A stretch of DNA of 36,233 bases from Gemmatimonas sp. (GCF_027531815.1 NZ_JAPZSK010000023.1:1-36233), one strand, 5' to 3'. Counted from the stretch's first letter, positions 1 through 36,233 are shown. Made by a program: numbers and translations. The notes: generated by a model not told the origin, from the sequence alone.

Positions 1-90
1 CTGCTCCTGCACCAGCCGGACGGCCCGCTCGCGGACCTCCGGCGAGAACGGCTTGCTGCCGCGCCCCCGGACCCCTTTGTCTTTCGTCAT
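1..90 (-). CDS. IS3-family transposase OrfA, N-terminal fragment (runs off the left edge)
   Basis: The ATG is at 90-88 on the minus strand, preceded by GGGAGC as ribosome binding site. The visible peptide begins MTKDKGVRGRGSKPFSPEVR and continues through RERAVRLVQEQ. This is the helix-turn-helix start of IS3-family OrfA proteins, which bind the terminal inverted repeats; the family commonly shows a pattern like (F/Y)SPEFRERAVRLV. OrfB, the DDE integrase, is expected further left. The sequence is identical to the copy at the right edge. Assignment to the IS3 family is from motif memory, not a search. Confidence 0.8.
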   Translation of the reverse strand, partial: MTKDKGVRGRGSKPFSPEVRERAVRLVQEQ

Positions 91-140
91 GCTCCCAATC
101 TCTCAAAGCTGGGAGCCTCCGCCAAACCCGGGGCGGTTCA
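1..140 (-). mobile_element. IS3-family element, left-edge copy (partial, outward-facing)
   Basis: Bases 2-140 are the exact reverse complement of 36095-36233. The inner tip reads TGAACCGCCCCGGG on the minus strand, a tip typical of IS3-family terminal inverted repeats. About 50 bp inside it a transposase OrfA start follows. Only the first ~140 bp of the element are in the window; the rest lies to the left. The tip lies inside the nuclease-STAND gene at 138-2846 and supplies its stop codon. Confidence 0.85.
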
Positions 141-2846
141 GCGCGTATGCTCGTCGGCGATTCCTAGTCGGAGAACTGCGGCAGCCCGCGGCCGCACTTT
201 AGTGCCGCGTGGTGATGGCGACTCTGCTCTTGTGGCGAGGCGTGAAAGGAGCTCCGCATCACCCATTCGCGCGAGACGCGCGCCAAGGTGTCGAATTATC
301 AGAGGTCCAAAATCGTCGCCGCGCTCACGAAGGTAACGCACAACGCTTCGGATGACTCGGGAACGTTGCCCAAGTCGAAGGCGCCCATGCACAACGGTCA
401 GAGCCTCTTGCTCGCCAACAGTGAGGTGACCGGCGCTATCAGATGAGTCATCTGCGGACGCATCCCGTGGCTGGTGCGAGTACAGTTCGAGATATTCGCT
501 CCAAGGAGCGGTACCGCCGGCATCGTCCACGAGCGAGCACGCATAGAGGCCCTCTGGGATCGGAAGCGTTGGACGTCCTTCAAAGAGAAGTCGTTCCGCC
601 ATCGCCGTCGGACCAGCCAGCGCAACATATGAAGCCCAGAAGTCTCGTCGGTCATTCTGGGAGTCGTCGAAGCACATATCCGCCGCTCGGTGAAGCTCAA
701 TGCAACGGACGAGAGCGGGCCAGTCAGCCGCACTTGCAGCGATATCCGATGCGAGAGCGATGTTGCGCTGTACCGCATCACGCGAGTGTGCCTGCGCAAC
801 GCTGTCGGACACGAACGTCGCGCCGACGTATGTGAGAGCCTCGCCGCCGCGGTTCGCTCGTCTGAGCGCTGGTAGCAAGAAGCGATAGGCCTTCGCATCC
901 TGTAGAAAGCCGCGCCGCATAAGCCATTCGATTGCCGGCTCCAGCACGTTCGCGGGGGTTCGGCCCTGCGTCACGAGGTTGGCAGTCATGAAACGTCGAA
1001 AGCTCTCATGAAAGATGCGAACACCACCTTGTCCGGTGGATGCCGTCAGCACAGGAGCCAGCTGCAACAGCGCACCCGGCACCCACTCACCTAGAAAACC
1101 GCCGAGCATCTCCCTTAGCTCGAACCCAGAGACGGAAAAATCGATAGTCCCAAGCAAGTCAGCGATTGCTTGGGCTTGGGCGCTGGCTCTACGGTAGAGA
1201 TGCTCGTAGTAGTTGGCTACGTCACCGGCGATTGAAGGCGCTTCAGTAAGCCAGTCGATAGAAGAGGTGACAGTTCCATCCAAGAGTCCGGCGACGAGAC
1301 CGCGCGCAAGATATCGAGCGTAGAGTGGGTTGCCCTCCGTACGCTGCGCGAGAAGCGTCCTAACACGCTCGATCTCGCCTTCATCAGTTATGCCGACGGC
1401 TGAGAGTGCTGCTCCAACGCCGTGGAGATCCGCGAGCTCTGTGATGTCGAGTTCAGTCCATGGCGGTATTTCCCGGTTGAAGATTCCCGCTTGCCACCTC
1501 TCGATCAGTGGGTCGAGGTGTTGGCCGGGCTGCGAACCGATAACGAGTGCAACACCCTGAGGTATGTCGACCGTGGCGAGGCGTTCTACGATATCGGTAT
1601 CGTCGTGAGCCAGCGACGGAGAGGCGCTACGGACGCGCGCGATGTGGTCAATCCCATCCACGATCACAACAACGGGCCGACCCATCGCCACCGCTTTCGC
1701 GAGAGCTGCCTCGAACTCGGCAATCCCCGCTGCGTATCGTGCGCCGCCGGCGCCGCGAAGTGCATGCTCGGAGTCGCAGAGTTCCCCAAGGAGATTGCCG
1801 AAGAAGACGTCCGTCGTGACGCGACGTTCAACGAGTTCATCCCCCGGCTCCATGTAGCAGTAATGCCGCGCGACAATTGCGCCTCTATCGCGAAGCTCGT
1901 CGGCGAGCTTCGTCAGCTCCCATGACTTCCCGGAGCCGGGAGGTGCCACGATGAGTTGGTGCGTGCCCACCAGCGCCGACTCTAGAAGCGTCTGCCGGAA
2001 CGCCGGGCGGTCGTGGAATAGCGCAGTGTCGACCGGGAAAGCTTGCGCAACTCGACCAAAGTCAACGCGGATATCAAGATCACGCTCAATCTCCGGCGGC
2101 GTGAATGACAGCTCTTGTGTTCGTGCCAAATTCGCGAGCGAGATCGCGACCGCCGCAACATCCGCGGGGACTCTACCGTGGTTCGGATAGCGTCCGATGC
2201 CCACGCGCTCAGCGAGTTCGTCGATCAGGAAGCGTTCGAGTGGACCTGGTTCAGTCAATACCGATGATGACACGGGCAGGCCAAGCTCGATCACGAACGT
2301 TTCGCAAAACTCCACGAACTCGGCGCGTCCGAACTCAGCGCTTGCTTGGGTGAACCCCCAAAGGGGCGACCAGATTGGATCAGAGTCATTTGGCCAGATC
2401 GTGTCGGCGCGCAGCCGAAAGAACTGCGCAGGCCACGTCGCAAAGGTCGGCGGAGCCGCTATCTGCTCCAACAGATCGCATAAGTCGTCTCCCGGCAACG
2501 GAGCAGCCCACGTAGCGCAAAGTCGATACTCGTCTGCCGGATTCGGATTCGCTCTGACGTGCGTGAGGACCAGCCGGTCAATTCGGAGGCTCGAACGGGT
2601 TGCGACGAAATCACTTTCAGAGATCGGACGGGCCGAGTCCTCGCTCGACTTGAACTGGCGCCTCACCCGACGCCCCGCTGCGCGCACTTCCAGATCGTCG
2701 ATTCGGTCGTCCTCCACGATCTTGCGATCAACGACTACTTCGTCGTAGCGCTCGACAATACAGCACGCCAGGACGTACGCCGTCGCGATATCCTGATACC
2801 TGTATCCGCGGTGCGCTGGCTGAAGATTCCCGCGCCTAACGCTCAT
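138..2846 (-). CDS. Avs-like STAND ATPase with N-terminal Cap4/DUF4297-type nuclease domain, 3' end cut by IS
   Basis: This 902-aa protein is probably an antiviral sensor-effector that degrades DNA when triggered. Residues ~14-66 carry a GYRYQD motif, then DD at ~50-51 and QFK at ~64-66. That is the layout of the Cap4/DUF4297 dsDNA-nuclease fold, in which the D and QxK residues are catalytic. A P-loop, PPGSGKS, lies at ~301-308 and a Walker B, VVIVDGID, near 395, giving a STAND/NACHT-like NTPase. The helical C-terminal half looks like a repeat-type sensor. ATG 2846 is preferred; an in-frame TTG at 2870 is possible, and neither has a strong ribosome binding site. The stop TGA (140-138) is the first three bases of the left IS3 tip, so the native C-terminus is missing and the protein may be inactive. 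In this family, ligand recognition is usually C-terminal. The gene stands alone. Confidence 0.75.
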   Translation of the reverse strand: MSVRRGNLQPAHRGYRYQDIATAYVLACCIVERYDEVVVDRKIVEDDRIDDLEVRAAGRRVRRQFKSSEDSARPISESDFVATRSSLRIDRLVLTHVRANPNPADEYRLCATWAAPLPGDDLCDLLEQIAAPPTFATWPAQFFRLRADTIWPNDSDPIWSPLWGFTQASAEFGRAEFVEFCETFVIELGLPVSSSVLTEPGPLERFLIDELAERVGIGRYPNHGRVPADVAAVAISLANLARTQELSFTPPEIERDLDIRVDFGRVAQAFPVDTALFHDRPAFRQTLLESALVGTHQLIVAPPGSGKSWELTKLADELRDRGAIVARHYCYMEPGDELVERRVTTDVFFGNLLGELCDSEHALRGAGGARYAAGIAEFEAALAKAVAMGRPVVVIVDGIDHIARVRSASPSLAHDDTDIVERLATVDIPQGVALVIGSQPGQHLDPLIERWQAGIFNREIPPWTELDITELADLHGVGAALSAVGITDEGEIERVRTLLAQRTEGNPLYARYLARGLVAGLLDGTVTSSIDWLTEAPSIAGDVANYYEHLYRRASAQAQAIADLLGTIDFSVSGFELREMLGGFLGEWVPGALLQLAPVLTASTGQGGVRIFHESFRRFMTANLVTQGRTPANVLEPAIEWLMRRGFLQDAKAYRFLLPALRRANRGGEALTYVGATFVSDSVAQAHSRDAVQRNIALASDIAASAADWPALVRCIELHRAADMCFDDSQNDRRDFWASYVALAGPTAMAERLLFEGRPTLPIPEGLYACSLVDDAGGTAPWSEYLELYSHQPRDASADDSSDSAGHLTVGEQEALTVVHGRLRLGQRSRVIRSVVRYLRERGDDFGPLIIRHLGARLARMGDAELLSRLATRAESPSPRGTKVRPRAAAVLRLGIADEHTR

Positions 2847-3550
2847 CGGATGATTGATTGCGAGCTGCAAGACTGCTTGAGGGCCACACGATCAGTCGGT
2901 CCACTCGGGCAGCTTTTTCGTTGACGGCTACAGCCTAAGCACCGTTTCGTCGAGATACGCGGCGACGGCCCAAGCAGGGATGCTTTGTGCCAAGCGTGCT
3001 GAGATATGTCAGGCACGGTCCGCCCCCGGCGCAGCCGCCGACGTTAACCGGTGTGAGGTGAGGCGCGTGAAGGACGTCAACGACGGCACCAGCGACATGC
3101 CGGAAGCTGATCGCGACAAGCTCTGTTTCGGTATTCGACCATACGTTTCGGTTCGCCTCGGCTGGGCAAAGGCACGCGTTGCAGTCAATGACGAGCAGGG
3201 TTGGAAGCGTCACGCTCAAAGTGGCGATGTGTCGGAAGCTACGCCGTCTTCGGAGCGGGCGCATTACACCGTTGGTCCGCAACCGAGACCCTCCGTTACC
3301 TCATCCCCCCGGAGCCAGGGCGGTTCAGGCGCGATACGGCGGATGAGGGATTTGATGCGCTCATGACCATGAGTCGGCGATCCAGCGGGGATGGTACGGA
3401 CTGTCAGACCCCTCCACCAAATTCCGTAGAATAAATCGGGCATTGCCCCTTTCATGTCGGCCATCCCGGGCGCACTCTACCCCAGTCGTCCAAACTCACT
3501 CAATCCGCCCACCCCTCCGGCCCGGTCTTACCCCGTCGCCGCCATAAAAA
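2847..3550. other. Intergenic region between divergent defence genes
   Basis: This ~700-bp stretch has no gene I can support. Two overlapping opposite-strand ORFs (115 and 128 aa) lie here without recognisable domains or ribosome binding sites. Near the left side, 2932-2937 gives a minus-strand TAGGCT -10-like box inside a 14-bp sequence shared with 15625-15638. A plus-strand TAGAAT (3427-3432) is a possible -10 for the operon starting at 3551, but no clear -35 sits 17 bp upstream. The 9-mer GGCGGTTCA at 3319-3327 matches the IS3 tip, a possible relic of an older insertion. Confidence 0.5.
2924..2937 (-). promoter_or_regulatory. Candidate -10/operator box upstream of the nuclease-STAND gene
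   Basis: On the minus strand this reads TAGGCTGTAGCCGT, ~80 bp upstream of the ATG at 2846. The same 14 bp occurs at 15625-15638, in the leader of the basic-protein gene. TAGGCT resembles a high-GC -10 element. GGCTGTAGCC is a near-palindrome that could bind a regulator. No good -35 is seen 16-18 bp upstream here. Confidence 0.35.
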
Positions 3551-6500
3551 ATGACGCTTCCTACAGTCTTCACCGCCTGCACCCCGCGGGACGACGTCCT
3601 CAAGGGCTCCATCGCCGAGAGCGACTTCGCAGCGGACCTCGCCCAAGTCATCCGCGGCACGGCTCCGGACGAGTACCGCACCCCCGAGCGGTTCTACGAG
3701 ACCACCTACCCCACCCGTGGTCTCCAGAACCTCCTGGCGAACGTCTGTCGGCGCCTGAGCGGCACCGGCGGCGAAGCAGCGGCCATCTTCCGCCTCGATA
3801 CCCAGTTTGGCGGTGGTAAGACGCACGGCCTGATCGCCCTGGTGCACGCGGCCCGGGGCATGGAGGGGGTGTCGAACGTGGCCGAGTTCATCGAGCCGGG
3901 TCTGCTGCCCACGACAGCGGTCCGCGTGGCCGCCTTCGACGGCGAGAACGCCGACCCGCTCAACGGTCGGGACATGGGAGATGGAATCCGGGCCTTTACC
4001 CCATGGGGCGAGATTGCGTACGCCCTGGCCGGCGCGGCCGGGTACGAGCGCGTGCGAGCGAGCGACGATGGACGGGTCGCGCCAGGCGCTGACACGATCC
4101 GCGAGCTGTTCGGCGATCAGCCCACGCTGATCCTCCTCGACGAGCTGGCGATCTACCTGCGCAAGGTTATGCTGGCGCCCCATCTCGCGAACACCGCTGG
4201 ACAGCTTGCCGCGTTTCTTACGGGCCTCTTCAAGGCCGTCGAGTCGAGCACAAAGGCCGCCTTGGTCTACACGCTGGCCGTTGGCAAGGACGGCCGCGCG
4301 CTCGATGCGTATAAGGAGGAAAACCAGAAGCTGCAAACGCTCATCGAAGAGCTGGAAAGCGTCAGCGCGCGCAAGGCGACACTGCTCAACCCCACCGAAG
4401 ACGACGAGACGGCTCCTGTGTTGCGCCGTCGATTGTTCAAGCGCGTGGACGAAGAGAAGGCCAAACAGGTCGTCGATGCGTATCGCGCGATCTGGAAGCA
4501 GCACGAGAGCGCACTTATTCCCGCCGCTACTCGCCCCGAAACGGCCGACGCGTTTCTCGCGGCGTATCCGCTTCATCCGGAAGTGCTCACCACGCTGACC
4601 GAAAAGACCGCGACCTTCGCGAACTTCCAACGCGTGCGCGGTATGCTGCGACTGCTCGCGCGAACGGTGGCCTGCATGTGGGAGCAACGTCCCACCGACG
4701 CGAACGCGATCCACCTACATCACATGGATCTTTCCGACGAGCGACTACGACAAGAAGTCGTTACGCGCTTGCAGCAGGGCAACTACGAGCCCGCGCTCAA
4801 GCGCGACATCGCAGGCAAGGCGGGCGATTCGGCGGTCGCACAAGAAGTCGATGCGGAGCACTATAAGGGACTGCCGCCGTACACGTCGTACGTTGCGCGC
4901 ACGATCTTCGTGCACACCCTCGCGTTTCACGACCGTCTGCGCGGCATCACGCCCGAGCATCTGCGCTTCTCGATGGTCGGGCCGCTCATTGATGTCAGCT
5001 TCGTCGATGACGCACGCAAGCGCTTCGTCGCGGAGTCGGCGTTCCTTGACGACCGGCCGGGCGCGCCGATGCGGTTCCTCGCCGAAGCGAATCTCACGCA
5101 GATCATTCGCCGACAGGAAGCGCAGATCGAGCCAGGTGACGTACGCGCCGAACTCCGTGATCGCATCCGTCAGATTTTCACCGGCGGTGGCTCGGCCACG
5201 CTCAGCTTGGTCCCGTTTCCGGGCGGCGCCTACGAGGTACCCGACGAAGTCGGTGACGGTCGCCCGTTGCTCGTGCTACTCGGCTACGACGCGGTGAGTG
5301 TGGGCGGCGTCGTGGAGAAGGTGCCGCACCTCGTTGAGCGCATGTTCAAGCACAAGGGTCAGGACGAATCAGCCCCGCGCGGCAACCGCAATCACCTCGT
5401 GTTCCTGGTTGCCGACGAGGGACGCAAGGAAGAGGTGCGCCAGAAGATGGCGCGCCGCTTGGCGTTGCGCGAAATGAAGAAGCCCGAGCGACTCGCCGAA
5501 CTGGCCGAGCATCAGCAAAACAAGGTGAGGGAGTTGGAGTCGCGTTCGGAGACCGACGTTGCGGTGGCGATTCAGCAGTGCTATCGACACGTGTTCTTCC
5601 CGACACGCGCTGAACGCATGACCGACGACGTGGATCTGGGTCATACGGCCATCGACGTACCGGCCACTGGCGCGAACCCTGGCGCGGGTCAGAATCAGGT
5701 GGTCCGCGTGCTGCGCGATCTCAAGAAGCTGCGCACGTCGGAAGACGAGCCGGATTCGCCCGCATACATCCGTGACCGAACGCCGCTCAGACGGGGCGAA
5801 ATCACCACGCGGACCCTACGTGAGGAATTCCGTCGCGATCCCGCGTTGCCGATGCTGGTCGGCGACGATGTCTTTTTGCGCGGCATCCGAAAAGGGATCG
5901 AAGCCGGCGAGTACGTCTACCGCAACGGCGACTTGCTCTACGGCCCCGGCGATCCGCAGGCGACGATCAAGGTGGACGAGCAGTCGACCGTGTTCACGAT
6001 GGCGTTCGCCACAGAGCGCGCGATTTGGCCACGCCCTCTGGTACCCACCCCTGCGGTGGTACCGCCGACACCGGGCGATCCGCCAGCGGTGACGCCGCCC
6101 GTTGTTCCCCCGGTCGTACAACCGAAGCCGGTGGTGAGCGAGCTCTCCGCTGAGGGCGTGCTGAAGGAGGCGCTCGCGCAGCTTTTTGAGAAGGCGCGCG
6201 CTAGAAAGGTGATGAGTTTGGCTAAGATCGATATAAGAATGTTCGATGCTGGCGATGCCTTCCGGCTGCTTGGAGTGATCGGCACGGTCACTGGCGCGCA
6301 GAAGCAGGTGCATTTCGAAGGAGGGTACGAGACCGTGGACGGAGGCACACTCAATTTGGAGTTCACCGGTCCCGCGACCGACGCGTCGGTCCTGAAAGAT
6401 TTCCTGGAGCCGCAGTTGCGCGCCGCTCGCGAGAAGAACGTGCAGGCGAACTTCGAGTTGCGATTCGATACGGGGTTGCCACTCACGGGCGACGCCCCCG

Positions 6501-6592
6501 AGAAGCTGACTGAACGACTAACGCGCTACGCGGCCGGCTCGGCTTACGTGACGGCTAGCGCGCAAGCGTCTGACTCCGGAGCCTCATCGTGA
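3551..6592 (+). CDS. DUF499 P-loop ATPase (BrxC/PglY-like)
   Basis: This is a 1013-aa ATPase and the first gene of a five-gene defence operon. The Walker A, QFGGGKTH, is at residues ~85-92. The Walker B, LILLDELAIYL, has D197 and E198. The region around them (residues ~60-330) and the overall length fit the DUF499 (COG1483) family, which includes the BREX/Pgl ATPases BrxC and PglY. Those proteins are thought to power or scaffold methylation and exclusion complexes. Near residues 830-860 there is a proline/valine-rich linker, followed by a ~140-aa C-terminal domain. The ATG at 3551 follows an A-rich stretch with no clear ribosome binding site; I keep it because the family-like sequence starts there. 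It overlaps the next gene through GTGA, which suggests translational coupling. Confidence 0.85.
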   Translation: MTLPTVFTACTPRDDVLKGSIAESDFAADLAQVIRGTAPDEYRTPERFYETTYPTRGLQNLLANVCRRLSGTGGEAAAIFRLDTQFGGGKTHGLIALVHAARGMEGVSNVAEFIEPGLLPTTAVRVAAFDGENADPLNGRDMGDGIRAFTPWGEIAYALAGAAGYERVRASDDGRVAPGADTIRELFGDQPTLILLDELAIYLRKVMLAPHLANTAGQLAAFLTGLFKAVESSTKAALVYTLAVGKDGRALDAYKEENQKLQTLIEELESVSARKATLLNPTEDDETAPVLRRRLFKRVDEEKAKQVVDAYRAIWKQHESALIPAATRPETADAFLAAYPLHPEVLTTLTEKTATFANFQRVRGMLRLLARTVACMWEQRPTDANAIHLHHMDLSDERLRQEVVTRLQQGNYEPALKRDIAGKAGDSAVAQEVDAEHYKGLPPYTSYVARTIFVHTLAFHDRLRGITPEHLRFSMVGPLIDVSFVDDARKRFVAESAFLDDRPGAPMRFLAEANLTQIIRRQEAQIEPGDVRAELRDRIRQIFTGGGSATLSLVPFPGGAYEVPDEVGDGRPLLVLLGYDAVSVGGVVEKVPHLVERMFKHKGQDESAPRGNRNHLVFLVADEGRKEEVRQKMARRLALREMKKPERLAELAEHQQNKVRELESRSETDVAVAIQQCYRHVFFPTRAERMTDDVDLGHTAIDVPATGANPGAGQNQVVRVLRDLKKLRTSEDEPDSPAYIRDRTPLRRGEITTRTLREEFRRDPALPMLVGDDVFLRGIRKGIEAGEYVYRNGDLLYGPGDPQATIKVDEQSTVFTMAFATERAIWPRPLVPTPAVVPPTPGDPPAVTPPVVPPVVQPKPVVSELSAEGVLKEALAQLFEKARARKVMSLAKIDIRMFDAGDAFRLLGVIGTVTGAQKQVHFEGGYETVDGGTLNLEFTGPATDASVLKDFLEPQLRAAREKNVQANFELRFDTGLPLTGDAPEKLTERLTRYAAGSAYVTASAQASDSGASS

Positions 6593-7119
6593 GCCGCATC
6601 GGACGAAATACTGCCCTCCGCATCATGCCCATCGAGACTTCCGCTTCCTCCGCACCGCAGTACGAGCTTCGCGCGCGCAGTTGGGGCGCGGGTGATGATG
6701 AGCTGGAGGTATGGCAGGTGCTGGCATCTGCGACGCCTCAACTCAAGGCGCCCGTGCGGGTCGCCGGGCTTCGCGGCCGTACCCTGGAGTTGGTGGAGCA
6801 CCGAGTGATTCGCCGACTGAGCCAAGCCGGCGTGAAGTTGATTGGGCGACGTGAGGCAGAGCTCAAGCTGGGTGCGCCACGCGCGCATCCCATTGATGAG
6901 CACATGGCGCTGACGCTTGGACTCCTGTTTCGCACGCTAGCGCCGATGCGCAGCAGAGCGAACATGCTCCTCGTCGCGGACGGTATCGAGGCGATGGGTC
7001 AGGAAGAGGCGGCTTACTGGTTGGGGATGGCGATGCATCGCAAGAATCCGCGGCGGGTGTTGGGCGCGCTGCGCTTGCTACTGACCGATCCCTCACGGCC
7101 TGCGGCGGGCGGACGATGA
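6589..7119 (+). CDS. Small conserved-position protein of the DUF499-methyltransferase operon
   Basis: This 176-aa protein has no family I recognise. Its GTG start overlaps the upstream stop (GTGA, 6589-6592) and GGAG sits 7 nt before it. An internal ATG at 6625 lacks a ribosome binding site. It ends in an ATGA overlap with the methyltransferase. There is no signal peptide or membrane segment. The C-terminal part (~145-165) is helical, with an EEAAYWLGMAMHRKNPRR-like stretch. Related loci also carry a small protein between the ATPase and the methylase (for example DUF3780), so a structural or adaptor role in the complex is likely, but that is inference from position. I did not see DUF3780 hallmarks. 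Confidence 0.75.
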   Translation: MSRIGRNTALRIMPIETSASSAPQYELRARSWGAGDDELEVWQVLASATPQLKAPVRVAGLRGRTLELVEHRVIRRLSQAGVKLIGRREAELKLGAPRAHPIDEHMALTLGLLFRTLAPMRSRANMLLVADGIEAMGQEEAAYWLGMAMHRKNPRRVLGALRLLLTDPSRPAAGGR

Positions 7120-10070
7120 CGGGCCCGAGATTGATCGAGCGTTGGCTGCCGATTGCTGAAATCGGGGAAGAGAGCGTTCGCGAACGGAGATCTATGACAG
7201 CGCTCCCACCGACCTACTATTTGCACGTCTGGTGGGCACGCCGACCGCTCGTCGCATCGCGCGCAGCAGTTCTTGCGTCGCTCCTTCCCTTCGATGCTGA
7301 CCGAAACCGGTTCTTGCACGTGCTCGGAATCCACGGTGATCCCATCGCCGCCAAGAAGCGCATCGCGGTAGCGGACCGCGCAGGGGAACGCCTCGGAGCC
7401 AACGCTTACGGTTACTCTCGCGCGTTCTCCTACTCGCCGACTTTAGAGGATCGAGCTTGGATCACATCTGAGGCCGCCCGGTCCGGCGTGGACAATCCAC
7501 GTGTACTTGATCCAACTGCCGGCGGCGGAAGTATCCCATTCGAGACTATGAGACTCGGGATCGCCGCACTTTCCAACGACCTAAATCCAGTCGCGGCATT
7601 GATAGAACGCGCGACCGTCGAGTGGCCGGCAAAGTTTGGTCTCGCTGTGCGCTCAGAGTTCTTGAAGCTCGGCAGAACCTTAGTCGAACGCATGCGCGCT
7701 CGAATCGCGTGGGCCTATCCGACAGAGGCAACTGCCGATGGTCGCCCGGATGGATACCTCTGGGCGCGCACTATTGTCTGTCCTTACTGCGATGGACTGA
7801 TACCGTTATCTCCAAATTGGCGCTTGGCGCCGAGCGGCACTGGTATACGACTCAGACCCCGTGGCCAGGACGCAGACGGGAGGCATGAGCGCCGGTGCGA
7901 CTTCGAGATTGTGCACAGCTTGCAGGAGCAGTCGCCCGGGACAGTATCGGACGGTGATGCGACCTGTCCGTTTGCTGACTGCGCTCGCGTCGTTGACGGT
8001 GACGAGGTAAAGAGGCAAGCGCAAGCTGGCGGCATGGGCGATCAACTTTATGCGGTCGTTTACAAGCACCGCATAGCTACCAAGACAAAAAATGAGAAGT
8101 GGGTTCGCGCGTACCGCGCGCCGCGTGAGCCTGACGACAACGCACTTCTCCTGAGGTCGTGGCTCGCAGACAAGCTGCCTGAGTGGGAGGCGAGGGACCT
8201 TGTCCCTAGCGAACAGTTCTCGGATGTCTCGAACTATGATCGAGGCCATCGAATGTACGGCATGCGCTTATGGCGAGACATGTTTTCGCCGCGGCAGCTT
8301 ATAGGTCACGTGACTGCCGTCGAGGTCTACCGTGAGCTGCTACTCGAAGCCGAACAGACGGCTCGCCTTACAGACGTAGGCCGCGCCGCGTTTGGATACT
8401 TGGCACTCTCACTCGACAAGCTCCGCGACTACAACTCGAGGATGACACGCTGGCACGTTCAGCGTGAAGTCGTTGTGAACACATTTGACAGTCACAATTT
8501 TGCGCATCGCTGGTCCTACAGTGAGATGGCGCCCCTCGTTGAAGGATTGGGTTACGACTGGGCCATTGACCAAACGGCAAAGTGCATCGAGGAGCTCGTC
8601 GACCTCACGCGTCCGGACATCGACGTGAGGCTCGCGCGTAAGCAGGATGTTGGTGCGAGTCTCTTCGCAGGTGCGTCGTTCATACCTAGTACTGTGTCTG
8701 TGAGTTGTCGCTCAGCCGATTCGCTCACTCAGATCTCCGACGCGAGCGTAGACGCGGTCGTAATGGATCCTCCGTACTACGACAATGTGATGTACGCTGA
8801 GCTGTCTGACTTCTTCTACGTGTGGCTCAAGCGCACCGCAGGTCCTGTGTTCCCTGAACTGTTCACACGTACCCTCACTGATAAAGAGAACGAGGCAGTC
8901 GCGAACGCAGCCAAATTTCGACTGGAGGAGGGCGCGAGGGGGCGTGCCGCACGCGACTACCAAGAGCGTATGGCCGCCATTTTTGCGGAGTGCAGACGAG
9001 TCCTTAGAGCTAACGGTGTTATGACTCTCATGTTTACCCATAAAGCGACAGGCGCATGGGACGCCCTCACCACGGGTCTGATGGAGGCGGGATTCACAAT
9101 CACCGCGAGCTGGCCGATTAACACCGAAGCAGAGGGCTCCCTCCACATCAAGGATAAATCTGCTGCCAACAGTACGATCTTTCTCGTATGCCGACCTAGG
9201 CCCGTCGCATTGACGAGCGATGCCGTTCAGTATTGGGAAGATGTCGAACCTCAAGTCGCTCGCGCCGTTCGCAAGCGCGTCGGTGAGTTCCAAGAAGCAG
9301 GGATTGGCGGAGTCGATCTGTATCTCGCGTCGTTCGGCCCCGCACTGGAGGAGTTCAGCAAGCACTGGCCGCTACGTCGCGGAACTCCTGCCGAGAAGCC
9401 TCGCGCGCTTCGCAACAAGAAGCAGCAGGAGCTGTTCGCCGAAACGTGGGACCCCTACGCGGTGTCACCTGAGGACGCGCTCAACGCTGCGCGTCGCGAG
9501 GTCAAGCGTTGGCGGCTTGAGCAGCTTACGCACGCAAAGACCAAGGTGGAGCTCGATCCGCTAACCTCGTGGTTTGTGCTTGCATGGGACGCATTTAGAG
9601 CGCCGGTGTTCCCGTACGACGAAGCGTTGCGCCTCGCGCGCGCCGTCGGCGTGGACCTCGACCTAGAAGTCATTGGCCGCGTAGCCGAGAAGAAGGGCAG
9701 CGACGTTCGCATCTGGGACAGCGGAACGCGAGCCGCCAAGCACGCGCTCGGCCCGGCCGATGGATCGCGCGCCATGCTTGATGCCGTGCATCATGCTGCT
9801 CACTTCGCGCGCACGCGGACGCTGGATGCCGCACGTGAATTGCTCGTGAACGCGGGTGTATCGAACGACCCGCAGTTTTTCGCGACGCTCGAAGCAGTCC
9901 TCGAAGTCCTTCCCGTTGGTAAGGCGTTCAGCCAGGTCGAGCTGGATGGCGACCTAGGGGCGAGTGGTAGCGACTTCGATGTGCTGGAGAATCTCCGTCG
10001 GTTGGCCTTCTCGGCGCAGGTCGACTTTCCGAAGCAGTTGGAAATGTGGGTGGAGGCAGCGGGCGCATGA
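7116..10070 (+). CDS. DUF1156 adenine-specific DNA methyltransferase (PglX-like, Zn-ribbon)
   Basis: This 984-aa protein probably transfers a methyl group from SAM to adenine N6 at the system's recognition site, marking self DNA. The N-terminus RLIERWLPIAEIGEES and the following LHVWWARRPL are the signature of DUF1156 (COG1743). The SAM-binding motif I, DPTAGGGS, is at 132-139. The catalytic motif DPPYYD is at 551-556. Two CxxC/CxxxxC pairs (C222/C225 and C284/C289) form a Zn-ribbon-like insert. BREX type 3 uses the same methylase family (PglXI). The start overlaps the preceding gene by ATGA and the end overlaps the next by ATGA, so the unit is translationally coupled. Length is normal for the family and the motifs are intact. 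Confidence 0.92.
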   Translation: MTGPRLIERWLPIAEIGEESVRERRSMTALPPTYYLHVWWARRPLVASRAAVLASLLPFDADRNRFLHVLGIHGDPIAAKKRIAVADRAGERLGANAYGYSRAFSYSPTLEDRAWITSEAARSGVDNPRVLDPTAGGGSIPFETMRLGIAALSNDLNPVAALIERATVEWPAKFGLAVRSEFLKLGRTLVERMRARIAWAYPTEATADGRPDGYLWARTIVCPYCDGLIPLSPNWRLAPSGTGIRLRPRGQDADGRHERRCDFEIVHSLQEQSPGTVSDGDATCPFADCARVVDGDEVKRQAQAGGMGDQLYAVVYKHRIATKTKNEKWVRAYRAPREPDDNALLLRSWLADKLPEWEARDLVPSEQFSDVSNYDRGHRMYGMRLWRDMFSPRQLIGHVTAVEVYRELLLEAEQTARLTDVGRAAFGYLALSLDKLRDYNSRMTRWHVQREVVVNTFDSHNFAHRWSYSEMAPLVEGLGYDWAIDQTAKCIEELVDLTRPDIDVRLARKQDVGASLFAGASFIPSTVSVSCRSADSLTQISDASVDAVVMDPPYYDNVMYAELSDFFYVWLKRTAGPVFPELFTRTLTDKENEAVANAAKFRLEEGARGRAARDYQERMAAIFAECRRVLRANGVMTLMFTHKATGAWDALTTGLMEAGFTITASWPINTEAEGSLHIKDKSAANSTIFLVCRPRPVALTSDAVQYWEDVEPQVARAVRKRVGEFQEAGIGGVDLYLASFGPALEEFSKHWPLRRGTPAEKPRALRNKKQQELFAETWDPYAVSPEDALNAARREVKRWRLEQLTHAKTKVELDPLTSWFVLAWDAFRAPVFPYDEALRLARAVGVDLDLEVIGRVAEKKGSDVRIWDSGTRAAKHALGPADGSRAMLDAVHHAAHFARTRTLDAARELLVNAGVSNDPQFFATLEAVLEVLPVGKAFSQVELDGDLGASGSDFDVLENLRRLAFSAQVDFPKQLEMWVEAAGA

Positions 10071-11629
10071 TGGTCCGCGCCGGCGGCAAGGCCTCGGGGG
10101 TCACCGTCACGCGTGCCGCGACTCCGCGGGCGCTCGCTGTCGCATCGTTGCTATGGTCCGAGGTCGAGTCGCTGGTCGCGCGAGGTGAATCGGATACACT
10201 GGAGTTCAAGCGCACCACCGGCGAGTTGAAGGCTGCGGGTGCCACCCTGTCTGCGTTTCTCAATGGCGTGCGCGGCGGTACCGTGCTGTTCGGCGTTTCG
10301 CCCGAAGGGCGCGTGCGCGGGCAGGACGTGAGTGACGCGACACGACGCGAGATCTCTGAAATGATCGCATCGTTCGAGCCGCGCATCCATCTCGAACGGT
10401 TCGACGAAGTGGAGGTGCCGGCCGGCGCCGGTCGTCGCGTCATCTTGTTGTCGGTGGCATCCGGTGCCACTCACGCGCCCTACCTGTTCGACGGCCGACC
10501 GTATGTGCGCGTCAGCAGTACCACACGCGTCATGCCGCGCGAGCGCATGCTGGAGCTGTTGCGCGACCGCTCGCGTCCATCGCAACGGTGGGAGCTGGAA
10601 GTTGCGGAGGGGTACGGGATCGCGGATCTCGATGCTGACGAGATTCGCCGTGTCGCGAAGCAAGGCGTCGCGTCTGGGCGATTGTCGGGAGCAGTGGCGG
10701 TGGATGATGTCGAGGATGTGCTCGACAAGCTGCACTTGCTGGATGATGGCCGGCCCATCTCGGCGGCGGTCGCGCTCTTCGCACGCGAGGTGCTGCCACG
10801 CGACCCGCAGTGTCAGTTGCACATGGCACGGTTTGTCGGCAGCGACAAACGCGTGATCGCCGACGAGCAGCCACCGCTGCACGCGAATGTCTTTCAACAG
10901 GTGCGCGCCGCCGACTCTTTTTTCCGGAAGCACCTGTGGCGCGGCGCGCGCGTAGAGGGTGGCCAGTCAGAGCGCGTTGAGCGGTGGGAGCTCCCGCTGG
11001 ATGCGCTGCGCGAAGCCGTAAACAACGCGGTCTGCCATCGCGACTATGAGCATCGCGGTGGGAGTGTCACCGTGGAGCTGTACGACGACCGACTGGAGGT
11101 CTCCAACATCGGTCGGCTTCCGGAGGGTTGGACCCCGGCGGACCTTAAGCGCCGGCATCGCTCCCGTCCGCCCAACGCCATTCTGGCGCGCGTCATGTAC
11201 GTCGCCGGGTTGATCGAGGAGTGGGGTCGCGGCACCGAGGACATCGTGCGTCGGTGCGTGGAAGAAGGACATCCAGAGCCCGCCTTCCTGGTCGAGGGGG
11301 GCGATGTGGTCGTGCGGTTCGTACCTAAGGCTCCACTGGGTGGTGGGGCAGACCGTAGGGGTGCCGAGCCCCTGACAGCTCCTCAGCGGCTGCTTCTGGC
11401 CATTCTGGAGGCCGCCGGGCGGCCGGTGTCACTCAAGGATCTCTTGGCCGCCTTCCCGGCCAATGAGCCCGAACCTTCTCCTCGGACCGTCCGGCACCGG
11501 TTGGGTGCTCTTCGGGAGCAGGGGCTGACCTCGCTGTCTGGGGTCGGAGCGGGCGCCAAGTGGGCACTCACCCCCCGCGGGGCTCGCCGTCTGCAGGAAG
11601 ACGAGACGCAGGCGGCGGGCCAACCGTGA
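10067..11629 (+). CDS. AlbA/Schlafen-domain plus HATPase RecG-like protein with C-terminal winged helix
   Basis: This 520-aa protein has an N-terminal AlbA_2 (Schlafen-type) domain at ~35-145 with the diagnostic GESDTLEFK. A GHKL/HATPase_c_4-type domain follows from ~310, with LREAVNNAVCHRDY as the N-box and YDDRLEVSNIGRLPEG after it. A winged helix lies at ~450-515 (SLKDLLAAF, RTVRHRLGALREQGL). This architecture is the COG2865 group, often labelled an ATP-dependent DNA helicase RecG-like or transcriptional regulator, although it has no helicase motor. ATG 10067 is chosen for the ATGA overlap and for GGAGG 10 nt upstream; a GTG at 10046 is also open. It occupies the place where BREX would have pglZ. 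It could be the operon's regulator or a nucleic-acid-binding effector. Confidence 0.82.
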   Translation: MMVRAGGKASGVTVTRAATPRALAVASLLWSEVESLVARGESDTLEFKRTTGELKAAGATLSAFLNGVRGGTVLFGVSPEGRVRGQDVSDATRREISEMIASFEPRIHLERFDEVEVPAGAGRRVILLSVASGATHAPYLFDGRPYVRVSSTTRVMPRERMLELLRDRSRPSQRWELEVAEGYGIADLDADEIRRVAKQGVASGRLSGAVAVDDVEDVLDKLHLLDDGRPISAAVALFAREVLPRDPQCQLHMARFVGSDKRVIADEQPPLHANVFQQVRAADSFFRKHLWRGARVEGGQSERVERWELPLDALREAVNNAVCHRDYEHRGGSVTVELYDDRLEVSNIGRLPEGWTPADLKRRHRSRPPNAILARVMYVAGLIEEWGRGTEDIVRRCVEEGHPEPAFLVEGGDVVVRFVPKAPLGGGADRRGAEPLTAPQRLLLAILEAAGRPVSLKDLLAAFPANEPEPSPRTVRHRLGALREQGLTSLSGVGAGAKWALTPRGARRLQEDETQAAGQP

Positions 11630-11666
11630 CCGCGTCCGCAATTAGGTAACGATGCGGCAATAATCA

Positions 11667-11706
11667 GGCAAGAATGGGGCAACGCGCGGTTGCCTCATTG
11701 CTTGCC
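11667..11706. promoter_or_regulatory. Inverted repeat upstream of the PLD-helicase gene (operator or attenuator)
   Basis: The arms GGCAAGAATGGGGCAAC (11667-11683) and GTTGCCTCATTGCTTGCC (11689-11706) are inverted repeats around GCGCG, with one mismatch and one extra base. They end 21 bp before the ATG at 11728. This is the only non-overlapping junction in the operon. The structure could form an RNA hairpin that lowers helicase expression, or it could be a protein-binding operator. No U-tract follows, so a simple terminator is unlikely. Confidence 0.6.
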
Positions 11707-11727
11707 CAATGACCAGTAACCTGACTG

Positions 11728-14700
11728 ATGCCACAGCTCCCTGACCGTACCTGGCGCCTCAAGTACACCCCGGACGACGGCGACTTCGTCAAGACGTTCT
11801 ACGTGCCCGCCCTCGAATGTGCGATGCAGTACGACCGTGCCACGGGCTACTTCAAGGCGTCGGCGCTGGCGCTCGCCATGCGCGGCGTGGAAGGGCTCGT
11901 GCGCAACAACGGGCGCATGCGACTCGTGGTCGGCTGCACGCTCCACGAGGATGAGATCGCAGCGATTGAGAAGGGTGAGTCGCTGCGCGATGCGGTGGAT
12001 CGCCATCTCGCCGCGCGTCCGCTGGAGCCGCCCGATGACGCGGCGCGCGATGCGTTGGAGTTGCTCGCGTGGATGATCGGCAACGGATTTCTCGAAGTGA
12101 AAGTGGCCGTGCCGTGCGACGACAAGCGTCGACCGATGGCCTCCGACGGCATCTTCCATGAGAAGGCCGGCGTAATCGAGGACGACGCGGGACACCGGCT
12201 CGCGTTCAACGGCTCGATCAACGAGACCGCGGCCGGTTGGAAGTTGAACTGGGAATCGTTCAACGTCTTCACGAGCTGGTCAGGCACCGCGGCGTACGTG
12301 GATGCGGAATCCGCGAGCTTTGCGGCACTATGGGCGAATCAGGCGAAGCGCGCACTTGTGCTGGACGTGCCGTCTGCCGTGAGCGCCGATCTGATGCGCT
12401 TCATGCCGACTAACGACCTGCCGGCACGGCTTATGGTGAAGGACACGACGCGTGAGCCGTACAAGACGCCGGCTGCACCAGCGCCGGTCGTGGTGGATCC
12501 GGTACCCGATATCGATGTGCGGCGCGAAACGTGGGAGTACATCGCGACCGCTCCCATGCTTCCGAACGGCGGTGAGCAGGTAGGCGAAGCCACGTGCGCG
12601 GTGGAGCCGTGGCCACATCAAGTACGCGCGTTTGAGCGGCTTTACGGCGCAGAATCGCCGCGACTGCTGATCGCCGACGAGGTAGGGCTCGGCAAGACTA
12701 TCCAAGCGGGCATGTTGCTTCGGCAGGCGTGGCTGGCGGGCCGCGCGAAGCGCATCCTGATCCTGACACCGGCTGCCGTCATGCAGCAGTGGCAGCTTGA
12801 GCTGCGTGAGAAGTTCAATCTGAACTGGCCGATCTACGATGATGGCCATCTCACGTGGTATCCGTCACCCGGCATGCGTGGGCGAACGGAACGCGCGGTC
12901 GGTCGGGCAGACTGGCACAAGGAGCCCGTCGTCATCGCATCCAGTCATCTTATGCGCCGACGCGAGCGTGAAGACGAGCTGTGCGTGGATGCCGAGCCAT
13001 GGGATCTCATTGTGCTGGACGAGGCGCACCATGCACGACGGAAAGGTGCGGGATCGGAGAAGCAGGAAGGACCGAATGCGTTGCTGCGACTGATGCGGCG
13101 TTTGCGTGCGCGTACGAAGGGGCTCGTGCTGATGACGGCGACGCCCATGCAGGTACACCCGGTCGAGATGTGGGATCTGCTGGACCTGCTAGGCTTGCCC
13201 GCCACTTGGAACGAGTCCGCGTTCCTGCGCTACTTCGCGTTGCTGGGGAAACCGTCACCATCGCACGAAGAGCTCGACGAGCTGGCGTCGATGTTTCGTG
13301 ACGCTGAAGCCGAGTGGGGGCCAGTGGGCACGGAGACGATGGAGCGACTCGGCGTCACGAGCAAGCTCAAGTCGAAGAAGATTCTGGGTGCGCTGCGCGA
13401 TGCGTCGAACATCCCGCGTCGCTCACTCGAAACCGGTGATCGTCAGGCGGCACTGCGTGTGCTGCGCTCAACGACGCCGGTCTCGAAACTCATGTCGCGC
13501 CATACGCGAGATCTACTGCGCCGATATCACAAGGCAGGGAAGCTCACGACACCCATCGCCACACGCAAAGTCGACGACACGTTCATCGAACTGACGCCCG
13601 CGGAACGGGCGGTCTACGAACGCGTCGAGGACTACATCTCGACCACGTACAATCAGGCAGCGCTCGCGGGCGGTACGGCCAAGAACGCCGTCGGATTCGT
13701 GATGACGGTGTACCGGCGTCGTCTGTCATCGAGCTTTCGCGCGCTCGGCAAGACGTTGGAGGCCCGCCTTGAGCCGTTGGCGAGTAAGGGCGTCAATGCC
13801 AACTTCGCCGCTGCTGAGAATGCGTCGGATGACGAAAGTCGCGACGACGTGATGGACGCCGATGAGGCGACGCAGTTGGAGCAGGCGGCGCTCAAGCTGG
13901 AGGAGAGCGACGACATCCAGAGTTTGCTGAAGCAGGTGCGTGCGCTTGCACCCGACACGAAGGCCCGAGTACTCCGTGATACGCTCACACAGTTGCGCGC
14001 CGACGGATACGGCCAGGCGATGGTGTTCACGCAGTTCACGGACACGATGGATTTTCTGCGCAGCTATCTCGTGTCGGAGGATGCGAAGGAACGCAACGCG
14101 GAAGGGGTTGAGGCCGCGCTCCCGCGCATCCTGTGTTTCTCAGGGCGGGGTGGCGAGACACCAGTGCCCGGGGGCACGTGGCAAGCGATCAGCCGCGATG
14201 AGGTGAAGCGCCGTTTCCGTGCGGGCGAAGCCGACGTACTGCTATGCACGGACGCGGCTGCCGAGGGCCTGAACTTCCAGTTCTGCGGCGCGCTCGTAAA
14301 CTATGACATGCCGTGGAATCCGATGCGGGTTGAACAACGCATCGGCCGCATTGATCGACTTGGACAGCGGCATGAAGTCGTGCGGATCGTAAACCTGCAC
14401 TACAAGGACACCGTCGAAGCCGACGTGTACATGGCGCTGCGCAAACGCATCGGACTGTTTGAGGCTGTGGTTGGCCGCCTGCAACCCATCCTGGCTGAAC
14501 TGCCACGCCGCATTTCCGCTTCAGTTCTGCAAGCCGGCCGCGCGACGGATGCGGTGCGGGCGCAACTGGCGTCTGACGTGGCCATGCGCGTTGATGCGCT
14601 CTCGGCGGACACCACCGGGCTGGATCTCGACCTGTTGGGCGACGATGTGCTCGACGTGCCACTCCGGCCCGCGCCCGCGCTCGATCTGGCGTATCTCGAC

Positions 14701-14913
14701 GCCGTTATCGTCCGCTCGAACGTCATGCCCGCCGGTGTCGAGGTCCGCACGCTGGGAGCGGGCGAATACGGATACCTGGCGCCCGGCATGGCGAGCGAGC
14801 TGCGGGTGACGACGGACGCGGACTACTACGAGGCCCACGCGGACAGTGTGGAACTGTGGTCGCCGGGGTCGCCGGTATTTCCTGATCCGGAGAAGGTGTT
14901 AGGACCGGTGTAG
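11728..14913 (+). CDS. PLD-domain SNF2/DEAH helicase (restriction effector of the operon)
   Basis: This 1061-aa protein has a phospholipase-D-type nuclease domain at ~10-190, with H144-x-K146 and GSIN at 162-165. This is one HKD half, so dimerisation would be needed for nuclease activity. A SNF2 (COG0553) motor follows, with motif I ADEVGLGKT at 316-324, DEAH at 431-434, then TATPMQ. The second RecA lobe holds CTDAAAEGLNFQ, then MPWNPMRVEQRIGRIDRLGQ. PLD-helicases accompany COG1743/COG1483 genes in defence-island surveys, and PLD plus helicase functions are split in DISARM (drmC, drmA/D). It probably translocates on and cleaves unmodified DNA. It starts 98 bp after the previous gene, behind an inverted repeat. 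An alternative reading is a remodelling or loading factor for the methylase. Confidence 0.9.
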   Translation: MPQLPDRTWRLKYTPDDGDFVKTFYVPALECAMQYDRATGYFKASALALAMRGVEGLVRNNGRMRLVVGCTLHEDEIAAIEKGESLRDAVDRHLAARPLEPPDDAARDALELLAWMIGNGFLEVKVAVPCDDKRRPMASDGIFHEKAGVIEDDAGHRLAFNGSINETAAGWKLNWESFNVFTSWSGTAAYVDAESASFAALWANQAKRALVLDVPSAVSADLMRFMPTNDLPARLMVKDTTREPYKTPAAPAPVVVDPVPDIDVRRETWEYIATAPMLPNGGEQVGEATCAVEPWPHQVRAFERLYGAESPRLLIADEVGLGKTIQAGMLLRQAWLAGRAKRILILTPAAVMQQWQLELREKFNLNWPIYDDGHLTWYPSPGMRGRTERAVGRADWHKEPVVIASSHLMRRREREDELCVDAEPWDLIVLDEAHHARRKGAGSEKQEGPNALLRLMRRLRARTKGLVLMTATPMQVHPVEMWDLLDLLGLPATWNESAFLRYFALLGKPSPSHEELDELASMFRDAEAEWGPVGTETMERLGVTSKLKSKKILGALRDASNIPRRSLETGDRQAALRVLRSTTPVSKLMSRHTRDLLRRYHKAGKLTTPIATRKVDDTFIELTPAERAVYERVEDYISTTYNQAALAGGTAKNAVGFVMTVYRRRLSSSFRALGKTLEARLEPLASKGVNANFAAAENASDDESRDDVMDADEATQLEQAALKLEESDDIQSLLKQVRALAPDTKARVLRDTLTQLRADGYGQAMVFTQFTDTMDFLRSYLVSEDAKERNAEGVEAALPRILCFSGRGGETPVPGGTWQAISRDEVKRRFRAGEADVLLCTDAAAEGLNFQFCGALVNYDMPWNPMRVEQRIGRIDRLGQRHEVVRIVNLHYKDTVEADVYMALRKRIGLFEAVVGRLQPILAELPRRISASVLQAGRATDAVRAQLASDVAMRVDALSADTTGLDLDLLGDDVLDVPLRPAPALDLAYLDAVIVRSNVMPAGVEVRTLGAGEYGYLAPGMASELRVTTDADYYEAHADSVELWSPGSPVFPDPEKVLGPV

Positions 14914-15069
14914 CAGTCAGTGCGCCGTCCCAATCGGTGATCGCTTGAAACGCCCCGCCGTTCTGGATTAGCAATTAGGGGGAGGGGGCGCCTCGCGCTC
15001 GCCCACGAGGTGCCGCTCGCCAATGAGCGAAGGGCGCATTGTAATAATTCCCGGCGCCGAACCGGCATA

Positions 15070-15120
15070 GCGGGGGAAGCCCCCCCGCGGAGGCGCGGAC
15101 CACCTGTCGGCAGTCCGCGC
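15070..15120. terminator. Two GC hairpins between convergent genes (likely bidirectional terminator)
   Basis: The first hairpin is GCGGGGG/CCCCCGC at 15070-15088. The second is GCGCGGAC/GTCCGCGC at 15093-15120. They lie between the 3' ends of the helicase gene (+) and the basic-protein gene (-). No clear T-run follows, so efficiency as intrinsic terminators is uncertain. Confidence 0.55.
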
Positions 15121-15133
15121 TCCGCTGGGGTGG

Positions 15134-15583
15134 TTAGGCCGTACCCTCCTGCGCCTTGCTGGGGGCGCGGCGACCGGCCGGGCGCTTCTTCGCGATGCCG
15201 CCGCGGGCCTTGGACTTGGGGCGGCGGGACGCCTTGGCGGCGCGCTTGGCACGCGGGCGGCGGGCGGTGCGATCCGCCTCATCGACGGTCACCGACAGGC
15301 TGCCGTTCTCGTGCTCCGCGACCACCGTCGCCATCAGCGTGACCGTGACCTGACGGCCGGTGAGCGACGCGGGGCGCCGACCGGCGCCGATGACCTTCAC
15401 CTGATCGGCGCGGACCGTGAGCTGCACCGGTTTGGTGCCGTTGGTCGCGGACGCCGCCGGCTCCATTGTCGCGACGCCGCTGGGGGACGGGAGCCGCTCG
15501 CCCTTCAGCAAGCACAGTGCGAGCTGGGCCAAGATCTCCGTGGCCTGCCCCGTCGTGGGCAGGAACTGCTGCGAGTGGGACAT
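15134..15583 (-). CDS. Small basic protein with Lys/Arg/Ala-rich tail (element-borne, unknown)
   Basis: This 149-aa protein belongs to no family I can name. The first ~100 residues are mixed, with a beta-rich stretch (QLTVRADQVKVIG, then VTVTLMATVV). The last ~40 residues are a dense Lys/Arg/Ala/Pro tail resembling the tails of histone-H1-like or HU-like DNA-binding proteins. ATG 15583 is chosen because GGAG lies 9 nt upstream; a TTG at 15598 is in frame but has no ribosome binding site. Its promoter (GGCA-17-TAGGCT on the minus strand) has the same layout as those of the transposase operon. It may be a nucleoid-like accessory factor that helps bend or compact element ends. That is inference from composition and context only. 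Confidence 0.7.
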   Translation of the reverse strand: MSHSQQFLPTTGQATEILAQLALCLLKGERLPSPSGVATMEPAASATNGTKPVQLTVRADQVKVIGAGRRPASLTGRQVTVTLMATVVAEHENGSLSVTVDEADRTARRPRAKRAAKASRRPKSKARGGIAKKRPAGRRAPSKAQEGTA

Positions 15584-15606
15584 AGGCAAAATCTCCAAGA
15601 GTAGTG

Positions 15607-15624
15607 GACGACCCCTTGGTCGTC
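15607..15624 (-). promoter_or_regulatory. Leader hairpin/operator before the basic-protein gene
   Basis: GACGACC and GGTCGTC form a perfect 7-bp inverted repeat with a 4-nt loop. It lies between the -10 box (15633-15638) and the ribosome binding site of the gene starting at 15583. It could be an operator overlapping the transcription start, or a 5'-UTR stem. Confidence 0.45.
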
Positions 15625-15632
15625 ACGGCTAC

Positions 15633-15661
15633 AGCCTAGTCCTGCTGCGACGTGTTGCCAT
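15633..15661 (-). promoter_or_regulatory. Promoter of the basic-protein gene (ATGGCA-17-TAGGCT)
   Basis: On the minus strand ATGGCA (15661-15656) is followed by 17 nt and TAGGCT (15638-15633). The ATG is ~50 nt downstream. ATGGCA matches the -35 consensus TTGACA at 4 of 6. The same GGCA-spacer-TAGNCT pattern occurs upstream of the transposase gene (twice) and of the gene at 23488. Confidence 0.5.
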
Positions 15662-16025
15662 TCGCGTGGCCACGACGCCGTCCGCGATCAGTCCCGACGT
15701 CCTCCTTCAATAGACGCGCACCGCCTCCAGACGCAGGCCGCCCCCGCCGGCACTCGCGCAGTCTGTCGAGCCGGCCGCGGTTCTGGACCTCGTCCACTAC
15801 GCTTGCTGGCGCTGGACACCCCTTCGGTGAACCACCCCGGAGGCCTCCAGCAGAGGGTTGGGGACCGGACCACAAAAGCGACCCGGATCCCCTATGCTCT
15901 GGAAGCGAGGGGCTGTTCGGACCGACCGCGGCTTACACCGACCGCTGCGCCTCGGTCCCCTCCGCTACCCTCTCCACCGCAGTTGAACGGCTCGATTCTC
16001 GGGCCACTCACGCACGGAGACACCA
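15662..16025. other. Divergent intergenic region (basic protein / sigma-like gene)
   Basis: About 360 bp without a supportable gene. It holds a perfect 10-bp palindrome GGAGGCCTCC (15839-15848). A plus-strand TATGCT (15893-15898) is a possible -10 for the sigma-like gene, but its -35 (CCACAA, 17 nt upstream) is weak. A GGAG ribosome binding site at 16016-16019 sits 6 nt before the ATG at 16026. Confidence 0.4.
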
Positions 16026-16724
16026 ATGCAGTTTGCATTCGACTTCACGGCCGCCCATGGGCTGGCCACCCTCGTCACCACGGCGCCGGTCACCAGCGAC
16101 CTCCCCGCTTGCGGCACGGTGAATGAGGAGGCAGCGGCCGAGGGGACCGCCAACGACGCCGTCCTGCAGCTGGTACTGCCCCGCGCGGAACGCCTGGCCA
16201 GCCTCGCCTACGTGGCGTGGCCGGTCGAAGGGGTGAGCGTCGACGACCTCACGAACGATCTGGTGCTCGAGGTGCTCGACGCCCTGCCGTTTGCCCCGCG
16301 CCCCCAGACCCCAGCGTTCGATGTTTGGCTCTCGTCCACCCTGATGACGACGACCTACCGCCGCTACACCGCGGCCAAGGCGGAAGCGCGGGCCCACGCC
16401 GACGCGATGCGTGAGCTGGCCGGGGTGAGCACGGCAGCGTGGGACGTCGACGACGAAGACGACGCGATTCAGGCGGCCACGCCCATGACCCCGCGCCCCC
16501 AGCCCGCGCGGCTCACCCTGCAGTCTGTCCTCGCCACGCTGGATGTGGAGGACGCGCGGCTGCTCCGCTGGCGGGCGGACGATGTGACCTGGGAGTGCAT
16601 CGCGCGGCGCCTCGACGTGTGCCCGCGAACAGCGCGTCGGCGCCATGCGGCTGCGCTCGAGCAGGCGCGTCGCATCGCCCGCGGGGCGCCGCAGGACTGG
16701 GCGGTCGTCGACCGCGCCGCCTGA
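16026..16724 (+). CDS. Sigma-70/ECF-like factor carried by the transposition module
   Basis: This 232-aa protein has the two-block layout of small sigma factors. A region-2-like helical block (~50-130) holds SVDDLTNDLVLEVLDALP and then FDVWLSSTLMTTTYRRY, like the AEDLVQEVFL and WL segments of ECF sigmas. An acidic linker follows (DVDDEDD). A region-4-like helix-turn-helix lies at ~160-215, with LLRWRADDVTWECIARRL and then VCPRTARRRHAAALEQAR. The start has GGAG 6 nt upstream. It is the first plus-strand gene of the module and is followed by a strong hairpin. It may drive the GGCA-TAGNCT promoters found in front of several module genes. It is divergent from canonical sigmas, so a general HTH regulator is the main alternative. 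Confidence 0.6.
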   Translation: MQFAFDFTAAHGLATLVTTAPVTSDLPACGTVNEEAAAEGTANDAVLQLVLPRAERLASLAYVAWPVEGVSVDDLTNDLVLEVLDALPFAPRPQTPAFDVWLSSTLMTTTYRRYTAAKAEARAHADAMRELAGVSTAAWDVDDEDDAIQAATPMTPRPQPARLTLQSVLATLDVEDARLLRWRADDVTWECIARRLDVCPRTARRRHAAALEQARRIARGAPQDWAVVDRAA

Positions 16725-16739
16725 GCAGGACCTGTGTTT

Positions 16740-16763
16740 CGCGCCCGGCGAACGCCGGGCGCG
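16740..16763 (+). terminator. Perfect GC hairpin after the sigma-like gene (attenuator/terminator)
   Basis: GCGCCCGGCG (16741-16750) and CGCCGGGCGC (16753-16762) form a perfect 10-bp stem with an AA loop, extended by one more C-G pair. It begins ~16 nt after the stop at 16724 and ends 22 nt before the next ATG. No T-run follows. It probably reduces read-through or stabilises the upstream mRNA. Confidence 0.55.
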
Positions 16764-16785
16764 CGTACCCAACAATCGGAGGCGT

Positions 16786-17934
16786 ATGAGCCAGAGCTTG
16801 AACGATGGGCGGCTGCCGTTCGTGGAGCCCACTGATGGCGCCTGTATCGAAGGGGCGACGTGTGTCCGCGCCACGGAGGACCGCACGAGCCGTCGCGGTA
16901 CGCTGTACCGCCAGATCCTCCTCGGCAATCGGAACGGGCAGTTCGCGCTGAACCTGTTTGCGGATCAGATGGCCGCTTGGAACGGGATCCGTCAGGGGGA
17001 CGGCGTGTGGGTCTCGCTGGTCGGTCGCGCGGGCAGCGGTGGCTACGGGCCCAGCTGGTCGCACGACGGAGTTGTCCGCCTGGACGATGCACACCCCTTT
17101 CGCGACGACCTCCTGCCGCCCTGTCCGGTGCCCGAAGAGGAGCTGCGCGAGCGCTTTGCCGCTCTCGTTGCGCGGATGTCCTCGCCGGCCGCCGCTGTGC
17201 TGGCGGCGGTACTGCGCGAAGTCACCGAGGAGGCCTATTGGCGCGCCCCCGCCGCCCAGCGTCTCCATCACGCTGTCGCCCCGTTCGGGCTCGTGTGGCA
17301 CTCCTGTGAAGTGACCGAGCTGGCGTTGCTGATGGCCACGCTGCCGCGCTACACGGCCATGTTAAACAGGGACGTGTTGATCCTCGGCGGCCTGCTGCAC
17401 GACGTCGGCAAGACGATGGAGTACGCGGTGCAGCCGGGCGTGGGGATCACCCGGGCGCCGGTGGCGGCCTCCCGATACCACACCACGCTGGGCGTCCAGA
17501 TCGTGACCGCGGCCGTCACGCGGGCCGAAGCGGAGTTGGCGGCGGCGGGCACCCCGCGGTGGCTGGTCGATGCGGTCTTGGCTGTGATCGAGAGCCACCA
17601 CGGGATCCGCGAACACGGGTCGCCCACGGCGCCCGCCAGCGCCGAGTCGTGGGTGCTGCACTTGGCGGATATGGCGTCGGCACGCCTCGCGGCGACCTAC
17701 GACGCGTTGGAAACGGCCACGCCCCTCGACGAGCCCACGTGGTACCGCAACGGCCGGGACGTGATCCAGGCGTTCCATGAAGTCGCCGTGGTGCCGGAGC
17801 CCGCGCCGGCGACCGACGCGCCCATCGCCCAGCCGCAGGGCGAGGAGCCGCCCTCCGCGGCCGACCAGCCCAACGACCCGGGGGAGGTCCCGGAGGGCGT
17901 CGTCCGCCTCATCGTCAACACGGAGGATGCGTGA
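16786..17934 (+). CDS. YhaM-like HD-domain 3'-5' exoribonuclease with N-terminal OB fold
   Basis: This 382-aa protein fits the YhaM family of Mn-dependent 3'-to-5' exonucleases acting on RNA and single-stranded DNA. An OB-like beta domain lies at ~25-105, with LYRQILLGNRNGQFALNLF and then GDGVWVSLVGRAG. The HD domain has HH at 161-162, H205-D206 in GGLLHDVGK, HHG at 271-273 followed by an EHGSPTAP-like segment, and a later LHLADMASARL. These are the YhaM metal ligands in order. A ~55-aa acidic/Pro-rich tail ends the protein. ATG 16786 is chosen for GGAGG just upstream; the longer open frame upstream overlaps the sigma-like gene. The stop overlaps the next gene by GTGA. Its place beside a transposase is unusual; it may process nucleic acid ends, but that is inference. 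Confidence 0.8.
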   Translation: MSQSLNDGRLPFVEPTDGACIEGATCVRATEDRTSRRGTLYRQILLGNRNGQFALNLFADQMAAWNGIRQGDGVWVSLVGRAGSGGYGPSWSHDGVVRLDDAHPFRDDLLPPCPVPEEELRERFAALVARMSSPAAAVLAAVLREVTEEAYWRAPAAQRLHHAVAPFGLVWHSCEVTELALLMATLPRYTAMLNRDVLILGGLLHDVGKTMEYAVQPGVGITRAPVAASRYHTTLGVQIVTAAVTRAEAELAAAGTPRWLVDAVLAVIESHHGIREHGSPTAPASAESWVLHLADMASARLAATYDALETATPLDEPTWYRNGRDVIQAFHEVAVVPEPAPATDAPIAQPQGEEPPSAADQPNDPGEVPEGVVRLIVNTEDA

Positions 17935-18326
17935 ACGAGCCCAACCTGCAGGCCCTGCCCACCATACGCCCCCTCGGCGGCGGCCGGGTAGCGATTGATC
18001 TGCACGAGTCGGATCTGACCAAGCTCCGCTGTGAGCTGCTCCTCGCCGCGGCAGACGGCTCCCCGAGCAGCGAGGTGTGGCGGTCGCTCGCCTGGTCCCT
18101 GTCGCCGAGTGAGGACCGCCGCGTGTCGCTCTCCCGGGCCGCGTACACCGAGCTGGTGCGCGTGCTGTGCCGCAGCACGGTTACGCGCCGCATCGCCCAC
18201 ACCCACGCCCGGCGCCTCGAGTTGGCCCGCGTGCTGGTCCCGGTGCTGGGCCCCGCGGTGCACGAGGCGGTCCGCGCGGAGTGCCGCGCCCTGCGCGCCG
18301 ACCGCAAGCGCGCCGCCGGCGGCTGA
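17931..18326 (+). CDS. Hypothetical protein coupled to the HD nuclease gene
   Basis: This 131-aa protein is unrecognised. The GTG start overlaps the upstream stop (GTGA) and GGAGG lies 4 nt before it. The first ~45 residues contain a strand-turn segment (GGRVAIDLHESDLTKLRCELLLAA). The C-terminal half is a long basic amphipathic helix region rich in Arg and Ala, ending in RKRAAGG. There is no signal peptide, membrane segment or Cys cluster. Translational coupling suggests it works with the HD nuclease, perhaps as a nucleic-acid-binding partner; this is context only. Confidence 0.65.
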   Translation: MNEPNLQALPTIRPLGGGRVAIDLHESDLTKLRCELLLAAADGSPSSEVWRSLAWSLSPSEDRRVSLSRAAYTELVRVLCRSTVTRRIAHTHARRLELARVLVPVLGPAVHEAVRAECRALRADRKRAAGG

Positions 18327-18374
18327 CGGCGAGGGCCCCGGCCGGCCCTCAATCCGGGGGCCGGCTGGCATTCC

Positions 18375-18401
18375 GGCAATCTGGCGGAGATGCGCTAGTC
18401 T
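18375..18401 (+). promoter_or_regulatory. Promoter P1 of the transposase operon
   Basis: GGCA (18375-18378), 17-nt spacer, TAGTCT (18396-18401). The -35 hexamer as CCGGCA matches TTGACA at only 3 of 6. The layout is shared with P2 and with the minus-strand promoter at 15633-15661. Confidence 0.45.
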
Positions 18402-18447
18402 CGCCGCGCCCATGCTCGCCCCCAGTCCGGAGGCCGGCGGGCATCGT

Positions 18448-18474
18448 GGCAGCTTGGCGGAGATGCGCTAGGCT
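18448..18474 (+). promoter_or_regulatory. Promoter P2 of the transposase operon
   Basis: GGCA (18448-18451), 17-nt spacer, TAGGCT (18469-18474). The -35 as GTGGCA matches TTGACA at 4 of 6. It is the nearer of the two tandem promoters; the start codon is 46 nt downstream of the -10 box. Confidence 0.5.
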
Positions 18475-18519
18475 CGCCGCGCTCGCCGATGGTCCTCCGT
18501 TCCTCAACACGACGAATCC

Positions 18520-19839
18520 ATGAAAAAACGCGCTGCTCGCCAGTCCGGAAAGAAAGGCTCCTCGCGCCGCCGCCCCACCGCCCCCCGCTCGCGTCGTCGG
18601 CGCGCGGGGGCGGCCCGTGGACGGTCGTCGACCCAATCGCAGCAGGCCCCTCGCGGCGGTCCTCGCAAGACCATGGAGGAGGCGCCCGAAGCGCACCAGC
18701 GGATCGCCCTGACGAAACAGGGGCTCGTCGAGGAGGTGCTGCTTCGCCGGGATACGCTTGGCCTCAACGGTGCCATCAATTTCGTGTGCGACGAATTCGT
18801 CGGCCTGGACGATGAGCCGGTGTCCCCGACCTCCCTGCGCCGCTGGGTCGAGCAGTATGACGCCCACGGCCTGGCCGGACTGCTGCGCCAGCAGCGCACG
18901 GACCGCGGCCTCCGTCGGTCGCTCGACGCGCTCGCCGCCCGGCACCGCCTGAACGCGGACGCGCTCGAACGCTTCATGCACAACACGCTGATCACCGGGC
19001 GCGGGAGCGCCGCGGTGCTGTTCGAGGCGCTCACCGAGACTTGGTCCCGCGTCCCATGGAATCAAAAGACGGTACAACGGTGGGCCCGTCTGTGGAAAGC
19101 CGAGAACCCGCACCTGCTCAAGATGGTGCAGGAGGGCGAGGGGCGGTTCCTCGACCACTGCGCCCTGTATCTGGGGTGGAGCGAGATCGCGCCGCTGGCC
19201 TGGGCACTCCTCGACTCCACCCAGCTGGATAAGCGCGTCACCCTGCCCCCTGGCCACCCGCAGGAGGGGGCGGTGGTCCGGCCCTGGGTGTCGTTGATGC
19301 TGGACCTCGGGTCTCGCGCGGCGGTGACGTTTGAGATCACGCTCACGCCACCCACCCCGGCGACCATGAAAAGCCTCTTGCGGCGCGCGTGGTGTGCCGG
19401 GGAGAACTGGCAGGGCTTGCCCACGGTGCCGCTGCCGCAGCACGTCCGCGTCGATGCCGGCTCGGAGCACAAGGGCGCGTTCCAGGAGGCCCTCGCGGCG
19501 TTTGGGCTCGACAAGCGTGTCCCCAAAGGGATGCCCGAACGCCAAGCCCATATCGAGCGCGCGGTGAAGACCGTGTTCGGCGATGCCGTGCGCGGCCGCC
19601 CGGGGTGGACCGCGGTTGAACGGGTTGCTGATGAGACGGATACCTCCACCCGCGAGCATGCCCGCAGCAAAAACGCTGAACGCGAGGCCCGGCGGAACGA
19701 GACCCCCAAGAAGAACCTGATGACGCTCACGGAGTGCACCGAACGGATTCGGCAAATCGTGCTGCGCTACAACGCGCAGCTCCATAGCGGCCTCGCGCAG
19801 GAGTACCGCGACCGCGTCGCGGCCTCCCAGGTCGCCTAA
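18520..19839 (+). CDS. Mu/Tn7-type DDE transposase, catalytic subunit (lacks its C-terminal barrel)
   Basis: This 439-aa protein would cut and join transposon ends. It has a basic N-terminal tail (~1-50) and helix-turn-helix-like DNA-binding segments at ~60-190 (PTSLRRWVEQYDAHGLAGLL; later NQKTVQRWARLW). An rve-type catalytic core follows with D232 (LLDSTQLD), D312 (RVDAGSEH) and E346 (QAHIERAVKTVFG). All three acidic residues are present, with D-to-E spacing close to the usual DDE range. It ends soon after YNAQLHSGL, the position where MuA/TnsB/TniA proteins continue into the Mu C-terminal beta-barrel. That barrel is encoded by the next ORF, starting 14 bp downstream in another frame. The family's usual length is ~550-700 aa. 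ATG 18520 has no clear ribosome binding site; 18673 is an alternative. Confidence 0.85.
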   Translation: MKKRAARQSGKKGSSRRRPTAPRSRRRRAGAARGRSSTQSQQAPRGGPRKTMEEAPEAHQRIALTKQGLVEEVLLRRDTLGLNGAINFVCDEFVGLDDEPVSPTSLRRWVEQYDAHGLAGLLRQQRTDRGLRRSLDALAARHRLNADALERFMHNTLITGRGSAAVLFEALTETWSRVPWNQKTVQRWARLWKAENPHLLKMVQEGEGRFLDHCALYLGWSEIAPLAWALLDSTQLDKRVTLPPGHPQEGAVVRPWVSLMLDLGSRAAVTFEITLTPPTPATMKSLLRRAWCAGENWQGLPTVPLPQHVRVDAGSEHKGAFQEALAAFGLDKRVPKGMPERQAHIERAVKTVFGDAVRGRPGWTAVERVADETDTSTREHARSKNAEREARRNETPKKNLMTLTECTERIRQIVLRYNAQLHSGLAQEYRDRVAASQVA

Positions 19840-19852
19840 CCCCACGCGTCCC

Positions 19853-20701
19853 ATGCCACGTCAGACTCACAACCACTCCGCGCCGAACACGTCGCGGTTC
19901 ACGCCCCAGTTCGTCCTGACGGACGCCCTCGCGCTGCGCGCGAGGGCGGTGGGTCCGCTCCAGGCCCCTGACCCGCTCCTCTTCCTGCACGAGGTCCTGC
20001 GGGTGGTGGACAAGGATGGCATCGACATCGCGGGAGTCCGTTTCATGAGTCCCGCGCTGCTGCCATTTGTGGGTACGAAGGTGAAGCTGCCGGTTCGGTA
20101 TGACGCGGCGGCCGCCAATCGCCGGCAACTGACGCGGGTGTTCGTGATCATCGAAGCGACTCGCGACCGGTCGCGGAGCGTCATTGAGTGCCTGCCACGC
20201 CCGTATGTGCGCGAGACCACCGACCGCGAGGGGTTCGAGGCCGAATCGCGCCGGTACCGCGAGTCGCTCAAGCAACAGGTCGAGGAGGCCGTCGAGGCCA
20301 CGGCCCGTCGTCGCGGCGGCCACGCGGCCGGTCAACGCCAACGGGATCTCCACAACACGCGCCGGCATCAGGGGCGCGCTGGGCAGGAGCAGTCCGGCTA
20401 CGGCCCGCCGCGTCCTGAGGTGGAGGCGGGGGTGCGGAAGGCCGCCAAGGCCAAGCTCGAGAAAAAGCTCGAGAAGCTGGACCCCACGGCGAGGGCCAAG
20501 GCCAAGACGAAGGGCAAGGCTGAGACCAAGGCCAAGACCGAGTCGAAGTCGAAGCCCGGCGCCGGCCGCGCGAAAAAGTCAGCGGGCACACGCCGCCAGT
20601 CGACGGGACGTAAGGCCCCCGGCGCCGACAGCGCATTCAGCGCGTGGAGCCAGCTGGGCAAGGCGGCGGACAGCAAGTCGAACCGTAAGCGCCCGACCTG
20701 A
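19853..20701 (+). CDS. Mu-transposase C-terminal domain protein (second half of a split transposase)
   Basis: This 282-aa protein carries, at ~53-101, the Mu C-terminal beta-barrel signature. DGIDIAGVRFMSPALL is followed by GTKVKLPVRYD and RVFVIIE. In TnsB and MuA the same module reads like GIRF-Y-SP-L---G--V-VRYDP---V-V. A charged helix follows (~120-170), and the C-terminal ~70 residues are a Lys/Ala/Thr-rich tail. In MuA and TnsB the extreme C-terminus contacts MuB/TnsC, and the next gene here is that ATPase. ATG 19853 lies 14 bp after the catalytic ORF's stop in a different frame. Reading this frame upstream gives no family-like sequence, so I treat it as a separate subunit and not a frameshifted tail. 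No good ribosome binding site is visible. Confidence 0.8.
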   Translation: MPRQTHNHSAPNTSRFTPQFVLTDALALRARAVGPLQAPDPLLFLHEVLRVVDKDGIDIAGVRFMSPALLPFVGTKVKLPVRYDAAAANRRQLTRVFVIIEATRDRSRSVIECLPRPYVRETTDREGFEAESRRYRESLKQQVEEAVEATARRRGGHAAGQRQRDLHNTRRHQGRAGQEQSGYGPPRPEVEAGVRKAAKAKLEKKLEKLDPTARAKAKTKGKAETKAKTESKSKPGAGRAKKSAGTRRQSTGRKAPGADSAFSAWSQLGKAADSKSNRKRPT

Positions 20702-20748
20702 CAGCAGCCCGTCGCCGGGGGCACGCTGGAGCACCTCAACCGGACCGC

Positions 20749-21546
20749 ATGACCCACATCCCGAAACTCGTTCCGCTCCCGTGGCACCCGGCGGCCCTCG
20801 CGCTCCTCGACGAGGTGCGCGCCGGGCACGAGCGCGCCTGGATTGTCGGCCCCAAAGGCGTTGGCAAATCGTACCTGCTCAAGGCTCGCGCGCTCGCGAC
20901 TGCCACCGAACCGCGACGCTTCGTCTACACCTCGGTGGGGGCCGTGCGTTCGGGCACCGGCGTGTTGTGCACGGTGCTCGACGCAATTCACGGCGTGCAG
21001 CCAACGGTGAACAGTCTGCTGGGATCGGTCAGTGACCGCGCGCGGCGCCGCGGCGCGACCTACCTCCTGCAGCTGTGCGCGGATGAACTGCACCTGCGCA
21101 ACGTGGGCGCCGTGCTGGTGGACGAGGCCCCGCAGCTCGCGACCCCCGCGCTGATCCACGTGACCCAACTGGTGGACCACTGCCGGGACCGGCACCAGCA
21201 CCCGCTGGGGCTCGCGTTCGTCAGCACCACCACCGAACTCGCCGCGCTGCAGGCAAGTGGGGAACTTGGGCAACGGCTCTCGACGCTGCTGCCGATTCCG
21301 CCGCTCGCACCGGGGGACGTGGAGTGGGTGATCGCGCAGCTCAGCCCCGCGGTGAGTCGGGTGCTCGGGAAGGCGGGGGGACGACGGGCGGAGGCGGTGT
21401 TGTTGCGCCTGACTGAAGAGGTCGACGGCCGTGTTCGGCCGCTCGCGGAAATCGTGTACCGCGCGGAGCGCCTGGCGCGTGCCGAGGGACGTGCCGTGGC
21501 CCTCGAGCATGTGGTGCTGGCCATCGCGATGCAAGCGAAAAGATGA
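20749..21546 (+). CDS. TnsC/TniB/MuB-like AAA ATPase
   Basis: This 265-aa protein has a Walker A, GPKGVGKS, at 34-41 and a Walker B, AVLVDEAP, with D125-E126. The sensor-1-like FVSTTTEL follows, and then a C-terminal helical lid. Size and order fit the TnsC/TniB/MuB transposition regulators, which bind target DNA and activate the transposase. It lies directly after the two transposase ORFs, as in Tn7, Tn5053 and Mu-type elements. The stop overlaps the next start (ATGA at 21543). There is no obvious ribosome binding site for its own ATG, so translation may depend on upstream ribosomes 47 nt away. IstB/DnaA-type ATPases are the main alternative, but the position favours TnsC/TniB. Confidence 0.85.
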   Translation: MTHIPKLVPLPWHPAALALLDEVRAGHERAWIVGPKGVGKSYLLKARALATATEPRRFVYTSVGAVRSGTGVLCTVLDAIHGVQPTVNSLLGSVSDRARRRGATYLLQLCADELHLRNVGAVLVDEAPQLATPALIHVTQLVDHCRDRHQHPLGLAFVSTTTELAALQASGELGQRLSTLLPIPPLAPGDVEWVIAQLSPAVSRVLGKAGGRRAEAVLLRLTEEVDGRVRPLAEIVYRAERLARAEGRAVALEHVVLAIAMQAKR

Positions 21547-23375
21547 TGCGGCGCTGGGACGAACGCATCGCCACGGCCGCGGAACGCGCGGGCCGTGGGC
21601 GCCCATGGTTCGGGTTTCCCGAACTCCGTCGCGAACTCGTCATCCTCGGCGACGGCGCCACGCCCAACGGCGGGACGCTGCGCCGCACCCTGCGCGCATT
21701 GCAGCCGTCGCTGTTGCTGCCGGTGCCGCCGGGGGTGTGGTTCGTGGCCGAGGCGGACGAGATCACGCGGCGAGGCCGTCGCGTGGGGAGCCCGCGCTAT
21801 CGCCTCGTTGGACAAGCCGTGGAGGGGGATGATCCGGCGTTCCTGGACGATGCGGGTCGCGTCCTGGTGGCGCTGTACGTGGCGAGCGGACTCGCGGCCA
21901 CGCCCTACGTGCCGACACAGCTGGTCACCGATGTGCTGCACGCCGAACTGGCCTTGACGCTCGAGACGCGCCAGCAGACGTCCATGCTGCTACAACGGCT
22001 GGCCCACGACTTCCCCCTCCTGGTGGATCAGGACCGTGGACGGGGCCGCACGGCGCTGTGGGGCGCTGTGGGGGTGCTGCGGGAGGTCTGGCGCGACCGC
22101 GTCGACGAATGGGCCGAGCAGCTCGGGCCGCGTCTGGTGCGGAGCAGGCGCCTCGCGCAGGAGGGGGCGCGTTCGGCGGCGGAGCTGGCGGTGCGCGTGG
22201 TGGAGCTGGTCGAGCAGCGCGTGCGGGATGCGCAGTGGCCGAATGGCCGGCCCGTGTCGCTGCGGCGGATCACCGAGCAGATCAGCGTGGCGCGGTGTAC
22301 GACGAGCTCAGACGAGACCGACGAACACTTGGTGCGTCTCGCCGAGATCCTGCAGCGCCGGGATCGCGATCTCGGCGAGGCGCTGCGGTCGGCCTGTCGG
22401 GTGCAGTACACCAATGGCAGACGGGCGCGCGCGCCGCAGCTGGTGGCGCTGCATCCGCTGGGGCAGGAGAACGCGTCGTATGCATCGATCTCGCTCCCGC
22501 GGGCGGTCCGCGCGGCGTGGGTGCCGTGGCGTGACCTGCAGGCGCGGTGCAATCGCGCGGCGTTTCGTCGGCTCGAGCAGGAGCGGATCGCGATCCGGGC
22601 CCTGCGCGGGGCGGACGACCCACATCTGGCGATATTGGCCGCGGTGCGTGAAGTGCTCGCCGTGCGCGAACTGGCGGCGATGCGTCGCGCCGTGGCGGAG
22701 ATGCTGCCGTTGGCGTCGGCGGTGTCGTCGGCGCTGGAGGAGCGCCGGCGGGCGCTGCACCACGCCGCGGAGCGCGCGGCCGTCGGCTGGCCCGAGTTGG
22801 CCACGGCCGAGTCGCGGGCGAGAGCGCTCCTACGCCCGTCGCGGCTCGCGCTCGATGCCGTCTGCGATGTGCCCCGGCCCACGATGCCCATCGCGCAGTT
22901 CGCCGCGCTGACGCCCGCGTTCAAACGCGGGACGCTGAGCGATGGCGTGCTGGCCGCCAACGCGATCACCGTGCGCAAGGTGCGCGACCCGCGTGGCCGA
23001 CGCTCCGCCGTGGGGCAGGGCAGGACCCCGAAGTACCGGTTGGATCGGGTCGACGCCCTCGAGTACCTCGTCGAGAGCACGGGGGCGCCGGGGCGCACGC
23101 TGTTCATTGCTGGCGCCCGGTTGCTTGGGCCGTGGCTCGCCGAGATCGCCCTGGTTCGTCCGCTGCTGTCGCATGGTAATGCGGACGTCCGCAATGGGGC
23201 GCTGGGGGCCGTCCTCCTGCTGGGGGACCTCGGGCTGGCCGAGCGCACCCTCCGGCAGCGGGAGAAGGCGGCGAGCCCCGCCACGCGGCTCGACCGCGAG
23301 GCCGCCACGGCCGCCCGCTGGTGGATGGCCCGGCTCGCCGGACCGGGCGGCAGGCAGGGGGCGTCAGGACGGTGA
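21543..23375 (+). CDS. Unknown 610-aa protein in the target-selector (TniQ/TnsD) position
   Basis: I do not recognise a family. The start ATG overlaps the TnsC-like stop (ATGA), so the two products are made together. Residues ~1-95 look like a winged helix with a basic wing (GFPELRRELVIL, TLRRTLRALQPSLLLP, GVWFVAEADEI). A second helical DNA-binding-like region lies at ~120-180. The segment at ~455-510 (TLSDGVLAANAITVRKV, then KYRLDRVDALEYLV) resembles a short DNA-binding domain. The C-terminus (~530-590) has HEAT-like helices. There is no Cys/His zinc-finger cluster as in TniQ/TnsD. Position suggests it chooses the target or recognises ends. The stop TGA lies in TGAACCGCCCCG, a 12-mer identical to the IS3 tip, so a 3' truncation by an old insertion is possible. 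Confidence 0.65.
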   Translation: MMRRWDERIATAAERAGRGRPWFGFPELRRELVILGDGATPNGGTLRRTLRALQPSLLLPVPPGVWFVAEADEITRRGRRVGSPRYRLVGQAVEGDDPAFLDDAGRVLVALYVASGLAATPYVPTQLVTDVLHAELALTLETRQQTSMLLQRLAHDFPLLVDQDRGRGRTALWGAVGVLREVWRDRVDEWAEQLGPRLVRSRRLAQEGARSAAELAVRVVELVEQRVRDAQWPNGRPVSLRRITEQISVARCTTSSDETDEHLVRLAEILQRRDRDLGEALRSACRVQYTNGRRARAPQLVALHPLGQENASYASISLPRAVRAAWVPWRDLQARCNRAAFRRLEQERIAIRALRGADDPHLAILAAVREVLAVRELAAMRRAVAEMLPLASAVSSALEERRRALHHAAERAAVGWPELATAESRARALLRPSRLALDAVCDVPRPTMPIAQFAALTPAFKRGTLSDGVLAANAITVRKVRDPRGRRSAVGQGRTPKYRLDRVDALEYLVESTGAPGRTLFIAGARLLGPWLAEIALVRPLLSHGNADVRNGALGAVLLLGDLGLAERTLRQREKAASPATRLDREAATAARWWMARLAGPGGRQGASGR

Positions 23376-23398
23376 ACCGCCCCGTCCGGTGCCCCCGC

Positions 23399-23427
23399 GG
23401 CAATCACCCCCACAGCGCTCCTAGACT
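23399..23427 (+). promoter_or_regulatory. Candidate promoter for the coiled-coil protein gene (GGCA-19-TAGACT)
   Basis: GGCA (23399-23402) is followed by a 19-nt spacer and TAGACT (23422-23427). The ATG is at 23488 with AGGAGG 5 nt upstream. The spacer is 2 nt longer than in the three other module promoters, so this is the weakest of the set. Confidence 0.4.
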
Positions 23428-23487
23428 CGGTGTGCAGAGGGTCGGAGATGCCGGCCACTGCGCTACCCGAAACGCCAGGAGGCGTTG

Positions 23488-24213
23488 ATGTACCCGAATG
23501 GTTTGTTGCTCACGCTCGCCGTCAGGGCGAGCCCGCAGGCTCACGACGGCACGCTGCCGTCCACGCTCGTCATCCCCAACCAGCTCCCCGCCGGCGCGGG
23601 CAGGCTGCACATCCAGCTCGCGGTGCAGGGGGTTGCCGCACCCACCCTCAACTCCCCCAACGCCGCGGTGCCGCACACGCCGGTGGTGTCGCCGGCCCCG
23701 GTGGAACCGGTGTTGGCGGCGGGTGCACCGCCCGTGTCGCGGGACTACGACACCCCGGTTCCGCAGGACGAGTCGACGGCGGAGCCCATCGTCGTGACGG
23801 CCATCGCGCTGACCCCGGAGCTCGAGGAGTTCGTCATCGACCGCGTCGCGGAGGACATCGACGAGGCCATCGATAACCTGCGTGATGAAACGCTTCCCTC
23901 CATGATCGACGAATGCGTCGAACAGAAGGTCAGCGAGGCGATGTACGAGCACGCCGAAACGCTGGAGAGCCTCGAGTCACGAATCGATGATCTTGAAGAG
24001 CGGGAGGCCGGCATTGACGAGGACACGTTCGAGGACCTGCGACTCGACGTGCTCACGCTCACTGGACGGGTCGATCAGCTGAACGTCCTCCGCGACACCA
24101 TCGCCGAGCTCACCGCGACGTGCGCGGCGTTGACGGCACGGGTCGCACAGCTCGAACACGCCGCTTGCGGTACCCCTCGCGATGGCGAGACCGTCGTCGA
24201 GGAAGAGGGGTAA
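23488..24213 (+). CDS. Acidic coiled-coil protein (unknown)
   Basis: This 241-aa protein starts at ATG 23488 with a strong AGGAGG 5 nt upstream; a TTG one codon earlier is too close to it. Residues ~1-55 are mixed and beta-like, ~55-100 are a Pro/Ala/Val linker, and ~105-230 are a long acidic coiled coil (LEEFVIDRVAEDIDEAID, then LESLESRIDDLEER and LTARVAQLEH). It is strongly acidic, in contrast to the Lys/Arg-rich tails of the 149-aa and 282-aa proteins, and might bind them. It has its own promoter candidate and ends the plus-strand module; a hairpin follows at 24264. No family is recognised and function is unknown. Confidence 0.7.
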   Translation: MYPNGLLLTLAVRASPQAHDGTLPSTLVIPNQLPAGAGRLHIQLAVQGVAAPTLNSPNAAVPHTPVVSPAPVEPVLAAGAPPVSRDYDTPVPQDESTAEPIVVTAIALTPELEEFVIDRVAEDIDEAIDNLRDETLPSMIDECVEQKVSEAMYEHAETLESLESRIDDLEEREAGIDEDTFEDLRLDVLTLTGRVDQLNVLRDTIAELTATCAALTARVAQLEHAACGTPRDGETVVEEEG

Positions 24214-24263
24214 TCACGCGGAGGTCGCCCCCTCGACCTCGCCACCCGACTCTGATCGCGTTG

Positions 24264-24299
24264 CAGCCCCTGGTCCACCGTGCGGTGGGTCAGGGGCTG
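24264..24299. terminator. Long hairpin after the coiled-coil gene (probable bidirectional terminator)
   Basis: CAGCCCCTG (24264-24272) pairs with CAGGGGCTG (24291-24299), and CCACC pairs with GGTGG inside, giving a nearly continuous stem around a small loop. It lies 51 bp after the stop at 24213 and overlaps the stop of the minus-strand gene fragment (24290), so it may serve both directions. No T-run is present. Confidence 0.6.
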
Positions 24300-24490
24300 T
24301 GTCGTACGCGTGGCAACGGTACAGGGCGGTCCGCCATCGACCACGTATCCACCAGCTCTACGCCAGCGGCGCGATACCGGGCGAAAACGTCCTGGCCGTC
24401 CCACCCTGAGGGCATCTTGGCGCGCAGCCCCGCTGCGTTGAGGGCCTGGTCCTCTTCGACCGTGACCACGGCGCCCACGCCGAGGAACTA
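24290..24490 (-). pseudogene. 3'-end fragment of a homologue of the gene at 26337-26825
   Basis: In the minus frame ending at 24290 the peptide GAVVTVEEDQALNAAGLRAK, followed by MPSGWDGQDVFARYRAAG and VELVDTW, matches the C-terminal third of the 162-aa protein encoded at 26337-26825 (about 85-90% by eye). A TAG stop at 24490-24488 lies just upstream in frame, so only ~65 codons remain. At DNA level 24418-24480 is 100% identical to 26468-26530. Similarity is weaker but continues past the stop, and it ends sharply at 24480. This is a gene remnant or attachment-like duplicate, not an expressed gene. Confidence 0.8.
24418..24480 (+). repeat. 63-bp direct repeat, copy 1
   Basis: Identical at every base to 26468-26530 and in the same orientation, 2,050 bp apart. 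Identity stops abruptly at 24481/26531, while to the left it decays to roughly 75-85%. It is part of the coding sequence for the C-terminus of the hypothetical gene. Confidence 0.9.
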
Positions 24491-24755
24491 GACGCACCAA
24501 GTCCCCCCTTCGACTTCGGCCGATTCTCCAGTTGAACCATGATATGCAGTGATGCGGGACAACCAAAGAAATGGCGAGAATCAATCAGCAATAGGCGACC
24601 TTACTAAGCTAACTGCGCCCCTTCCCACCGACGTGGGTCGATTGCATCCTCTCCGCTTCGTACTCGTGGACGTACCAGCTTTCCGTGGATAGACGGGCAC
24701 CGGTTACCGCGCGGTCCACTCTGCTCAAAGCATAAGACCGGCTCTGGCGAACAAA

Positions 24756-26042
24756 TCAACTAGAGCGACTTTTCTTAGCTTGTTGGGCTAGCATCCACCT
24801 GGTAAATCGACCGGTCTCATCCTCCCCTGCAACCCAACCATGCGGAGGAGAAACGCCTACGCGGCACTTGTGAGTCAACAGCCGAAGAATCCCATCTAAC
24901 CCGAGCAACGCCAAGCCGTGACGACGGAGGTAGTCAAGTGAAGCGGGAAGTCCCTCCTCCATCTCTGCAGAATAATCAGCCCAAAATGAATCGCTATTCG
25001 TATCGACGCTGCCAGCAATGCAGAGATAATTCATAAGTGTTGCTTCTGTGCTCGATAAGAATACGGGCTCCCACTCTACCATCGACGGAAGATTCTTGAG
25101 TGTCTTCGCGGAGAACTTGGTATACCGGTAACCCCATCCGAGATTGCCATCACGTTCTACAGTTTTCGCAAAGAGCAGTGGGCAGAGGTGTTCGTCGTCG
25201 AGATCTGCGCCAAAGACTCGACTGTCCACGAGGCCGCGAGCTGACAGTCGCGTCCAGATCACCTCAAGAAGCGCACGCACTCCGACGTTTCTGGCAGAAG
25301 CAATGAGCAGCCATTCGTCTGAGTTCTCGGTGTGGGCCGCATATGGCATCGCATTAAGCTTCACCAGAGCATTGTCCCCGCAAACTACGAGGGAAGGGAA
25401 GTTTGACGGGCCGAGGCTCGGAGTGGCTCCGCTCTTTAGCCGCTCCTCTAGGTGCTTAATAAGGCCGTCCCGAAGTGTCTTCTCTGTCCGGAAGCCCTCG
25501 TATCCAAAAACGATGCGTGCGGGAAGCGCTACATCGTAAGCTATGTTGAGCGCCATTGATGCGAGGGCCGCGGGCAGTGAACCAATTCCGTCAGCCACTG
25601 GGAATTCGATCTGCGATATCATCCGGAATGCACTTAGGAACTCCGTCGAAGGAACCGAAGTAAGTAGGTCCTCATGTCGTAGGCTTTCGAGATTCTCGAA
25701 CGCGTCCGATAACTCACCGCTGTAGAGCGACTTCTTGACCTCGACAACAGCGACTACCTGAGCGAAAGGATATATGAAGTGGTCGATATACGGCGTCTTA
25801 TGGCCATCGCCGATAACCAGCATCACGTCGATTTGCCGAGAGAGCGTGCCGTTGGGCAGGCTCACGTGTCCCGTTACGACCCGAAGGTCGAGTCCCTTAA
25901 ATAGAGAAAGGTTAAGGAGGTGACGAGTCAGCCCCTCGTACATGCTCCCAATGACGACTGGATGGTCAATTTTATGTGCAGCGAGTGCGGCACCTTCCTT
26001 TTCACGAATCTCCTCCAAGAGATCGGCAATGGTATTGATCAC
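24756..26042 (-). CDS. DUF6602-like putative PD-(D/E)XK nuclease
   Basis: This 428-aa protein probably acts as a stand-alone nuclease. The N-terminal ~130 residues have VIGSMYEGLTRHLL, then RQIDVMLVIGDG and, after ~25 residues, VVAVVEVKKSL. The D in QIDV and the ExK in VEVKK form a PD-(D/E)XK-type active site, as I recall for the DUF6602 family. The C-terminal ~250 residues are unrecognised. The GTG start at 26042 is supported by GGAG 6 nt upstream. Base composition is clearly more A/T-rich than the transposition module to its left. It is the only gene inside a ~2-kb interval bounded by a 63-bp direct repeat, so it looks like acquired cargo. A palindrome at 26097-26113 lies in its upstream region. 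Confidence 0.7.
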   Translation of the reverse strand: MINTIADLLEEIREKEGAALAAHKIDHPVVIGSMYEGLTRHLLNLSLFKGLDLRVVTGHVSLPNGTLSRQIDVMLVIGDGHKTPYIDHFIYPFAQVVAVVEVKKSLYSGELSDAFENLESLRHEDLLTSVPSTEFLSAFRMISQIEFPVADGIGSLPAALASMALNIAYDVALPARIVFGYEGFRTEKTLRDGLIKHLEERLKSGATPSLGPSNFPSLVVCGDNALVKLNAMPYAAHTENSDEWLLIASARNVGVRALLEVIWTRLSARGLVDSRVFGADLDDEHLCPLLFAKTVERDGNLGWGYRYTKFSAKTLKNLPSMVEWEPVFLSSTEATLMNYLCIAGSVDTNSDSFWADYSAEMEEGLPASLDYLRRHGLALLGLDGILRLLTHKCRVGVSPPHGWVAGEDETGRFTRWMLAQQAKKSRSS

Positions 26043-26067
26043 GCGGTGCTCCTAGATTTTTGCATCT

Positions 26068-26113
26068 GGGCGGCCTGAACCGCCCGGTGGATTGGGGAAC
26101 AACTTAGTTGTTC
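26068..26113. promoter_or_regulatory. Hairpin and palindrome upstream of the DUF6602-like gene
   Basis: GGGCGG/CCGCCC forms a 6-bp stem (26068-26085). GAACAACT-T-AGTTGTTC is a perfect 17-bp palindrome (26097-26113). They lie 26-71 bp upstream of the GTG start at 26042. The palindrome suits a dimeric repressor site. The hairpin contains TGAACCGCC, like the IS3 tip, so an IS relic is an alternative. The remaining ~220 bp up to 26336 hold no gene I can support. Confidence 0.45.
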
Positions 26114-26336
26114 TGAAGTGGCGTCTCGGTGCGGTAGCCGAAGACGTCGTGGCTGAATAGTGCCTCTACTGCCCTTGAGTTTGAGCCGACCCACCTCGCG
26201 CACGGGTTTGCGTTCAGGCTTCTAGGTGGTCGCCAGAAACTTCACCTCGCTCTGGTTGACTTTCTACTGGCAGCACAGCGCTAACACAAAGTCGGAGTCG
26301 TGGAGAACCCGGATGTTCGCGTTGTGCGCGAGTGGG

Positions 26337-26825
26337 TCAAGTGCTGTGTCGAACCCGAGGTAACGGTGCGGGACGGTCTGCCGAAGACTGCCACGTATCC
26401 ACCAGCTCAACCCCGGCCGCCCGGTAGCGGGCAAACACGTCCCCGCCATCCCAACCTGTTGGCATCCTGGCGCGCAGCCCCGCTGCGTTGAGGGCCTGGT
26501 CCTCTTCGACCGTGACCACGGCGCCCACGCAGAAGTCGAGGATGCGTCGTACGTCCTCGTCCGATGGCGCAGGCTCGCCAAGCAGCAGTCCAATGAGCAC
26601 GCGACGCGGCACCGAATGCTCGTGTTGCAAGTCGGTGCGCTGTGCGATGGCCCGCGTGCTCCAGTACCGACATCCCTCGTATTTGCCGTCAAATTCCGAC
26701 AGCGTCCAGCAAATATTGTCGAGCAACGCGTATTTCGATCCGTACGTGAGGCTCGAGCCAATGGCAATGACGGCATCGCGCATCAATTGCTCGCGGTCAC
26801 GCTGACGAGAGGGCCTTTTTCTCAT
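26337..26825 (-). CDS. Conserved hypothetical protein (3' end duplicated at 24290-24490)
   Basis: This 162-aa protein has no assigned function that I know. The start ATG 26825 begins MRKRPSRQRDREQLMRDAV; the frame is open further upstream but without a better ribosome binding site. Visible features are a basic N-terminus, a central HEHSVPRRVLIGLLLG segment, and a C-terminal GWDGGDVFARYRAAGVELVD. No catalytic motif is certain. It follows the 420-aa gene on the same strand after 105 bp and may be co-transcribed with it. Its last ~65 codons are repeated 2 kb away, with a 63-bp perfect block, which points to insertion or recombination at its 3' end. The present C-terminus may therefore be a replacement supplied by the cassette. 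Confidence 0.65.
   Translation of the reverse strand: MRKRPSRQRDREQLMRDAVIAIGSSLTYGSKYALLDNICWTLSEFDGKYEGCRYWSTRAIAQRTDLQHEHSVPRRVLIGLLLGEPAPSDEDVRRILDFCVGAVVTVEEDQALNAAGLRARMPTGWDGGDVFARYRAAGVELVDTWQSSADRPAPLPRVRHST
26468..26530 (+). repeat. 63-bp direct repeat, copy 2
   Basis: Second copy of the sequence at 24418-24480, inside the intact gene at 26337-26825. The interval between the copies holds the DUF6602-like gene. Confidence 0.9.
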
Positions 26826-26930
26826 TGGAGTTCGTGGAAATTGACGGTGGCACCGGAGCGCGCGTCGTGTGAATCGTGGACGTCTGTGCGCAATGATAGG
26901 GCGCGCGTACGACAGTCGCACGATTTCCAC

Positions 26931-28193
26931 CTACTCATCAGGCGCTCGCCACGCGGCGAACCGACGCAGGACGTCGGTGCCGCCCAATAGCTCGCGGGCT
27001 TGCGACAGGCGCGAACGAACTGCGGCCTGCTCCTCCTCCGGAAGCGCACCGGCTCGGCGCTGCAGGTCCTCAAGGAAATCCTCGCGAGCCTTCGCGACGG
27101 CCCAGGCCTCGATGATCTTGGCCAGCTGTTCGCGGCTCTCCACGATCTGCCGTTCGCGACGACGCTGCGCCTCTTCTCGCGCCCATATCGCCTGCTTGCG
27201 CTCCCACTCGATACGCGCCGCCTCCGCCCGGGTGTGCCCCTCCTTCACGAGCTCCACCAGCACCGGGGCTGCCGCCTCGAGACCGCGCACGATGGCGGGG
27301 ATCATGTCGACCAACGTGCGTCCACTCGTTTCCTCCCACTGCTGCTCCCACTTTGCCACATGGTACGGTGACGACGCACGCAGGCACAGCCGGCCTGATG
27401 CGAGCTCCTTGTGCGTCGTCCAGGATGCGGCGCCATACCCGCCTCGTTTCGGCGGCGCGAGCTTGGCGACCGGCACATACTCGCCGTTGAGGTAGCGCAC
27501 CTCGGTGTTCTCGCTCTGCTCGTAGATAGTGAGCCCTATGGCCACGGTGCCAATGAAAGCCACGGTTGGCCGGTCGGGCGCCCATTTGCTGTGATACGCG
27601 TCGTACCCATCCCGGCGCTTGGGCGGGTTCTTGCGCTCCTCCAGCGCTGGTCGGTACAACTCCTCGCCAGCTCGGGCAATGGCCACGGGATACCCGCGCG
27701 CCTCGAGTGCGCGGTAGAGTGTCGAGCTGACGGTCAGCGCGCGGTCGAGTATTTCCGGCGAGACATACAGATCCGGCAGGGCGCGACGAAATGGCCGAAG
27801 GTGGCCGCTGTCCGCGGCGCGTCGGGAATTGAGAAAGTCCTGCTTGACGTTGGCGACCACGGGGTGCGGGCCATCCGTGGGGATGGTCGATTTGACCTTC
27901 GTTCGGCGCCGTCGTTCAGGGGCGACAGGTAGCGCTCGCCGTTCACGACGGAGGGCCTGCCCGCGGGTCCATTCGACGGCGTCTCCGGGATTCGCCGGCG
28001 GGAGCGGCGGCCGCTTCGGGGCCTTGTTGACCGCCAGCTTCGCCCAGTACCCGCGAGCAGGGCGCGGGATGTTCATCTCCGTGCACACGCGAGCGAGAAA
28101 GCTTGAGGAGACACCGTAACGGGCAGCGACCGCAACCGCGGGTTCAGTCCAGATCTCCTCGTACAGGGTTTCACGAGTGACAGGGAAAGGCAT
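26931..28193 (-). CDS. Conserved hypothetical protein with N-terminal HTH
   Basis: This 420-aa protein starts at ATG 28193 (MPFPVTRETLYEEIWTEPA). The first ~60 residues form a helix-turn-helix followed by MNIPRPARGYWAKL. I recall this RETLYEEIWSEP...GYWAK block from many uncharacterised bacterial proteins, but not with a known function. The middle has a beta-rich region (PTVAFIGTVAIGLTIYEQ), and residues ~300-390 form a long charged helix or coiled coil (EAARIEWERKQAIW, REEAQRRRERQIV). No enzyme motif is evident. The gene is divergent from the SIR2 gene, with 125 bp between them. An in-frame extension to 28355 would overlap the SIR2 start and is less likely. Confidence 0.65.
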   Translation of the reverse strand: MPFPVTRETLYEEIWTEPAVAVAARYGVSSSFLARVCTEMNIPRPARGYWAKLAVNKAPKRPPLPPANPGDAVEWTRGQALRRERRALPVAPERRRRTKVKSTIPTDGPHPVVANVKQDFLNSRRAADSGHLRPFRRALPDLYVSPEILDRALTVSSTLYRALEARGYPVAIARAGEELYRPALEERKNPPKRRDGYDAYHSKWAPDRPTVAFIGTVAIGLTIYEQSENTEVRYLNGEYVPVAKLAPPKRGGYGAASWTTHKELASGRLCLRASSPYHVAKWEQQWEETSGRTLVDMIPAIVRGLEAAAPVLVELVKEGHTRAEAARIEWERKQAIWAREEAQRRRERQIVESREQLAKIIEAWAVAKAREDFLEDLQRRAGALPEEEQAAVRSRLSQARELLGGTDVLRRFAAWRAPDE

Positions 28194-28318
28194 AGGGTTG
28201 CATTGCCTCAGCGAGAGGGCAGAGCCGAAGTCGCGAATGTCTTTGCCAAGCAGTAGGATCACAAGGGGCAGATGAAGAAGAATGCCGAACGCTGTATTAC
28301 ACAAACCGGAGTTGGAGA

Positions 28319-29602
28319 ATGACCGAGCGTAAGGTTCTGGACGGCACGGCGCCAACGAAGACGAGCGGTGATGAAGTCCAGCGCAAGTTCTTTGGCCCCC
28401 GCGCTACTCAGTGGACCCCACTGGAGCTCCCGACGGATCTATCAGATGATCCAAATGAAGCGCAGCGCCAGATATCCGGAGTGAAGTTGGCGCAATCTGA
28501 GCTGAGCAACGCACTTCTCGCCTCTCTGCAGATGCCACACCTCGTAGTCTTGGCGGGAAGCGGTACATCCCTCGGCCCGAAGGTAAATGGGCCTTCAATG
28601 TCGGACCTTTGGGATCGCTGCGTAGGAGTTACGACGAAGAGTGAGAACGGGGAACTCGCGAGCACGACGCTCGCTGATCGAGTGATTAGCTCAATCGGCT
28701 ATTCCGTGGAGAGCCTTGGGAAGAACATCGAGGCTCTACTGTCTCGGTGTGAGTCGTTCCTGCAGCTCCACGACAGTGACGATGTAGCTCAGTTCGTTAA
28801 GGCGTCAAAGGAGACGATCTTAGAGGAATGCTCACGATTTGTCGCTGGTGGCGACCGCGATCAGCTGAAGGCGCATCTGACATTCCTGCATCGCCTGTCT
28901 CGAAGGCGCGTTCGCGACTCACGGCTGAAGGTGTTTACCACCAACTATGACGTGTGCTTCGAAGCCGCCGCCGGTCAGCAGGGCTTGGTGGTCATTGATG
29001 GGTTCTCCTTCACCCAGCCGAGGCGATTTGATGCGCGGTACTTCGCGATGGACATTGTACGACGCGGGAGCGCAGGAGATGAGCAGTCGAGCCTCCTGGA
29101 GGGGGTATTTCACCTCTACAAGCTTCATGGTTCTGTCACATGGGCGAGAAAGGCGAACGACACGATTGAGATAGTGGAGAAGACCAACGCAAGCGAGGCG
29201 TGTCTGATCTACCCAGCTCGAGGCAAGTACCAGCAGTCTTACGCGCAGCCGCACCTCGAACTCGTCTCGCAGTTCTTCTCAGTTCTTCGTCAGCCGAACA
29301 CGTGTCTGGTTGTCGTCGGATTTGGGTTCAATGATGACCACCTGTCAGAGCCAATTCTGGCCGCCGTTCGCTCCAATCCCCATTTCCGATTGATCGTGGT
29401 CAACCGCTCCGCTGAGAAGACTTCAGCAACGGGAAGCAATCGATACTGGAAAGCGTTCCTTGAGCTCGCCTCCACAGGTGAGGATGTTTGGATGATCAAT
29501 GCCGACTTTGAGCAGTTTGCAGAGCTGATCCCTGACCTAAAGGCCCTCACGCCCGCCCAGCGCCTCGCCCGTGATGTCCGTTTGATAGCGGAGGAGCAGT
29601 AA
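28319..29602 (+). CDS. SIR2-domain defence protein (SIR2-HerA/Nezha system)
   Basis: This 427-aa protein has the three SIR2 hallmarks: AGSGTS at 79-84 (NAD-binding loop), TTNYD at 207-211 (N209 in the conserved TNYD) and LHGS at 269-272 (H270 catalytic). These SIR2 proteins cleave NAD+ on infection, causing abortive defence, and some have nuclease activity with HerA. The ATG at 28319 is served by GGAG at 28308-28311 with 7-nt spacing. The HerA gene starts 2 nt after its stop, behind GGAGGAG, so they form a tight operon. Codon composition is less GC-biased than that of the Mu/Tn7-like module. Confidence 0.9.
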   Translation: MTERKVLDGTAPTKTSGDEVQRKFFGPRATQWTPLELPTDLSDDPNEAQRQISGVKLAQSELSNALLASLQMPHLVVLAGSGTSLGPKVNGPSMSDLWDRCVGVTTKSENGELASTTLADRVISSIGYSVESLGKNIEALLSRCESFLQLHDSDDVAQFVKASKETILEECSRFVAGGDRDQLKAHLTFLHRLSRRRVRDSRLKVFTTNYDVCFEAAAGQQGLVVIDGFSFTQPRRFDARYFAMDIVRRGSAGDEQSSLLEGVFHLYKLHGSVTWARKANDTIEIVEKTNASEACLIYPARGKYQQSYAQPHLELVSQFFSVLRQPNTCLVVVGFGFNDDHLSEPILAAVRSNPHFRLIVVNRSAEKTSATGSNRYWKAFLELASTGEDVWMINADFEQFAELIPDLKALTPAQRLARDVRLIAEEQ

Positions 29603-29604
29603 CG

Positions 29605-31344
29605 ATGTCTGGATCAAACGACGATCACGTTGATCTCGGTCTTCTCTCTCGTGAGCTCTTCATTGGAATGGTTGTCAGTATCAGTGCGACAGCCGTTCGC
29701 TTTACACTGCTTGGCGCGGTTGCAGCATCCGGGATGCACTTTCTGGGCAGCAGGTACGGCAAAGGGGAGGTCGGGGAGTATGTCCTAATTGAGGGACAGA
29801 CAGGGGTCACGCTGGGTCGCATCGTTGAAGTGCACTTGGCCGATTCTGATCGGAATGAGGCAGCCTCGATGGCCGGCAAGGAGCAACTGAGGGCCACTGC
29901 GACGGTCCAGCTACTAGGAACGGTGGCAATGGATTCGCTACGTGTAACCGCTGGGGTGGATCAGTATCCCCGTCTTAATGACCGCGTGTACAGCGCCCCC
30001 CTCAAATTTATCGCGCTGCTTCCCTCCTTCGCCCAAGTCGGCTCGAGCGAGTCGTCGGTGTCGCTGCGGCTCGGTTCGGTGGATCTAGGCAGCCAGTCCG
30101 AGGTTGAGGTTCGGCCCGAGACGCTCTTTGGCCGACATTGCGCAATTCTTGGGGCTACTGGCGGCGGGAAGAGCTGGACGACGGCGCGAATAATCGAAGA
30201 ATGTCTTCGCCATCGTCCGAAGATCATTCTGCTTGACGCCACCAGCGAGTACCGCGACTTCGCCGGAGCGGATGTCGAGCACCTCCACCTGGGAACGCCG
30301 GTCAAGAAGGGGGTCGGCTCAGCTCAGGCAACACTACCTCCGACATCATTTCTTGAGTCAGACTTCATCGCACTGTTCGAGCCCTCGGGGAAGGTGCAAG
30401 GACCTAAACTCCGTGAGGCTATCCGAAGCCTTCGGCTGATCAAGCTGCGGCCACAACTGGGCATCAGCGGCTATCTTGAGAAGCGCAATCGCTCCAAGAA
30501 AGACGTGGTAGAAGCGATGCAAGAGGAAGAAGTTGCCTCGAAGCTCGACGATCCTCGCCAGGCATTTGAAGTCTCTATGCTTGCACGCCAAGTCCTTCAC
30601 GAATGCGTCTGGCCGGATGCCAAGTTTCCGACGGACTTAACCAAGTGGGGTGACATCAACGATAGCGAAGTCTCGTACTGCCTGTCGCTGGTTACGCGAA
30701 TAAACGCCGTCCTCACGTCACCGGCATTCAGTTGCGTGTTCAGTCAGAATGGTCTATCCGTCACTGATGCCTTTCGCTCCTTTGTCACCGGAGGTTCGTC
30801 GCTTCTACGAGTGTGCCTTAGCGGCGTGGCCCACGAGTTTAAGGCGCGGGAGATCGTCGCAAACGCCTTGGGAAGATACCTGCTCGGTCTTGCTCGTGAG
30901 GGAGCCTTTGAGCAACGGCCAATCGTGGTTTTTGTTGATGAAGCTCACAACTTCTTGGGGCGCTCCATTGGCGGCGAGGATAGCTTCGCGAAGTTGGACT
31001 CATTCGAGTTGATTGCCAAAGAGGGACGAAAGTACGGACTTACAGTCTGCCTCGCGACTCAGCGACCGAGGGACGTGCCCGAGGGAGTTCTCAGTCAGAT
31101 GGGTTCCCTCATCGTACATCGCCTAACAAATGACCGCGACAGGGAGGTGGTCGAGCGGGCTTGCGGAGAAATCGACCGATCCTCAGCGGCATTCCTGCCA
31201 GCACTAAAGCCTGGCGAAGCTGCTATCATTGGCGTGGATTTCCCGATTCCTCTCACGATTTCGGTGCGTCCGCCCACGGTTCGGCCTCGCTCGGATAGTC
31301 CTGACTATCAGCGAACTTGGGCTGGTATTCATGACACGGGCTGA
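29605..31344 (+). CDS. herA: HerA-like hexameric ATPase/translocase (partner of SIR2)
   Basis: This 579-aa protein has a HAS-barrel-like N-terminus (~10-150, with GEYVLIEGQTGVTLGRIVEV). It has Walker A GATGGGKS at 183-190, Walker B VVFVDEAHNFLG with D445-E446, and the downstream GRKYGLTVCLATQRPRDVP typical of HerA/FtsK-type motors. HerA forms a hexamer that assembles with SIR2 in the known SIR2-HerA antiphage complex. No separate NurA gene is present, in line with the SIR2 partner replacing it. The start is supported by GGAGGAG. A GC hairpin follows at 31384. Confidence 0.92.
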   Translation: MSGSNDDHVDLGLLSRELFIGMVVSISATAVRFTLLGAVAASGMHFLGSRYGKGEVGEYVLIEGQTGVTLGRIVEVHLADSDRNEAASMAGKEQLRATATVQLLGTVAMDSLRVTAGVDQYPRLNDRVYSAPLKFIALLPSFAQVGSSESSVSLRLGSVDLGSQSEVEVRPETLFGRHCAILGATGGGKSWTTARIIEECLRHRPKIILLDATSEYRDFAGADVEHLHLGTPVKKGVGSAQATLPPTSFLESDFIALFEPSGKVQGPKLREAIRSLRLIKLRPQLGISGYLEKRNRSKKDVVEAMQEEEVASKLDDPRQAFEVSMLARQVLHECVWPDAKFPTDLTKWGDINDSEVSYCLSLVTRINAVLTSPAFSCVFSQNGLSVTDAFRSFVTGGSSLLRVCLSGVAHEFKAREIVANALGRYLLGLAREGAFEQRPIVVFVDEAHNFLGRSIGGEDSFAKLDSFELIAKEGRKYGLTVCLATQRPRDVPEGVLSQMGSLIVHRLTNDRDREVVERACGEIDRSSAAFLPALKPGEAAIIGVDFPIPLTISVRPPTVRPRSDSPDYQRTWAGIHDTG

Positions 31345-31383
31345 TGTCGCATCTTCTTGCTGGGAGAATTCGTCAACGGCTCC

Positions 31384-31418
31384 GCGCGCGGGCAGGCATC
31401 TCAGGATTGCCCGCGCGG
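31384..31418. terminator. GC hairpin between convergent herA and the Mrr-STAND gene
   Basis: CGCGCGGGCA (31385-31394) and TGCCCGCGCG (31408-31417) form a perfect 10-bp stem with a 13-nt loop, 40 bp after the herA stop. There is no T-run. The rest of 31345-31619 shows no gene. Confidence 0.6.
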
Positions 31419-31619
31419 TTAACGCGCCTTGTGGTGGCGGATGTCGGGCAGGATCGTCCGTCCCCGACTACCGCGGTTACTACAGCTAACGTCCGATCAG
31501 ATATGGGCGGTTGACTGATCGTTGGATCCACTGACTCGTAGGACATTGACGCTCGCGAGCGTAACGTGGAAGTATATTCGTCGCAGCACACAGTTGACCG
31601 ACGCGCCTTGATCCGCAGT

Positions 31620-34600
31620 CTACCCCCGAAGGACGCGGCGCAAGTCGTCAGCCGGCGCCGGTAGGCCAAAGAGCGTCGTGCGACGCCTTTCGGTGCGCTT
31701 CGTCGCCTGTTTGAGGAAGCGCTCGTAGATGTCAGCCGCGAACATGGTGAAGGTTGGCGACCGCGATTCTTCAAGCGTGCGCCAAGCGTGGCGCACGCGG
31801 GAGTCCGCGAGTCGCTTACCAAGGGTTGCGAAGCGCCATACGTCAACGGGTGATTCGGCCTCGCTTGCACGGCGGAGCCACGTGGTCATCCAAAGGTGGC
31901 ACTCGCGCGCTCGACGCGCCGCCTGTGCCACATCGCCCAAGACGCCTGATCCCCACTCGCGAGCGAGCGGGTCGTAGTCACCCGCACCCTGCGCGCGCAT
32001 GCCGGCGAGCGTGAGCGCGCGGGCGACCGCAGCTGGGGTGCCGGAGGCCAGCCATGCTTCGATTAGGTGGTCCAGTCGTCGGTCTGCGGCTGCCGCCTCT
32101 GCAGCGCGCACGACGCCTTCAAACTCCGCATCCGTCATGCAGCGAACGAAAAGCGATTCCTGCAGCGCGTGGAGGTCAGGGGCATCTGCGAAGCAAGCAC
32201 GATACGTGACGTCAGCGCCGTCGATAGTCACTCGTCGGTATTGCTGCTCGCCCAGCCCACGCATCAGAACGGGGACCGCGATAGCCGGATCGAAGCGCGC
32301 GAGTGCGCCGGCCAACGTCATGGCAAACGGCGCTACTTGCATCCATGCCAAGGGTGATGCGTGTTCCAGCAGCGCTTCACACCACTCGCGCACCGTTTCT
32401 CTGTGGCGCTGCACGAAGCCCTCCAGCGCCGTGGCGGGGGGAAAGTCAAGTAACCGGCGTTCGGCATCTTGCCAGCCAGACACTGCTCCGCCAATGATTA
32501 CGCTTGTGTTCTCCTCTCCGCTGTCGGTCAACCGCGTCCGATGTCGCGCGAGTAGCGTATGGATGGCGCGGTCGAACGCCTCTATCCCGAGCGGGCCGAA
32601 GGAGCTGGCGGCCAGCGGAAGAACATCAGCGCGGAGCAATGCGAGGGAGGCTGGCGTCGGGCGACGATGTATCGCCGACGCGACGGCGTTGATGAAGCGG
32701 TCATCGTTCGGGTTCCGATAGATCGGCCCCCTTGGATCTGCTGCGCTTTGGAGCAACGCGTCGTCCAAGGACGGATCGGCCGCGGTACGACTCGCATGAG
32801 CGGCCATCGCAACTGTCTCGAGATCGTCGCTCAATAGATCGGCGCGTAACCGCGTACGGCTCTCATCGGTAAGGGGCATGGGATGCGCGCCAGCTGCAAA
32901 CAACGCCCATCTGCGCTGTGCCGCCGAGGCATGCCGGAGTTGCTCGTCTAGTACAGCGGACGGTAGTGGCCGAAGAAAGGACAGCAGAGACGTGTACAGC
33001 GGAAAGTCGTCGGGAAGGGCGTGGAGCAGCGCTAGTTGTTCGGCCGGTCCCAAGTGAAGAATGCTGAAGCTAGTAAGCTGCGTGAGGACAAATCGCCGGT
33101 TTCGGTCGTGGTCGTCGGCCCCAAAGCGAATTGCCCCCGCGTGCAATTGGCCGAGGGCATGCCTTAGTGCGTCAGCCGTCGTCGCGTCGATAAGTGGGGC
33201 AAGCCACGGCAGCTGAAACGCAAGATGGTACAAGGCCATACCATCCCGGTGTGGCGCACTTTGCATGATCGTGCGAAGCACCTGTACGAGCAGGTCCGGC
33301 GCAAATCGAGCGAGAACCGGCACGGCCTCTTCGAGTCGCTGATCGTCCTGCGTGACCTGCCCATACGCCCAAAGTTCGTTCACCGGTAGCAGCGCGACAG
33401 TGCGCGCCGCTTCTTCCACGCGCTGCCCGGCTTCGGACGCCGGGGCAAACGGATCCCCATCCGCCACGCGTGCCGCGGTACACGCCAGCGAGAGGTCCGT
33501 ATCGAAGGAAAGGCGCGCCGCCCACTGCGTGGTCGCCGAGTCGCCCAACGAGCGGAGCAGCCACGCGAAGGAGCGGCGGATAGGTACAGAGGCGCTGGCG
33601 TCGTCGGGCACGACTGTACGGACGTCAGCAGCTATAGCTGCCGCGCAAATCGCCGGATCGTTTTCGTTCAACAGCAGAACCCAGCGCAGGTCTGCGGCGG
33701 TGATGAAACGGTCTGAACCCACTAGGTTGGCGAGCGCCCAACTCACCACCGCTGGAGCGAACCGCGTCAAAGGGCGTCGCGCAATCAGCCTGAAAGCCGC
33801 GCGGTGCAGAAAGGCCGAGCCGGTGGTCTCGATGTGGAATGTCCGCGCCGTCACCGTCGCACGTTCACTCGGCGTGAGCAGCGCGGCACCACTTGTCTCG
33901 TTTGCTGTAGCGCCGTCGCTCTGCCAACGGGCTAGCCATCGCGGCACCCGTGTCTCGGTCTCGGCGCTGACACTTGGGTGGTCGCGCCCTGCGAGGATCA
34001 GGCGAAGGAGCGCGTGACGATCCGACAGCGTCCACCGTCCAGCCACCTCGTCTTCTTCGAGTAGGTCAAAGAAGAGTGCGGGATCGGTGCAAACGTAGGA
34101 CGCCACCATCCACGTGGCCGCACGCCCGGTATTCTGCAGGTTCAGCCATGTGCGAACGAGAGCGCGACGACCACTGGTCGGATACCCGGTCTCGAGACAA
34201 GCGAGGCCGACTGCCGCGGCAACGATTTCCCCGACGTCATCGAAGCCCTGTACAGGTGCAAGTGCCGCGTCGATAGCTTCGTCGAGTGCATTGGCCGATG
34301 CGATGCGGGCGGCCGCCATCTCACGCACTTCGCGCATCAGGAGCAGGCCGAGCGCGAACGGCAACGTGTCCGCCCGAAACCGATACGTATTGCGCCGCTC
34401 GGCATCCGGGACCAAGAACCGTCCTTCCGCAATCTCGAATAGATCGTCGCGTACACGCTCGACACCCGCGCGCGCCGCCAGACCACTATGCGTGGCCCAT
34501 GCGTCGAGCGCGAAAGGTGTAGCAGCGCTGTCGCGCCACGCCCGCGCGTGCGATGCCAACAAGTCAGCAAACTCCGAGTCGCTATGTGCCAACAGCGCAC

Positions 34601-36092
34601 CGCGCTCGCGCTCGCGCTGCTGCCAATACTCAAGCAGGAGCCGCTCCCGCGTAAGCTCCGACGGATCAAGCGCAAGGCGGTCTAGGAGCCGGAGTGCAAC
34701 GGCCGCGACCCTCGGCGAGCGCAAGAACGCGCGCAACGGCGTGGAGATTTGCTCGCGATCCACGCCAGCGCTTACCAACAACGCGTCGAGCTCCGCATCC
34801 GTGAACTCTGGGACCACGACCTCGTGCAGCCTAGCGTCCGAGCCGAGTCGCCGTCGCACGTCCGATGCCCAATAGCCCGGGCGCGCCGTCACGACCAGCA
34901 CGCCGCCCAAAGCGCGCGCAGCCTCGGCGTACGCGCTAATGAGATCGGCCCAAGGCAAGTACGGATGCTCATTGAGCCCGTCCAGAACGATTATCAAACG
35001 CGGCTCAACTGAGGGCCCGTGCGTCGACCACCTTCGGAGCCGCCGATACCATTGCTCGATGCGGGCGGGATCGTCGCGTTCCTCCTGTTCTGCTAGCAGG
35101 CGCGCCAAAGCGCGCAGTGGATGCGCCGGACCAACCTCGCCGACCACATGGGTCCGCCGGCCGGCGATGAAGATCAGGATTGGAGCCGTCTCATGTTGTG
35201 CCCACCAGCGGAGGACGAGCCACGATTTTCCCGTCCCCTCGTCGCCCAACACGACCACCGCCGCCGGTGTCTCATCAGAGCTTGATTCAAGGCCTCCGTC
35301 CACCGTCGTGCGGTCACTGCGGGTCGTACCCGAGGCAGACGCTTCGGTCACCGCAATTGTGAGCTGCCGCTGCAGCAACGGCCGGCCGACAAGGGGCGGA
35401 CTATCGGGCCCGACGGCCACCAGTTGCCCGAAGCTCCGCTTGGAGGCGCGGTTGGATTCAAGGCGCCGTCGCAGCCAGTCGGCGGCCGAGCGCTGCAGAG
35501 TTCCCAGCCCGAATAGCGGTTCAGCGCATTCCGCCTGAATGCGTGCGGCCACCGATGCAAACGCCTCGTGTGCACGAATACCGGCCAAAACAGTCGCCAA
35601 CTGCTCCGCGTTCGTGCTCGGCTGTGCCCTTGACCACCACGCGCAAGTTTCCTCGGGTGCGAGGGCGAGCAGCGCCGCCAGCCGAGGCACTGCATGGTCG
35701 CTCCAATCTAGTACCAATAAGCTGATGCCCTGCTGATCAAGCACCTCGGCGGTGCGTCGAACGACGTCATCGCCTACTTCAGCCGTAGCGCCGAGCACCC
35801 AGAGATCAACGGCGCCGGTCAACGCGTGACCGCCCAAGATCGCCTTACCCGCGACTACCTGCAGGCTGGGTGCACGGTCGTACCGCTTGGCCTCCATCGC
35901 AATGCCGAGTCCGGCGCTCTGCGCCGAACTCGCATCGCGTCCGAACTGCGCACCGGATTGCGCCAAACGGAGTGGTACGCCCGTAAGTGCCTGGAGTGTG
36001 ACCTGTACCAGCGCCTCGAAACCGCGCGGTCCTGTCGGATCGGTCGCCCGCAGCCAGTCTCGAAGCTGTGTCACATCGTCAATCACAGGCAT
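31620..36092 (-). CDS. Avs-like STAND ATPase with N-terminal Mrr-like nuclease domain
   Basis: This 1490-aa protein is probably an antiviral sensor-nuclease. The N-terminal ~130 residues resemble the Mrr restriction fold: GFEALVQVTLQALTG, then QFGRD with D53 and MEAKRY with E67-x-K69, a PD-(D/E)XK site. A P-loop, GDEGTGKS, is at 283-290, and a Walker B, LIIVLDGLNE, has D371. Residues ~450-1480 are alpha-helical, HEAT/TPR-like repeats with many short Ala/Leu helices, fitting a target-recognition region. The ATG at 36092 is only 2 bp inside the right IS3 tip, so the native promoter and possibly a few N-terminal residues have been removed; the domain start still looks complete. An in-frame start inside the IS is possible. 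Length matches large Avs proteins. Confidence 0.78.
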   Translation of the reverse strand: MPVIDDVTQLRDWLRATDPTGPRGFEALVQVTLQALTGVPLRLAQSGAQFGRDASSAQSAGLGIAMEAKRYDRAPSLQVVAGKAILGGHALTGAVDLWVLGATAEVGDDVVRRTAEVLDQQGISLLVLDWSDHAVPRLAALLALAPEETCAWWSRAQPSTNAEQLATVLAGIRAHEAFASVAARIQAECAEPLFGLGTLQRSAADWLRRRLESNRASKRSFGQLVAVGPDSPPLVGRPLLQRQLTIAVTEASASGTTRSDRTTVDGGLESSSDETPAAVVVLGDEGTGKSWLVLRWWAQHETAPILIFIAGRRTHVVGEVGPAHPLRALARLLAEQEERDDPARIEQWYRRLRRWSTHGPSVEPRLIIVLDGLNEHPYLPWADLISAYAEAARALGGVLVVTARPGYWASDVRRRLGSDARLHEVVVPEFTDAELDALLVSAGVDREQISTPLRAFLRSPRVAAVALRLLDRLALDPSELTRERLLLEYWQQRERERGALLAHSDSEFADLLASHARAWRDSAATPFALDAWATHSGLAARAGVERVRDDLFEIAEGRFLVPDAERRNTYRFRADTLPFALGLLLMREVREMAAARIASANALDEAIDAALAPVQGFDDVGEIVAAAVGLACLETGYPTSGRRALVRTWLNLQNTGRAATWMVASYVCTDPALFFDLLEEDEVAGRWTLSDRHALLRLILAGRDHPSVSAETETRVPRWLARWQSDGATANETSGAALLTPSERATVTARTFHIETTGSAFLHRAAFRLIARRPLTRFAPAVVSWALANLVGSDRFITAADLRWVLLLNENDPAICAAAIAADVRTVVPDDASASVPIRRSFAWLLRSLGDSATTQWAARLSFDTDLSLACTAARVADGDPFAPASEAGQRVEEAARTVALLPVNELWAYGQVTQDDQRLEEAVPVLARFAPDLLVQVLRTIMQSAPHRDGMALYHLAFQLPWLAPLIDATTADALRHALGQLHAGAIRFGADDHDRNRRFVLTQLTSFSILHLGPAEQLALLHALPDDFPLYTSLLSFLRPLPSAVLDEQLRHASAAQRRWALFAAGAHPMPLTDESRTRLRADLLSDDLETVAMAAHASRTAADPSLDDALLQSAADPRGPIYRNPNDDRFINAVASAIHRRPTPASLALLRADVLPLAASSFGPLGIEAFDRAIHTLLARHRTRLTDSGEENTSVIIGGAVSGWQDAERRLLDFPPATALEGFVQRHRETVREWCEALLEHASPLAWMQVAPFAMTLAGALARFDPAIAVPVLMRGLGEQQYRRVTIDGADVTYRACFADAPDLHALQESLFVRCMTDAEFEGVVRAAEAAAADRRLDHLIEAWLASGTPAAVARALTLAGMRAQGAGDYDPLAREWGSGVLGDVAQAARRARECHLWMTTWLRRASEAESPVDVWRFATLGKRLADSRVRHAWRTLEESRSPTFTMFAADIYERFLKQATKRTERRRTTLFGLPAPADDLRRVLRG

Positions 36093-36094
36093 AT

Positions 36095-36233
36095 TGAACC
36101 GCCCCGGGTTTGGCGGAGGCTCCCAGCTTTGAGAGATTGGGAGCATGACGAAAGACAAAGGGGTCCGGGGGCGCGGCAGCAAGCCGTTCTCGCCGGAGGT
36201 CCGCGAGCGGGCCGTCCGGCTGGTGCAGGAGCA
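36095..36233 (+). mobile_element. IS3-family element, right-edge copy (partial, outward-facing)
   Basis: This is the reverse complement of bases 2-140 with 139 of 139 identical. The tip TGAACCGCC starts at 36095. The base inside the tip differs from that at the left copy, so identity ends exactly at the element boundary. The element continues to the right, out of the window. Confidence 0.85.
36145..36233 (+). CDS. IS3-family transposase OrfA, N-terminal fragment (runs off the right edge)
   Basis: The ATG at 36145 follows GGGAGC. It encodes the same 29 visible residues as the left copy (KPFSPEVRERAVRLVQE within them), the OrfA helix-turn-helix start. The reading frame is open to the window edge. 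OrfB is expected beyond it. Confidence 0.8.
   Translation, partial: MTKDKGVRGRGSKPFSPEVRERAVRLVQE

Follow-up and report, generated by a model that had tools for sequence, protein, structure and literature searches.

A rare, conserved transposition module of Gemmatimonadaceae combines a Tn552/TniA-like transposase with a YhaM-family nuclease

The locus studied here raises the question of whether a block of genes lying in a defense island of Gemmatimonas, which include a transposase in two ORFs, an AAA+ ATPase, a sigma-like gene, and an HD nuclease, forms one transposition module or a row of unrelated neighbors. The window, i.e., the whole stretch of DNA analyzed (36,233 bp), is the complete contig C23 of a 4.3-Mb Gemmatimonas genome (G000), and it is bounded on both sides by 140-nt copies, in inverted orientation, of a single IS end that Gemmatimonas sp. 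UKL202c (G006), of the same genus, also carries. The block has a GC content of 70.7%, compared with 63.3% on its left side, where defense genes lie, and 61.1% on its right side. A family scan of the neighbors found Hma-like genes on one side of the block and SIR2-HerA genes on the other, in agreement with an earlier note on this DNA that had placed it inside a defense island. All nine ORFs of that note, A to I, were recovered (Table 1) and can be taken as real genes, given a gene-like codon-position GC in nine of nine (GC3 0.83–0.92) and dN/dS values below 1 against relatives: 0.19 for H, 0.20 for the 3′ part of G, 0.38 for I, 0.54 for B, and 0.09 for A, the last computed on only 5 differences. 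This set leaves out two relatives whose frame was wrong or broken, B of G221 and the ATPase of G212. The core genes B, C, D, E+F, G, and H (16026–23375) are all on the + strand, with operon-like overlaps of 4 nt at C/D and at G/H, and the module is present in one copy in G000.

Table 1. Features of the locus, in window coordinates
Feature	Coordinates	Strand	Description	Basis or remark
Left limit	3433		DNA similarity with G013 ends here on the left; candidate boundary should the Hma-like genes be cargo	
A	15134..15598	-	Basic 154-aa protein, lysine-rich tail	Neighbor; membership not supported
B	16026..16724	+	232-aa sigma-like/HTH protein, presumed regulator	Weak profile matches; G017 homolog
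C	16786..17934	+	YhaM-family OB-fold and HD nuclease	YhaM and HD profiles; structure 9h3f; G017 homolog
D	17931..18326	+	131-aa small protein without known family	Overlaps C by 4 nt; homologs in G017 and G212
Repeat	18335..18480	+	73-nt tandem duplication, copies 79% identical	Upstream of transposase
E	18520..19839	+	Split Tn552/TniA-type transposase, first half: N terminus and catalytic part (RNase H, DDE)	PHROG; blastp; aligned triad
F	19853..20701	+	C-terminal transposase half: Mu-transpos_C barrel, long basic tail	Mu-transpos_C profile
G	20749..21546	+	AAA+ ATPase, TnsC/TniB-like regulator	AAA_22; PHROG profile; G017 homolog
H	21543..23375	+	610-aa protein in TniQ/TnsD position	Overlaps G by 4 nt; UKL202c and G017 homologs
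I	23485..24213	+	Acidic coiled-coil 242-aa protein	Neighbor; unit membership not supported beyond UKL202c copy
Right limit	24298..24310		DNA similarity with UKL202c ends here on the right; candidate boundary	Just past hairpin downstream of I

Searching related genomes with C, we found B-C-D-transposase-ATPase-H in the window's order on contig C175 of another Gemmatimonas genome, G017, with 25–51% identity to the window proteins in the aligned parts and between flanks unrelated to those of the window. A profile search retrieved C-D-transposase-ATPase-H from contig C458 of a genome of another genus, G212, at 64–89% identity to G017, the position of B falling beyond the contig end. This recurrence of gene order is far beyond chance, and because the order is kept in G017 and, from C on, in G212, B-C-D-E/F-G-H constitute one unit rather than chance neighbors. 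The earlier note had proposed a coherent Mu/Tn7-superfamily module with the sigma-like gene and the HD nuclease as genuine members, and had set against it the view that these genes are unrelated neighbors; with the order maintained from B to H in one genome and from C to H in the other, the proposal holds. It does not hold for A and I, which the note had counted as members: neither has a counterpart in G017, so we excluded both from the core, to which they are peripheral. A (26 K+R vs. 11 D+E) occurs at 99% identity in G013, together with B and the start of C, and I (46 D+E vs. 13 K+R) lies beside H in UKL202c also. Any part of the module was detected in 4 of 30 Gemmatimonas genomes, and the module has so far been seen only in Gemmatimonadaceae. 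The gene set is thus a genuine, conserved, and rare transposition module.

The transposase departs from this pattern. In G017 and G212 it is a single-ORF DDE protein, and E+F gave no BLAST alignment with the G017 enzyme, hhalign showing only distant similarity, unlike B, C, D, G, and H, which all have detectable homologs between the window and G017. This gap reflects either much faster evolution or replacement, and since the two transposases cannot be aligned by BLAST, the module may be a mosaic.

As judged from its sequence, E+F is a split DDE transposase, clearly of the Tn552/TniA type. E matches the PHROG transposase profile (6.8e-26) and F matches Mu-transpos_C (7.9e-8), and the two joined align over ~430 aa with single-chain Tn552-type transposases (blastp 7e-20 and 9e-18; 21–26% identity). 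Residues D232, D312, and E346 of E fall on the catalytic positions of these enzymes, and the DDE residues are intact. The E stop codon lies at 19837–19839 and F starts 14 nt past it, in another frame; the split transposase could be inactive. G matches AAA_22 (2.5e-6) and the PHROG "DNA transposition protein" family (phrog_296; 1.5e-8), with its ATPase residues intact, while its G017 homolog itself matches Pfam TniB at 1e-5. Family scans of the module and flank proteins and of the G017 proteins gave no match to TnsA or to TniQ, as the earlier note had reported, and no resolvase family matched among the A–I proteins.

Among the accessory genes, C is the best defined. Its frame is open from 16645, and we set the start at 16786, which fits the homologs. 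The protein matches the NCBIfam YhaM model at 3.6e-16, under that model's equivalog cutoff, Pfam HD at 9.4e-9, and, using a two-sequence profile, the solved YhaM structure 9h3f at 9.8e-23. An N-terminal OB domain is followed by an HD domain with intact and conserved metal-binding residues, and the G017 homolog is 51% identical (E 1e-108). This is the domain order of YhaM/cmp-binding factor 1, an OB plus HD 3′-5′ exonuclease; C may act on RNA or DNA ends. B appears only weakly sigma-like, its matches to TIGR02937 (sigma70-ECF; E 2.2e-5), DUF6362 (4.4e-6), and Sigma70_r4_2 (E 0.1) all being under cutoff, and its homolog in G017 occupies the equivalent position (blastp 3e-4). D had no match in family scans; it has a homolog in G017 (blastp 1.3e-4), which is in turn 89% identical to the G212 copy. 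Between D and E, the second copy of the 73-nt tandem repeat contains a promoter-like GTGGCA-N17-TAGGCT, and the repeat is probably a duplicated promoter. We had also considered these repeats as transposase-binding sites, and dropped that reading in favor of promoter duplication because G017 has a single similar promoter-like site, read by eye, at the corresponding place.

H gave no match in family scans. It is 92% identical to a homolog in UKL202c and has a distant one in G017 (blastp 7e-6), and its dN/dS shows that it is under purifying selection. Residues 25–90 match a Fur protein marginally (E 0.95), four cysteines are scattered across the 610 aa, and two AlphaFold predictions were both of low confidence. 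From gene position alone, the simplest guess is that H would be a target selector or adaptor, so that the "novel selector" of the earlier note becomes a candidate. Searching with an H profile over 179 genomes of the class, with E over 149, and in viral contigs, plasmids, and phages yielded no further close member.

C extends beyond this module. In a profile search, element-type C proteins scored above 170 bits and other YhaM-like proteins of the family below 117 bits, a short end fragment of C in G212 (107 bits) being the exception to this gap, so that element-type C stands apart from other YhaM-like proteins as a separate high-scoring class tied to recombinase genes. Its carriers are G000, G017, G212, G013 (as an IS-cut fragment), and G221. 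In G221, C occurs twice, at loci 86.5% identical over 7.8 kb, each with a sigma-like gene and a different AAA+ gene ahead of C and with a protein of 678–690 aa encoded by the last gene. R, K, R, GH, and Y positions of this protein do not vary from one copy to the other, and it matches XerC weakly (E 0.041), suggesting a probable tyrosine recombinase at the motif level. The sigma-like protein of G221 matches sigma70 regions 2 and 4 weakly and cannot be aligned to B; matches to B and D are not significant, and only C is statistically supported as a homolog. These loci hint that C belongs to a set pairing with different recombinases, which would be comparable in principle to TnsF, a selector common to the Tn7-like Tn6022 and the tyrosine-recombinase transposon Tsy (PMC10293859). 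This is a precedent for an accessory factor common to DDE and tyrosine-recombinase elements; however, TnsF, which acts together with TniQ, combines zinc fingers with a recombinase-like fold, whereas H has only four scattered cysteines and no detectable family, and the shared gene here is C.

How, then, does the module compare with known transposons? Like the Tn552-like element of Staphylococcus aureus pC205_2 and the Cutibacterium pTZC1 element, it has a DDE transposase with a Mu C-terminal domain followed by an AAA ATPase gene, and, as in those stretches, where no TniQ is annotated, it lacks TniQ. In contrast to them, its transposase is split rather than single-chain, no resolvase stands in the place of their serine recombinase, G has no significant match to their ATPases, and B, C, D, and H come in addition. 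With Tn7-like elements (TnsABC plus TniQ/TnsD, tnsA-less branches included) it has in common a TnsB-type DDE transposase with a Mu C-terminal domain, here in two ORFs, a TnsC/TniB-type AAA+ regulator, and a further downstream protein. TnsA is dispensable in some Tn7-like branches. Given that TniQ/TnsD domains and TnsA were both looked for and are absent, we did not file the module as Tn7-like. No end arrays were found. Branches lacking tnsA have been described as replicative, and defense cargo is common in Tn7-like transposons (PMC8649781). The core enzymes belong to a known type, Tn552/TniA-TniB of the Tn7/Mu superfamily, and what is new is the accessory set, H, and the absence of TniQ and TnsA. 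The claim that the gene set is unlike known elements stands insofar as no matching element was found in the collections searched, but not for the DDE core, which, being clearly related to Tn552/TniA, is not of a new type. Our literature search found no description of such elements in Gemmatimonadota.

We looked for the limits of the unit by comparison with related genomes. UKL202c matches the window from 21016, where its contig ends, to 24310; similarity stops sharply there, and the two genomes have different right flanks beyond. On the other side, G013 matches 3433–17081, a divergent methyltransferase stretch excepted, with a different left context; this stretch carries the Hma-like defense genes along with A, B, and the first part of C. 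An IS interrupts C at a CTAG in G013, which contained nothing detectable with E or H. Because the similarity limits of G013 and UKL202c lie there, 3433–24310 is a possible mobile unit with defense cargo. Neither inverted nor direct repeats rose above control in the main intergenic zones or at the two similarity limits, and the same was true of terminal repeats and target duplications in a scan with shuffled controls, and of searches for transposase-site end arrays, terminal inverted repeats, and a 5-bp target duplication. No tRNA was found as a target site, and the right flank of the window was not found intact elsewhere in the genus. No clean empty site was found among related genomes: both flanks of the G017 module occur together only in UKL202c, with 5.9 kb of unrelated DNA between them, which fits a variable slot at the G017 locus better than a clean insertion. 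The ends, target duplications, and empty sites that the earlier note had proposed to seek were thus sought and not demonstrated, nor was the mobilization of the defense island that it had envisaged. In view of these negative results, we put mobility conditionally, and the neighboring Hma-like genes may be cargo.

Based on the above, we regard B-C-D-E/F-G-H as probably the transposition module of a TniA/TniB (Tn552-type) DDE and AAA+ element of the Tn7/Mu superfamily. By analogy with known relatives, E and F would together recognize and bind the ends of the element, nick it at the 3′ ends, and transfer these to the target, and G would mark target DNA and activate the transposase. The expected product, as TnsA is lacking, would be a cointegrate formed by a replicative route, to be resolved by host recombination, as no resolvase is encoded. 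H would take the TniQ/TnsD role, picking the target and recruiting G, as its gene position suggests; conjecturally, B would control the operon and C would trim nucleic-acid ends at the joint, or element transcripts. A more specific version, which we consider unlikely, is that of a DDE transposon lineage without TniQ and TnsA, in which H, a selector unrelated to them that perhaps has a winged helix at its N terminus, directs the AAA+ regulator and the YhaM-type C processes ends or joints, C, perhaps with a sigma-like partner, being exchangeable and also serving tyrosine-recombinase elements.

Other explanations share parts of this evidence. That C is the best conserved protein (51%) while the transposase cannot be aligned, and that in G221 it adjoins a sigma-like gene and a probable tyrosine recombinase rather than DDE, ATPase, and H genes, would fit B, C, and D being a general helper or regulatory set, for expression control, RNA decay, or stability, which pairs with different recombinases while only E/F-G-H transpose; relatives of YhaM are known as exoribonucleases (PMC11347170). 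This is possible, if on balance doubtful: B-C-D are joined directly to the transposase, ATPase, and H in both G017 and the window, and the G221 link is significant for C only. The block could also be a domesticated, non-mobile DDE/AAA+ machine serving the defense island, e.g., against invading DNA, given its place between Hma-like and SIR2-HerA genes, the left junction with the former kept in G013, and the lack of detected ends. We find this improbable, as the G017 module has other neighbors and a different transposase, the spread among Gemmatimonas genomes is patchy, and an IS interrupts the copy in G013.

Decay offers still less. A single copy and a transposase in two ORFs might point to the decayed remains of a Tn552-like transposon next to regulatory genes with no relation to it, yet synteny with G017 and G212 largely refutes this, the DDE, ATPase, and HD residues are intact, and dN/dS is well below 1 for H and G, making such a history very improbable. 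Scarcely credible is a remnant of a BcepMu-like transposable prophage, to which phrog_310 and phrog_296, the phage transposition families that E and G match best, would direct us. This likeness stays at the profile level: tblastn of E and C gave no phage match, viral contigs contained nothing related to H, to E, or to the transposase of G017, and neither head nor tail families turned up when the proteins near the copies in the window and in G017 were scanned. Unlike in Mu-like phages, the neighbors are defense genes rather than virion or lysis genes.

The reading as a Tn552-type DDE and AAA+ module thus adds to the Tn7/Mu-superfamily modules that lack TniQ and singles out B, C, D, and H as a definite set of genes. 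It suggests that DNA mobility has recruited a nuclease of the YhaM family, which elsewhere is known for its part in RNA decay. Should the Hma-like neighbors be cargo, the module would also be a vehicle for defense genes in Gemmatimonadota.

The 140-nt insertion sequence (IS) end found at both termini of the window is 99% identical to the copy in Gemmatimonas sp. UKL202c, and since the two ends of the contig are inverted copies of this same IS end, the contig was broken at IS copies. Within the Hma-like defence genes to the left of the module, the divergence between the window and the Gemmatimonas genome G013 is located in the methyltransferase stretch (7177-9108). To the right, the gene of the 474-aa protein has a counterpart in another Gemmatimonas genome (G017:C172), 93% identical in DNA and standing alone there. 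The start-less stretch just beyond the limit of DNA similarity to UKL202c may represent the tail of a gene that has been truncated.

Features in the window and in related genomes
Feature	Location	Strand	Remarks
IS end copies	window 1-140, 36094-36233; also L006 10366-10506		the two window copies are inverted to each other
Hma-like defence set	window 3551-14913		DUF499/HmaC, DUF7680, DUF1156 methyltransferase (HmaB), Schlafen AlbA_2 protein, PLD-SNF2 helicase
Open stretch without start	window 24300-24490	-	reads ...FLGVGAVVTVEEDQALNAAGLRAKMPSGWDGQDVFARY...
474-aa protein, without family	window 26931-28355	-	
SIR2 + HerA pair	window 28319-31344		strong matches to PADLOC SIR2 and HerA models
Two G221 loci	L096, L097		929-aa unknown, sigma-like, AAA+, nuclease (C) homologue, probable divergent tyrosine recombinase
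Tn7-like modules (G009 and G095)	L009 8904-11906; L010 9102-14625		sequence reading

The G013 copy of nuclease gene C has been interrupted by an IS, with CTAG as the insertion point (L031 13530-13692, end of G013:C71), and neither transposase part E nor H was found when looked for in the G013 genome. The ATPase gene of the copy in G212, a different genus, carries a frameshift or sequencing error near 316 (L098, G212:C458).

The last gene of both loci in the more distant G221 probably encodes a divergent tyrosine recombinase. Between these loci the recombinase-like protein shows 49% identity and the remainder 86.5% DNA identity, such that this putative recombinase is far more diverged than the other genes. 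As read from their sequences, Gemmatimonadaceae also carry more typical Tn7-like modules, consisting of TnsB and an ATPase in G009, and of TnsB plus an apparent ATPase-TniQ fusion bearing zinc-finger cysteines in G095.
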